From positions 241,642,833 to 241,706,832 of the forward strand of contig CM054060.1 in assembly GCA_028641055.1 (NCBI GenBank): DNA of 64,000 nucleotides. The letters run 5' to 3'. The translations under genes and the position numbers were made by a program. The notes beneath the pieces are model-generated. The model was not told the origin of the DNA. It saw nothing but the letters and a program-made list of their open reading frames with translations, and searched no databases. This document shows positions 1 through 64,000 of this stretch, in pieces (the first letter of the stretch is position 1; each line of letters starts with the position of its first letter). Source of the stretch: Alopecurus myosuroides. Taxonomy: Eukaryota > Streptophyta > Magnoliopsida > Poales > Poaceae.

Positions 1-1312
1 AGGGGGGACACCGGATATGTCTTAGAAGTTCATATGAGGGAGCTATCCATAAGGGGAGCCAGAGGGGGGCCACTACAGGCAACACCATGGGGTGGCGCGC
101 CCCCCTTGACTGCGTCGCCTGATGGTGTGGCCACCCTGGCCCACCTTTGGTCGATCCCTTTCGCGTACTTGACCCCTAGGGAACCCTAAGCCCCAGAATA
201 TCATCGAAGAATTATTCGCTGCCGTCTCGAGGCGGCAAACACCAGAGAGAAAAAAGCTCTCCGGCAGGGAGAAATCTGCCGGGGAAATTCCTCTCCGGAG
301 ATGGGATATCATCGCCATCGTCACCGTCATCGCTTCGGGCATCATCAGGATCGTCATCGTCATCATCATCACCACCAGCATCATCACTCTCATCATCCAC
401 CGTCATCCTGCTGTAACAATTAGGGGTCTCTATCGTTGTTTTACATTAGATCTCTCTCCCGGTGTGGATTACTTGTTAGTAGTTGATACCTGTGAGATTT
501 ATCGGTGTTAGCACTTTTTGACCAGATTGTTATTATCCATTATATCACCTCTGATTATGATCCATATGATGTCTTGTGAGTAGTTCGTTTAGTTCTTGAG
601 GACATGGGAGAAGTCGTGATGTTAGTAGTGAAGTTATGTTGAAGTAATATCTCGTGTTTTAGTATTTAAGTTGTCGTGCTATTCTTCTAGTGGTGTCATG
701 TGAACGTCGACTACATGATACTTCACCTTTATTAGCCTAGGAGGATGCATTGTGTATTTGGCTACTAACTGTGGGGTTGCCGGAGTGACAGAAACCTAAA
801 CTTCCGTTAGGGAACCAATGCACGAGGGAGCGTAGAATCCCGGAGTTTTAAGGTTGTGGTTAGATTTATCTTAATTACTTTCTTGTATTTGCGGATGCTT
901 ACGAGGGGTATAATCACAAGTATGTATTAGTCCTAGTTGGGCGGTGCATAAGCATAGGTTCACCCACACAACACTTCACGAACCAATAAATATTAATCAA
1001 CTGTAACGAAGCGAAAGCACTTGATGAAATTCCCATGTGTCCTCGAGAACGTTTGGTAGTCATAAGTAGTACAATCGGCTTGTCCTTTTCTCTCAAAAGG
1101 ATTGGGCCACTCGCTGCAATATTATTTACTACACTTTATTTACTCGCACTTTATTTATATGCTATATCCAAAACAACCAAAAACCAGTTTGCTAGTGTTT
1201 ATAGTGAATCCTCTATCCAACCTGCTTGTCAACACCTCCTGCTCCTCGTTGGGTTTGACACTCTTATTTATCGAAAGTACTACGATACACCACCTATACT
1301 TGTGGGTCATCA
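1..1312 (+). mobile_element. 3' part of an Athila-like Ty3/gypsy LTR (possibly solo)
   Basis: Non-coding sequence with the layout of Triticeae Athila-like LTRs: a GC-rich transcribed-leader-like part (about 60-420), then a longer AT-richer stretch. The last 100 bases (about 1225-1312) match the usual end of this LTR type as I know it, with the words CTCCTCGTTGGGTT and CTATACTTGTGGGTCATCA. The sequence stops at CA (1312) and is followed directly by LINE-like sequence, with no primer-binding site or gag. The left end lies outside the window, so a solo LTR and a truncated element cannot be told apart. Family assignment rests on recognition only. Confidence 0.6.
309..410. repeat. ATC/CAT-rich trinucleotide stretch
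   Basis: An imperfect trinucleotide run built from ATC/TCA/CAT units, interrupted by CGT and CAG triplets, lies inside the LTR leader. It creates artificial His- or Asp-rich open frames on both strands that are not evidence of a gene. Confidence 0.8.
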
Positions 1313-2517
1313 ACTGGGCAAAATCAGGGCAGGCTGGTGTTTTGCCGCCTTACGCTTCTGCCCTATAGAAGACTTGGAGGATCCTTCAGCAGAGAAAAGT
1401 TCCTTCTCGACCGAGTTTCTGCCTCGCCCTCGACCACATCGTCCACGCTCGCGACGTTTACGTCCTTTTTAAGGTGAGGACACCTCCTCTCCTACAACCC
1501 AACTCCCTGTCGTGCCATCACCACGACCCATGCGTTGGCCCGCCACTAAGGAGCCAACATCTGATCCTTGGACCCTAGGGCAGAATGGTCACCACCTGTA
1601 GACGAGGCATTAGTACCAAATCTCGCACCCCCTAACCTCCTCACATCCGGGGCTGACACCCTCCTCAAAGCATAGGGTAGTTCATCTCGTTCAGCCGGAT
1701 TAGAGCATGTCAAGTAGGACTCACCAACGAGCCCACAAGAGAAATAATAGAAAGGAGGATGTTCATACTCAACAACATAGCGTTCTTAAGTTTGGAGCTT
1801 GCTAGAATAAACCGTGAAAAAGCGTCCTAAGAGCTCATGAACCTTAATCTCCACCCTAAATCGCATAAAACCTCCCACACCATCTTCCTAGGGAATCGTA
1901 TTCCACCTTCTTCACTAGGCCAATAGGTTTGGCAATTTCAATCCCCCGTTGCACATTCATCAGCCTGTAGGGCAATGCTAGGATTCTTGCCCAAATCTCT
2001 AAAGGATCAAGCACGACCAGCTGAGGTTGAACATCTGGATCATGCTTCTTCCTCAACACATCATGTTTACCAACCGTCCACGATGAGCCATCCATCACGC
2101 GATCGCGGTCCACTATTGTGCCGAACTCTCCAAGGAACAGATTGGCACCTATGGGATTTAGGATCACCCCTTTCGGATTACCCCATGCCGGCCTTAGTGC
2201 CGACGTTATGGTCTAGGTATGGAGCGTATTCGGGGCCAGAATGATGCCCACGAAATATTCTCCGGATCAACCAAATTCAGATCTGCTGCATCATCAATCA
2301 CCATCGTTGTTGATTCCATAGTCGTCAGCTGGAGCCGTTCCATCATCTTCACCACCTGCTCATCGGTTTTCAACGATCCTATAGGCTCCTCGACTCCCGT
2401 AGCCTTCCCCTAGTTCCCCTTCTCTGACCGCGCCTGGGCCGCAGGGGATGCCCCGCGATCTTCACAGGAACCAATCACTATCTTCTCCCTCGCAGATGCA
2501 TCCACTAATCCCGCCAT
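1313..2517 (-). pseudogene. LINE ORF1 relic (nucleic-acid-binding protein)
   Basis: On the minus strand, translation from the ATG at 2517 downwards gives a broken protein resembling the first ORF of plant L1-type LINEs. At 2167-1856 there is a segment with PLEIWARILALPYRLMN followed by a basic stretch, as in the DUF4283/zinc-knuckle region of these proteins. At about 1740-1660 a knuckle-like piece (CGLVGESYLTCSNPAERDE) follows, and at 1475-1330 a basic tail rich in Lys and Arg. Several frame changes and stops separate the parts. The relic stops abruptly at 1313, where the gypsy LTR begins. Such proteins bind LINE RNA. The relic is on the opposite strand to the LINE at 2780-5744, so it is either a separate insertion or an inverted piece. 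Confidence 0.6.
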
Positions 2518-2764
2518 TGTCGTCGCCGTCCAGATCGCCGCCCTGTCGGACCAAGGGTGGGTAGCACTGCTAGAGAGCCCCTTTATTACCCCGAATATGA
2601 ACGGGAGGAGATGAGTACGATGAGGAACATATGCGGGAGAGGTTGCGGATATAGATTGGGTGGGAGAAATGGAGAAAAGCTATGTAAATTGCAGTCTCAA
2701 TGGAAGTTCTTGTCCTGGAGTCACACGTCGCGAGAACGCCATGGATACCGAGAAAACTGAACAG
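2518..2764 (-). other. Leader-like sequence upstream of the LINE ORF1 relic
   Basis: This stretch lies just upstream of the ORF1-like ATG on the minus strand. It has no credible ORF and could be the LINE 5' UTR. The 5' limit of that LINE cannot be fixed because the next insertion's target duplication starts at 2765. Confidence 0.35.
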
Positions 2765-2779
2765 TCGTGGTTGCCAGAT
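2765..2779. repeat. LINE target-site duplication, left copy
   Basis: The 15-mer TCGTGGTTGCCAGAT is repeated exactly at 5745-5759, immediately after the LINE poly(A). This fixes both ends of the insertion. Confidence 0.95.
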
Positions 2780-5744
2780 CGACTTGCAGAAACTAGGTTA
2801 GATCGAGACATACGACCGGAATGCTAAAGAAGGAGAAAGAGCGTCTTTGTTCCATTATCGATGAGTTAGATCGACTTGCAGAAACTAGGGTGCTATCTTC
2901 GCAAGAGGTTGAACTTAAAAGTCAATCGAAGGCGAAAGTAGCACAAATATTGCAAGAATAGGAACTCAAATGGTATCAGAGATCGAAAGCTCAATTCATT
3001 CTCGAAGGAGATTCGAATACGCGGTATTTCCATAATGTTGCCAATGGCAGACATAGGAAAAAACGGATTCACTGTCTCCATCAGGATGAAGGTCTCATTG
3101 AGGGACAAGAGTATCTCAAGTCCTATATCACAAAGTTCTATAAAGATCTGTTCGGGGCTCCTGAAGTAGGTAATATTACTATGGATGAGATCCGCACAGA
3201 TGATATTCCTCAAGTTTCAATGGAAGAAAACTCTTTTCTTAATGCTCCCTTCTCAGAAGAGTAGATAAAGAAGGCGATATTCCAAATGGAACATAATAAG
3301 GCACCTAGCCCAGATGGTTGTCCGGCGGAGTTCTATCAGCATTTCTGGGAGATCATTAAATATGATCTCATCGAGATGTTTGGTTGCTTACAGAGTGGAC
3401 ATCTGGAGTTATATCGCCTTAATTTTGGGGAAATCATTTTGTTACCTAAGGTTTTGAACGCAGAAAGGATACAACAGTACGACCAATCTGCCTTCTTAAC
3501 GTTAGTTTCAAAATCTTTACGAAAGTTGCCACTATTAGGCTAAATTCAGTGGCAGACCATGTGGTAAAGCCTACACAGACTGCATTTATGCATGGTAGGA
3601 ATATCCTAGATGAGGTCGTGACTTTACACGAAACCGTACATGAGTTGCACTCGAAAAAGCTTAATGGGGTAATCCTTAAAATAGACTTTGAAAAGTCCTA
3701 TGATAAAGTGAATTGGGAGTTTCTCCAACAGACTCTGAGAATGAAAGGATTTTCAGAAGAGTGGTGCTCCCTAGGTCTCAACTTTGTAGTTGGAGGTAGC
3801 GTGGCTATCAAAGTCAATGATGATGTTGGCCGATACTTACAAACTAAGAAAGGCTTGAGACAAGGTGATCCGCTATCGCCCGTATTGTTTAATATTGTGG
3901 CTGATATGTTAGCAATCATGATTGACCGAGCCAAGGAAAATGGCCTAATTGAGGGAGTAATTCCACATCTTGTCGATGGGGGATTGTCTATCCTTCAATA
4001 TGCAGATGATACAATTCTATTTATGGAACACGATTTGGAGAAAGCGGCGAATCTGAAATTAATTCTTTCAGTATTCGAGCAACTATCCGGATTAAAAATT
4101 AACTTCCATAAAAGTGAATTGTTTTGCTTTGGTGAGGCCCATGTTGCAGTTGCCTAGTATGCCGAGCTATTCGGTTGTGAGCAAGGTCAGTTTCCTATTA
4201 AGTATTTGGGAATATCAATACATTACAGGAGATTGACTAATGCAGAATGGGGTCAAGTCGAAGAGCGTCTACAGAAAAGGCTTGTTAGCTGGAAAGGAAA
4301 ATTGTTATCACTTGGTGGACGATTGGTACTCACTAATTCAGTCCTATCTAATATGGTACTGTATATGATATCATTCTTCTAGTTACCTAAAGGAGTGTTA
4401 AAAAAATTGGATTATTTCCGATCAAGATTCTTTTGGCAGGGTGACAACGAGAAAAAGAAATATCGATTGGCCAGATGGGATGTAGTTTGTCGTCCACGAG
4501 ATCAGGGGGACTCGGTATTCATGACCTACAAGTCAAGAATTCAGCCCTACTTGGTAAATGGATGTTCAAACTACTAACCGAAGATGGTGTATGACAAACC
4601 CTCCTGAAACGTAAATACATAGGTTCGAAAGCAGTATCACAGGTTATGTGGAAACCTGGCGATTCACACTTTTGGGCTGGACTTATGGCGAACAAAAATA
4701 AGTTTTTTCGCTATGGGGTATTTAAGATTAAGGATGGATCGCAGATACGGTTCTGGGAGGAAAAGTGGCTAGGCAATACCACACTCAGAGAACAGTATCC
4801 GGCTTTGTACACGATAGCGCGACATAAGGACGATACGCTGTCTACGGTCATGCAAACATCACCTCCTAATGTTACGTTCAGACGAGATTTAATCAGGCCT
4901 CGACTTATGTCTTGGCAGAACTTGGTTGATAGATTAACTATGGTTACTCTTACACCAGGCGCTAATGAGTTCCGTTGGAAGATCACTAAGAATGGACTGT
5001 TCACGGTGGACTCCATGTATAGGGTTCTGATCCAATCGGACATGCCAGTCGATATCTTAAAAAATGTATGGCGTATGAAAGTACCGCTGAAGATTAAAAT
5101 CTTCGCGTGGTACCTTCGTAAGGGGGTCATACTTACAAAGCATAATCTTGTCAAACGTAATTGGCATGGGAGCTCTAAGTGTGTTTCTTGTTCTCACGAT
5201 GAGACAATTAAACACTTATTCTTTGAGTGCACATTTGCGCGTTCTATATTGTTCGCTCTCCAAATGGCTTCGAATCTTTATCAACCTACTTTCATTGCGA
5301 ACATATTTGGCAACTGGTTAAATGGGGTTGATAAACGTTTTAAGACTATTATTAGGTAGTAGCGCTTGCCGTTATTTGGTCGCTCTGGCTATGTAGAAAC
5401 GACAAGATTTTCAATGATAATTTTTTTTCTCGTATGCAGGATCTATTCAGGAGCACAGGTATTCTCCGTTCATGCTCCACATTACAGCGAGGGGAGTTAC
5501 GAGGCCTTTTTACGGAGACATGTGCACGACTGGAGCAGGTGGCGAGGGATATTTTTATCCCACATGGATGGCCGCTTGATCTACGGATAGCGGCTCCATA
5601 GCATCGACAGTCTACATCAGATGTTTTGTAGTATTGTCGCCATGTTTATTTTCAGTTTCGGATTTTGGCTGTGTGCATTTCACGATGCAGAGGCCGGGTG
5701 TAATGCTTGATTTTTGAGTAATAAAGCTCTTTATCAAAAAAAAA
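2780..5744 (+). mobile_element. 5'-truncated L1-type LINE
   Basis: A non-LTR retrotransposon of about 2.97 kb, flanked by a perfect 15-bp duplication. It ends in AATAAA-like sequence (about 5720) and nine A residues (5736-5744). The 5' part, including ORF1 and the endonuclease of ORF2, is missing, the usual outcome of incomplete target-primed reverse transcription. Its first ~20 bases (GACTTGCAGAAACTAGG) recur about 93 bp further in (2873-2889), suggesting a template jump at the 5' end. The target was sequence next to an opposite-strand LINE relic. Confidence 0.93.
2821..5601 (+). pseudogene. LINE ORF2 relic: reverse transcriptase and zinc-binding C-terminus
   Basis: The translation follows the order seen in plant L1 ORF2. 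First is a charged linker with DSNTRYFHNVANGR (about 3010-3050), then NKAPSPDG (3298-3320), which opens the RT domain. IDFEKSYDKVNWEFL (about 3680-3725), GLRQGDPLSPVLFN (about 3852-3895) and the catalytic YADD (3999-4010) follow. RT thumb-like sequence runs to about 4400, then the C-terminal zf-RVT region (about 5060-5250) with CVSCSHDETIKHLFFEC. The enzyme would copy LINE RNA at a nicked target. It is dead: in-frame stops occur at 2962 and 3262 and near 4380, with several frameshifts (for example about 3540 and 5355). The endonuclease is absent because of the 5' truncation. The final frame ends at about 5601. Confidence 0.88.
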
Positions 5745-5759
5745 TCGTGGTTGCCAGAT
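5745..5759. repeat. LINE target-site duplication, right copy
   Basis: Exact copy of 2765-2779, directly after the poly(A) run. Confidence 0.95.
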
Positions 5760-5857
5760 GTGTTTTGTTACTTGGACAATCTGATGGCAGAAAGGAAACA
5801 TCAGATGCATGTGTTGTACGCACGTGAATTACGACATTAGCATATCTAATATGTAAA

Positions 5858-6062
5858 GAGAGAATTCCAATTTACCCCCTTAATTTTGTCTAATTTGTCT
5901 CAAGGTTTAATTTAGGATGCTCAACTCTCATTTGGCATTTGGTTCAAGTTTCACCCCTTAACTCTAAAAGCTGAGTCCCAAATACACCCATTTCACCATT
6001 TGACAAATTCAACTCAAGGAGTTATGTACACGAAATGGTATATTTTTGTTTAAGATGTATAT
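5858..6062. repeat. Left arm of a foldback/MITE-like element
   Basis: This arm (about 5858-6040) is an imperfect inverted copy of 40050-40198. Shared words in opposite orientation include CTCAACTCTCATTTGG, AACTCTAAAAG, and AATACACCC followed by TTTCACCA. The two arms became separated when the chromovirus inserted at 6063. Together they would form an element of roughly 370 bp with arms of about 150 bp and a short loop. There is no coding capacity. The outer ends and a target duplication were not resolved. The flank 5760-5857 shows nothing recognisable. Confidence 0.6.
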
Positions 6063-6953
6063 TGTAACATCCCAAGTATGAAAAATAGCCATTAGAATGT
6101 TTGCTCTCTGTTATTTTATGTTTTGCATCATGACATCATGTTCATTGCATTTGTTTTGCTTTGTTTTCCAATTGTTTTCCTCTGTTTTCTTTTGTTTTCA
6201 CTTGTTTTCTATTTGAATTGCAAACCAAATTTTAAACCTTTTGTTTCATACTTGTGATGTTACAATTTTCCAAAATGATATTTCAAATCAAAACATTCAA
6301 TTGTTTCCATTAAAGTTGTGATTTCAAAACTGTTGATTTGTTTCTAACAAAAATTCATCTAATACCAAACCATTTTCAAATTCAATTATATTTCCAAAAC
6401 AACAACCCTTTTGAAATTTATGAAAATTGCAAAACAAATCAATCTTTTGTTTCCATTAAACTAAGGTTCAAACTATTTAAATTATTGCTTTCAATATTTC
6501 AACTAATAGCAAATTCACCTAAATTCAATCCATTTACCAAACATCAAATAATTTGGAATCTTTTGTAAAACAAAAGTTGGCAATTGTTGTTGTTACCCTA
6601 AATAACCTATAACCAAATTTTCCTAATTTTCCTAACCCTAAACCCTAGCCTTTTTCTTCCTTTTCAAATCAGCAAAAAAAAAACAATCAGAAACAAAAAA
6701 TAAAAAGAAGCAAAGGAGAGAGGGGCAGGCCAGCCAGGCCCAGCCCAACTCCCCCTCAGGCCCATACCCCTTCGAGGTCATCTTCCACCTCTCGTACGGC
6801 TCAACATCCAGGGTGCGCACGTTGCAGAGGAGGAGCAGCGAACGGCTGCAGCTCTCCCCCTCCCCCTATAAGCCCTAGGGCTCCTTCCCTAACCCTCCTT
6901 CTCCCTCTCCCCGCCTCCATTTCTCCTTCCCACCTCCATCTCTCTTCTCTCCT
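6063..6953 (+). repeat. 5' LTR of the outer chromovirus, left piece
   Basis: Starts TGTAACATCCCAAGTATGAA. A T-rich upstream part is followed by a GC-rich promoter-proximal part. A TATA-like TATAAG lies at 6867-6872. The LTR is cut at 6953 by the Tat-like element and resumes at 30997. The last five bases (CTCCT, 6949-6953) are the first copy of that insertion's target duplication. Confidence 0.93.
6867..6872 (+). promoter_or_regulatory. TATA-like box of the outer 5' LTR
   Basis: TATAAG in a C-rich context is conserved at 36279-36284 in the 3' LTR. It lies about 80 bp before the insertion site of the Tat-like element, so that insertion falls just downstream of the likely transcription start. 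Confidence 0.45.
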
Positions 6954-7429
6954 TGTCGTGGGATAATCACGGCAGACGTTACCGGGGGTAACTGATCTTG
7001 GGGCAAGGCGACACAGGCGTTTGGGAGAGGGTTTAGCTCAGAGGAAAACATGATAGTACTCGATCTGGTAGCCGGCAATCAAGTCGCTGAGTCTCCGATC
7101 TCGATATATTAACTCAACTCTCGTGTTACACTGGATGCTCGATATCAGGTGATATTGCTAGAACTCTTGGATCTCTCTCAACTAACCTTGGAGGCCGGTT
7201 TATAAAGCACCCGAACCTCCTGGCTTGCCCTCCAAGGCGCATCCTGAATCCTACCCGGACACTGCGTATAAAACCTTAACTTTCCTTACCGTAACCCACA
7301 ATCCGGGTTACGAGGCCTACAATCTTGGGCCTTCTAGAAGTTATGTTATCCTTAGCCGGATCTTGCGCAGCGTCCTTTGGGCCGAATTACACCTTGGAGT
7401 TGGCCTACCGGGTTATCATCCCTCCATCA
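6954..7429 (-). repeat. 3' LTR of the Tat-like element
   Basis: On the plus strand it runs from TGTCGTGGGATAATCACGG to CCCTCCATCA, 476 bp. It has five substitutions relative to 30516-30991 and no indels. On the minus strand the bases just before it end in CTGGGGACTAC, a weak polypurine tract. Confidence 0.95.
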
Positions 7430-7818
7430 GTAGTCCCCAGAATAGCTTGGGCTTCACAGGATCCTCTTTCAAGCGCACGCTATTCCCTGCAAAATTATCA
7501 AACTTACAAGTTCAATGGAGGCCGGGTTAACTAGCTTTGATAAATAGCTAGGCCTAACTCCACGGTGGCCATATAGTAACCCGGCTTTCTCCAAGTCTTT
7601 ACTTATCTTCCCGGGTTAACACCCTGATAAGAATCTTAAGGATCCGGCTAACTTTACTCGATAATTGACCCTGATGTTGCGGAGAAGATCTCCTTCTTAT
7701 TTCCGTCCGGATATCCCGCTCAGCACCCAAAGCACACCCCACAGAATCCAGGCAAATAGCCGTTAACCCGAAATTTCCGGCTGCCACCCGTTGGGCTAGG
7801 TTTATCCACCCACACCCT
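7430..7818 (+). promoter_or_regulatory. Probable promoter region of the antisense gene
   Basis: Non-coding stretch between the LTR and a TATA box. It contains several CCGGGTTA/CCGGCT words and no credible ORF. Its promoter role is inferred from the TATA box, 5' intron and ATG that follow in order. Confidence 0.45.
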
Positions 7819-7826
7819 TATAAATA
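7819..7826 (+). promoter_or_regulatory. TATA box of the antisense gene
   Basis: TATAAATA in the context CACACCCTTATAAATAAG, about 800 bp upstream of the predicted ATG at 8624 and about 270 bp upstream of a 5' UTR intron. Transcription would start around 7850 on the plus strand, opposite to the element's genomic RNA. Confidence 0.6.
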
Positions 7827-8092
7827 AGTGCTTAGAGGTAAACCTAACCACGACGGCTCATTTCCCCCTTTCCTCTTTCTCTTCGCCTCCACACCCAAAC
7901 TCACAGAACATCATCACGGAGACTTCACGTGTGTCACCAGAGACAATCTGCCGCCGGCTGCGCTCCGCCACGGTTCGCCCCGCGCCACCGCCAAGATCCG
8001 CCGCCGCGCCCCCGACCTGCCCGCCGGGAATCCAAAAGGGGCATCAAGCTTGTGCTATTTGCCTCCGTCGGGCTTCACTTCGATCTCCTCCA

Positions 8093-8614
8093 GTAAGTCT
8101 CTCATATCCATTAACTTGTGCTTGCAATTTCTCGATTTACTTCAGATTAGATCTAAGTCAACCCGTCGGTCATTTTTCTGGTCACGCCGAATTAGGTCGC
8201 TCGAATTCATTCTAACTCATCCAACGGATTGAATATAGACTTCACTTTACTCCCCTACTGCCCATAGTCACTAATTTCACCACAAATCTAGAAATGGAAT
8301 CTCCAATCTAGGCTCGGGCCGCCCAAAATTTCCGCGCTTAACGTTGACACCCGGAAAATTCTCTTCTTCCGGCTCTTTTGTTTGCAGTAGATACAGAGGT
8401 AACCATCCGTCTTCCCCAAACACCTTTCAACACGTAAACCCTTCATAGTTTTTGTAACGATATTTGATACCCGGATAACTTGTAACCTTGCTCCATACAA
8501 TGATACTCGGATAACTCTTCGCTTCCATGTTTTCTTGATATCCCTCGCCAATATTCAGATGACTCATGGTTTCCGAGTCTTATTTCTTGTACCCTTCTAT
8601 CTTGTGCTTTGCAG
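8093..8614 (+). other. Predicted 5' UTR intron of the antisense gene
   Basis: The donor is CTCCA|GTAAGT at 8093. The acceptor is a T/C-rich tract ending TTGTGCTTTGCAG at 8614. The ATG lies nine bases after the acceptor. The intron would be 522 bp, leaving a 5' leader exon of roughly 240 bp. Confidence 0.6.
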
Positions 8615-8623
8615 GTTAATCCC

Positions 8624-8666
8624 ATGGCTCCCAAGAAGCAGGGGAAACAGTCAGCCAAGACCAAGA
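8624..8666 (+). CDS. First coding exon (5' piece) of the antisense Transposase_28-like gene
   Basis: The ATG at 8624 opens a short lysine-rich N-terminus (MAPKKQGKQ). The frame runs 43 nt to 8666, where the younger chromovirus is inserted, and resumes at 22645 after the second copy of the CAAGA duplication. Discounting the insert and one duplication copy, the phase continues without change into the long frame at 22645. The start is favoured because it directly follows the 5' UTR intron acceptor and because the frame matches downstream. Confidence 0.65.
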
Positions 8667-10424
8667 TGTCGCACCCGGACTTCTAGAGGATACTCGCAGT
8701 TCCGTTGAACAGTAGTGGATTGGATTACGGGGCTTACCGGCACCCGCGTCCTCTTACGAGTAGGCCAACACACGTAGGTGTGAGAACCAACCCCTATCTG
8801 TTCAGCGTCTATGTAAACCATCTCATAGAAATCAGGATACTACCATTGACGTACTTCATACCATACAAACATGGTACGTCAACGGCGTTGAACAAAATGA
8901 TAGCACAACATATCTCTAAGACACAAAAGATGGAAATAAGTTGCAACTAGCTCTCACTAGAGCAGAGATAGCAAATACAATCATCCAGAGGACACATGTC
9001 CCAACATAACATCATTACATCACATCGGAAGCATTCAACATGGTCTGAGTACAGACAAGATCCCAATAGGCTTAAGAAGCCGGAAACGAAAAGACGGAGC
9101 CCATCCACGAAGTCTCGGATCCTGCCCGGGTCCGCTATCTACTCGTCAGCAGCCTCGTCGTACTCCACGTAGTAGCCACCATGGAGATCCTCGGAAACGT
9201 CGTCTGCGGAAACCACAACCCCAAAGGGGTCAATACATAAACGTACTGGCAAGCAAGACTCACAGTTCACCAAAGTGTAACCCGTCAACACCAAGCACAG
9301 ATGCTTTGGGTTCAACGGAAGAAAGGGATGATATAAAAGATGCGGCAGCTGGCTGCACTAACCAACTACAGAACATACTACAACTTCCGGCTATCGGAAA
9401 GGAGATAAGATAGCGTATCGTAACCAACTACAACTAACTCCAAACAAACCCATCCTGGATCTCGCCCCTTATCCAAAGAAGCAATCCGAGGATAACTCAC
9501 ACAGTTGGATTAATGATGGTTCAAGTTATTGCGTCAATAAACCTATTACTAGTCAAGTTATTATAGTTAGGTGTAAGTTGTCTGAGTACTTGTTAGCCAG
9601 TACTTTCACCAAGTCGTCACATAACCGCGGACAACACGGCTTCTCGAGAAGATTCATCCCTGCAGGGTGTGCTCCAGTACCCGTACACACTCAAGCCACC
9701 AACTAAAACTCAGGTTGGCTTGACACGACTCGAACCATCTCTACAGCCTGTCCTAGGAGCCACGGAGCTATAAGGTCCCAGCCACGCAGCCGAATACTCA
9801 GTGCAAGTGTGCAAAACTCCCGCAGGACGCAACACCCCGGCAATACAGGCCTCGCCCTATATGTGTGCGTCATCATCATCATCAGTAACCATGGGAGCGA
9901 CCCATTTATGCGTATGAGCCAAATGGAACACCCGAACTAAGTGTGGCTCTTCGGACAAACTGCGGATCAAATCAAAGCCGAGGGGGGTTCCATACCACCA
10001 CCCGGATGCGGTGAGCACGCTCATCATGGATCAGTAGACAAGGCCCTTTTCCTAATTAGGGTCGACACTAGCAGGCCTCAAAAACCACGCCGGGCATCCT
10101 GCCGGTGCCTTATCATCAAATTATTATTACCCAAGCATTAACAGGTTAATTGTTTAACATCGAGCCCCAGAGCATAATAAATATGATAACCGAAGGTAAC
10201 TGACAACAGACTCGAGCAACAACAACCCTAAGCATGCTAGTAAGACACGGGCTCAAACAACGGGGTTATAGGAGTGGAGGTGAGGCAATATCAGGGTTCA
10301 GGGTATCATGTGGTAGGTTCGTAACAGAAGCAACGATACATACGGCTAGCAGAAAATAGACAACGGAAAGTATCGGTAACCAATTTTGAAAGGAACACAG
10401 TGGTTCATGCGAGTGATAACTTGC

Positions 10425-10502
10425 CTGCAAACTCAGCAGCCTGGTACTGAGCTAAAACCTCTGAAGGGGTGTCGCAAAGATCGTCGGTCTCAACGTCGTC
10501 GT
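10425..10502 (-). other. Exon-like 78-bp segment inside the LTR (left copy)
   Basis: On the minus strand the segment follows CGGATAG (acceptor-like) and precedes GCAAGT (GC-type donor). It has one open frame, containing LAQYQAAEFA after an acidic start. The same segment, with the same borders and length, occurs at 19910-19987 and, on the plus strand, in the outer element at 32808-32885 and 38194-38271. Function unknown. Confidence 0.4.
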
Positions 10503-11718
10503 CTATCCGAGAAGAAGCAAACAAACAACGCAGAGAGACAAACAATCAATAACATGGTATAATGCACAATCATGGGATGATGCATGACCATCTAATTGAT
10601 GCATAAAAAATAAACTAGTTGACATGGTAATAATATTAAATGGACCCCTATGCAATTGGGGTTGCATATGGAAAGCCCATGCATTTAGGTTGAAATAATT
10701 GTTTTACAACTAATCAACAGGTGAAAGTGGATTAGCATGATGCATGGATGATGAAAACAGAAAAATAACAACAATAGAAACAAGTTGAAATAAGGTTTAA
10801 CAAATTTGGAATTTTATTTATTAAGTTATGGAATTTTGGTTACTTAAAGGTGTCACACAAGCATTTGGTTGTTTTCATCAGGTTAAATTGTTCAAAACAG
10901 TAAACAAATTTTATATTTGGGTAGAGCATTTAATTTTAATTGGAAAACATATTTTATTTGTTGAAATTGGAATTAAAATGAATTAGTTATTAATTTGACA
11001 ATTTTAAATGCATTAAATAAGAAACAGTTGTTTTCAGCAATTTAAATTATTCAAAACAGCAAACAAAGTTGATATTTGCAAAGTTCATGAAAAATGGGAT
11101 GGAAAACATATTTTACATGTTGGGATTGGATTTGAATTTTGCAATTTAAAAGGGTTTAAGTAAAGCATTGAATTATTGAACCATTTTTAATTAGGGAAAA
11201 CAATAAACAAATTGCATTGAAAAGGTTGAAAACATGTAGCAAATGTTTCATTGAGAGCTATTAAACATAATTTTTGGGTTATTATTGAATTTATTATGCA
11301 ATTTTCCATAAATAGTCTTATTCTGCCCTTTTTAGTAAACAGAGGAAAACATGTTCAAAATTAATTCAATTGTGCCCAAATAAAATACCAATGTGTAGAG
11401 TTTGTTAAGACAAATTTTTAGAGCCCAATTTTGCTTAAATTGGATGAGTAGAACTAAAGTTATGAAATTCCAAAGTTTCCACTTTTTATTGCATTTTCAG
11501 TAATTAATTATTTAGTGCAAAAATTGTTACAGAAATATGTTGCAATTTTGTTACTAGTAGAAAGAGCACAAAAATTTGAATCCACATAAACTTGAATCAC
11601 TCAATTTGGAGCAAGATTCAATTTTTAATGGGTTTTTGAATTAATGGCTCAGATATGGGTTTCTGAGATTTCGGGCAGAAAGGAAAAAAAAACAGGAAAT
11701 AAAAGGGTGGGGGCTTGG

Positions 11719-11772
11719 GGAATCGAACCCAGGACCCAGGGTGTGCGCGCAAGGGGTTTAACCAGTGCGCTA
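11719..11772 (-). other. tRNA-like module 1 in the LTR (left copy)
   Basis: In element sense, TAGCGCACTGG (11772-11762) fits the Pol III A-box pattern. After 32 nt, GGTTCGATTCC (11729-11719) fits the B box exactly. Surrounding bases give a D-arm-like and a T-arm-like order, but pairing is poor and no functional tRNA is claimed. The same module is at 21227-21280. Confidence 0.55.
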
Positions 11773-11886
11773 CTGCTTCATTGCTGTTGGGATGTGAGAC
11801 TGACGAAGGAAGTGGTGTACACTCCTGCTGTAACTGAATTTAACATGGCAGGTGAAACAAAAAGCAAAGCTTAATGCTTTGGACGG

Positions 11887-11939
11887 GGATCGAACTCGTG
11901 ACCTCCCACAGCGCGCGCGGGTGCACTGCCAGTGCGGCT
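11887..11939 (-). other. tRNA-like module 2 in the LTR (left copy)
   Basis: About 115 bp upstream in element sense of module 1, AGCCGCACTGG (11939-11929) and GAGTTCGATCC (11897-11887) repeat the A-box/B-box pattern. The region ACGAG-TTCGATC-CCCGT can form a T-arm with four of five pairs. The same module is at 21395-21447. Confidence 0.45.
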
Positions 11940-13130
11940 GATGCTGGGTTCGTGACAGGGACGCGTTGCGAAGGGAGATAACATACAGCTAGGCGCTGTT
12001 TTTAACTGCAACTGCAAGTGCAGTTCGCTGAACCTAGCGAGCGACAGGAGCGTGCCCGCCGATGATCTCTGCTGCTCGCGGTGAGCTGCCGCGGGTGGCC
12101 GGTGGGTGCGGTTGCCGGGGGCGGTGGTCGTGCGGTGGGGTGAGGCGCTAAGAGTAGGGGAAGAGGAAGGAGGTGACTGCTCACCTCGGTCGACAGAGGA
12201 GCGGTCGCAGCGGTGGGGCGACGGTGGCGGAACCGTTGATGGCGGCGGAGCTCCGGTGATCCTCGGGGGGAGCCGAGGGCACGGCGAGGTAGAGGGGGTC
12301 GGGACCTTTCCGTTCCCGGCCCTAGCTCGACCGCTAGGGCACCGTGGCGGCGGCGCTTAGCCGGAGAGGGAGGCGGCGGTGGTGGCCTCGGTGGAGTTAC
12401 AGAGAGGAGAGGAAGGAGAAGCTGCGGCGCGAGGGGAAGGAGGGGTGGAGAGAAATTAGGGCGAGGAGGGGAGCTTCGAGGGCAAGGATTCTTAAGGGGG
12501 GAGGGGTGAGCTCGGATCACCGTTGTCTGCCTGAACATGTCGACGTGGGCACTGGAGATGGTTGCCGTACAAGGTAGAAGACGACCGAGGGGTTACCAGG
12601 CTTTGGACAGCTGGGCTGGCCCAAGTGGGTTGGGTGTCCCTTTCCCCCTTCTCTCTCTTTATTCTTTTTCCTCTTTTTTTTTCTTGCAGATTTGGGAAAG
12701 AGAGAAAAACCATTGGTGTTAGGGTTTAGCAAAATTTTTGGGGCAATGTTTTTATTGATTAAGTTTTGTAATAGCATCAAGTACCCACTTTGGTTTTCCA
12801 AAAAATTTAAATAGGTTGCTTGTTGAAAAATTAAATGAATTGATCCATTTTTGGTATCAAAATAAACAAATGAAACTTAAGCCAATTTAAGTTTTTTATA
12901 ACAATTTTGGTGGAACAATTATTTGTTTGTTTTGTAGCTTTTTATTGAAACAGGTAACATAACAAGTATGAACAATAAATGATTTGAATTTGGTTTGAAA
13001 TTACAATTGGAAAACAATGAAAACAAATGCAAACAAAAGGCAAAGGTTATGATGACATGATGCAAAGCAATAACAAAACAAGAAACAAACATCTAGGGGG
13101 GAGATTTTCATACTTGGGATGTTACAAAAC

Positions 13131-13140
13131 GCCCCCCCTT
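13131..13140 (-). promoter_or_regulatory. Polypurine tract of the inner chromovirus
   Basis: In element sense AAGGGGGGGC lies just before TTTTGTAACATCCC, the 3' LTR start. This is the plus-strand priming site. An identical arrangement is found in the outer element at 35463-35476. Confidence 0.8.
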
Positions 13141-13163
13141 GAAGGAATCGCGCCCCGAGATTC

Positions 13164-16100
13164 CTACTGAGAAAGGAAAAGGTCCGGATACTTCTTGCGA
13201 AGATCCTCTTTGGTCTCCCACGTTGCCTCTTTATCGGAATGATGCGACCACTGCACTTTCAAGAACTTGGTGCTCTTGTTGCGAGTCTTACGCTCGGTCT
13301 CATCGAGAATACGAATAGGGTGCTCCTCATAAGATAGATCTTCTTGCAGTTCAATGGAATCATGATCAACTGCACGCTCTGGATCTTTGAAACACCTCTT
13401 GAGCTGTGACACGTGAAACATATCGTGCACCTTGGATAGTTTTTCTGGAAGTTCAAGACGATAGGCATTTTCCGCACGCCTTGAGAGAATGTTGAAAGGA
13501 CCAATGTATCTTGGTGCTAGCTTTCCTTTGACACCAAAACGATGAGTGCCTCTGAGGGGAGTTACACGGAGATATGCTTTGTCACCAGGTGCATAGATCA
13601 TATCCCTGTGCTTGCTGTCATAGTAGCTTTTCTGACGAGACTGAGCAATCTTGAGATTGTCACGAATGATGCGAACTTTCTCTTCGGCTTCCTTAACAAT
13701 ATCAGGGCCTAAGAGTGAACGTTCACCAGCTCCAGACCAATTGATTGGACTCCTGCATCTGCGGCCATAGAGTGCTTCAAATGGTGCCATGCCTAGGCTT
13801 GCCTGGAAGCTGTTGTTGTAGGAGAATTCAGCATATGGGAGACATTCCTCCCATTTCATGCCAAAGGATAGACCACATGCTCTGAGCATATCCTCGAGAA
13901 TCTGATTGACTCTTTCGACTTGCCCTTGAGACTGAGGGTGATAAGCTGTGCTGAACCGAAGTTTGGTGCCCAATGCTTCTTGAAAGCTTTTCCAGAAATG
14001 AGAAGTGAATATGCTTCCACGGTCTGAGCTTTTTTCCAAAGGAACACCATGAAGAGGAACAATCCTTGTTGTGTAGAGCTCTGCTAACTGGCTAGCTGAG
14101 ATTGTTTCTTTGACAGCAAAGAAGTGAGCTACCTTAGTGAGACGATCAATAACAACGAAGATTGCATCGTTGCCCCTCTTGGACTTTGGAAAACCAGTGA
14201 CGAAGTCCATTTCAATCATGTCCCACTTCCACTCAGGTATTTTCAGAGGCTGGAGAAGACCGGCTGTTTTCTGATGAACTGCCTTAACACGTTGACAAAC
14301 GTCGCATTCAGAAACGTATTGAGCAATTTCACGTTTCATGCCAGACCACCAATACAGTGTCTTGAGATCCTGGTACATCTTTGTACTTCCAGGATGTATG
14401 GAGAGAGGAGTTTCATGAGCCTCCTTGAGAATAACATCTTTGAGACTTTGAATTTGAGGAACTGCAATGCGTCCTTTGAAGAACACAGTTCCCTTGTCAT
14501 CAATTGAGAAGCACTCATACTTCACATTGCCTGCTTTGATGTTATTTGCGATCTTCTTGATCTCAGCATCACGAAGTTGTTTAGAACGAATCTTATCCTC
14601 GAGAGTTGGACTGGCTGTCAAGTTTGCAAGATAACCTCGAGGAACAAGACCAAGGTTCAGCTTCTGGAATTCTTCATGAAGTGGAGGTTGGCTTTGCATG
14701 ATCATGAGATTATTGCAATACGACTTGCGACTGAGAGCATCGGCCATAACATTAGCCTTGCCTGGAGTGTAAGAAATGGTAAGATCGAAGTCTTTGATCT
14801 TTTCAATCCATCTCCTTGGTCTGAGGTTTAGATCTGGCTGAGTGAAGATGTATTTCAGACTCTTATGATCGGAAAAGATTTCAGTGCGATTACCCAACAA
14901 GTATTGCCTCCATTTCTTGAGGGCAAACACAACTGCTGCAGGTTCTAGGTCATGTGTGGGATAATTTTGCTCATGTGCATTCAACTGACGTGAAGCATAA
15001 GCCACAACTTGACGTTCTTGCATAAGAACTGCTCCTAGACCTTGGAGGGAAGCATCACAGAATATCTGGAAGGTTTGGTAGTATCTGGGCCAACCAGAAC
15101 TGGTGTAGAAGTGAGTTTAGTCTTGAGGAGATTGAAACTTTCATCACATTGTGGAGACCAAATGAACTTTTTGTCCTTCTTTGTGAGATCAGTGAGAGGT
15201 TTGGCAATCTTGGAGAAGTTTTGGACGAAACGACGGCAATAGCTAGCCAAGCCAAGAAAACTTCTTACTTGCTTCACTGTCTTAGGAGGTTTCCAATCAA
15301 CAATTGCCTTAACCTTTTCTGGATCAATGGCTATGCCCTTGGCAGAGATGACATGACCAAGGTAAGCAACTTCTGGAATCCAGAACTCACATTTGGAGAA
15401 CTTGGCATACAGACGATGCTCGCGAAGCTTCATGAGAGTGAGACGAAGATGTTCTCCATGCTCTTCCTCGGATTTTGGGTAGACAAGAATATCATCAAGA
15501 TATACCACAACGAACTTGTCGAGGTATTCATGGAAGACATAATTCATTAGTCGAGAGAATGTCGCCGGTGCATTGGTGAGACCAAAGGACATGACGGTGT
15601 ATTCATATAGACCGTAGCGAGTGGTGAAGGCTGTCTTTGGAATATCTTCCTTTCTGATCTTTATTTGATGGTAACCCATTCTCAAGTCCAGCTTGGAGAA
15701 TATTGAGGCTCCAGCAAGTTGATCAAAAAGATCATCAATACGAGGAATTGGATACTTGTTTTTGATGGTTTTCTTGTTAAGAGGACGATAGTCAACAACG
15801 AGTCTCTTTGTTTGATCCTTCTTCGCAACGAACAGAGTTGGGCAACCCCAAGCCGAGGAACTAGGTTAAATGTAGCCTTTCTCCATGTACATATCGATTT
15901 GCTCCTTCAACAACTTCAGTTCAGGAGGAGCTATCTTGTATGGATGCTTAGAGATTGGAGCAGTGCCTGGTTCAAGTTCGATCACGAACTCAACTGCTCT
16001 GTCAGGAGGCATTCCTGGCAATTCTTCTGGAAAGACATCAGGGAAATCACAAACCACCGGAATAGTTTCAATAGATGGTAGAGGATTTGCATTGAGGGTG

Positions 16101-17542
16101 TAGAGTTGAGCAACTGGATTTTCAGCATGGAAGTAGACTATCTGGCCAGAAGGGTGTGCGATTTTGACAGACTTAGCAGGACAATCAATGACTGCTTTGG
16201 TGGTTACCAGCCAATCCATCCCAAGAATGACATCAATATCTGAAGAGTGGAGAGCTATCAGAGATGCCTGGAATGGAAGGTTTCCAATTGTGATCTCGAT
16301 GTTCCGGCTAACTTTATTGCTTTGCCAGCTAGATCCCGGTGATTTCACTAGGAGGGGGATAGACAACTGTTCGAAATTGATTCCACTGTTGTTTGCAAAG
16401 CATTGAGAGATGAAAGAGTGTGAAGCACCAGAATCGAACAAGACTTTAGCACGAAACGAGTTCACAAGAAGTGTGCCCATTACAACCTCTGGAGATTCTT
16501 CTGCTCCCTGGGCCTTGACATGGTTCACCTTCACAGTTCTCAAGACAGACTTGTTCCTGTTGCGGGGCCTAGGCGAAGAAGTGTGTACCAGCACATGATT
16601 GACCTTAGGGATAGGTAGTGATGGTAGCTTGTTCTGAGGGCCCTTGTAGGAGTAGTGTCCTGGTAGACCGCACTTGAAGCATGTACTAGCAGAACGAGGA
16701 GCTGTTGGACCTGGCTGAGATGGAGCACCTCCTGAAGATACCACTTGGGTGGGAGGGCGGGCAAGAAATCCTGCCGGGCTTGGCAAGCAGATGGGCGGTG
16801 TTGGAGTGGTATATGGAACCCAAACTCTTCGTTTTTGTGGAGGCATGATAGCTTTTGAAAGATTAGCCTGTTCACGAGAATGTTTACGAGATTCCTCAAC
16901 CAATTTGCGCCCATGCTCTTAATTTGGAGCGATGTTGATGAGGTCCTCAAAATTCTTGGCCTTGACGTTGGTGAGAGCATACTTGAGTTCCGGGTTGAGA
17001 CCCCTGCGGAACTTTGCCATCTTTCTCGCTTCCGTGGAGATTTCATCTCCGGCGTAGCGAGCCAGACGATTGAACTCTCTTTGGTATTCGAGAACGTCCA
17101 AACTGCCTTGTGTGAAAGAATAGAATTCCTCACGCATTTTCTCCATGAGCCCATCGGGAATGTGATGGCGCACGAAGGCTTGCTTGAAATCCTCCCATGT
17201 GATTGCCACACTAGAACCTCTCATTTCTTGGAAGTTCTCCCACCAAGACATAGATTGCCCACGGAGAAGGTAGGTCACGTAAGGAACACGGTCCTCGTCA
17301 GCCACATGAGCTACCATAAGAGTACGGTTCATTTCACGGAGCCAGTCATCAGTATCCAATGGCTCGGAGGAGGTATCAAACGTGCGCGGATTGAGCTCAA
17401 GGAACTCCCGAATAGACACCCGGGTGTTGCCATTACTCCCAAGGTCTTGGTTCTGCTGCATCTGCTTTATAACTTGTGTCATCTGAGACAGCACTTTCCC
17501 CATCTCAGGTGGCAGTGTGTGTTCTTCGTCACCACTTTCCAT
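13164..17542 (-). pseudogene. Chromovirus gag-pol polyprotein, broken
   Basis: Reads from the ATG at 17542 down to the stop at 13164. Order: gag capsid-like region (about 17400-16960); a zinc knuckle at about 16680 whose last Cys is replaced (CFKCGLPGHYSYKG); protease VLFDSGASHSFIS (about 16440); RT start (FPDVFPEELPGMP, about 16020); RT core with [10 protein letters not shown] (about 15510); RNase H; integrase with zinc finger CDVCQR (about 14300) and the D,D,E region ([20 protein letters not shown]). The last ~55 residues, ending in [14 protein letters not shown], resemble a chromodomain, typical of chromoviruses. Breaks: in-frame stops at 16921-16919 and 15868-15866, and a frameshift near 15085. 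The proteins would package and integrate element RNA, but this copy cannot make the full product. Confidence 0.93.
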
Positions 17543-18131
17543 CCTGAAGAGGATACCAAGATTAACACACCAACCGGATAACAAAATCCAATATAAGTGG
17601 TTAAAAGGATTACTTCAGACGGTAAGTCGACAGCATAGAACAAGGATGGAGGTTAACAACGGATCAACAGATAAGTTGTTACAACGGAAGAGAAGATTTA
17701 TGAAGGACGATATCGAAGCAACAACTGGGAAACAGGAGACCACAAACACCTAAGGTACTACGGAGAAAAACCCATCCGGGCTTCTAAAGGATCAATATCT
17801 ACTGCTTAAGGAATAGAGGATCTGCTTCTGGGGCTTACACGCCTCCGTTCTCAATCGTGAGTAGGCAACATGATAAATCATGTCACAACCACCTCCATTC
17901 CTATGGTCTAGTAGATATAACGATCCTAGAGGAACCAGGATTCGTGAAAACCTAACTTGAAAGTTTAGATGAGAAAGAGAAAACAATGTTGCACTTCCTT
18001 ACCAGAAAAGGGAGGGTGGGTGGGGAAAGAAATAAAATGGCAGAATTCCTACTCTCACGTTTCATTTTTCCTATATAGCTACGAAATAGTTTCTAGACTC
18101 AACTGCGACCAGTAAAAGGGATCCTACAGGC
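17543..18131 (-). other. Leader between primer-binding site and gag
   Basis: About 590 bp of untranslated leader in element sense. It is homologous to the leader of the outer element at about 34663-35100. No convincing ORF. Confidence 0.7.
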
Positions 18132-18149
18132 AGACAGGCTCTGATACCA
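18132..18149 (-). promoter_or_regulatory. Primer-binding site of the inner chromovirus
   Basis: In element sense TGGTATCAGAGCCTGTCT lies two bases after the 5' LTR end. TGGTATCAGAGC is the standard complement of the initiator-methionine tRNA 3' end used by many plant retrotransposons. Confidence 0.9.
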
Positions 18150-19909
18150 TTTGTCGCACCCGGACTTCTAGAGGATACTCGCAGTTCCGTTGAACAGTAG
18201 TGGATTGGATTACGGGGCTTACCGGCACCCGCGTCCTCTTACGAGTAGGCCAACACACGTAGGTGTGACAACCAACCCCTATCTGTTCAGCGTCTACGTA
18301 AACCATCCCATAGAAATCAGGATACTACCATTGACGTACTTCATACCATACAAACATGGTACATCAACGGCGTTGAACAAAATGATAGCACAACATATCT
18401 CTAAGACACAAAAGATGGAAATAAGTTGCAACTGGCTCTCACTAGAGCAGAGATAGCAAATACAATCATCCAGAGGACACATGTCCCAACATAACATCAT
18501 TACATCACAGCGGAAGCATTCAACATGGTCTGAGTACAGACAAGATCCCAATAGGCTTAAGAAGCCGGAAACGAAAAGACGGAGCCCATCCACGAAGTCT
18601 CGGATCCTGCCCGGGTCCGCTGTCTACTCGTCAGCAGCCTCGTCGTACTCCACGTAGTAGCCACCATGGAGATCCTCGGAAACGTCGTCTACGGAAACCA
18701 CAGCCCCAAAGGGGTCAGTACATAAACGTACTGGCAAGCAAGACTCACAGTTCACCAAAGTGTAACCCGTCAACACCAAGCACAGATGCTTTGGGTTCAA
18801 CGGAAGAAAGGGATGATATAAAAGATGCGGCAGCTGGCTGCACTAACCAACTACAGAACATACTACAACTTCCGGCTATCGGAAAGGAGATAAGATAGCG
18901 TATCGTAACCAACTACAACTAACTCCAAACAAACCCATCCTGGATCTCGCCCCTTATCCAAAGAAGCAATCCGAGGATAACTCACACAGTTGGATTAATG
19001 ATGGTTCAAGTTATTGCGTCAATAAACCTATTACTAGTCAAGTTATTATAGTTAGGTGTAAGTTGTCTGAGTACTTGTTAGCCAGTACTTTCACCAAGTC
19101 GTCACATAACCGCGGACAACACGGCTTCTCGAGAAGATTCATCCCTGCAGGGTGTGCTCCAGTACCCGTACACACTCAAGCCACCAACTAAAACTCAGGT
19201 TGGCTTGACACGACTCGAACCATCTCTACAGCCTGTCCTAGGAGCCACGGAGCTATAAGGTCCCAGCCACGCAGCCGAATACTCAGCGCAAGTGTGCAAA
19301 ACTCCCGCAGGACGCAACACCCCGGCAATACAGGCCTCGCCCTATATGTGTGCGTCATCATCATCATCAGTAACCATGGGAGCGACCCATTTATGCGTAT
19401 GAGCCAAATGGAACACCCGAACTAAGTGTGGCTCTTCGGACAAACTGCGGATCAGATCAAAGCCGAGGGGGGTTCCATACCACCACCCGGATGCGGTGAG
19501 CACGCTCATCATGGATCAGTAGACAAGACCCTTTTCCTAATTAGGGTCGACACTAGCAGGCCTCAAAAACCACGCCGGGCATCCTGCCGGTGCCTTATCA
19601 TCAAATTATTATTACCCAAGCATTAACAGGTTTATTGTTTAACATCGAGCCCCAGAGCATAATAAATATGATAACAGAAGGTAACTGACAACAGACTCGA
19701 GCAACAACAACCCTAAGCATGCTAGTAAGACACGGGCTCAAACAACGGGGTTATAGGAGTGGAGGTGAGGCAATATCAGGGTTCAGGGTATCATGTGGTA
19801 GGTTCGTAACAGAAGCAACGATACATATGGCTAGCAGAAAATAGACAACGGAAAGTATCGGTAACCAATGTTGAAAGGAACACAGTGGTTCATGTGAGTG
19901 ATAACTTGC

Positions 19910-19987
19910 CTGCAAACTCAGCAGCCTGGTACTGAGCTAAAACCTCTGAAGGGGTGTCGCAAAGATCGTCGGTCTCAACGTCGTCGT
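19910..19987 (-). other. Exon-like 78-bp segment inside the LTR (right copy)
   Basis: Same length and borders as 10425-10502, ending at a GCAAGT donor-like word in element sense. Confidence 0.4.
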
Positions 19988-21226
19988 CTATCCGAGAAGA
20001 AGCAAACAAACAACCAGGAGAGACAAACAATCAATAACATGGTATAATGCACAATCATGGGATGATGCATGACCATCTAATTGATGCATAAAAAATAAAC
20101 TAGTTGACATGGTAATAATATTAAATGGACCCCTATGCAATTGGGGTTGCATATGGAAAGCCCATGCATTTAGGTTGAAATAATTGTTTTACAACTAATC
20201 AACAGGTGAAAGTGGATTAGCATGATGCATGGATGACGAAAACAGAAAAATAACAACAATAGAAACAAGTTGAAATAAGGTTTAACAAATTTGGAATTTT
20301 ATTTATTAAGTTATGGAATTTTGGTTACTTAAAGGTGTCACACAAGCATTTGGTTGTTTTCATCAAGTTAAATTGTTCAAAACAGTAAACAAATTTTATA
20401 TTTGGGTAGAGCATTTAATTTTAATTGGAAAACATATTTTATTTGTTGAAATTGGAATTAAAATGAATTAGTTATTAATTTGACAATTTTAAATGCATTA
20501 AATAAGAAACAGTTGTTTTCAGCAATTTAAATTATTCAAAACAGCAAACAAAGTTTATATTTGCAAAGTTCATGAAAAATGGGATGGAAAACATATTTTA
20601 CATGTTGGGATTGGATTTGAATTGCCCAAGTTATGAATTTTGCAATTTAAAAGGGTTTAAGTAAAGCATTGAATTATTGAACCATTTTTAATTAGGGAAA
20701 ACAATAAACAAATTGCATTGAAAAGGTTGAAAACATGTAGCAAATGTTTCATTGAACATTTAGAGCTATTAAACATAATTTTGGGGTTATTATTGAATTT
20801 ATTATGCAATTTTCCATAAATAGTCTTATTCTGCCCTTTTTAGTAAACAGAGGAAAACATGTTCAAAATTAATTCAATTGTGCCCAAATAAAATACCAAT
20901 GTGTAGAGTTTGTTAAGAAAAAGTTTTATAGCCCAATTTTGCTTAAATTGGATGAGTAGAACTAAAGTTATGAAATTCCAAAGTTTCCACTTTTTATTGC
21001 ATTTTCAGTAATTAATTATTTAGTGCAAAAATTGTTACAGAAATATGTTGCAATTTTGTTACTAGTAGAAAGAGCACAAAAATTTGATTCCACAGAAACT
21101 TGAATCACTCAATTTGGAGCAAGATTCAATTTTTAATGGGTTTTTGAATTAATGGCTCAGATATGGGTTTCTGAGATTTCGGGCAGAAAGGAAAAAAAAA
21201 CAGGAAATAAAAGGGTGGGGGCTTGG

Positions 21227-21280
21227 GGAATCGAACCCAGGACCCAGGGTGTGCGCGCAAGGGGTTTAACCAGTGCGCTA
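21227..21280 (-). other. tRNA-like module 1 in the LTR (right copy)
   Basis: A-box-like TAGCGCACTGG and B-box GGTTCGATTCC, 32 nt apart, unchanged relative to 11719-11772. Confidence 0.55.
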
Positions 21281-21394
21281 CTGCTTCATTGCTGTTGGGA
21301 TGTGAGACTGACGAAGGAAGTGGTGTACACTGCTGCTGTAACTGAATTTAACATGGCAGGTGAAACAAAAAGCAAAGCTTAATGCTTTGGACGG

Positions 21395-21447
21395 GGATCG
21401 AACTCGTGACCTCCCACAGCGCGCGCGGGTGCACTGCCAGTGCGGCT
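21395..21447 (-). other. tRNA-like module 2 in the LTR (right copy)
   Basis: Unchanged A-box-like and B-box-like words relative to 11887-11939. Confidence 0.45.
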
Positions 21448-22644
21448 GATGCTGGGTTCGTGACAGGGACGCGTTGCGAAGGGAGATAACATATAGCTAG
21501 GCGCTGTTTTTAACTGCAACTGCAAGTGCAGTTCGCTGAACCTAGCGAGCGACAGGAGCGTGCCCGCCGGCGATCTCTGCTGCTCGCGGTGAGCTGCCGC
21601 GGGTGGCCGGTGGGTGCGGTTGCCGGGGGCGGTGGTCGTGCGGTGGGGTGAGGCGCTGAGAGGAGGGGAAGAGGAAGGAGGTGACTGCTCACCTCGGTCG
21701 ACAGAGGAGCGGTCGCAGCGGTGGGGCGACGGTGGCGGAACCGTTGATGGCGGCGGAGCTCCGGTGATCCTCGGGGGGAGCCGAGGGCACGGCGAGGTAG
21801 AGGGGGTCGGGACCTTTCCGTTCCCGGCCCTAGCTCGACCGCTAGGGCACCGTGGCGGCGGCGCTTAGCCGGAGAGGGAGGTGGCGGTGGTGGCCTCGGT
21901 GGAGTTACAGAGAGGAGAGGAAGGAGAAGCTGCGGCGCGAGGGGAAGGAGGGGTGGAGAGAAATTAGGGCGAGGAGGGGAGCTTCGAGGGCAAGGATTCT
22001 TAAGGGGGGAGGGGTGAGCTCGGATCACCGTTGTCTGCCTGAACATGTCGACGTGGGCACTGGAGATGGTTGCCGTACAAGGTAGAAGACGACCGAGGGG
22101 TTACCAGGCTTTGGACAGCTGGGCTGGCCCAAGTGGGCTGGGTGTCCCTTTCCCCCTTCTCTCTCTTTATTCTTTTTCCTCTTTTTATTTTTTTTCTTGC
22201 AGATTTGGGAAAGAGAGAAAAACCATTGGTGTTAGGGTTTAGCAAAATTTTTGGGGCAATGTTTTTATTGATTAAGTTTTGTAATAGCATCAAGTACCCA
22301 CTTTGGTTTTCCAAAAAATTTAAATAGGTTGCTTGTTGAAAAATTAAATGAATTGATCCATTTTTGGTATCAAAATAAATAAATGAAACTTAAGCCAATT
22401 TAAGTTTTTGATAACAATTTTGGTGGAACAATTATTTGTTTGTTTTGTAGCTTTTTATTGAAACAGGTAACATAACAAGTATGAACAATAAATGATTTGA
22501 ATTTGGTTTGAAATTACAATTGGAAAACAATGAAAACAAATGCAAACAAAAGGCAAAGGTTATGATGACATGATGCAAAGCAATAACAAAACAAGAAACA
22601 AACATCTAGGGGGGAGATTTTCATACTTGGGATGTTACACAAGA

Positions 22645-25600
22645 CCACCAATTCCATATCCGCCAACTGGGCGCGATCTACTGTTACGAAGGCCAAGTTG
22701 GAAGAACTGGCCGAATTAGGAGTTCTCCCCTCCCAAAAAGATATCCATTGGAGGGTGCCGGGTAACGAGACCCGGCCCACACCTGCCGATGATGAGGTAA
22801 TATGTTTCGTGGAGCACGTGACCCGGGGATTCCGTCCTCCGGGTCACCCTTTCTTTCGAGATATTCTAAGCCACTATGGCATTCGGATATTTGACATAGG
22901 GCCTAATTCTGTGTTAAATATTTCCCACTTCATTGTCCTTTTCGAGTCATACTTGTGCACTCCGCCAAGCTTGGCTCTTTTTATCGAACTTTTTCAGTGC
23001 AAACCGTGCCGCGAAAGCGGTGACGGGGCACTTCTCGCTTGCGGCGGGGTCTCTATCCAGCGCCGCAAGAATTCTCTAATGCCACCCCTCACTCTCAACT
23101 CCCACGTCAAACACTGGCAGCTTTCATATTTTTACTGCCGGGACACCTCCCCACCCGGCCAAAAGAAACTGCCGGGTTACTCAGAGGGCCTCCTCGATAT
23201 CTCCGAGACCTTCAACGCCTTTGCCCCTGACTCGGACATGGAGGCAATTCAGCCTTTATTGGCCAAAATAACTATTCTCTCGGCCCAAGGTCTCATTGGG
23301 CTTAACCTGGTAAAGACTTGGGTCGATTTCCGGATCCAACCCAACTCCATCCGCACAAAGTTAATGTGCGAGTACTCGGGGCATACCACGGACTCGCTCC
23401 GATACTCCACCAATAGCTTTGCAGCCGGAGACACCAACAAGACTATCAAGAGCTTCTTGACAGAGAAGTTGGAAGTAATCCGGAACATAGCCGGGTTAGA
23501 ACCCTTCACTCGTGAGAACCCGGCGCCTGAGGTACTTATCCGACTTTCATACTCTTACCTTCACACTTTCCACTCGATACTGTTGTTAAGCTTCATTCTT
23601 ACGTCTTCATCTCAGGCCGATGATGCTTTTTGGAAGATTGATACTCCCCCTAACTCTGAGCGCCCAGAGGAGAAAGAGGACGCCGTTAACTCGGATGAAG
23701 GTACATTCCGAGTTTTACTTAGTCACTTTAAGCTCATCGTTGCTCTTTCGTCATTTTCCAACTATAAACCTTGATAATTTTCAGAACAAGAGGACAAAGA
23801 CGAAGAAGAAGAAGCTGAAGGCAAGGTAGAATCCGCCAGCGACGAGGAAGAAGCTGAGCCGACGGTCAAGGCCGGAACAAAGAGGAAATCCCAAGGGGTC
23901 GCCTTCAAGGTTCCATACCTTTTCCTTGCCTCTAAACCATATTTCTTTGATAACATGCACGAGCTAAACCGGAAATTATCCACTTGGTCGTATTTGAAGG
24001 AACCGCTCGTGACCAAGCGCCGAATAACTCGGAACTTTCTAGGTGATGGCACTCTTAATCCGGGTATTCCGTCGTCTCCGGCTCAACGCGCTGGTATTCT
24101 CTTAATCCTTTCTTAAGTATCAAAGTCTTCCCGAACCATCCCCTTACGGGACAATTCCACATCTCGCTCGATGTTTTTCAGTTTCGTCCGGGTCCAGCAG
24201 CGAGTTCCCCTCGGACTATATGGTGAATCCCGGGTAAAATTCCTTTCCTGATGCTTTACCGTTTGTTCATCACTTTTTTCCGCTAACTGCTTTACTTATA
24301 CTACCCGTAGGGCCACGATCACTGTCAGCGACCAAGATGATATGGAAACTGACGACCCGGGTAAGGAGAACCTGACTGATGATATGCATGCCGCAGCTGG
24401 CGGAGAAGAACAACAAGTGCCACCAATAAACCCAGCCGACCGAGAGGCCGCCTATCCCATAGCATCGCATGTACTCGAGGAGGAAGAAGCTGCAGACTTG
24501 GGCGCGGGAGAAAGGGCACCGGACTCCGATACTCGGACAACCCGGATACCCTCTCTCACCAAGAAGAGGGTTCCTCCTCCAAGTCCCCAAGGTCCCGGGT
24601 CTTCCAATTTGGGCAATGATACTTTTGACCAGATGATGAACACTCTCCTTGCTATGAAGGCCTCGGAGAGAGATGTGCTAGAACGCATGGCCGCAGAGCA
24701 CCAGGTAATGTTACCTAATATCTCTTCTTATCCATCTAGTCCCCAAGTGCCGAGTATAATTTGTTGAAATTGTGCTCGGTATTATGCGTGATAATCGGCT
24801 TTGCCATGATACCCGACTAATTCTCATACTTTGGTTTCTCACAGGCACAGGCCACTCGGTCTAATGAACTTTTGCTCAAGACCGAACAACTGCTGCTTGC
24901 CGAGGTAAAGCGGAGAGAGGCCCTTGAGGATGAAGTGGAAACTTTGAAGAATAATGTTTCCAAATATAAGAAAAGGTGCACTAATGCTCGAACCGCACTG
25001 AAAAAGTTGTCGGAGCAAATTACCGATACTTATCGTATCTTGCTTAGTTAGTTTCTTGCTGCTGACCGCTTTCGTGGCTCTGTTTTGTTACATGATACTC
25101 GGAATTACTGATATGGCCTTTCTTTGTTTCAACTGCAGGTGCTAACCTTGCAGCCCCAGAAGAAGATGTTGTTGCCAAGGCTAAAACTTTAAAGACTGTA
25201 CTCCAGACTTTCTTTGCCGGCACCAAGTGGATATTGGATGCCGTGAAGTGGCCAACTGAAGTATATCCGGGTGAAGAAAATCTTATCCAAGCCTGCTCCA
25301 CTGTGCCTGCATGGATCGAGATCTGGAAACGCTCGGCATGCCGGATTGGTATGACCCGGGCCTTTGCGCTGGCTAAGGCTTATTTTCCTAAGCTTGAGCC
25401 GGCAAAAGTGATATCCGGGTTTCCAGAATTCAAAGCAGACGGCTCCAAGTTTGGGCCCAAGGACTTCAAGGCCGTACAATCCGCAGTGCGTCACTCGGCA
25501 ACCACTTTGGCCGATAGTATGGATCTGGGTACGCTTATGAGTTCGTACGATGCTGAAGGCAAAATCGTGAAGGAGGAAGCACCCCCACCGTTCGACATTT

Positions 25601-25824
25601 TGGAGAAATGGGCTGCCGATTCGGCCAGGAAAAGGGAAGAAACCGCGAAGAGGAAGGCCGAGTTAGGATCAGAGCCAACCACCTCTACACCGGCTATCCT
25701 CCCGCCTGTCCGTCCTGATGCGAAGAATCCGGGTAACGATGCCGGGAGGGCTGCAGAGCAAGCCCAGGACCAAGACCCGGAGGGCAAGGGCAAGGGTGTG
25801 GGCCCTATTCAAGAAGCCGAGTAA
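22645..25824 (+). CDS. Antisense spliced gene of the Tat-like element (Transposase_28-like protein), main part
   Basis: Predicted coding segments after the piece at 8624-8666: 22645-23531, 23616-23700, 23785-24093, 24182-24233, 24311-24704, 24845-25034 and 25139-25824. Every intron (84, 84, 88, 77, 140 and 104 bp) begins GT and ends AG, and all phases agree. The total is 2646 nt, 881 codons plus stop. The N-terminal ~280 residues resemble the plant family Pfam calls 'putative gypsy type transposon' (PF04195), for example FESYLCTPPSLALFIELF. The middle is acidic and low-complexity (a run of Glu at about 23800-23840, then KRKS). Segments 24600-25034 are charged and helical, probably coiled coil. 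The C-terminus is a helical domain followed by a Pro/Gly-rich tail. No transposase catalytic triad is visible and the biochemical role is unknown. The gene is opposite to gag, so its introns would not be removed from the genomic RNA. It is broken here only by the chromovirus insertion. Confidence 0.75.
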
Positions 25825-26891
25825 ACAAATGTCATTACGATGCGTTGGTCGTTTCGATGCTCTTGTTCGAAACAGATATTCTTTTGTCGGTGCACCTGTG
25901 CGCCTTTGATACTAGTACTAAGATTTGTAACGTACTTTAATTCCTTGATATACCTCGTGCCTCTTCTGGCCTCTGGATGAACTTGATATTTATCTGGTTT
26001 TTGAGTTTATTCTTGATATCCGACTTTCTTTATGATTCTTTTTGTGAGACCCGGTTTCCGAGTTGCATGGATTTTGACAAGCGGACTTTTCTCTAAGTCC
26101 CCAAGTCCCAAGACTCGGATGTTTGGGTTTTTTGAGTTTTAGCAACTAAGCAACTTTTCCTTTTTTCAAAAATCTCCAGTACCCAAGACCCAAAATGCCG
26201 AGTCTGGGATGTATGGTTTTTCCAAGGGAACAAGTTGTTTGCTGCTAAGCCCAAGCCCAGAGCCGTTTCACATAGGTATTGAAGTTATGCTTGATAATCG
26301 TTGAGTTTCCGGCTATTAGCCTTGTACTCTGCATAACTTGTGGTTTAGATGACCCTTTTGACTATCTTGTACTGTAAGCCGGCTTTCGCGTGGATACCAT
26401 GTTGTTACATCTATACGAAAACAGGGCCAGGCAAGTCCCATTGGGCTTCATGGATGATTGTAATCGTAAGCGAGCAAATCATGCCACTTTAGTGCGAGTC
26501 ACATCGAGCTTAAGTAAGAAAAGTCATGAAAATTTGGCTCCTTTGTCCGGTTATAAGATTGCAGCCGTACTCGTTTGCGAGTAATTGGCCCTTATAACTC
26601 ATAGGCATCAAGGCCGGGTCTTTGAGTTTGTAACTGTGCTATTCAAGCAATCAGCCCTCAAGACCTATATATATGCAACATACTTGATGATACTGATGTA
26701 CTGGTGGCAATAGATAATACTTATCTGTAACCGGAGTGAAGATCATAACAAAATAAGACTTGATGACCATCTCTTTATTGATACGAGAAAGTTTTGGGTC
26801 AGCAGGCCGCCTCATTAAAAACCTTCCAGTCCCCTTAGGTGCCCTGGATAGGAAAAGAGTGCGTCTAGAACCTGCTGCCCGTTACATTGTT
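25825..26891. other. Spacer between convergent antisense gene and gag-protease gene
   Basis: Non-coding. It should hold the 3' UTR of the plus-strand gene (from 25825) and of the minus-strand gag-protease transcript (from 26891). The bases just beyond the gag-protease stop (26890-26780, minus strand) read like the 3' UTR of a complete gag-pol, suggesting that the missing polymerase was lost by an internal deletion near 26900-26930. No other gene seen. Confidence 0.55.
26774..26779 (-). terminator. Possible polyadenylation signal for the gag-protease transcript
   Basis: AATAAA on the minus strand, about 115 nt after the gag-protease stop. It would produce a subgenomic mRNA ending before the antisense gene. 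Confidence 0.4.
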
Positions 26892-29800
26892 TTAGTTCTT
26901 CTTGGGAGTCTGTCCGGTACTGAGGTAATCGATACACACTCTCCACTTGTTGGCCTTTTTTATTATGAGTACTGGGTTTGCTAGCCAATCCGGGTGAGGT
27001 GTTTCCATGACGCGGCTGGCTGTGAACGGCAGTGTGATTTCTTCTCCTGTGGCAGATTGTTTGGGGGGATCATGTTTGATGAAAGCCACCATCTTGGTGT
27101 CTTGTGCTGCCTTGAACTTTGCTTCTTCATCTTCAGTACTCTGCCTTTTCGATGCTGTTCTGTCATCCGGGTCTGTTTGAGACCGGTAATATTTGAGCTC
27201 CTCTTTTCTACAAGCTTGTTCAGCCATTGCTGCATCTCCTTCATCGCATTCAGCCGCTATGTCCCGGCTTCCATGTATGGTGATGGTATGTTTAGGACCC
27301 GGGATTTTTAGCTGTAGATACACATAACACGGCCTAGCCATGAATTTAGCATAAGCCGGCCTTCCGAATAGCGCGTGATAAGGACTGCGCAATTTGACCA
27401 CCTCGAACGTGAGCCACTCAACTCGATAGTTATCCTTTGATTCCCCAAAAGCTACCTCCAATGCGATTTTTCCCTCGGGGCACGCTGAGTGACCCGGCAC
27501 TATCCCATGAAAAATTGTTGAACTTTTTTGTAGCTGAGACTCCTTGAGACCCATGCGTAGAAAGGTTTCCCAATATAGTATATTGATGCTACTTCCACCG
27601 TCCATCAGGACCTTTTTCAGCTCATACCCATTGACCTGCGGCGCAACTACCAATGCTAAAACTCCCGGGTGTTCTATTCTTTCCGGGTGATCCCTTCTGC
27701 TCCATGTTACGTCCTGTTCTGACCACCTCAGGTATCTTGGAACAGCCGAGGACACCGAGTTTACCGCCTGTTTCAGTATCTTCTTGTCCTTGTTGGAACT
27801 TCCTGTAGTATGCACGTGATATTGACCCAACTGCTTGGGGTTGGACTGGAAACCTCCAGCTCCCCCTTGGTTGTTACCTTGATTTCCGGCTGCCGGGTTA
27901 CCGGCTGGGGGTGGGCCGTTGCCCGGGTTTCCACCTGGACCCGGTCCTCCTCCCCGACCTGCACCTCGCATGGCTCTGTTCACTTCCTCGTTCTTCCACC
28001 TCTGTAGGTCGGCGCACTGCTCCAAGGAGTGGTTAGCTGGCCTACCGTTTCTGCTGTGCTTCGGGCATGCCATTCTGAAGATGTCCCAATTATTACTTGG
28101 CCTCGGTGGCCCTTGATAGTTTCCTCCATTGTGATTTCCAGTATTGAAATTTCCTTCTGCCCTGGGTCTTGAAGATCCGGCTTCAGTGTTGGCGACAAAC
28201 TCGGAGCCTCCCTCAAACGGGCGCTTGTTCTGGCTGTTTCCGTTGTTACCCGGCGCTGATCCATTGCCGGTTCTTCCATTATTACTTGTGTTTACTTTTG
28301 CTTTTTTATCGTCAGTTTCCTCTTCCGTGGTGACCGTTGCGGCGTGTTTGTTGCATGCATCCATCAGTTCTCCCATCGTAACCTCTGAAGCATTCCGACT
28401 AGATTTCATACGAGTTAATTTTTGTACTAAAGGTGTGTACTTGCAGGTCTTTGCCATAGCTTGCAGCGCATCCTTGGGCTGAATATCTGTAGATGAATGA
28501 AGTATTTCCATAACCCGGCGCACCCAGCTGCGCGCCGATTCTCCCTTCTTCTGAACACATCGCTCTAGGTCATCAATAGTGAATAACTTTCTGCACGTCC
28601 CGTGAAAGTGCTTGATAAACGCAGTTTTCAATTCTCCCCATGACTTGATAGATCCTTCTGGTAGATTGGTGAACCATAACTTTGCTGCTCCCTCTGACAT
28701 CATTATATACATGAATTTGACTTGAAGATTCTCGGAAGCATTGCGAATCGACATGGCCATCTCATAACTGCTCAACCATGTTTCCGGATCCATAGTCGGC
28801 TCATAATTCACTACTTTACCCGGTTCTTTGAACTTTTCCGGGTAAGGTTCGGCCCTGATGCTATCCGAAAGACACTTAGGTCCTGCAAGAATGGTCGAAG
28901 CTGATCTTACTCGGGAAACGTGTGATCCTGTAGGGGGTACAGCTGGACGCGGTACTGCTGGTGGCCCATGTACCGCGGACCCGGCCACGGCTCTCCTGGC
29001 TCTGGAACTGTCTACGATGGCCTGTGCTGCTGATGCTACTGCTACTGCCTGAATGTGTGGAGGAGGCGGCATTTGCTGCTGCTCTTCCCTCCGCCGTGCC
29101 GAACTTGTCTGGATATTTTCGGCATCACCTCGCTGTTGGCTGACATATGGTGTCCCATGCATTCCACTTCTGTGATCCGGGTAATTAACTTGTTGTGCCA
29201 CTGCAGTGCGCAGCATATCTATCGCCCGCCGCTCTCCTCTGCGTGGGGTGACTCTCTCACGGGGATTTGATTCAGTGCAAGCGTTGCCGCGTACACGTTG
29301 TCTATGGGATTGTTGTAATGACCCGCTGGTGTGCGAAAACGTGATGGTGGTGGTGGTGGCGGTACAGTATTGCCGGTAGTAACTCCAGTCTGTAGTACGG
29401 GTAACCCGGCCTGCGCGTCTACCGGTTGTATTCCTCCGGTTGTTGGCTGAGGGGCGGTTCCTTGATTTGCCGCTGGGATCGGCTGATCCTGAGGCGTGAT
29501 AAATAGCGCAGCCGGGTTTATGACTCCTCCCGATGCTGGCAATCTGGTTTGGTGCCTTTGATGTATTCTAGTCGTTTCCTCTCGGAGCCGGGTTTCCAGT
29601 GCATCCAGCTCGCGTCGTCGTGCGGCCATCCCTTGTCTTTCTGCTTCTACTTGCCTTCTCTGCTGCTCCAATGCACGACGGGCTACGTCCAAATCCCTAA
29701 CACGTTCCGCTGCGTTCTCTGGAGTGATAACTGTGGCAAGAACTGTCGGATCTAGGATCAGATTGTTGTCGAACAGGGCCGGATGTTGTGGATTGGAAGG

Positions 29801-30451
29801 ACCCGCTCCTGGTGTCCGGTTTGCTAGGAATCCAAACGTGTTCGCGTGTAACTCGTTTTCTGGCGCTTGACTGGTGACCGATGCCGACTCTCCGTCAACC
29901 TGGGCCAAAACCGTGTTTCCGTTAACCAGTCCCCGCTGCCGGGTCAATGCTTGCGCTGCCCCGGCTGCGGCCGCGGTTACGTTCTCTTGGTTGAGAATGG
30001 TCGCGGGAGCCGTATAAACCGCAACCCGGCGCACATTGCTTGGCGCGAATCCATACTGTTCCTCTTTGCTGCTGTGTTCCTCGTACCGGTTCTCCAGTAG
30101 ATGCAGGATAGATTCGGTATCATCTTCTTTCTCGACCCGGCCACGCGGGGTGCATGCCGGCTCCTCCGGCTGTTCCCACTTCGTGGTGGGCTCTTCTGTC
30201 GGGTTTGTTGTCCCAACTGATTCTTCTCCATCTGATTGGATATAGCTGGTCTTCCCTGACACAGAATCAAACCCAAAGTCATCAGGGATCGAACCGGAAG
30301 TACGTACCATACCGATGAAGACGCTGATCTGGCCGATCGTCATGATAGATCCGGATTCGAGGTGATCCGACTCTGGTCCCCAGCCGGAATCGTCCACCAT
30401 CTTCTCTTCTTCGTGGTCGATGTAGATCTCGCCGATGACTAGATTCTCCAT
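26892..30451 (-). pseudogene. Tat-like gag-protease gene with an RT stub
   Basis: Starts at the ATG at 30451, about 45 nt inside the PBS (MENLVIGEIYIDHEEEK). The open frame extends upstream into the LTR, but that start would lie across the PBS. The first frame (30451-29219) is followed by a frame change at about 29220, after which a 774-codon frame runs to 26892. Gag: KLWFTNLPEGSIKSWGELK and FIKHFHG (about 28690-28590), the retrotransposon gag domain. A Gly/Asn-rich stretch lies at about 27990-27840. Protease: LMDGGSSINILYW (about 27610-27570). The end reads into the first RT motif (NPVLIIKKANKWRVCIDY, about 26995-26940) and then stops, so RT, RNase H and integrase are missing. The product could build capsids but not copy or integrate. 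Confidence 0.85.
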
Positions 30452-30495
30452 GTTCTTCCGAGCTTCTCCCGTGATGTAAACACCTTTGGACGCAG

Positions 30496-30513
30496 GCCCC
30501 ACGGTGGGCGCCA
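30496..30513 (-). promoter_or_regulatory. Primer-binding site of the Tat-like element
   Basis: In element sense TGGCGCCCACCGTGGGGC starts two bases after the 5' LTR end. This is the primer-binding site type described for Tat/RIRE2-like grass elements, where it is attributed to an arginine tRNA. The tRNA identity was not checked. Confidence 0.75.
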
Positions 30514-30515
30514 AC

Positions 30516-30991
30516 TGTCGTGGGATAATCACGGCAGACGTTACCGGGGGTAACTGATCTTGGGGCAAGGCGACACAGGCGTTTGGGAGAGGGTTTAGCT
30601 CAGAGGAAAACATGATAGTACTCGATCTGGTAGCCGGCAATCAAGTCGCCGAGTCTCCGATCTCGATATATTAATTCAACTCTCGTGTTACACTGGATGC
30701 TCGATATCAGGTGATATTGCTAGAACTCTTGGATCTCTCTCAACTAACCTTGGAGGCCGGTTTATAAAGCACCCGAACCTCCTGGCTTGCCCTCCAAGGC
30801 GCATCTTGAATCCTACCCGGACACTGCGTATAAAACCCTAACTTTCCTTACCGTAACCCACAATCCGGGTTACGAGGCCTACAATCTTGGGCCTTCTAGA
30901 AGTTCTGTTATCCTTAGCCGGATCTTGCGCAGCGTCCTTTGGGCCGAATTACACCTTGGAGTTGGCCTACCGGGTTATCATCCCTCCATCA
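30516..30991 (-). repeat. 5' LTR of the Tat-like element
   Basis: 476 bp, same termini as 6954-7429 with five substitutions (about 1%). It is followed by CTCCT (30992-30996), the second copy of the target duplication. Confidence 0.95.
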
Positions 30992-31469
30992 CTCCTCCCT
31001 CTTCTGTAACTAAACCTGAATTCCACCCGAGCCCACCTCCTCCTTTCCGGTGATCGCCGCCGGGAGGGCCACCCACCGGCTAGGGCGAGGCCGGGAATGG
31101 GTTCCCCCCGGCGCCCTCTTCTTCCTCCACCCCACGGCGAGGGCCGGGAGACACCGGAGCGCCGCCGCCGTCCTCCTCTTGTCGTCGTCGCCTCCCTGCA
31201 CCGCCCCTCCTCCTTCGAGCCCTCACAGTGAGCGCTCCCCCCTCGATCCCTCTCCTCCCTCTATTTCTTTCACGCACGGTAGCAGCAGCAGCACAGCACC
31301 CGCACACCCACGAGCCAAGCACCCACCGCGAACCGCGAGCAGCAGCCCGTCGGCGGCCACCGTGCGACTGGCAGCGAGTTCAGGCAACTGAACTTTTGCG
31401 GTTCAGTTAACATCCGCTAGCTGCACCTCATATCGAAACATGCCCCTTACCTGTCACCAAACCGCACCA

Positions 31470-31523
31470 CACCGCAGTGGTTCCAGTCGCTGCGCGCGCC
31501 CAGGAGGTGGGGGGTTCGAATCC
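31470..31523 (+). other. tRNA-like module in the outer LTR (5' copy)
   Basis: CACCGCAGTGG (A-box-like, 31470-31480) and GGTTCGAATCC (B box, 31513-31523) are separated by 32 nt, the same spacing as in the inner chromovirus. CCGCAG and CTGCGG flank the module and could pair. Same module at 36839-36892. Confidence 0.5.
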
Positions 31524-31740
31524 CACCCCCTGCGGATTAAACCCACTTTTTCTCTTCTATTTTTCCAAGCCAGCACAATCCCCTATTCACACACAGGCCC
31601 TTGCCAGCTTATTTTAAGTCCCTAGATGTTATTTTAAATGGCAGAATAATACTTAAACTTCACAAATGCATAAATAATTCATTTTAACTCCAATTTCAAC
31701 ATTTTAAATATGTATTCTGTGCCAAATTGAATTATCTACC

Positions 31741-32430
31741 CAAATATAAAATTTGTTTACTGTTTTGAATATTTTAAATTGGTGAAATATTTGAAAACTT
31801 GTTTAATTCACTTAATTTTGCAAAAATCATAACTTGGGCATAAAAATTCCAAATTCAACAAACTAAATATGTTTTCCATTCAATTTTTCATGAACTTTGC
31901 AAATATCAACTTTGTGTGCTGTTTTGAATAATTTAAATTGCTGAAAACAACTGTCTATTGATTAATGCATTTAAAATTGCCAAAATAATAACTTGCTCAT
32001 TTTAAATCCATTTTCAACAAATAAAATATGTTTTCCATGCTAAATTAAACCACCTTTCCAAATATAAACTTTGTTTCATGTTTTGGATAATTAAAATTGG
32101 TTAAATAATTTAAACCTTGTTTAAATCATTTAATATTGCTAAATTCATAACTTGGTCAAATTAAATTATTTTTGAACATATAAAATATGTTTTCAAACCA
32201 GGAAAGTATAAACTTTTCAAATATGAATTTGGTTTAATGTTTTGAACAAATAAAATTTCAAATAACTTCATGCTTGAATTAAATTCAATTAAATCTTGTT
32301 TAACCTTGTTTAATTCATAAGTAATTCATTCTAAATCCTTTTTCAACAAGTGAAACATGTAATCCACCTAAAATTGTGTGTTCTTATCAAATATGAACTT
32401 TGTTATCTATTTTGAACAATTAAAAGTGGT
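31741..32430 (+). repeat. ~159-bp tandem repeat inside the LTR (5' copy)
   Basis: The anchor CAAATATnAAnTTTGnTT…TTTTGAA recurs at 31741, 31900, 32059, 32218 and 32388, giving periods of 159, 159, 159 and 170 bp. Units are diverged but each has an ATATGTnTTC word upstream and a TTTAAAT/AAAATT word downstream of the anchor. The inner chromovirus shows two anchors 159 bp apart at 10913 and 11072, so the array predates the subfamily split. Confidence 0.75.
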
Positions 32431-32807
32431 GAAAACAACAAATGCATGTGTAACACCTTTAGAAAACCAAAATTTCCTAACTTAATAAATAAAATTCCAA
32501 ACTTGGTAAACCTTATTTCAAATTGTTCCTATTGTTCTTTTCCTTCTGTTTTCTTCATCCATGCATCATGCTAATTCACTTACACATGATGTTTAGTTGT
32601 AGATCAATTAATTCAACCTTAACTCATGGGTTTTCCATATGCAATCCAAATTGCATGTGGGTCCATTTAATCATGTTATGTTACCATGTCAACTAGTTTA
32701 TTTTGATGCATCAATTAAATGGTCATGCATCATCCCCTGATTGTGCACTATGCCATGTTATTGATTGTTTGTCTCTCTGCGTTGTTTGTTTGCTTCTTCT
32801 CGAATAG

Positions 32808-32885
32808 ACGACGACGTTGAGACAGACGAGCCTTACGACACCCCTTCTGAGGATCTAGCTCAGTACCAGGCTGCTGAGTTTGCAG
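32808..32885 (+). other. Exon-like 78-bp segment inside the outer LTR (5' copy)
   Basis: It follows CTTCTTCTCGAATAG (pyrimidine-rich, acceptor-like) and precedes GCAAGT, the usual form of a GC-type donor. Only one frame is open: an acidic start, then YDTPSEDLAQYQAAEFA. The frame and borders are kept in the other chromovirus subfamily. Comparing the two, I count about three silent and four replacing codon changes, so selection is not shown. Confidence 0.4.
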
Positions 32886-33976
32886 GCAAGTATTCACTCA
32901 CATGAACCATTGTGTTCCTTTCCACATTGGATACCGATACTTTCCGTTGTCTATTCTGCTAGCCCTATGAATCGTTGCTTCTGTTCGATCCTATCACATG
33001 TTATCCTTTAACCCTGATATAGCCTCACCTCCACACCTATAACCCCGTTGTTTGTTGCCCGTGTCTTACTAGCATGCTTAGGTTGTTTTTGCTCGAGTCT
33101 GTTGTCCGTTACTTTCTGTTACCATATTTTATTATGTTCTGGGGCTCGATGTTTAAACAATCAACCTGTTAATGTGTGGTTAATAATAATTTGATGATAA
33201 GGCACCGGCAGGAGGCCCGGCGTGGTTTTGAGGCCTGCTAGTGTCGACCCTAATTAGGAAAAGGGTCTTGTCTACTGATCCATGATGAACGCACTAACCG
33301 CATGTGGGAAGCGTGTATGGGCGCCCCCCTCAATTTGATTCGATTCGCATCTCGTCCAAATCGCCACACTTAGTTCGGGCTTTCCATTTGATGCATGCAT
33401 GTGCAGGTGCGAACCCTTGGCGCCAGGGTGGAACTTTTGTAGTCGGCATTTAGGGCGGCGTGGTCTTAGAGTGCTATGAGGGTCCCCTTTTCTTCGTGGG
33501 GCTCGATTAGCCGCGCACGCATAGCATGTGGTTCTTTGGGCTTGATGCGAAGAAGAGTTGAGTTGTGTTGAGTGCCCCTCTTGGTGGAAAGGCCATTCCA
33601 TCTGGCGGGTTATTCTTACGTGTACGGCCAAATTGGTGCACCCCTGCAGGGATAAATCTTCTCGAGAAGCCGTGTTTTCCGCGGTTATGGATGACTTGGT
33701 GAAAGTACTGGCTAACAAGTACTCAGAACAACTTACACCTAACTAATGATAACTTGACTAGTAATAGTCTTATTGACACAACAACTTGAACCATCATTAA
33801 TCCAACTGTGTGAGTTATCCTCGGGTTGCTTCTTTGGATAAGGGGCGAGATCCAGGATGGGTTTGTTTGAGATTAGTTGGTAGGTTGGTTACGATACGCT
33901 ATCTTATCTCCTTTCTGTTAGCCGGAAGTTGTAGCATGTTTCTGTAGTTGGTTATTGCAGCCCGCGGCCGCATCTT

Positions 33977-34174
33977 TTGTATCACCCCTTTTCTTCCGTT
34001 GAACCCAAAGCATCTGTGCTTGATGTTGTTGGGTACACTTTGGTGAACTGTGAGTCTTGCTTGCCAGTACGTTTATGTACTGACCCCTTTGGGGATGTGG
34101 TTTCCGCAGACTACGTTTTCGAGGATCCCCATGGTGGCTACTACGTGGAGTTTGACGAGGCTGCTGACGAGTAG
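33977..34174 (+). other. Small acidic ORF inside the outer LTR (5' copy)
   Basis: 65 codons ending in YYVEFDEAADE and TAG, about 470 bp before the LTR end. A frame with the same last ~48 residues and the same stop exists in the inner chromovirus LTRs (stop at 9141-9139 on the minus strand) and at 39365-39562. It contains CESC-type cysteines and an acidic C-terminus. No family recognised. It may simply be conserved untranslated sequence. Confidence 0.3.
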
Positions 34175-34644
34175 ATAGCGGACCCGGGCAGGATCCGAGA
34201 CTTCGTGGATGGGCTCCGTCTTTTCGTTTCCGGCCTCTTAGGCCTATTTGGTTCTTGTCTGTACTCAGACATTTGGATGCTTCCGCTGTGTTGTAATGAT
34301 GATATGTTGGGACATGTGTCCTCTGGATGATTGTATTTGCTATCTCTGCTCTAGTGAGAGCCATTTGCAACTTATTTCAATCTTTTGTGTCTTAGAGATA
34401 TGTTGTGATATCAGATGTTCAAATGCCGTTGACGTACCATGTGTGTATGTTATGAAGTACGTCAATGGAAGTGTCTGGATTTCTATGGGATGGTTTACGT
34501 AGACGATGAACAGTAGGGGTTGGTTGTCACACATACGTGTGTTGGCCTACTCGTAAGAGGTGCGGGTGCAGATAGGCCCCGTAATCCAATCTTCTACTGT
34601 TCAACGGAACTGCGAGTATCCTTTAGAAGTCCGGGTGCGACAAA

Positions 34645-34662
34645 TGGTATCAGAGCCTGTCT
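34645..34662 (+). promoter_or_regulatory. Primer-binding site of the outer chromovirus
   Basis: TGGTATCAGAGCCTGTCT, two bases after the LTR end, identical to the inner element's site. Complementary to initiator-methionine tRNA. Confidence 0.9.
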
Positions 34663-35178
34663 GCCTGTAGGATCCCTTTTTACTGGTCGCAGTTGAGTCT
34701 AGAAACTATTTTGTAGCTATATAGGAAAAATGAAACGCGAGAGTAGGAATTCTGTTCTTTTTCTTCTTTCCCCACCCACCCACCCTTTTTCTGGTAAGGA
34801 AGTGCAACCTTGTTTTCTATTCTCATCTAAACTTTCAAATTAGGTTTTCACGAATCCTGGTTTCTCTAGGATGGTTATATCTACTAGACCATAGGAATGG
34901 AGGTGGTTGTGACATGATTTATCATGTTGCCTACTCATGATTGAGAACGGAGGCGTGTAAGCCCCGGAAGCAGATCCTCTATTCCTTAAGCAGTAGATAT
35001 TGATCCTTTAGAAGCCCGGATGGGTTTTTCTGTAGTACCTCAGGAGTGTTTTGGTCTCGTGTTTTCCCAAAATGTTGCTTCGATATCCTGTTCTTCTCAA
35101 CATGCTTTTCGTCCGTTCAAACCTTGTTGTTGCTCCCCACTTCAGTTCTTCTACCGGCGTCTAATCAATAACGCTGTT
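34663..35178 (+). other. Leader of the outer chromovirus
   Basis: Homologous to the leader of the inner chromovirus read on its minus strand. For example, GTTGCTTCGATATC occurs in both. It ends where protease-end sequence is joined on at about 35179. No gene. Confidence 0.7.
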
Positions 35179-35458
35179 CCACCCTTCTGGCCAGATAGTC
35201 TGTTCTCCAAATGAATCAAGTTCCATTCAAATTTACACCCTCGATACAAAACCTCTACCTCTACTCGAAAATGTTCCGGTGGTTTGCGAATTCCCCGACG
35301 TCTTTCCAGAAGAGTTGCCAAGAATGCCTATCGTCTTGAAATTCCAGAAAAACTATCCAAGGTGCACGATGTGTTTCATGTGTCACAGCTCAAGAGGATC
35401 TTTGCAAGAAGTATCGGGACCTTTTTCTTTTCTCAGTAGGAATCTCGGGGCGCGATTC
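35179..35458 (+). pseudogene. Residual gag-pol scraps joined by deletions
   Basis: Three short blocks match separate parts of the inner chromovirus. 35179-35329 is the protease end and RT start, with VCEFPDVFPEELPRMP. 35323-35392 is the segment before the chromodomain (about 13470-13395 in the relative). 35392-35458 is the polyprotein end and 3' UTR. The joins fall on AATGCCT (35323-35329) and AAGAGG (about 35392), both of which occur at the two parent positions in the relative (16013-16007 with 13469-13463; 13400-13395 with 13210-13205). No functional product is possible. Confidence 0.85.
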
Positions 35459-35462
35459 CTTC

Positions 35463-35471
35463 AAGGGGGGG
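35463..35471 (+). promoter_or_regulatory. Polypurine tract of the outer chromovirus
   Basis: AAGGGGGGG, directly before CGTTTTGTAACATCCC at the 3' LTR start. Confidence 0.85.
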
Positions 35472-36278
35472 CGTTTTGTAACATCCCAAGTATGAAAAAT
35501 AGCCATTAGAATGTTTGCTCTTTGTTATTTTATGTTTTGCATCATGACATCATGTTCATTGCATTTGTTTTGCTTTGTTTTCCAATTGTTTTCCTCTATT
35601 TTCTTTTGTTTTCACTTGTTTTCTATTTGAATTGCAAACCAAATTTTAAACCTTTTGTTTCATACTTGTGATGTTACAATTTTCCAAAATGATATTTCAA
35701 ATCAAAACAATCAATTGTTTCCATTAAAGTTGTGATTTCAAAACTGTTGATTTGTTTCTAACAAAAATTCATCTAATACCAAACCATTTTCAAATTCAAT
35801 TATATTTCCAAAACAACAACCCTTTTGAAATTTATGAAAATTGCAAAACAAATGAATCTTTTGTTTCCATTAAACTAAGGTTCAAACTATTTAAATTATT
35901 GCTTTCAATATTTCAACTAATAGCAAATTCACCTAAATTCAATCCATTTACCAAACATCAAATAATTTGAAATATTTTGTAAAACAAAAGTTGGCAATTG
36001 TTGTTGTTACCCTAAATAACCTATAACCAAATTTTCCTAATTTTCCTAACACTAAACCCTAGCCTTTTTCTTCCTTTTCAAATCAGCAAAAAAAACAATC
36101 AGAAATAAAAAATAAAAAGAAGCAAAGGAGAGAGGGGCAGGCCAGCCAGGCCCAGCCCAACTCCCCCTCAGGCCCATACCCCTTCGAGGTCATCTTCCAC
36201 CTCTCGCACGGCTCAACATCCAGGGTGCCCACGTTGCAGAGGAGGAGCAGCGAACGGCTGCAGCTCTCCCCCTCCCCC

Positions 36279-36284
36279 TATAAG
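36279..36284 (+). promoter_or_regulatory. TATA-like box of the outer 3' LTR
   Basis: TATAAG, same context as 6867-6872. Confidence 0.4.
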
Positions 36285-36838
36285 CCCTAGGGCTCCTGCC
36301 CTAACCCTCCTTCTCCCTCTCCCCGCCTCCATTTCTCCTTCCCACCTCCATCTCTCTTCTCTCCTCCCTCTTTTGTAACTGAACCTGAATTCCACCCGAG
36401 CCCACCTCCTCCTCTCCGGTGATCGCCAACGGGAAGGCCACCCACCGGCCAGGGCGAGGCCGGGAATGGGTTCCCCCCGGCGCCCTCTTCTTCCTCCACC
36501 CCACGGAGAGGGCCGGGAGGCACCGGAGCGCCGCCGCCGTCCTCCTCTTGTCGCCGTCGCCTCCCTGCACCGCCCCTCCTCCTTCGAGCCCTCACAGTGA
36601 GCGCTCCCCCCTCGATCCCTCTCCTCCCTTTATTTCTTTCACGCACGGTAGCAGCAGCAGCACAGCACCCGCACACCCACGAGCCAAGCACCCACCGCGA
36701 ACGGCGAGCAGCAGCCCGCCGGCGGCCACCGCGCGACTGGCAGCGAGTTCAGGCAACTGAACTTTTGCGGTTCAGTTAACATCCGCTAGCTGCACCTCAT
36801 ATCGAAACATGCCCCTTACCTGTCTCGAAACCGCACCA

Positions 36839-36892
36839 CACCGCAGTGGTTCCAGTCGCTGCGCGCGCCCAGGAGGTGGGGGGTTCGAATCC
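36839..36892 (+). other. tRNA-like module in the outer LTR (3' copy)
   Basis: Same A-box-like and B-box words and spacing as 31470-31523. Confidence 0.5.
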
Positions 36893-37130
36893 CACCCGCT
36901 GCGGATTAAACCCACTTTTTCTCTTCTATTTTTCCAAGCCAGCACAATCCCCTATTCACACACATGCCCTTGCCAGTTTATTTTAAGTCCCTGTTAATTT
37001 TTCCTAAGTCCCTAGATGTTATTTTAAATGGCAGAATAATACTTAAACTTCACAAATGCATAAATAATTCATTTTAACTCCAATTTAAACATTTTAAAAA
37101 TGTATTCTGTGCCATATTGAATTCTCTACC

Positions 37131-37815
37131 CAAATATAAAATTTGTTTACTGTTTTGAATATTTTAAATTGGTGAAATATTTGAAAACTTGTTTAATTCA
37201 CTTAATTTTGCAAAATTCATAACTTGGGCATAAAAATTCCAAATTCAACAAACTAAATATGTTTTCCATTCAATTTTTCATGAACTTTGCAAATATCAAC
37301 TTTGTGTGCTGTTTTGAATAATTTAAATTGCTGAAAACAACTGTTTATTGATTAATGCATTTAAAATTGCCAAAATAATAACTTGCTTTAAATCCATTTT
37401 CAACAAATAAAATATGTTTTCCATGCTAAATTAAACCACCTTTCCAAATATAAACTTTTTTTCATGTTTTGGATAATTAAAATTGGTTAAATAATTTAAA
37501 CCTTGTTTAAATCATTTAATATTGCTAAATTCATAACTTGGTCAAATTAAATTATTTTTGAACATATAAAATATGTTTTCAAACCAGGAAAGTATAAACT
37601 TTTCAAATATGAATTTGGTTTAATGTTTTGAACAAATAAAATTTCAAATAACTTCATGCTTGAATTAAATTCAATTAAATCTTGTTTAACCTTGTTTAAT
37701 TCATAAGTAATTCATTCTAAATCCTTTTTCAACAAGTGAAACATGTAATCCACCTAAAATTGTGTGTTCTTATCAAATATGAACTTTGTTATCTATTTTG
37801 AACAATTAAAAGTGG
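37131..37815 (+). repeat. ~159-bp tandem repeat inside the LTR (3' copy)
   Basis: Anchors at 37131, 37290, 37445, 37604 and 37774, with periods 159, 155, 159 and 170. The 155 step is explained by a 4-bp deletion relative to the 5' LTR. Confidence 0.75.
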
Positions 37816-38193
37816 TGATAACAACAAATGCTTGTGTAACACCTTTGAGAAACCAAAATTTCCTAACTTAATAAATAAAATTCCAAACTTGGTAAACCTT
37901 ATTTCAAATTGTTCCTATTGTTGTTTTCCTTCTGTTTTCTTCATCCATGCATCATGCTAATTCACTTACACATGATGTTTAGTTGTAGATCAATTAATTC
38001 AACCTTAACTCATGGGTTTTCCATATGCAATCCAAATTGCATGTGGGTCCATTTAATCATGTTATGTTACCATGTCAACTAGTTTATTTTGATGCATCAA
38101 TTAAATGGTCATGCAGCATCCCCTGATTGTGCATTATGCCATGTTATTGATTGTTTGTCTCTCTGCGTTGTTTGTTTGCTTCTTCTCGAATAG

Positions 38194-38271
38194 ACGACGA
38201 CGTTGAGACAGACGAGCCTTACGACACCCCTTCTGAGGATCTAGCTCAGTACCAGGCTGCTGAGTTTGCAG
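38194..38271 (+). other. Exon-like 78-bp segment inside the outer LTR (3' copy)
   Basis: Same length, frame and borders as 32808-32885. Confidence 0.4.
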
Positions 38272-39364
38272 GCAAGTATTCACTCACATGAACCATTGTG
38301 TTCCTTTCCACATTGGATACCGATACTTTCCGTTGTCTATTCTGCTAGCCCTATGAATCGTTGCTTCTGTTCGATCCTATCACATGTTATCCTTTAACCC
38401 TGATATAGCCTCACCTCCACACCTATAACCCCGTTGTTTGTTGCCCGTGTCTTACTAGCATGCTTAGGGTTGTTTTTGCTCGAGTCTGTTGTCCGTTACT
38501 TTCTGTTACCATATTTTATTATGTTCTGGGGCTCGATGTTTAAACAATCAACATGTTAATGTGTGGTTAATAATAATTTGATGATAAGGCACCGGCAGGA
38601 GGCCCGACGTGGTTTTGAGGCCTGCTACTGTCGACCCTAATTAGGAAAAGGGTCTTGTCTACTGATCCATGATGAGCGCACTAACCGCATGTGGGAAGCG
38701 TGTATGGGCGCCCCCCCTCAATTTGATTCGATTCGCATCTCGTCCAAATCGCCACACTTAGTTCGGGCTTTCCATTTGATGCATGCATGTGCAGGTGCGA
38801 ACCCTTGGCGCCAGGGTGGAACTTTTGTAGTCGGCATTTAGGGCGGCGTGGTCTTAGAGTGCTATGAGGGTCCCCTTTTCTTCGTGGGGCTCGATTAGCC
38901 GCGCACGCACAGCATGTGGTTCTTTGGGCTTGATGCGAAGAAGAGTTGAGTTGTGTTGAGTGCCCCGCTTGGTGGAAAGGCCATTCCATCTGGCGGGTTA
39001 TTCTTACGTGTACGGCCAAATTGGTGCACCCCTGCAGGGATAAATCTTCTCGAGAAGCCGTGTTTTCCGCGGTTATGGATGACTTGGTGAAAGTACTGGC
39101 TAACAAGTACTCAGAACAACTTACACCTAACTAATGATAACTTGACTAGTAATAGTCTTATTGACACAACAACTTGAACCATCATTAATCCAACTGTGTG
39201 AGTTATCCTCGGGTTGCTTCTTTGGATAAGGGGCGAGATCCAGGATGGGTTTGTTTGAGATTAGTTGGTAGGTTGGTTACGATACGCTATCTTATCTCCT
39301 TTCTGTTAGCCGGAAGTTGTAGCATGTTTCTGTAGTTGGTTATTGCAGCCCGCGGCCGCATCTT

Positions 39365-39562
39365 TTGTATCACCCCTTTTCTTCCGTTGAACCCAAAGCA
39401 TCTGTGCTTGATGTTGTTGGGTACACTTTGGTGAACTGTGAGTCTTGCTTGCCAGTACGTTTATGTACTGACCCCTTTGGGGCTGTGGTTTCCGCAGACT
39501 ATGTTTCCGAGGATCCCCATGGTGGCTACTACGTGGAGTTTGACGAGGCTGCTGACGAGTAG
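39365..39562 (+). other. Small acidic ORF inside the outer LTR (3' copy)
   Basis: 65 codons, nearly identical to 33977-34174, with the same stop. Confidence 0.3.
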
Positions 39563-40035
39563 ATAGCGGACCCGGGCAGGATCCGAGACTTCGTGGATGG
39601 GCTCCGTCTTTTCGTTTCCGGCCTCTTAGGCCTATTTGGTTCTTGTCTGTACTCACACATTTGGATGCTTCCGCTGTGTTGTAATGATGATATGTTGGGA
39701 CATGTGTCCTCTGGATGATTGTATTTGCTATCTCTGCTCTAGTGAGAGCCATTTGCAACTTATTTCAATCTTTTGTGTCTTAGAGATATGTTGTGATATC
39801 AGATGTTCAAATGTCGTTGACGTACCATGTGTGTATGTTATGAAGTACGTCAATGGAAGTGTCTGGATTTCTATGGGATGGTTTACGTAGACGATGAACA
39901 GTAGGGGTTGGCTGTCACACATACGTGTGTTGCCCTACTCGTAAGAGGTGCGGGTGCAGGTAGGCCCCGTAATCCAATCTTCTACTGTTCAACGGAACTG
40001 CGAGTATCCTTTAGAAGTCCGGGTGCGACATATAT

Positions 40036-40198
40036 GAAATAAAACAGTAGATGTGACAAAAAAAAAGCCTTCAATTGGTGAAAGGGGTGTATTCCAAATA
40101 CCTTTTAGAGTTCAGAGTTGAAATTTTAACCAAATGAGAGTTGAGGGTTACATACTGAATTTTGGGACTAAGATAAGAGGTTAAATTCCAGTTATCTC
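40036..40198. repeat. Right arm of a foldback/MITE-like element
   Basis: Imperfect inverted copy of 5858-6040. It ends near TTATCTC at 40198 and begins with the TATAT target of the chromovirus. Confidence 0.6.
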
Positions 40199-41289
40199 AA
40201 AACAAAAAAAATGTAACTTTAACTAAAAAAACTCCTCACCTACTATCTCAAAATCTAGAATATATGGGAAAGTCATCCCACTAAAATACATTTAATATTT
40301 TAACGATGGAACCTAAAACCTAGTGCAACCACATCAACTCAATTGTTATGCCAATCCTATTGAAAATCTGCAATATTTTACTATAATTAGAGAATCTCTA
40401 CGGGCACCAATTTATTTTGTGTCCGGCACCCCCAATGGAGCCTGCTTTGGGGCGTCCGACATGTGTACGCGAATTTGATGTGTGTCACCCTCTACAGAAA
40501 TATAAAAAAATTGAACACGAAAATATAATTAAAATTTACAAATTTCATTCAATTTTTGAACTATTTACATAGTTTGAATGAAATTTGCGCACAACGACCG
40601 CCTAAAACCCTAACCCTAGCCTACGCCTCGTCGCCGCTCCAGTCGAACGACGAGTCGTTGTCGTCGACAACGACAACTAAGGAGCAGGAGGCGGCGTGGC
40701 TCGAGGAGGCGGTGTGGTTTGAGGAGGGGTTGGTGCGAGGGGTGCGGCTGCAGGAGGTAGCCGAATTGGCCATGCTGCTGGAGGCGCCGCAGCTCCCGGA
40801 GGCTTCCATCGGCGTGGAGTTTATCGTCGTCAACAACCCGGCGCCTGCTGATCCAGCGTGGCCACCGACTTGGACATCTCTGCGAAGAGGATGGTGGAGT
40901 CGCAGTCGAGCGGGTCACGCAGCAGAAACGGGAGGTTGTAGAGGTCTTCCTCCTGCGACTCATCCTTTGACCGCGGCGCGGGGCTTTGGCGGCTTCGGGC
41001 AGCGTGGGCAAAGGAATAGGAGGCCTCGGGGTTGGGAGTGGCGTCAGGTGGAGGTGGGGAGTGGCGCTGTGGAGAATCGAGGATGACAAGGCCTGGAACT
41101 CCATGCCCCTGCTGCGCAATGGGGCGCGGCACATGTGACAACACATTCCCCGTGGCAGCATTCCGCCTCGCTGCTTTGATCGTGTTGGCCATGGGCAGTC
41201 GTAACCCGCCAGCAACGGTGCCTTGAGGCGTTGTGCCGCGATAGGAGCACGTAGTGTTGTCGACAATGTCAATGACGGCTTGCCACTCT
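40199..41289 (-). other. Unassigned stretch with a possible gene relic
   Basis: 40199-40600 is AT-rich and shows nothing recognisable. 40616-41290 is GC-rich. On the minus strand it gives protein-like text in more than one frame, for example EEDLYNLPFLLRDPLDCDST (about 40965-40905) and, in another frame, an ending SSFDWSGDEA (about 40650-40621). The pattern, with an acidic and hydrophobic motif and then a Ser/Thr-rich tail, could be a frameshifted plant gene fragment such as a transcription-factor C-terminus. I do not recognise the family. No introns or promoter are clear. Confidence 0.25.
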
Positions 41290-42850
41290 GATAAGTTATA
41301 AAAGTATCCATAATTTCTAATGTTCCATGTTATTTTCATACTATATACTACATGTTTCCTATACGCTTTATGCCATTTTTATCGATTTTGTGGGACTAAC
41401 CTATTGACAATATGCCACAGAGCGAGTTCCTGTTTTCGGCTATTTTGTATTCCAAAAAAGTTATTCTGGAAATATTCTTCGAATTGGACGATTCGAAAAC
41501 CAGAAGTCTTAGAAATTTATCGCGCACACAGAGTCCGGAGGGGACCCGGAGGAGGGCCATAGGGGCCCCACACCATAGGGTGGTGTAGGCCACCTGTCCA
41601 CACACCGACGTTTGCCTCTTCCCTATTTAAGCCTCTACTCGGTTTAACCCTGAACACCTGAGCCTTTTCTGCCAAAAACATTCACAGCCGCCGTCATCGT
41701 CAACCCTAGTTCGGGAGGGTTCTAGAGCTCTCCCCGCCACCCGGCCGGGAGGGGAATTCATCACCGGAAGTCTCTACACCACCATGACCCCCTCCAGAAT
41801 GATGCATGGGTAGTTCATCCTTGGACTACGGGTCCATAGAAGTAGCTAGACGGTTGTTCTGTCCTCTTTATGCCTCGTGTTTAGATCTTGTGAGATGCCT
41901 AACATGATCAAAATCATCTAATTGTAATGCTACATGTTGCGTTTGCTGCGATCCGATGAATATTGAATGCTATGTCAATGATTATCAATATATCATGTTT
42001 TATTAATGTGTATGTTATTTATGATCTTGCATGCTCTCTGTTGTTAGTAGATGCTCTGGCCAAGTAGATACTAGTAACTCTAAGAGGGAGTATTTATGCT
42101 CGATAGTGGGTTCATGCCTCCCTTTTACTCACGCTCGAGTGACAGAAACTTGGTGGGTAATGTGCTGTTGCCATTAGGGAGAAAAGATCGATGTTTACAT
42201 TGTTTACATTACACACTTTGCTTAATGCAATAATATGTTGCTTGCAACTTAATACCAAAGGTTTGCTCGGATGACATTTAAGGGTGGATTTAGTCATAGA
42301 TGCGGTTGGACAACGGTCTATGAATCTTGTTACAATGCCCGCATGAATCACATAGTAATCATCATGTCATGCATATGCACTATGGTGCAGCCTTTATATC
42401 TGTCAATTGCCTAGCTATAATTTGTTTACCCAACATGCTATCTATCTGTTTTGGAGAGACACCATTAGTGAGATGTGGACCCCGGTCCATTTCCTTAATA
42501 CTGATAATGCAACCATTGTTTTCATATTGTTACTGCTGTTTTCCTACTGCCATCACTCTCCTCTTTTCATCTACTACAAACAAGTACTGTTTTCCACACC
42601 ATATGCTTAACCTCTTTGTTTTCATCAAAACCGGTGAGATTAACAACCTCACTGCTTCGTTGGGGAAAAGTGAGTTGATTGTGTTGTGTAGGTTCAACGT
42701 TGCTGCTGAATCGGTAGTGCGCCCTACCAACATCAGCTGCGTCAACCTTTGGAAGTGATTTATTTCTCCTACAGGTCGATTCAACCTTGGTTTCTTTCTG
42801 AGGGAAAACTTGTTGCTGCACTCTTCACACCTTACACTTGGGGTCTCCCA
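41290..42850 (+). repeat. Athila-like LTR, 5' limit uncertain
   Basis: Contains CTGTTTTCGGCTATTTTG and the GC-rich block 41520-41780, followed by the 5'-UTR-like downstream part. The end lies near GGTTTCTTTCTGAGGGAAAA (about 42786-42805) and the following ~45 bp. The exact boundary is not resolved because no matching second LTR is in the window. Confidence 0.55.
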
Positions 42851-43040
42851 ACGAGTGCAAGCCCTGCACCGAGAAAGAGGATTTCTGCAAGGGGAGTCTC
42901 TCACTTCCAATCTCTTTACTTTTTTTTTACTTTTGCTTAGTTTATTTTATTTTGTCTTGTTTTCTTCTTTATACCGAAAACACAAAAAAAATAGTTCTTA
43001 TTCTAGTTGTTATTTTTATCCCGTTTTAAATCATGCTAGA

Positions 43041-45045
43041 ATGAGTACTCCTGAGAACACTAAGTTGTGTGACTTTACTAGCACCAACAACAATGATTTT
43101 ATTAGTACACCTATTGCTCCACCTGCTCCTACTGCTGATTTTTATGAAATTAAGCCTGCCCTATTAAATCTTGTTATGAGAGAACAATTTTCTGTTATTA
43201 GTATTGATGATGCTGCTGCCCATCTTAATAATTTTGTCGAACTATGTGAGATGCAAAAATATAAAGATGTAGATGGATATATTATTAAACTGGAATTGTT
43301 TCCTTTCTGTTTGGGAGGAAGAGCTAAACAATGGTTGCTATCTTTGCCCAAAAATAGTATTGATTCTTGGACTAAATGTAAAGATGCTTTCATTGGAAAA
43401 TTATCGTCCTGCTAAGAATATATCTTTAAGAAGTATCATTATGAGTTTTAAGAAACTTGATAATGAGCATGTTGCTAAAGCATGGGAAGTAATGGAATCT
43501 TTGGTAAAGAATTTCCCTACTGATGGACTGACTACTTGGATGATCATCCAAACTTTTTACGCAGGACTGAATTTTTCTTGAAGAAACCTTCTGGATTCAG
43601 CTGCTAGAGGAACCTTTATGTCCATGACTTTGGCGGCAACAACAAAGGTTCTTGATGATATCATGGTAAATTATTTTGAATGGCACACCGAGAGAGCTCC
43701 AACAGGTAAGAAGGTAAATTATGTTGAAGAAACCTCCTCTTTGAGCGATAGGCTTGATGCTATTATGTCTATGCTTGTGAATGTCCATACTCCTATTGAT
43801 CCAAACAATGTCCCTTTATCCTCTTTGGTTGCTCAAGAAGAGCATGTTGATGTGAACTTCATTAAAAATAATAATTTCAACATCAATGCTTAGAGGAATA
43901 ATTTTGGTAGCAACAACTATAAACCATATCTTCCCAACAATAAAAATAATGGTTATGTTCATTCTTATGGTAATTCCTACAAAAACAATGAAAGTGTACC
44001 CTCTGATCTTGAGAACGTGCTTAAGAATTTTATTAGTACACAAACTGCTTCTAATAAATATGTTGAGGAAAAGTTTGGCAAAATTAATTTTATTGCTTCT
44101 AAAGTTGATAGCCTTGCTCTTGATGTCGATCTTCTTAAAATAAAGGTAATACCTCATGATGTTAAGTAAAGCAAAACTTTGAATTCCTTTCAAATTCGAA
44201 TTGATGACAATGTTAGGATGTTAGCTGAACTGCATGCTAGATGGGAAAGAGAAGATGAAATAGCTAGAAAGAATAATATAGCTAATGTTTGCACTATTAC
44301 CAAAACTATTAAAACGGAAGCTTATCATGCTAGTAAACCTTCTACTGTTAATTTAAAAGTAATTGGTGTTGTCAATGTCTCCACTTCCTCTCCTAAACGT
44401 TTAAAATTTCCTAAAACCACGAAAAACGTTCGTGATAAAAGTGCTGAAATTTTTCTAGGTATGGGAGATAATGGTCCCATTCCTTTTGATAAGAATGATC
44501 TTAAATTTGAGAATTGCAATATATATGAAGTAATTATGTTCCTACAAAAGCTTACTAGTAACCCCGATGCTAATACTACGAATATGGCTTTTACAAAACA
44601 TATTACAAATGCTCTGATACAAATTAGAGAAGACAAATTAAAATATGAAGCCTCTATTCCTAGAAAACTAGACGATGGTTGTGATCCCATAATTAAAATG
44701 AAGGTGAATTATTTTGATTGTAATTCTCTATGTGATCTTGGTGCTAGTATCTCTGCTATGCCTAAGAAACTTTATGATATGCTTGATTTACCACCACTGG
44801 AACACTGTTATTTGTATATTCGTCTTGCTGATAATGCTAGAAAGAAACCTTTGGGAAGAGTTGATGATGTTCTTATTATGGTTAATAATAACCTTGTCCC
44901 CGTTGATTTTGTTGTTGTGAATATTGAATGCAATGCTTCTTGTCCTATTGTTTCGGGAAGACCTTTTCTTAGAACCGTTGGTGCTATCATTGATATGACA
45001 GATGGGAATATTAAATATCTATTCCCACTCAAGAAAGGTATGTAA
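43041..45045 (+). pseudogene. Athila-like gag-protease, broken
   Basis: The ATG at 43041 (MSTPENTKLCDF) is chosen because homologous proteins begin this way. Gag: FVELCEMQKYKDVDGYIIKLE, then LGGRAKQWLLSLP and SWTKCKDAFIGK (about 43230-43400). A frame change follows at about 43400, another at about 43580, and stops occur at about 43893 and 44169. The last frame (44179-45045, 288 codons) carries the protease-like region with CDLGASISAMP (about 44730), where the usual DTG/DSG is replaced by DLGAS, and PIVSGRPFLRTVGAIIDM (about 44945-45000). No polymerase frame follows. This copy could not produce an unbroken gag. Confidence 0.82.
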
Positions 45046-46514
45046 CACTTTCCTAGGAAGAGAATGAAGTTTCATTTTTATTCTATTATTCGAACAAGTT
45101 ACAATTTGGATGCTTCTTCACTTGAAAACACTTGATTTTCTCTTTCTGTGCATAACAGAAAGGCGTTAAAGAAAAGCACTTCTTGCGAGATAACCCATGT
45201 TTTTATTTTTGCATTGTTTTCTCTGTTTTCTTGGAGTCAAGGTGTTGTATACTTTTGTAGCAACTCCTTTGTATCTTTATTTTCATGTTTTAGTTGTGCC
45301 AAGTAAAGTCTCTAGCGAAAGTTGGTGTTAGATTTGGATTTATGCGCAAAAAACATATTTATGCTGTCCACCGTAAATTTCGTGTAAAATCATAGAAAGA
45401 TCAAAATGACTTTCCAATTTTTCTACTTATTCCTCATATAATTTCGATTTTTTTATAGCTTTACGCTTTTTGATGTGAGCAACATAAGTGCCCCGAAAAA
45501 ATTCGTCTTTACAAACTGTTCTGGTTTTGACAGATTCTGCCTTTTTTTACTTGCATTCTCTCTTTTACTATGTCGAGTGGATTTATTTGTTTCACGAAAC
45601 ATCAGTGTATGTAGCTAATGTTTAAAAGTATTAATAACGCTTGTGTCCATGCTGAACACATGATTTTTTTTATTGTGCACTAACCCTCTAATGTCAATTA
45701 CTTTGAGTGTGGTGTGAAGGAAGTTTTCAAGGGTCAAGAGAAGAGGGTTATATAATGTGATCAAGAAGAGTGAAAAGCCAAAGCTTGGGGATGCCCCATG
45801 GTTCATCCCAGCAAATTCTAAGAAGACTCAAGCGTCTAAGCTGGGCATCCACTTCTTCATCAACAATCATGTCACTACAAGTGAAACTATATTTTTATTC
45901 GGTCACATCATATGCGTTTTACTTGGAGCGTCTGTTTGTTTTTGTTTTTTTTCCTTGATGCGATAAATATAGTTGGAACCTAGCATTGTTGTGTGGGAGA
46001 GACACGCTCCGCTTTTTCATATGAATACTAGTTATGCCCGTATTCTTAGTTTTTCTTCTAGCTGCTGCAATCCTTTTAACTCCTATTTTCATGCATCTCT
46101 TATTCAGAGCTGTTAGTTCTAGTAGAATAGTATTAGTACTCTCTTGTTTTATTTCTATATCATTTGGAGAGTTTGTGTTAAAATATATATTGAATGGTGC
46201 TTGATGGAAATAGAAAATGCTACATGTGTTAGATGGTATAACGAAAAAACTTGCATATTCTTGTCGATCACTAAATTGTTTCACTTGATTATTTGCTGTT
46301 GTTTTATGATATTAATATGCTTAATGGTAAACTTGCTGGTTTAGTAGAGTAAAAACAATTAACAGTTGGTCTAAAAGCTTGAAACTGTGTCACACTCAAA
46401 TTACCAGTTGATAGGATAACGGTATATGACTTCCTTTGCTGATAGCAATCATGACGGATTTTTGTTACGCGCTACGATCGGGGTAGCTAAGAGTGACTTG
46501 TCACTGCCACGGAC
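45046..46514 (+). other. Non-coding 3' region of the Athila-like element
   Basis: AT-rich, with the sequence block common after the protease in this group (45160-45560). No ORF of interest. 46380-46514 may already be other sequence. The last five bases, CGGAC (46510-46514), are the expected target duplication of the next element. Confidence 0.55.
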
Positions 46515-49500
46515 TGTCGGACCCCGGTCCCAGAGATATACATACTGTTATGCGCTCCTAGGCATGGACTCACAAGGGCTTCAGGGTTACCAGCCCCGGC
46601 CGCAACAAACAACGGCAGGCAGACTGGATTCATCGGCACGCAGTCCGGATCCCCGGTCTACTACTCCTTGTATCCATACTAGTCATAACCAATTATGCAT
46701 ACCCAAGCGTCCACAAGTCGGATGAAACTGAAGGAACGGGACCAAAGTTATACAGAGCTGCTATGTGTCCAGAAAGTGCAACAACAATCAAGGGTTGCTG
46801 GGGTTACCTCGCCCCAGGCCGAATCACATCGGCAGGCGGGCTCGGACATGGATCATCGGCTCCACAACCCCTCGACTGCGACAACTATGCAGCCATAGCC
46901 AAAACTGTATAACAATGAGCTCGAAACCAAAAACCGATCAAAGCAACACTCTAGACATGAAAGTTGTATTAAACATATGTTACTAGAGTATAGCTTTACA
47001 AACAGAGGTCACATGACCCAACATTACATCAGACAACGGAAGGCAAATTATGTTGCTAATCAACAAGAACCAAAAAGGCCTAAGAGGCCACAACATAAGG
47101 CGACGTCCCAGCCCATAGATTCCAGGCTGCTACCTAGGAACCCCAAACTACTTATCGATGTCCACGTTGAAACACCACCGAAGTGAGTAACTTCACCTGA
47201 ACCAAGTTGAAGCAAACATGAGTACGGGAGGTACTCAACAAGACTTAGTTAACCTATTATATATCTGCTAGTTTCAGAAAGGGTTTTATGATGGCTATTT
47301 TGCGTAAAGCAATCTTTGTTTTCCAAATCGAGGAGGAATAGCACGTCTTGTGGAATGTTTTCAAAATAGATGAGAAAACTACTCAACTTCTGAAATCATC
47401 ATCTTTTCATCCACCAACATCATTTCCCAGAACCTCACATGCTACAAGGGTCACCCCTCCCGGCATCTCCGGGAAGGCACCCTTCATTCATTGCCAACAT
47501 CTTTTACGCCACTTTCAAGTTATCTATGACCCCGTGACTTTCACCAAGTCGTCCATAACCGTGGACATGGCTTTCCGAAAGATTTATCCCTGTAGGGTGG
47601 TACACTTTACCACACGTACCCTCCGACTCTTAGCGCCACATGTACGCTCTTCCATGGAGCGCGGCAGAGGGTGGCTGGCTCCGACCTTTACCTTGTCGAG
47701 CCCTATCCATGAGTCAACCCAAACAGGGCCACCCCGTCAACAGGGAGGTGGCCACCTCCTGACGGCACCTGTTCTGTGAGTCGGGATCAAGATCCGTGTA
47801 CGTCCATCACTTGTCCCGGTCACGCCCTAAACACCTCCAAAAGGTTTTTAACTCACACGCAGATGGAACTCCCAAACTACGTGACTCAAGGATAGAACCA
47901 AACAAGTTAGTTAGTCAGGCGAGGTTCATTGGCTCGATCGTGTGGTTGCACACTCAGTCTTGCTTTCCGCGGCGAGACCTTAATCCTAGGGTTGGCAAGT
48001 ACAGGACAAACAACCACTTCCCAAGTGGCCTCCCGTCCAAGCCTTAGTCAGGTTAACCACACAATTCTCATCTCACCACGTCATCATATCATACTAGGTT
48101 ATCGCAGCTCTGATTCATCAACCGGATGGAGCATAGGTAAACAAACATGTATGACTAAGCGAAGCAGATATGAGGCTCTGGCGATGCGCACAAGCAAATC
48201 TATGGCGACTAGGAGCAGTGGACCAGAATATTGAGGCAATGCAGTATATAGGCAAACTATATCTACTAGCATCAAATACTTTAGAATCGAATGCAAAATG
48301 CGAGAATCAAATGTTGTTGGAAAACATATATGAGCAGATAAGAGGTTATGCTTGCCTTGGTTATAAGAAAACCATATAGAGACTTCAGGAATAAGTGCTT
48401 GACTTGTCGGTTAAGATCAAGTATTCACCATTGGATCGTCGGCCTTCTCTTCGGACTCGCGTTCTACCGAGGGGAAAACAACACCTAAACAAAGAAGAAC
48501 AATCAACCATGGCATCGATGCAATGTGCAATATGTATGCATGAACAAGTTAATGCACTGATATAAAGCCCTAAACATGATCGTTGGGTTGCTAGGGCTCG
48601 TATGTCAAATATGCAATTTTACTGAATTATCCCAAAATAGACCCCGGAGGGGCACTTCGCACAATTCTGAAAGTGAGTACAAGTTAAAGTTCTCAAATGG
48701 GTTTGAAAACATCATAAACAGGTTGCATTTGTCATTTTTATCATTTTGGTATATAACTTTTAATTTTCTAATTTTATTGAATAAAAACTTATTTTTCTAT
48801 TTTTAAAAGAATTAAACAACATTAAATAAATGCTCATTTTTTGAACTTTGCCAAACATATATCAAAATGATATATTTGGGTAGATTACATTTTTATGAAA
48901 ATTTTGGTACCTTCCTTTTATTTTTCTGAGGTATAAAACAGAAGTTATTAAAATACCAATTTTATTCCTTATCTGGAATTTCCTGGATTTATCAAAAAGG
49001 GAAAAAATGATGTCACTATGATGTCACTTTGGCATCACATTGCTCTGTTCTTCACAGTTGATTCCAGATTCGATCGAATTAGTGTGTAACTTGAAAATTA
49101 AACAACACAACGAGGAAGAGGAGGTCAAGGGGAGTTGAGGGGTGGTGGCGGACGGCCGAATGGTGGCCGGATTACACGCCGGCGACGAGGTCCGACGGCG
49201 GCCGACGACGGCCCTCGAGGACAGGAAGCTAGAGGAAGATAGGGAGCCGAGTTACCGAGCGACCTCCACTCTTCGACTCAAGCTTTCGCTTCTGCTTTTC
49301 TCTTGTTTTGATCTATTAGCTAAATGTCGGAGGTTACCAGATCTCTGAGACTACCATCGATCCGACAGAGCGGAACGACCGGATCCATTCCAGCTTCACT
49401 TCAACCTTGCCAGCTCTATTGCTGGGATTCCTGGAAATCGCTCTACTTTTTCCAGCGATGAGTGATTGAGTAAGGTCTAATTCAATCTGTGTTATGACCT

Positions 49501-50454
49501 ACCTTTTTTGATTGAAGTAAACGAGAGCACACCTTCTTTCCCCCATAGGAACAGAGGTCAGGAGCTGCCGCATTCCTTAGATTTGGAAAGGGGGAGAGGA
49601 GAGGCTAGGGAAGCTGCAAGCTAAGCAAGTTAATCCTCAGTAAGCGGGTAGGGCACCGGGAAGCTCACCATGGCTCGGTGGTGCTCGTGGAATGGTCGGG
49701 GAAGGCCGGAGAGGAGCGGTGGCGGCGCATCGATGGCGGGAAGGCTCGCCGGCCGTGGGGAAGAAGAGGACGGCGCGGCCGACTCCGGTCGTCCCTGCTC
49801 ACGGCGCCCAGCTTGGAAGCACTAGGAGGTCCAGGCGGAGCCATTGGTGGTGTCCGCTCATCGCGGCGTGGTCGGAGACGGCGGGAAGGAGGCAGCGGCC
49901 AGAGAGGCAGTAGCTAGGGTTTGGGTTCGATCTGAGGAGGAGAAGCAGAGAGAGGGTGCTGCGATAGAGAGAGAGGAGGACAAGATGCAGACGTCACCTC
50001 CCTCTTATCCGCGCGAGTGAAGCAGGCAGGAGGTGGCAACTGCGACGGCTTCGACGAGCTTCCATCCTTCTGTCATGAGGAAGAAGCCGTTAAAAGGGAT
50101 TTTTATGGAAAACCCTATGGAATTTTTGGAAAACACCAAGAGGTCTTTCTCTGTTTTGAAACATGAGAGGAAATCTTTTTTTAGGGCCTTTTTGCAAACA
50201 GAAAAATTGGAAAAAAATAAGATTTGAAAACCTCACAAAATTTTCAACCTCACCATATTTTTCTTTGGTGAAATTGAATTATTTTCCAATACAAGATTTT
50301 GGAAACCAAAATAAGTACTATTTGTGGTATTTTCTCAAACCATTTAAATTCACAATTTAAATTGTTTCAAACATGATCTAAATTTTTGTTTTCATGCATG
50401 TATGATATGTACACAACACCACACACCCTAATTTAGCAAAACAGGGATGTTACA
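46515..50454 (-). repeat. 3' LTR of the LARD-like element
   Basis: On the plus strand TGTCGGACCCCGGTCCCAG to CAGGGATGTTACA. It contains a GC-rich stretch (49100-50050) that is likely transcribed leader in element sense, and T/A-rich stretches around 48700-49000 and 50080-50400. No gene. Confidence 0.88.
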
Positions 50455-50458
50455 AATC

Positions 50459-50469
50459 TACCCCCCTTA
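50459..50469 (-). promoter_or_regulatory. Polypurine tract of the LARD-like element
   Basis: In element sense AAGGGGGGTAG lies just before ATTTGTAACATCCC at the 3' LTR start. Confidence 0.7.
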
Positions 50470-53400
50470 CAAGAATCTCGTCCCGAGATTCGCGAAGGAG
50501 AAGAAAGAAGGAACACCGGTTTCGGAACGATCTTCTTGAACCTTGCGGTTTTCTTCTTGTAGAGGTTGATCCGTAGCACTTGCGAAGATATCCCACGGTT
50601 ACACCTTAGGCAGAGGGAAAACTCTGAGAAATTGATCTTCACAAAGATCGAGTATCTCATGGATAACTCATGATAGGAATGTTCATGAGGAACTGTTGAG
50701 TTAACAAGCATGAAACACATCGAGATAACGGAGGGAGTAGGAGAAGGTTTCAAGTTTATGAATGATGGTTCCTGAAAGGATTTAGAATATGAGCTTTGCA
50801 TAAGACTTTAAATCCTTTTGGAAAAGAAAGGTTGAACAACTTTTGACATCAAGGTTTCTTCAAAAAGAATACCAAAATGGGAAGGATTGCCTTGGATACC
50901 ATAACGTAATATCCGTAGACAAGGGAAAACACGAGAAAACACTGTAATTCGTGTGTCAGAGATTTTTTTGATACAGAATCATGTTCACTCTTCGGAGTGG
51001 ACACAAAAGATGAAGGAACTTTCATTCCGCTAAAGTTTGTCGAAAACTTTGTCAAAGATCGGGATGTTACTTCATGAGAAGAGGAGTAACCAAAGGAAAT
51101 TGGAACACCGTAATGAAGGAGGAACTCTTGGTCACACCATAAGGATGGTTAACCAACGGGGATTAGAATACCGGAAGGAATAAGGAATCTTTTTCCTATT
51201 GTGGATTTGACGTAGAAATACATATACCACATAGTTAAGATCCCACGGCTGAAGTGACTGACAAATTCACACAATGTATGAAATGAGCAGAACTTCAGGT
51301 ACTAACAACTTGAAAAAGGGAACTCATCAAAGGTGGTTACGAAACACCATGAGATGTTCTCATGAGGAACTTGTTTCCACTGGAACAAAGGTTCGGAGTA
51401 TCGATAAAGAGACATTGGAAGAAACATCTTCCAGGTTCTCCTGGATGTTTTAGATACCAATATCAGGCTTATGACAAGCCTTTTATAGGTAATCAGGTGA
51501 AAGTAGAACTCCGGTTTAAAGAACGGTGAGGAAAACTTGTTTGGAAAGAGCCACAAGAATTCTCACGGAGAGTGGTTGTTTTTACGGATTCAAAAAGAGA
51601 TGACATTAGGCCTTCCGGCTAACTATGTCAACCACAACATCAAGCATGCCAGATTTTCAAATGGACCTAATTGAAAACCCTTGAGGAAACACCAACCATC
51701 GTTGCTGCATGAGATTCAGCTCTGGTTAGTGGATAGATAACTCAGACTCGATATATGTGACCGGAGAGATTACACCAGTTACCAACGAGATACGTATGCT
51801 AGATTCTCAAGATATGGACTATGATGTCAAGATCAAGAGATGAGCGAGATTGCGGAACTCATGTACTAACAACTTGTAAAATACGGTTGCACCTACATGG
51901 TTTACTTGCAGAAGAACACATTCAGAGTCTTGGTTGGAAAGATGACTGCGAAGATAACGAAGTTCTTAAACTTCTTCACTTTAGTAGACAATCAGTCAGT
52001 GGCTTGTTGTGGATATGAACTTAATCAAGGAGTGGAGGTAACAACCTACCATCTCAAGAATAGTCCACACATGCATGACCGACTTGGGATTATTCCTGAG
52101 GAAACAAGGAAACTATACTCGGACCCATGTCGACAACTTTCACCATAAGCACATGGACTAGAGTAAGCCACTTCAAACATCCAGAACACAACTTTGCAAT
52201 GACACAAAGATGGTTCTCGAAAGTTTCCAATATTAGTGCCAATTGTTCAAAATGAGCCTCTTGCAACTTGGGGAAAATAGGGATGTTATCGATGGGCTAG
52301 ACAACACACTTATCAAAACACTCCAAGAAGAGGGACTCATATGGTACATGAACAAGGAAAAATATTGATCAGACCAAAGGACATGAAGGTGTAACTGGTG
52401 AAACACCCTGAGTGGAAACACCATCAAGATATCCCTTGGATCTGATCTTGGTTTGACGATAGCCAAATCAAATCAAGTGTTTGTTAGGTAGCATATCCAC
52501 GAGGGAGATACTATCCTTCTTCAACATGAGAAGAACTAGACATCCCATTGCAAGGGAACAAGTTAGGAAGAGCTCCTGTCTTTCAACTCTCCAAGTTATT
52601 GTTTTAAGCTCAACCAACTAGTTCAGGGTATCCAACATAGCTTCTTGGAGAAAGGAGCAATTCAAATTACCCCTTGCTTAGACATTACGGACAGGTAAAA
52701 ACATGGTGATACTTCTAGAAAGACAACCAGAATATCACAACCTACCGGTATGTCTTGGAGTTTGGAAGGAATCTTGGTTTTCAAAGCAACCGATATGGTC
52801 TTGAGAGATTTGGTATGAACCTAACTCTCTGACCGAGAATGTGCACCGGAATGAATGGATTTGGTAACACGGTCAACTTTAAATACAGACCTGATGATCA
52901 ATAGTGCTAAGAAGGATACAAATGTTTTCTTAGACTTTTTCAAAGCAATCAGAATTGCTAGGAATATCTTATACACACCTCAATGCACACCCAACATTAT
53001 CGGGCATTCAAACTTGTAGAAATGGTGAGTGAAGATGTGTAGGAGCATCACTTCATCAAAAAGGCCATGAAACTTAACACGACCTCTTGATATAGAATAG
53101 TGTGATACTCGAAGGTGGAACAAAACAGAAGCTAATGAAACTTCTTTAATCTGTGGATTACAAAACTTTGACCTAGTACTAGAGATGAAAGAGGTTCTGG
53201 AGTTTGTTTCTCCTGACATTCCAAGGTGGAACGTTCTGACGGAAAACAAGAGAAAATGCATTGAAAGAATCCAACACACATATGTAACTTGATGTCCAAA
53301 ACAACGGGTGGAGATTTGAGAGCAACTGGAAGGTGGAAACATGCTCAGGGAAGATCCTAAGGTCAAGTTGATTGCACAGGTTCGTACTCATTTGTAAGAC

Positions 53401-54200
53401 CCATGCTAAAAGATCGATATAGCTGAATCAAGAACGAAGATGTGGAATTCAAGATGACCACTCTTGTTGTGATCCCTTTTTATTCCAAGGGAGAACCTAT
53501 GGCCGTTGGAATTGAGATTACCTAGTCATCCTGAGGTAGAAGATGTTCCTCAGACCAACATAAATAAACTTGGGTTAAAGTTCAGCATCATGCACTGATG
53601 GAGTGAGCACCACATGGTTATAAAACCATACGATTTAACCCATCACAATTCAGCACATTCCGGGACCTTCGGTTCAAGTCCAAGGGTTTAAGACCTGGAG
53701 AAAAGAGTAACTACTATTCAAGTGCCTTAGGACACTACGAGTAGCAATCACGAGGTGTCTTTCAAAAGCCAAACATGACTCCGGAAGAATTGGAGTGGAG
53801 GATAAATGATACATTCGAGATTGAAGGAAATCTCGAGGTTCTTGATTTGAGACTTTTAGAACTTGATAATGTGGAATCCACACAAATATGAGAGATTGTG
53901 ATGGAAAGGAAATCTCTCAATTTAAACAAGAGAGAACGGAATATGGAACACACACGACTTTAGAAACTTTAACACTAGGTCAACTTGGGTAAAAGACGTC
54001 ATTGCCAAAGAAGGCACCTAGTTTTGAATGACTAGAAGAGATAGCAAATCAAAACAGGTAAGATGACAAAGAGTTAGAGCGATACCAGATAAGGAGTAAA
54101 AAGAATCCTAAGAAGGTTTTCACAACTCATTTGGAGTTTCAAAATAGTTTTCACAAACACTAGACTCAACATCGACCAAGCAGTAAGGTTTTCCAACAGG

Positions 54201-54219
54201 CAGTCCTGCTCTGATACCA
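54201..54219 (-). promoter_or_regulatory. Primer-binding site of the LARD-like element
   Basis: In element sense TGGTATCAGAGCAGGACTG, five bases after the 5' LTR end. Methionine-tRNA type. Confidence 0.85.
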
Positions 54220-54224
54220 AGACC

Positions 54225-56293
54225 TGTCGGACCCCGGACCCAGAGATATACATACTGTTATGTGCTCCTAGCCATGGACTCACAAGGGCTTCAGGGTTAC
54301 CAGCCCCGGCCGCAACAAACAACGGCAGGTAGACCGGATTCATCGACACGCAGTCCGGATCCCCGGTCTACTACTCCTTGTATCCATACTAGTCATAACC
54401 AATTATGGATACCCAAGCGTCCACGAGTCGGATGAAACTGAAGGAACGGGACCAAAGTTATACAGAGCTGCTATGTGTCCAGAAAGTGCAACAACAATCG
54501 AGGGTTACTGGGGTTACCTCGCCCCAGGCCGAATAACATCGGCATGGGGGCTCGGACATGGATCATCGGCTCCACAACCCCTCGACTGCGACAACTATGC
54601 AGGCATAGCCAAAACTGTATAACAATGAGCTCGAAACCAACAACCGATCAAAGCAACACTCTAGACATGAAAGTTGTATTAAACACATGTTACTAGAGTA
54701 TAGCTTTACAAACAGAGGTCACATGACCCAACATTACATCAGACAACGGAAGGCAAATTATGTTGCTAATCAACAAGAACCAAAAAGGCCTAAGAGGCCA
54801 CAAACATAAGGCGACGTCCCAGCCCATAGATTCCAGGCTGCTACCTGGGAACCCCAAACTACTCGTCGATGTCCACGTTGAAACACCACCGAAGTGAGTA
54901 ACTTCACCTGAACCAAGTTGAAGCAAACATGAGTACGGGAGGTACTCGACAAGACTTAGTTAACCTATTATATATCTGCTAGTTTCAGAAAGGGTTTTAT
55001 GATGGCTATTTTGCGTAAAGCAATCTTTGTTTTCCAAATCACGGAGGAATAGCACGTCTTGTGGAATGTTTTCAAAACATATGAGAAAACTACTCAACTT
55101 CTGAAATCATCATCTTTTCATCCACCAACATCATTTCCCAGCACCTCACATGCTACAAGGATCACCCCTCCCGGCATATCCGGGGAGGCACCCTTCATTC
55201 ATTGCCAACATCTTTTACGCCACTTTCAAGTTATCTATGACCCCGTGACTTTCACCAAGTCGTCAATAACCGTGGATACGGCTTTCCGAAAGATTTATCC
55301 CTATAGGGTGGTACACTTTACCCAGACGTACCCTCCGACTCTTAGCGCCACAAGTACGCTCTTCCATGGAGCACGGCAGAGGGTGGCTGGCTCCGACCTT
55401 TACCTTGTCGAGCCCTATCCATGAGTCAACCCAAACAGGGCCACCCCGTCAACAGGGAGGTGGCCACCTCCTGACGGCACCTGTTCTGTGAGTCAGGATC
55501 AAGATCCGTGTACGTCCCTCACTTGTCCCGGTCACGCCCTAAACACCTCCAAAAGGTTTTTGACTCACACGCAGATGGAACTCCCAAACTACGTGACTCA
55601 CGGATAGAACAAAACAAGTTAGTTAGTCAGGCGAGGTTCATTGGCTCGCTCGTGTGGTTGCACGCTCAGTCTTGGTTTCCGCGGCGAGACCTTAATCCTA
55701 GGGTTGGCAAGTACAGGACAAACAACCACTTCCCAAGTGGCCTCCCGTCCAAGCCTTAGTCAGGTTAACCACACAATGCTCATCTCACCACGTCATCATA
55801 TCATACTAGGTTATCGCAGCTCTGATTCATCAACCGGATGGAGCAGAGGTAAACAAACATGTATGACTAAGCGAAGCAGATATGAGGCTCTAGCGATGCA
55901 CACAAGCAAATCTATGGCGGCTAGGAGCAGTGGATCAGAATATTGAGGCAATGCAGTATATAGGCAAACTATATCTACTAGCATCAAATACTTTAGAATC
56001 GAATGCAAAGTACGAGAATCAAATGTTGTTGGAAAACATATATGAGCAGATAAGAGGTTATGCTTTCCTTGGTTATAAGAAAACCAGATAGAGACTTCAG
56101 GAATAAGTGCTTGACTTGTCGGTTAAGATCAAGTATTCACCATTGGATTGCCGGCCTTCTCTTCGGACTCGCGTTCTACCGAGGGGAAAACAACACCGAA
56201 ACAAAGAAGAACAATCAACCATGGCATCGATGCAATGCGCAATATGTATGCATGAACAAGTTAATGCACTGATATAAAGCCCTAAACATGATC
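54225..56293 (-). repeat. 5' LTR of the LARD-like element, interrupted
   Basis: Matches 46515-48583 and stops at TGATC (56289-56293), where the Copia element begins. In the other LTR copy the sequence continues ATGATCGTTGGGTT (about 48577), so the continuation is expected right of the Copia element, outside the window. Confidence 0.9.
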
Positions 56294-57952
56294 TGAAGGG
56301 GAACGTAGCATAGAAAACAAAAAAATTTCCTACACGCGATAAACCCAAATGGCCAAGATCTAATCTATGAGATGAAAGGCAACGGGGAGAAAGAGAGTCT
56401 TGAGATAACATACCCTCGAAGACTCAAAGTGGTACGAGAAAAGATCTCGTGGTTGGCGTAGTCGTTCTCACGCCGATCCCGAGCGAGAAGAAGAGCACCG
56501 CAATCCGGCGGTGCCTCCGTAATCGGTCACACGTTCAGCTCGATGAAGACTTCCGTTCCCTCGTTCCAGCGGGTTGCGGAAGTAGAAGATCCCTCCAGAA
56601 TTCCAGCAGCACGACGGCGTGGTGGTGGTGAAGAATCCCACGGTCAGGGCTTCGCCAAGCCGGAGACCATGGAATGGAGCAGCGGATGGAAGGGAAAATG
56701 TGTGAGAAAGTGTGTGTAGAAGAGAGAGCCCTCACCTTCCTTTTATAGGGGAGGGGGAGGCAGCCCAAGGGGGGGGGTGCGGCCAGCCATGGGTGCCCCC
56801 ACCCCTTCCTCTCTTCATGTGAGTGGAAGCTCCACTCAAACCCACTCAAAAATCCCTTAATTTCCCACTTGGAAAATCCAAAGGTTTTTCTTTAATAAAT
56901 AAATAAAACAGTTTTATTTCTTTATTTATATTTGTTAATTCCATTAACAAACATTTGCATGCAGCACCTCGAACCATTTGTTAATTCTATTAACAACCGT
57001 TCGACGAAAAACCCCTTGAACTATTTCAATTTTCCCCGAAACAATTCCGGAGCTGCCCAAAATATTCTTCGGTATTCCGTATCCTCTCTAAACGCTTCAT
57101 CGAACCTTAAGTGTGTCTCCCTACAGTTCGTGAATATTATAGACATGATTGAGACTCCTCTCCGATCAATAATCAACAGCGGGGTCTGGAAAACCGTGAT
57201 GACTCCTATATATTCAACGATGACTCTCGTGATCGTGTGAACCTTTCAACGTCGTAACGATTTCCCTTTGTCTCGCGATATATTACTTGTCCGAGATCCG
57301 ATCATCGGTATCCACTATACCTTGTTCGATCTCGTTATCCGACAAGTACTCTTTTCTCGTTCCCGTGATATAACATCCTAGTGATCAAATCACTTGCTTG
57401 CAAGCGGTGTCGATGTGATATCACCGAGAGGGCCCTGAGTATATCTATCCGTCATATTGGATGGACAAATCCCATTCTCGATCCATGAGCTTCAACCAAT
57501 ACTTTCCGAATATCCAATGCCACCTTTATAGTCACCCTTTTACGGTGTGACGTTTGATGTCATCAAAGTATTCTTTCGGTATTAGTGATTAACATGATCT
57601 CATGGTCTAAGGAATAATGTTACTCCGAATGTAAGACATAACAACAAAACTAAATGACTTGATCGTATTGTTATACTTAGTTTAGGGTTTAAGTTCATCA
57701 TGTCATTCTCCTAATGACATGACCCCGTTATCAACAACATCCAATGTTCATGATCAGGAAACCTTGATCATCTGTTTAATCAACGGGCTAGTTAAAAGAG
57801 AGGCTTCACTAGGAACGTTGGTTTGTTTATTAATCACACATGTATCAACGTTTCCGGTTAATACAATTCTAGCATGAGAAATAAACATCTATCATAAACA
57901 AGGAATAACATAATAAACACTTTATTATTGCCTCTCGGGCATATTCCCTTCA
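56294..57952 (-). repeat. 3' LTR of the Copia element
   Basis: Complete, 1659 bp. In element sense TGAAGGGAATATGCCCGAGA to GCTACGTTCCCCTTCA. TATAAAA at 56747-56741 is the probable promoter TATA box. Confidence 0.95.
56741..56747 (-). promoter_or_regulatory. TATA box in the Copia 3' LTR
   Basis: TATAAAA on the minus strand, conserved at 63618-63612 in the 5' LTR. About 450 bp from the LTR's 3' end, a normal place for the R start. Confidence 0.6.
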
Positions 57953-57967
57953 GTCTCCCACTTGCAC
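57953..57967 (-). promoter_or_regulatory. Polypurine tract of the Copia element
   Basis: In element sense GTGCAAGTGGGAGAC, directly before the 3' LTR start. Confidence 0.8.
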
Positions 57968-57985
57968 TAGGGGCAATAATCTATA

Positions 57986-60900
57986 TTACATAGTGATGAA
58001 TCTAACACCCATGGAGTTCTGGTGTTGATCATGTTTTGTCCTTGAGAGAGTTTTAGTCAATGGATCTGCCACATTCAGATCCGTATGTACTTTGCAAATC
58101 TTCACATCCCCATCTGCGACATGCTCACGGATGGAGTGAAAACGGCGCTTGATATGCTTGGAATTCTTGTGAGACCTTGGTTCCTTAGCATTGGCTATGG
58201 CACCATTGTTGTCACAATAGATAACCATTGGATCCAACGCACTCGGAACCACGCCTAGTTCGGATATGAACTCCTTCATCCAAACTGCTTCCTGTGTTGC
58301 CTCCGAGGCAGCAACATATTCCGCTTCTGTTGATGATCCCGCCACCACGGATTGCTTGGAACTCCTCCAACTTACAGCTCCTCCATTCATAATAAATACG
58401 TACCCGGACTGAGACTTAGAGTCATCCGGATCAGTGTCGAAGCTAGCATCGACGTAACATCTTGCGACGAGCTCTTCTTCACCGCCATATACGAGAAACA
58501 TGTCCTTAGTTCTTCTTAAGTACTTTAGGATATTCTTGACCGCAGTCCAGTGTTCCAAACCTGGATTGGATTGGTACCTACTAGTCAAACTAATAGCATG
58601 TGCCACATCCGGTCTTGTACACAGCATAGCATACATGATAGAACCTATGGCTGAAGCATGGGGAGTCTTATCCATCTTTTCTCTATCTTCTGCTGTAGCT
58701 GGACATTGAGTCTTACTCAACGTCTTGCCTTGCAACATAGGTAGGAACCCTTTCCTACTATCTTCCATTTTGAACTTCTTCAAAATCTTGTCAAGGTATG
58801 TACTTTGCGAAAGTCCGATTAAGCGTCTTGATCTATCCCTGTAGATTTTGATGCCCAATATATAAGCTGCTTCACCGAGGTCTTTCATCGAAAAACTATT
58901 GTTCAAATAACCTTTTACGCTTTCTAAAAGTTCTATATCATTTCCAATCAACAATATGTCATCCACATATAGTACCAGAAATGCTACAGAGCTCCCACTC
59001 ACTTTCTTGTAAATACAAGCTTCTCCGTATGTTTGGACAAATCCAAAACCTTTGATCACCTTATCAAAACGGAGGTTCCAACTTCGGGATGCTTTCTTCA
59101 GTCCATAAATGGAACGTTGAAGCTTACACACCTTGTCAGCATCCTTAGGATCAACAAAACCTTTGGGTTGCATCATATACAACTCTTCCTCAATGTCACC
59201 ATTAAGGAACGCCGTTTTGACATCCATCTGCCATATTTCATAATCGAAAAATGCAGCAACTGCTAACATAATCCTAACTGACTTAAGCATCGCTACTGGT
59301 GAGAAAGTCTCATCATAGTCAACTCCTTGAATTTGTCGGAAACCTTTTGCGACAAGTCGAGCTTTATAGACGGTCACATTACCATCAGCGTCAGTTTTCT
59401 TTTTAAAGATCCATTTGTTCTCAACGGCCTTGCGGTCATTGGGTAAATCCACCAAAGTCCAAACTTGGTTTTCATACATGGATCCTATTTCGGATTTCAT
59501 GGCTTCAAGCCATTTGTTGGAATCTGGGCTCATCATCGCTTCCTCATATGTCGCAGGGTCATCACCTCCATCTACCATGAAGTTTAATACGGGATCTCCG
59601 TATAGTTCAGGAGCTGCACGCTCCCTAGTTGACCTGCGAGGTGCGGTAGTTTCCTCTATTGGAGTTTCATGATCTTGATCATTAACTCTCTCTTCATCTG
59701 ACGGGGTCGGCTCCGGAACAACTTCCGGCGCTGCGCTACTCGCCATTCCAAGAAGAGAAGGTTCAATAACCTCGTCGAGTTCTACCTTCCTACTATTCAC
59801 ACCTTTCGAGAGAAACTCCTTCTCCAAAAAGGATCCATTCTTGGCAACAAAAATCTTGCCTTCGGATCTGTGATAGAAGGTGTACCCTATTGTTTCTTTA
59901 GGGTATCCTATGAAGACGCATTTTTCCGCTTTGGGTTCGAGTTTATCAGGTTGAAGCTTCTTCACATAAACATCGCATCCCCAAACTTTTAGAAATGACA
60001 GCTTAGGTTTGTTTCCAAACCATAATTCATACGGTGTCGTTTCAACGGATTTAGATGGTGCCCTATTTAAAGTGAATGCAGCGGTCTCTAGTGCATAACC
60101 CCAAAACGATAGTGGCAAATCTGTAAGAGACATCATAGATCGAACCATATCTAATAAAGTACGATTACGACGTTCGGAAACACCATTTCGCTGTGGTGTT
60201 CCGGCAGGTGTGAGTTGTGAAACTATTCCACATTGTTTCATATGCATGCCAAACTCGTAACTTAGATATTCACCTCCACGATCAGACCGTAGAAATTTAA
60301 TCTTTCTGTTACGATGATTTTCAACTTCACACTGAAATTCTTTGAACTTTTCAAACGTTTCAGATTTGTGTTTCATTAAGTAAATATACCCATATCTACT
60401 CAAATCATCTGTGAAAGTGACAAAATAACGATATCCACCGCGCGCCGATACACTCATTGGTCCACATACATCAGTATGTATGATTTCCAGTAAGTCTGTC
60501 GCCCGTTCCATAGATCCTGAAAACGGGGTTCTAGTCATCTTGCCCATAAGGCATGGTTCACATGTTTCAAATGATTCATAATCAAGTGATTCTAAGAGTC
60601 CATCAGAATGGAGCTTCTTCATGCGTTTAACACCAATATGACCTAAGCGGCAATGCCACAAATAAGTAGCAATATCATCATTTAACTTAATTCTTTTGGC
60701 ATTCACATTATGAATATGTGTATCAACATTATCAAGATTCAAAAGAAATAAACCATTCTTCTCAGGTGCATGACCATAAAAGATATTATTCATATAAATC
60801 GAACAACCATTGTTCTCGGACTTAAAGGAATAACCGTCCCGCATTAAGCAATATCCAGAAACGATGTTCATGCTTAATGCGGGCACCAAATAACATTTAT

Positions 60901-61969
60901 TGAGGTTTATAACTAATCCCGATGGTAGACGTAGAGGTAGCGTCCCGACGGCGATCACGTCAACTCTTGATCCATTGCCGACGCGCATCGTCACCTCATC
61001 CTTTGCTAGTGGTTGCTTATTCTGCAGCTCCTGTTTCGAGTTACATATGTGAGCAACCGAACCAGTATCAAATACCCAGGTGCTACTGAGAGTACTAGTA
61101 AGGTACACATCAATAACAAGTATATCATATATACCTTTGTTCACTTTGCCGGCCTTCTTATCTGCCAGATACTTGGGGCAATTGCGCTTCCAGTGGCCAG
61201 TACCCTTGCAATAGAAACACTCAGTCTCAGGCTTAGGGCCATGCCTGGTTTTCTTCTTAGCAGTAGCAACAGATTTGCCACCCTTCTTGAAGTTTACCCT
61301 TGGCTTGCCTTTCTTGCCTTTCTTGAAACTAGTGGTCTTATTGATCATCAACACTTGATGTTCTTTCTTGATCTCCACTTCAGCAGTTTTAAGCATCGAG
61401 AGAAGCTCAGGAAGAGACTTCTTCATGCTCTGCATATTATAGTTCATCACGAAGTTCTTGTAACTAGGTGGCAGAGATTGGAGAACACGATGTATCCCTA
61501 GCTCAATGGGAATCGATATTCCCAAGGCTATGAACTTATCAGCGTACGCAGACATTTTGAGTACGTGCTCACTAACGGAGCTGTTCTCTTCCATCATGCA
61601 GCTAAAGAACTTTTCTGAAGCGTCATAACTCTCAACTGCGGCATGGGTATCGAAAATCATTTTCAATTCTCCCATTGTGGCATAAGCAGTGCTGTTCTCG
61701 AAACGTTTTCGCAGCTCTGGCTCTAATCCATAGAGGATGCCGCAGTGAACTATACTGTGGTCTTCTTGTTGAGTCAGATAAACATTTTTATCCTCATCAG
61801 AAGCATCATCAGCGGGTTGGTCACCTAGAGGTGCATCAAGCACATAGAGCTTCTTGCAAGCGGTGAGGAGAATCCTCAGGTTAAGTGCCCAGTTGGTAAA
61901 GTTGCTTCCATTGTTCGCTAATTTCTCTTTCTCCATGAACATATTGAAATTGAAGGTAGGTGGTGCCAT
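57986..61969 (-). CDS. Copia gag-pol polyprotein, intact, 1327 aa
   Basis: A single uninterrupted frame with every expected part. Gag with a coil-rich N-terminus is followed by a zinc knuckle at about residues 251-264 (CFYCKGTGHWKRNC). Protease has DTGS at 301-304. The integrase zinc finger has H439/H444 and C470/C473, and the integrase catalytic residues are D500, D563 and E599. RT has FLNG at about 921-924 and YVDD at 1001-1004. RNase H has D1174, E1215 and D1252. It is translated from the full-length RNA and cut by its own protease. It packages RNA, copies it in a virus-like particle and inserts the cDNA. The start ATG (61969, MAPPTFNFN) is the first in frame and resembles the N-terminus of BARE-like proteins. 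No stop, frameshift or missing key residue is seen. The stop (57986) lies 19 bp before the polypurine tract. Confidence 0.96.
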   Translation of the reverse strand: MAPPTFNFNMFMEKEKLANNGSNFTNWALNLRILLTACKKLYVLDAPLGDQPADDASDEDKNVYLTQQEDHSIVHCGILYGLEPELRKRFENSTAYATMGELKMIFDTHAAVESYDASEKFFSCMMEENSSVSEHVLKMSAYADKFIALGISIPIELGIHRVLQSLPPSYKNFVMNYNMQSMKKSLPELLSMLKTAEVEIKKEHQVLMINKTTSFKKGKKGKPRVNFKKGGKSVATAKKKTRHGPKPETECFYCKGTGHWKRNCPKYLADKKAGKVNKGIYDILVIDVYLTSTLSSTWVFDTGSVAHICNSKQELQNKQPLAKDEVTMRVGNGSRVDVIAVGTLPLRLPSGLVINLNKCYLVPALSMNIVSGYCLMRDGYSFKSENNGCSIYMNNIFYGHAPEKNGLFLLNLDNVDTHIHNVNAKRIKLNDDIATYLWHCRLGHIGVKRMKKLHSDGLLESLDYESFETCEPCLMGKMTRTPFSGSMERATDLLEIIHTDVCGPMSVSARGGYRYFVTFTDDLSRYGYIYLMKHKSETFEKFKEFQCEVENHRNRKIKFLRSDRGGEYLSYEFGMHMKQCGIVSQLTPAGTPQRNGVSERRNRTLLDMVRSMMSLTDLPLSFWGYALETAAFTLNRAPSKSVETTPYELWFGNKPKLSFLKVWGCDVYVKKLQPDKLEPKAEKCVFIGYPKETIGYTFYHRSEGKIFVAKNGSFLEKEFLSKGVNSRKVELDEVIEPSLLGMASSAAPEVVPEPTPSDEERVNDQDHETPIEETTAPRRSTRERAAPELYGDPVLNFMVDGGDDPATYEEAMMSPDSNKWLEAMKSEIGSMYENQVWTLVDLPNDRKAVENKWIFKKKTDADGNVTVYKARLVAKGFRQIQGVDYDETFSPVAMLKSVRIMLAVAAFFDYEIWQMDVKTAFLNGDIEEELYMMQPKGFVDPKDADKVCKLQRSIYGLKKASRSWNLRFDKVIKGFGFVQTYGEACIYKKVSGSSVAFLVLYVDDILLIGNDIELLESVKGYLNNSFSMKDLGEAAYILGIKIYRDRSRRLIGLSQSTYLDKILKKFKMEDSRKGFLPMLQGKTLSKTQCPATAEDREKMDKTPHASAIGSIMYAMLCTRPDVAHAISLTSRYQSNPGLEHWTAVKNILKYLRRTKDMFLVYGGEEELVARCYVDASFDTDPDDSKSQSGYVFIMNGGAVSWRSSKQSVVAGSSTEAEYVAASEATQEAVWMKEFISELGVVPSALDPMVIYCDNNGAIANAKEPRSHKNSKHIKRRFHSIREHVADGDVKICKVHTDLNVADPLTKTLSRTKHDQHQNSMGVRFITM

Positions 61970-63148
61970 GATCTACAACATATTTGCAAAGACTATTTAG
62001 ACTATGTTTATGATAAATTAAGTTCAAGTTAATTCTAAAATTATCCCATGAACTCCCACTCAAAAACAACATCCCTCTTAGTTGTCTTTAGTGATTACAC
62101 GAACCAAATTCACTACACCGAAACCGATCATCACGTGAGACGGTGTAGTTGCAAAGGCGAACATCAATATGTTCATCATATCATTCATATGACTCATGCT
62201 TTACCTTTCGGTTACGTGTTCCGAGGCCATGTCTGTACATGCTAGGCTCGCCAAGTAGAACCATTGTATTGCATGTGTTTCAAGGCCATGTCTGTACATG
62301 CTAGGCTTGAAAACACCCGTTGTATGCGAACGTTGAGTCTATCACACCCGATCATCACGTGGTGTCTCGAAACGACGAACTTTCTTAACGGTGCATACTT
62401 AAGGAAGAACACATTATTATCTTGATATTAAGTGAGAGGGATCATCTTATAATGCTACCGTCGCGATCTAAGCAAAATAAGATGCATAAAAGGATAAACA
62501 TCACATGCATGGATAATGTGATATGATATGGTCCTTCTTGCACTTGATCTCCATCTTGTGCATCATGGTATGATCTCCATCATTCCACCGGCGTGGCACC
62601 AAGGTCCGTGGCACCTCCATCTTGATTGTCCATTACAACATATCACATGGATATGACATACAGCACGCAGGCCATAAAATAAGACAACCATATGGCTCCA
62701 GCCGGTATGTCAATAATTTACAAAAGATATCATCTCATACATAACGTTTGTAACATTGACCATATCACATCACATGCCCTGCAAAAATAAGTTAGACGCC
62801 TCTAATTTATTTTTGCATATTTTACATGGCTTTGGGCTTACGAGGATAGAACCGTTCATATCTACGTACAAGAACCACAACATTGATAAAACATATTTTT
62901 GAACAATCCTTTGTAGATTATATCTTAACTATAGTAGGAGAAACCGACACCCGCAAGCCACTTATGCAATTCAAGTTGCATGTCAGTTGTGGAACAAGTC
63001 TCATGTACGTGGACATGTAAAGTTAGTCCGGGCCGCTTCATCCTACTATGCCACTAAGATCATAAAATACTCAAAGAGACAAAACCATGATCATCAACGC
63101 CCACATACTCCTATGTGTTCTACCCGTACAATTCATCTACGCATAGAT
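61970..63148 (-). other. Copia leader between primer-binding site and gag
   Basis: 1.18 kb, no credible ORF, as usual for the long leaders of Angela/BARE-like elements. It should hold packaging and dimerisation signals. Contains the direct hairpin repeat at 62224-62307. Confidence 0.75.
62224..62307. repeat. Repeated hairpin in the Copia leader
   Basis: A 25-nt block is identical at 62224-62248 and 62283-62307 (59-bp spacing). Each copy contains CATGTCTGTACATG, a perfect 5-bp stem (CATGT/ACATG) with a 4-nt loop. Lies about 250-340 nt upstream of the gag start in element sense. Confidence 0.7.
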
Positions 63149-63163
63149 CCGGCTCTGATACCA
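63149..63163 (-). promoter_or_regulatory. Primer-binding site of the Copia element
   Basis: In element sense TGGTATCAGAGCCGG begins one base after the 5' LTR end. Methionine-tRNA type. Confidence 0.92.
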
Positions 63164-63164
63164 C

Positions 63165-64000
63165 TGAAGGGGAACGTAGCATAGAAAACAAAAAAAATTC
63201 CTACACGCGATAAACCCAAATGGCCAAGATCTAATCTATGAGATGAAAGGCAACGGGGAGAAAGAGAGTCTTGAGATAACATACCCTCGAAGACTCAAAG
63301 TGGTACGAGAAAAGATCTCGTGGTTGGCGTAGTCGTTCTCACGCCGATCCCGAGCGAGAAGAAGAGCACCGCAATCCGGCGGTGCCTCCGTAATCGGTCA
63401 CACGTTCAGCTCGATGAAGACTTCCGTTCCCTCGTTCCAGCGGGTTGCGGAAGTAGAAGATCCCTCCGGAATTCCAGCAGCACGACGGCGTGGTGGTGGT
63501 GAAGAATCCCACGGTCAGGGCTTCGCCAAGCCGGAGACCATGGAATGGAGCAGCGGATGGAAGGGAAAATGTGTGAGCAAGTGTGTGTAGAAGAGAGAGC
63601 CCTCACCCTCCTTTTATAGGGGAGGGGGAGGCAGCCCAAGGGGGGGTGCGGCCAGCCATGGGTGCCCCCACCCCTTCCTCTCTTCATGTGAGTGGAAGCT
63701 CCACTCAAACCCACTCAAAAATCCCTTAATTTCCCACTTGGAAAATCCAAAGGTTTTTCTTTAATAAATAAATAAAACATTTTTATTTCTCTATTTATAT
63801 TTGTTAATTCCATTAACAAACATTTGCATGCAGCACCTCGAACCATTTGTTAATTCTATGAACAACCGTTCGACGAAAAACCCCTTGAACTATTTCAATT
63901 TTCCCCGAAACAATTCCGGAGCTGCCCAAAATATTCTTCGGTATTCCGTATCCTCTCTAAACGCTTCATCGAACCTTAAGTGTGTCTCCCTACGGTTCGT
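63165..64000 (-). repeat. 5' LTR of the Copia element, partial
   Basis: Matches 56294-57129 with about ten differences. The remaining ~820 bp and the target duplication are outside the window. TATA box at 63618-63612. Confidence 0.95.

Follow-up and report, generated by a model that had tools for sequence, protein, structure and literature searches.

Structure of the locus and its host element

The window, a 64,000-nucleotide stretch of Alopecurus myosuroides DNA, contained nested LTR elements, and an intron-containing gene with a PF04195 domain was carried antisense in a Tat-type element without most of pol, as a sequence-only reading had proposed. The positions of the features are displayed in Table 1.

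The antisense gene sits in a young Ty3 LTR element of the Retand/Tat type, which lies on the minus strand. The pair of LTRs was identical at 471 of 476 positions and was flanked on both sides by the CTCCT target site duplication; these hallmarks of an LTR retrotransposon were computed, and the primer binding site and polypurine tract were recognized by eye. In the sense ORF at 26895-29567, a protease-like DGGSS and the first RT residues were seen by eye after gag, no protease was matched by Pfam, and the ORF ended where RT should go on. No pol domain at E<=1 was found in 20 of the 22 minus-strand ORFs of at least 60 codons (7430-8661 and 22645-26894; the two ORFs left out of the scan were of 60 codons) and in the two gag-frame ORFs. 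The host is without most of pol and, with the gag ORF ending at 26895, fits the non-autonomous elements, in which one or more of GAG, AP, RT, RH and INT are missing. The antisense TRP28 ORF sat between pol and the 3' LTR, by which Retand elements are recognized in the available part of PMC11963269. The LTR length (476 bp), the internal length (9,108 bp) and the distance from pol to the 3' LTR (5,487 bp), the latter two minus the insert, fell within the ranges given there for Retand (315-1,194, 7,380-12,869 and 2,933-6,566 bp). The RT was cut after its first residues and was too short for a tree; the Retand assignment was made from the antisense TRP28 ORF and the lengths.

Table 1 Features of the antisense gene, its host element and the nested insertions (positions in the window)
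Feature	Position	Strand	Remark
Element 2, chromovirus-like, outermost in nest	6063..40030	+	TSD TATAT; internal part only ~0.8 kb
Element 2 LTRs	left 6063-6953, resumed ~30992-34642; right ~35477-40030	+	LTR K 0.0125-0.0130
Host 3' LTR (Retand/Tat-type)	6954..7429	-	TG...CA on minus strand; TSD CTCCT at 6949-6953
Polypurine-tract-like stretch adjoining host 3' LTR	7430..7450	-	by eye
TATAAATA (TATA box), putative promoter of antisense gene	7819..7826	+	~390 bp inside LTR border
5' UTR intron	8093..8614	+	522 bp, GTAAGT...TTGCAG; from sequence, no comparative support
Coding exon 1, start, MAPKKQGKQSAKT...	8624..8666	+	last 5 bases are the CAAGA target duplication
Chromovirus 1, inside coding exon 1	8667..22639	-	LTRs 8667-13126 / 18152-22639, 98.5% identical
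Coding exon 1, remainder	22641..23531	+	297 aa; PF04195; 198/296 residues identical to P0084
Coding exon 2, start of acidic linker	23616..23700	+	14/27 aligned residues identical to P0006
Coding exon 3, acidic stretch, KRK	23785..23909	+	to 24093 in the sequence-only reading; 15/26 aligned residues identical to P0006
Probable extra intron	23910..23999	+	90 nt, stop-free; coding in the sequence-only reading
Coding segment	24000..24093	+	model only
Coding exon	24182..24233	+	model only
Coding exon, low-complexity linker	24311..24704	+	model only; no Pfam match
Coding exon, probable coiled coil	24845..25046	+	to 25034 in the sequence-only reading; 20/63 aligned residues identical to P0006
Final coding exon (C-terminal segment, stop codon)	25139..25824	+	102/219 aligned residues identical to P0006
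Host sense ORF	26895..29567	-	gag PF03732 (E 2.6e-9), Pfam
N-terminal part of gag reading, other frame	29222..30451	-	gag over two frames in this copy
Primer-binding-site-like TTGGCGCCCACCGTGGGG adjoining host 5' LTR	30495..30515	-	by eye; candidate only
Host 5' LTR (Retand/Tat-type)	30516..30991	-	TSD CTCCT at 30992-30996

Chromovirus 1 was identified by Pfam matches to RNase H, integrase and chromodomain, with RT recognized by eye, and its target duplication of 5 bp (CAAGA) was exact at 8662-8666 and 22640-22644. Coding exon 1 was divided by this insertion of about 14 kb, and because of this split the full protein can not be made by this copy. The earlier claim that the element has kept a complete gene was refuted for this copy.

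Exon structure of the antisense gene

The TATA box, the 5' UTR intron and the ATG that had been claimed for the antisense gene were all located. The further claim that the gene is regulated would be based on the TATA box and the 5' UTR intron. The exon chain of the sequence-only reading (22641-23531, 23616-23700, 23785-24093, 24182-24233, 24311-24704, 24845-25034 and 25139-25824; 2607 nt), together with 39 nt at 8624-8662, gave the stated 2646 nt, in which the sole stop was terminal. With flexible sites, 648 open chains were enumerated as alternatives, and the ten best-scoring chains took the donor at 25047, compared to 25035 in that reading. The T content of every proposed intron (n = 8, 0.34-0.43) was higher than that of every exon piece (n = 8, 0.07-0.25), with two intron borders one base off in this comparison. 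The segment 23910-23999 had a T content of 0.34 and a GC content of 0.39, and the alignment with the relative P0006 ended exactly there (GVTFK). It is probably a further intron, which would bring the introns downstream of the ATG to seven.

The longest open chain with at most six GT-AG introns in frame from 22641 reached 2781 nt, compared to a median of 1071 nt and a maximum of 1587 nt in 60 dinucleotide shuffles, none of which reached 2781 nt. Single stop-free runs in 1000 shuffles were at most 289 codons long, compared to 377 codons for the longest one here. The open spliced frame is beyond chance.

Conservation among relatives

Homologues matched five of the eight exon pieces, and the relatives named among the matches listed were from Lolium and Alopecurus only. 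The main exon (22641-23531) and P0084 shared 67% identity over 296 aa, and by eye the start of coding exon 1 resembled those of P0084 and P0006 (MAPKPAPK..KGKT..), where the same SISANWA block follows. P0006 aligned in exons 1, 2 and 3, the coiled-coil exon and the last exon; as annotated it was without exons 24000-24704 and without the PF04195 stretch, and no cross-species support was found for exons 24000-24704, where no part of P0006 aligned. The Lolium proteins annotated as 'Transposase (putative) gypsy type', which made up most of the retrieved set (P0001-P0124), showed about 25-34% identity to the protein of this gene in the aligned N-terminal part and just 16-25% in the C-terminal alignment. 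They shared PF04195, the acidic linker, the coiled coil and the C-terminal segment, in a similar order.

The motif that closes the N-terminal exon was kept in 84 of the 124 retrieved proteins, among the matches listed. After this motif, L-x-TLAE followed in 69 of the 84, ESDKFW in P0006, other residues in 9 and Val (GTN) in 5. A GT codon stood at the end of the main exon in all five unannotated short-contig ORFs reaching that place, indicating that these unannotated relatives of the Lolium proteins read into a GTN codon there. In two of these relatives, exon 2 was recovered in another frame, after about 71 nt in P0058 (40/40 compatible residues; maximum 8 with 150 shuffled peptides) and after about 79 nt in P0069 (17/40; maximum 7 with 150 shuffled peptides), and against a second model (P0045) the P0069 match was 7/40, at the shuffle level. 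Splice sites that vary among related copies had been named beforehand as grounds against a gene; those of intron 1, as far as protein letters tell, appeared conserved, which favours a gene. Both the first intron and the larger part of the reading are supported by these letters.

Features of the predicted protein

PF04195 (Transposase_28 / TRP28) was detected at residues 54-121 of the 22641-23531 exon (E 4.4e-20), covering profile positions 1-68 of 69 with 72.1 bits against a gathering cut-off of 26.2. No other Pfam match above cut-off was found in exons 22641-23531, 24312-24704, 24845-25045 and 25141-25821, and the matches of the coiled-coil exon to Pfam coiled-coil families were all below their cut-offs. 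The acidic linker and the probable coiled coil that had been described for the protein were borne out. AlphaFold models were poor (mean pLDDT 57.3 and 51.8); no fold match was obtained for the N-terminal one, a poor model, and no convincing solved-structure match by sequence.

Discussion

The antisense gene is the lineage's known TRP28 (PF04195) accessory gene. In the available part of PMC11963269 (Vicient 2025), Retand elements are characterized by TRP28/PF04195 genes that lie antisense between pol and the 3' LTR, antisense TRP28 ORFs occur in 97% of young Retand clusters, and DNA binding is predicted; the domain, place and antisense orientation are the same as here, and the lengths measured here fall within the ranges given. 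Single ORFs are scored in that work, and in the text available 'intron' appears 0 times and 'splic' or 'exon' only in the reference list, whereas here a multi-exon gene was resolved, its first intron was seen in relatives, and the copy was interrupted by a chromovirus. Two Alopecurus myosuroides clusters (3b and 2) stand in Table 1 of the available part of PMC11963269 with GAG and AP and without RH/INT, while the text says one.

We consider it highly probable that a Retand/Tat-type element here carries an antisense, spliced TRP28 gene whose product would be nuclear and act in trans on its own family. Copying through RNA normally strips introns from retroelements. Lying in antisense between the 3' LTR and what is left of pol, the TRP28 gene has a promoter-like TATA box of its own and seven or eight putative spliceosomal introns, which would survive retrotransposition because the genomic RNA of the element would carry their reverse complement, unread by the spliceosome. 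RNA polymerase II would transcribe the gene from integrated copies, and since it is disrupted in this copy, a full protein could only be supplied by others. The product may be a nuclear protein oligomerising via the coiled coil, in which the conserved N-terminal domain would contact nucleic acid or chromatin and the acidic linker would contact partners. It would act in trans on elements of its own family, with regulation of LTR transcription or silencing as its most likely task; DNA binding and regulation are suggested by the published prediction and by analogy. The pol-less element would rely on the Pol of an autonomous relative.

Several other readings of the locus were weighed against a spliced TRP28 gene. 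That the ORFs and GT-AG pairs line up by chance, with no underlying gene, deserves next to no credence: 648 open chains can be drawn with flexible sites, but the observed coding span was reached by none of the 60 shuffles and five of the eight exon pieces have homologues. Recent capture (transduction) of a host gene by the element, in this family only, would agree with the cellular-style exon-intron structure, the TATA box and the 5' UTR intron. It is nevertheless improbable, as introns are lost from a captured mRNA, which would be intronless; furthermore, antisense PF04195 ORFs are found across monocot and eudicot Retand elements, and no similarity of TRP28 outside TEs is reported in the available part of PMC11963269. 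The Pfam name would suit the transposase of a DNA transposon ('Transposase_28') inserted into the retroelement with its enzymatic role kept, a reading to which we assign a slighter chance again. The curated description of PF04195 is 'putative gypsy type transposon', it was the sole Pfam match above cut-off in the scanned exons, and neither a convincing solved-structure match nor a fold match, searched with a poor model, was obtained.

Finally, the antisense transcript might act as RNA, pairing with sense RNA and feeding siRNA silencing, with the frame as a relic. This possibility was raised for antisense transcripts in PMC7264820 and agrees with the frame being cut in this copy, but it is unlikely: the frame stays open far longer than chance allows, the protein is 67% identical to its relative over 296 aa and the reading is conserved as far as the intron border, and the Lolium proteins show a similar domain order, though their C-terminal identity is low.

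Beyond the spliced TRP28 gene itself, a broader reading is put forward tentatively, at somewhat less than even chance. TRP28 may be an ancient intron-rich gene that has stayed antisense in Retand elements across repeated cycles of reverse transcription, and families only about 28% identical in the N-terminal domain would share its conserved first intron. The antisense orientation would permit introns, and the protein could then arise only by antisense transcription of integrated copies in the nucleus; this restriction would make it an HBZ-like trans regulator, the stake of pol-less copies in their family. HBZ comes from a spliced transcript and contains a leucine zipper as well as an acidic region. 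The likeness to HTLV-1 HBZ, which is named in the available part of PMC11963269, is one of outline only, a nuclear regulator from the antisense transcript of an integrated retroelement; the HTLV antisense promoter lies in the 3' LTR (PMC7264820), whereas here the TATA box lies within the element, beside the LTR. Compared by description only, gene23 of maize Grande is likewise an antisense accessory gene in a long 3' internal region, with its own promoter and a nuclear product reported, after Gomez-Orte 2013, in the parts available of PMC7264820 and PMC11963269.

The accessory gene is kept in antisense with seven or eight putative introns, the first of which distant families seem to share. The prediction is that Retand antisense transcripts are spliced mRNAs for one conserved protein, and if they are spliced, single-ORF surveys would miss the acidic linker, the coiled coil and the C-terminal segment. 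A concrete gene model is now at hand for the question of the TRP28 role. In blackgrass extrachromosomal circular DNA, PF04195 leads the domain counts listed in the available part of PMC10606437.

Structure of the antisense gene

According to the sequence-only reading, a Tat-like retrotransposon carries at 8624-25824 an antisense gene that is spliced and has been interrupted by a chromovirus; each piece of this description was checked and found in place. TATAAATA was located at 7819, the proposed 5' UTR intron occupied 8093-8614 (522 bp, with the ends GTAAGT / TTGCAG), and the start codon ATG was present at 8624. The claimed total of 2646 nt was reproduced as 39 nt from 8624-8662 plus 2607 nt in seven segments running from 22641 to 25824, and the only stop in the 2607-nt reading was the terminal one. 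The gene region was compared with 60 dinucleotide-preserving shuffles; the longest open span with at most six GT-AG introns was 2781 nt in the real region versus no more than 1587 nt in the shuffles, and 648 open chains with flexible splice sites were found among those enumerated. Plant introns are typically U-rich. Computed with two intron borders displaced by one base, the T content was 0.34-0.43 in the proposed introns and 0.07-0.25 in the exon pieces, and the GC content was 0.35-0.43 and 0.44-0.60, respectively. The antisense gene is judged to be real; its kind is ordinary and already known, and the notable feature is the predicted spliced architecture.

Host element and nested insertions

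Self-comparison of the window revealed three elements, one inside another (see the table). The host element of the gene sits within the left LTR of the outermost element. The LTR divergence K was 0.0125-0.0130 for the outer element, 0.0106 for the host element and 0.0083 for chromovirus 1, a ranking that agrees with the nesting order. At a substitution rate of 1.3e-8 per site per year, the ages were about 0.5, 0.4 and 0.3 million years, respectively, with a large error for the host element (only 5 changes over the 476 bp LTR).

Elements identified in the window
Feature	Position	Strand	TSD	Details
Outermost chromovirus-like element	6063-40030		TATAT	LTRs about 4.5 kb, internal sequence only about 0.8 kb
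Host element LTRs	6954-7429; 30516-30991	minus	CTCCT	
Chromovirus 1	8667-22639		CAAGA	in coding exon 1 of the antisense gene
Chromovirus LTR repeat units	10868-11179; 20353-20664; 31683-32300; 37073-37686			spacing mostly 159 bp
Non-LTR (LINE-type) remnants	3450-5356	plus		RVT_1 E 3.6e-32; zf-RVT E 1.7e-21
LTR element	46514-56293			LTRs 2.07 kb, 97.15% identical; internal about 5.6 kb
Ty1/copia element	56293-64000	minus (frame)		1328-codon uninterrupted frame, 57989-61972

On the minus strand of the host element, a PBS-like site was recognized by eye and gag matched PF03732. The gag was split between two overlapping frames (overlap 29222-29567), which may reflect a mutation or a programmed frameshift. 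A protease-like DGGSS motif followed by the first RT residues was also seen by eye, Pfam detected no protease in the element, and the ORF containing gag and the RT start ended at 26895. In the remainder of the element there are 22 further minus-strand ORFs (at least 60 codons), and the 20 that were scanned contained no pol domain at E<=1. The host element, lacking most of pol, would need Pol supplied by a relative.

The element, whose truncated pol precludes an RT phylogeny, agreed with the Retand kind in each tested feature. In the literature, antisense TRP28 (PF04195) ORFs between pol and the 3' LTR occur in 97% of young Retand clusters, some clusters are non-autonomous (two from Alopecurus myosuroides appear in Table 1 as having gag and lacking RNase H and integrase), and DNA binding by TRP28 is a prediction (PMC11963269). 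Transposase_28 is present in 23% of Retand elements (PMC6317226), and PF04195 heads the domain counts on blackgrass circular DNA (PMC10606437). Transcription of gene23 of Grande is reported to be driven by its own promoter and its product to be nuclear, and a search for antisense and spliced transcripts was urged on others (PMC7264820). In the accessible text of PMC11963269 the word "intron" is absent, and "splic" and "exon" occur in the references only; a literature search, reaching few subscription papers, found no description of the intron structure of this gene.

Relatives of the encoded protein

PF04195 matched the large exon (residues 54-121, E 4.4e-20). The hits listed by three protein searches amounted to 124 proteins (P0001-P0124, mostly from Lolium); two of the searches scored the 7988 and 7994 candidates with most words in common, and the last listed the best 120 of 203 that passed. 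Among the matches listed, the closest were P0084 (198/296 residues identical) and P0006 from Alopecurus aequalis. By eye, both begin with MAPKPAPK, ahead of the block SISANWA, and the window's gene begins with MAPKKQGK before the chromovirus insertion and has SISANWA after it.

The aligned residues of P0006 were identical at 96/151 positions in exon 1, 14/27 in exon 2, 15/26 in exon 3, 20/63 in the coiled coil and 102/219 in the last exon, and nothing in the alignment lay opposite 24000-24704, the middle exons of the model. Both ends of the gene are thus well supported by comparison with a relative, whereas the exons between them stand as a model only. Annotated P0006 matches on either side of the PF04195 stretch but lacks the stretch itself; the transcript may be alternatively spliced, or the annotation may be wrong. 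Since the alignment stops where the window has GT, the comparison suggests 23910-23999, coding in the model, as one more intron. The C-terminal segment was weakly conserved, with 47% identity to P0006 and 16-25% to Lolium proteins.

Indications of intron 1 in relatives

Splice sites not conserved in related copies had been named as evidence against the gene, and this was examined at intron 1 from protein letters; the outcome favored the gene, with five unannotated ORFs reading Val at the exon end. The motif marking the end of the N-terminal exon was present in 84 of the 124 proteins, and the 40 without it were left out of the count. The motif was followed by L-x-TLAE in 69 of the 84 and by ESDKFW in P0006, all of these being named, annotated entries, by another continuation in nine, and by Val in P0056, P0058, P0069, P0084 and P0089, which is what continuous reading through a GTN codon into an intron would give. 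These five all came from unannotated short contigs; P0118, a sixth such ORF, stops short of the exon end.

P0058 and P0069 extend beyond the exon end, and letters compatible with exon 2 follow after about 71 and 79 nt, respectively. Read in another frame, P0058 was compatible with the exon-2 peptide of P0055 at 40/40 positions (maximum of 8 for 150 shuffled peptides), and again at 40/40 with a second model, P0052. P0069 was compatible with that of P0054 at 17/40 (maximum of 7 for its 150 shuffles), and its second model, P0045, gave 7/40, no better than the shuffles. The difference between the two gap lengths is 8 nt, which is no multiple of three and fits the expectation for an intron. In the window's gene intron 1 is 84 nt long and, as in these relatives, is in phase 0 and lies where the N-terminal domain ends. 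Identity between these families within that domain is only about 28%. One old intron common to these families would be the simplest reading. As the automatic alignment sets the two positions about a dozen residues apart, we only infer that they are homologous.

Possible retention and role of the gene

A retroelement copies via its sense RNA, and splicing of that RNA would remove any sense intron for good; antisense introns would survive copying because the spliceosome does not see them in this RNA. With introns kept in antisense orientation, the protein would be made only when integrated copies are transcribed in the nucleus from their antisense strand. Structure prediction gave no confident model. 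The protein combines a conserved domain at the N terminus with an acidic linker, a probable coiled coil and the C-terminal segment. Given this layout, its most likely role would be to regulate its own element family in trans from within the nucleus, a proposal to which we assign roughly even chances.

Neighboring elements

The outermost element is a non-autonomous relative of chromovirus 1 in opposite orientation, the longer LTR matches being 83-92% similar, and the copy number of the chromovirus LTR repeat units varied among copies. The LTR element at 46514-56293 is probably non-autonomous; its internal sequence contained one ORF of at least 130 codons (52983-53387, 135 codons). The LTRs of the Ty1/copia element were 98.8% identical over the visible part, the right one running to the window edge, and this element starts within a base of the end of the right LTR match of the preceding one.
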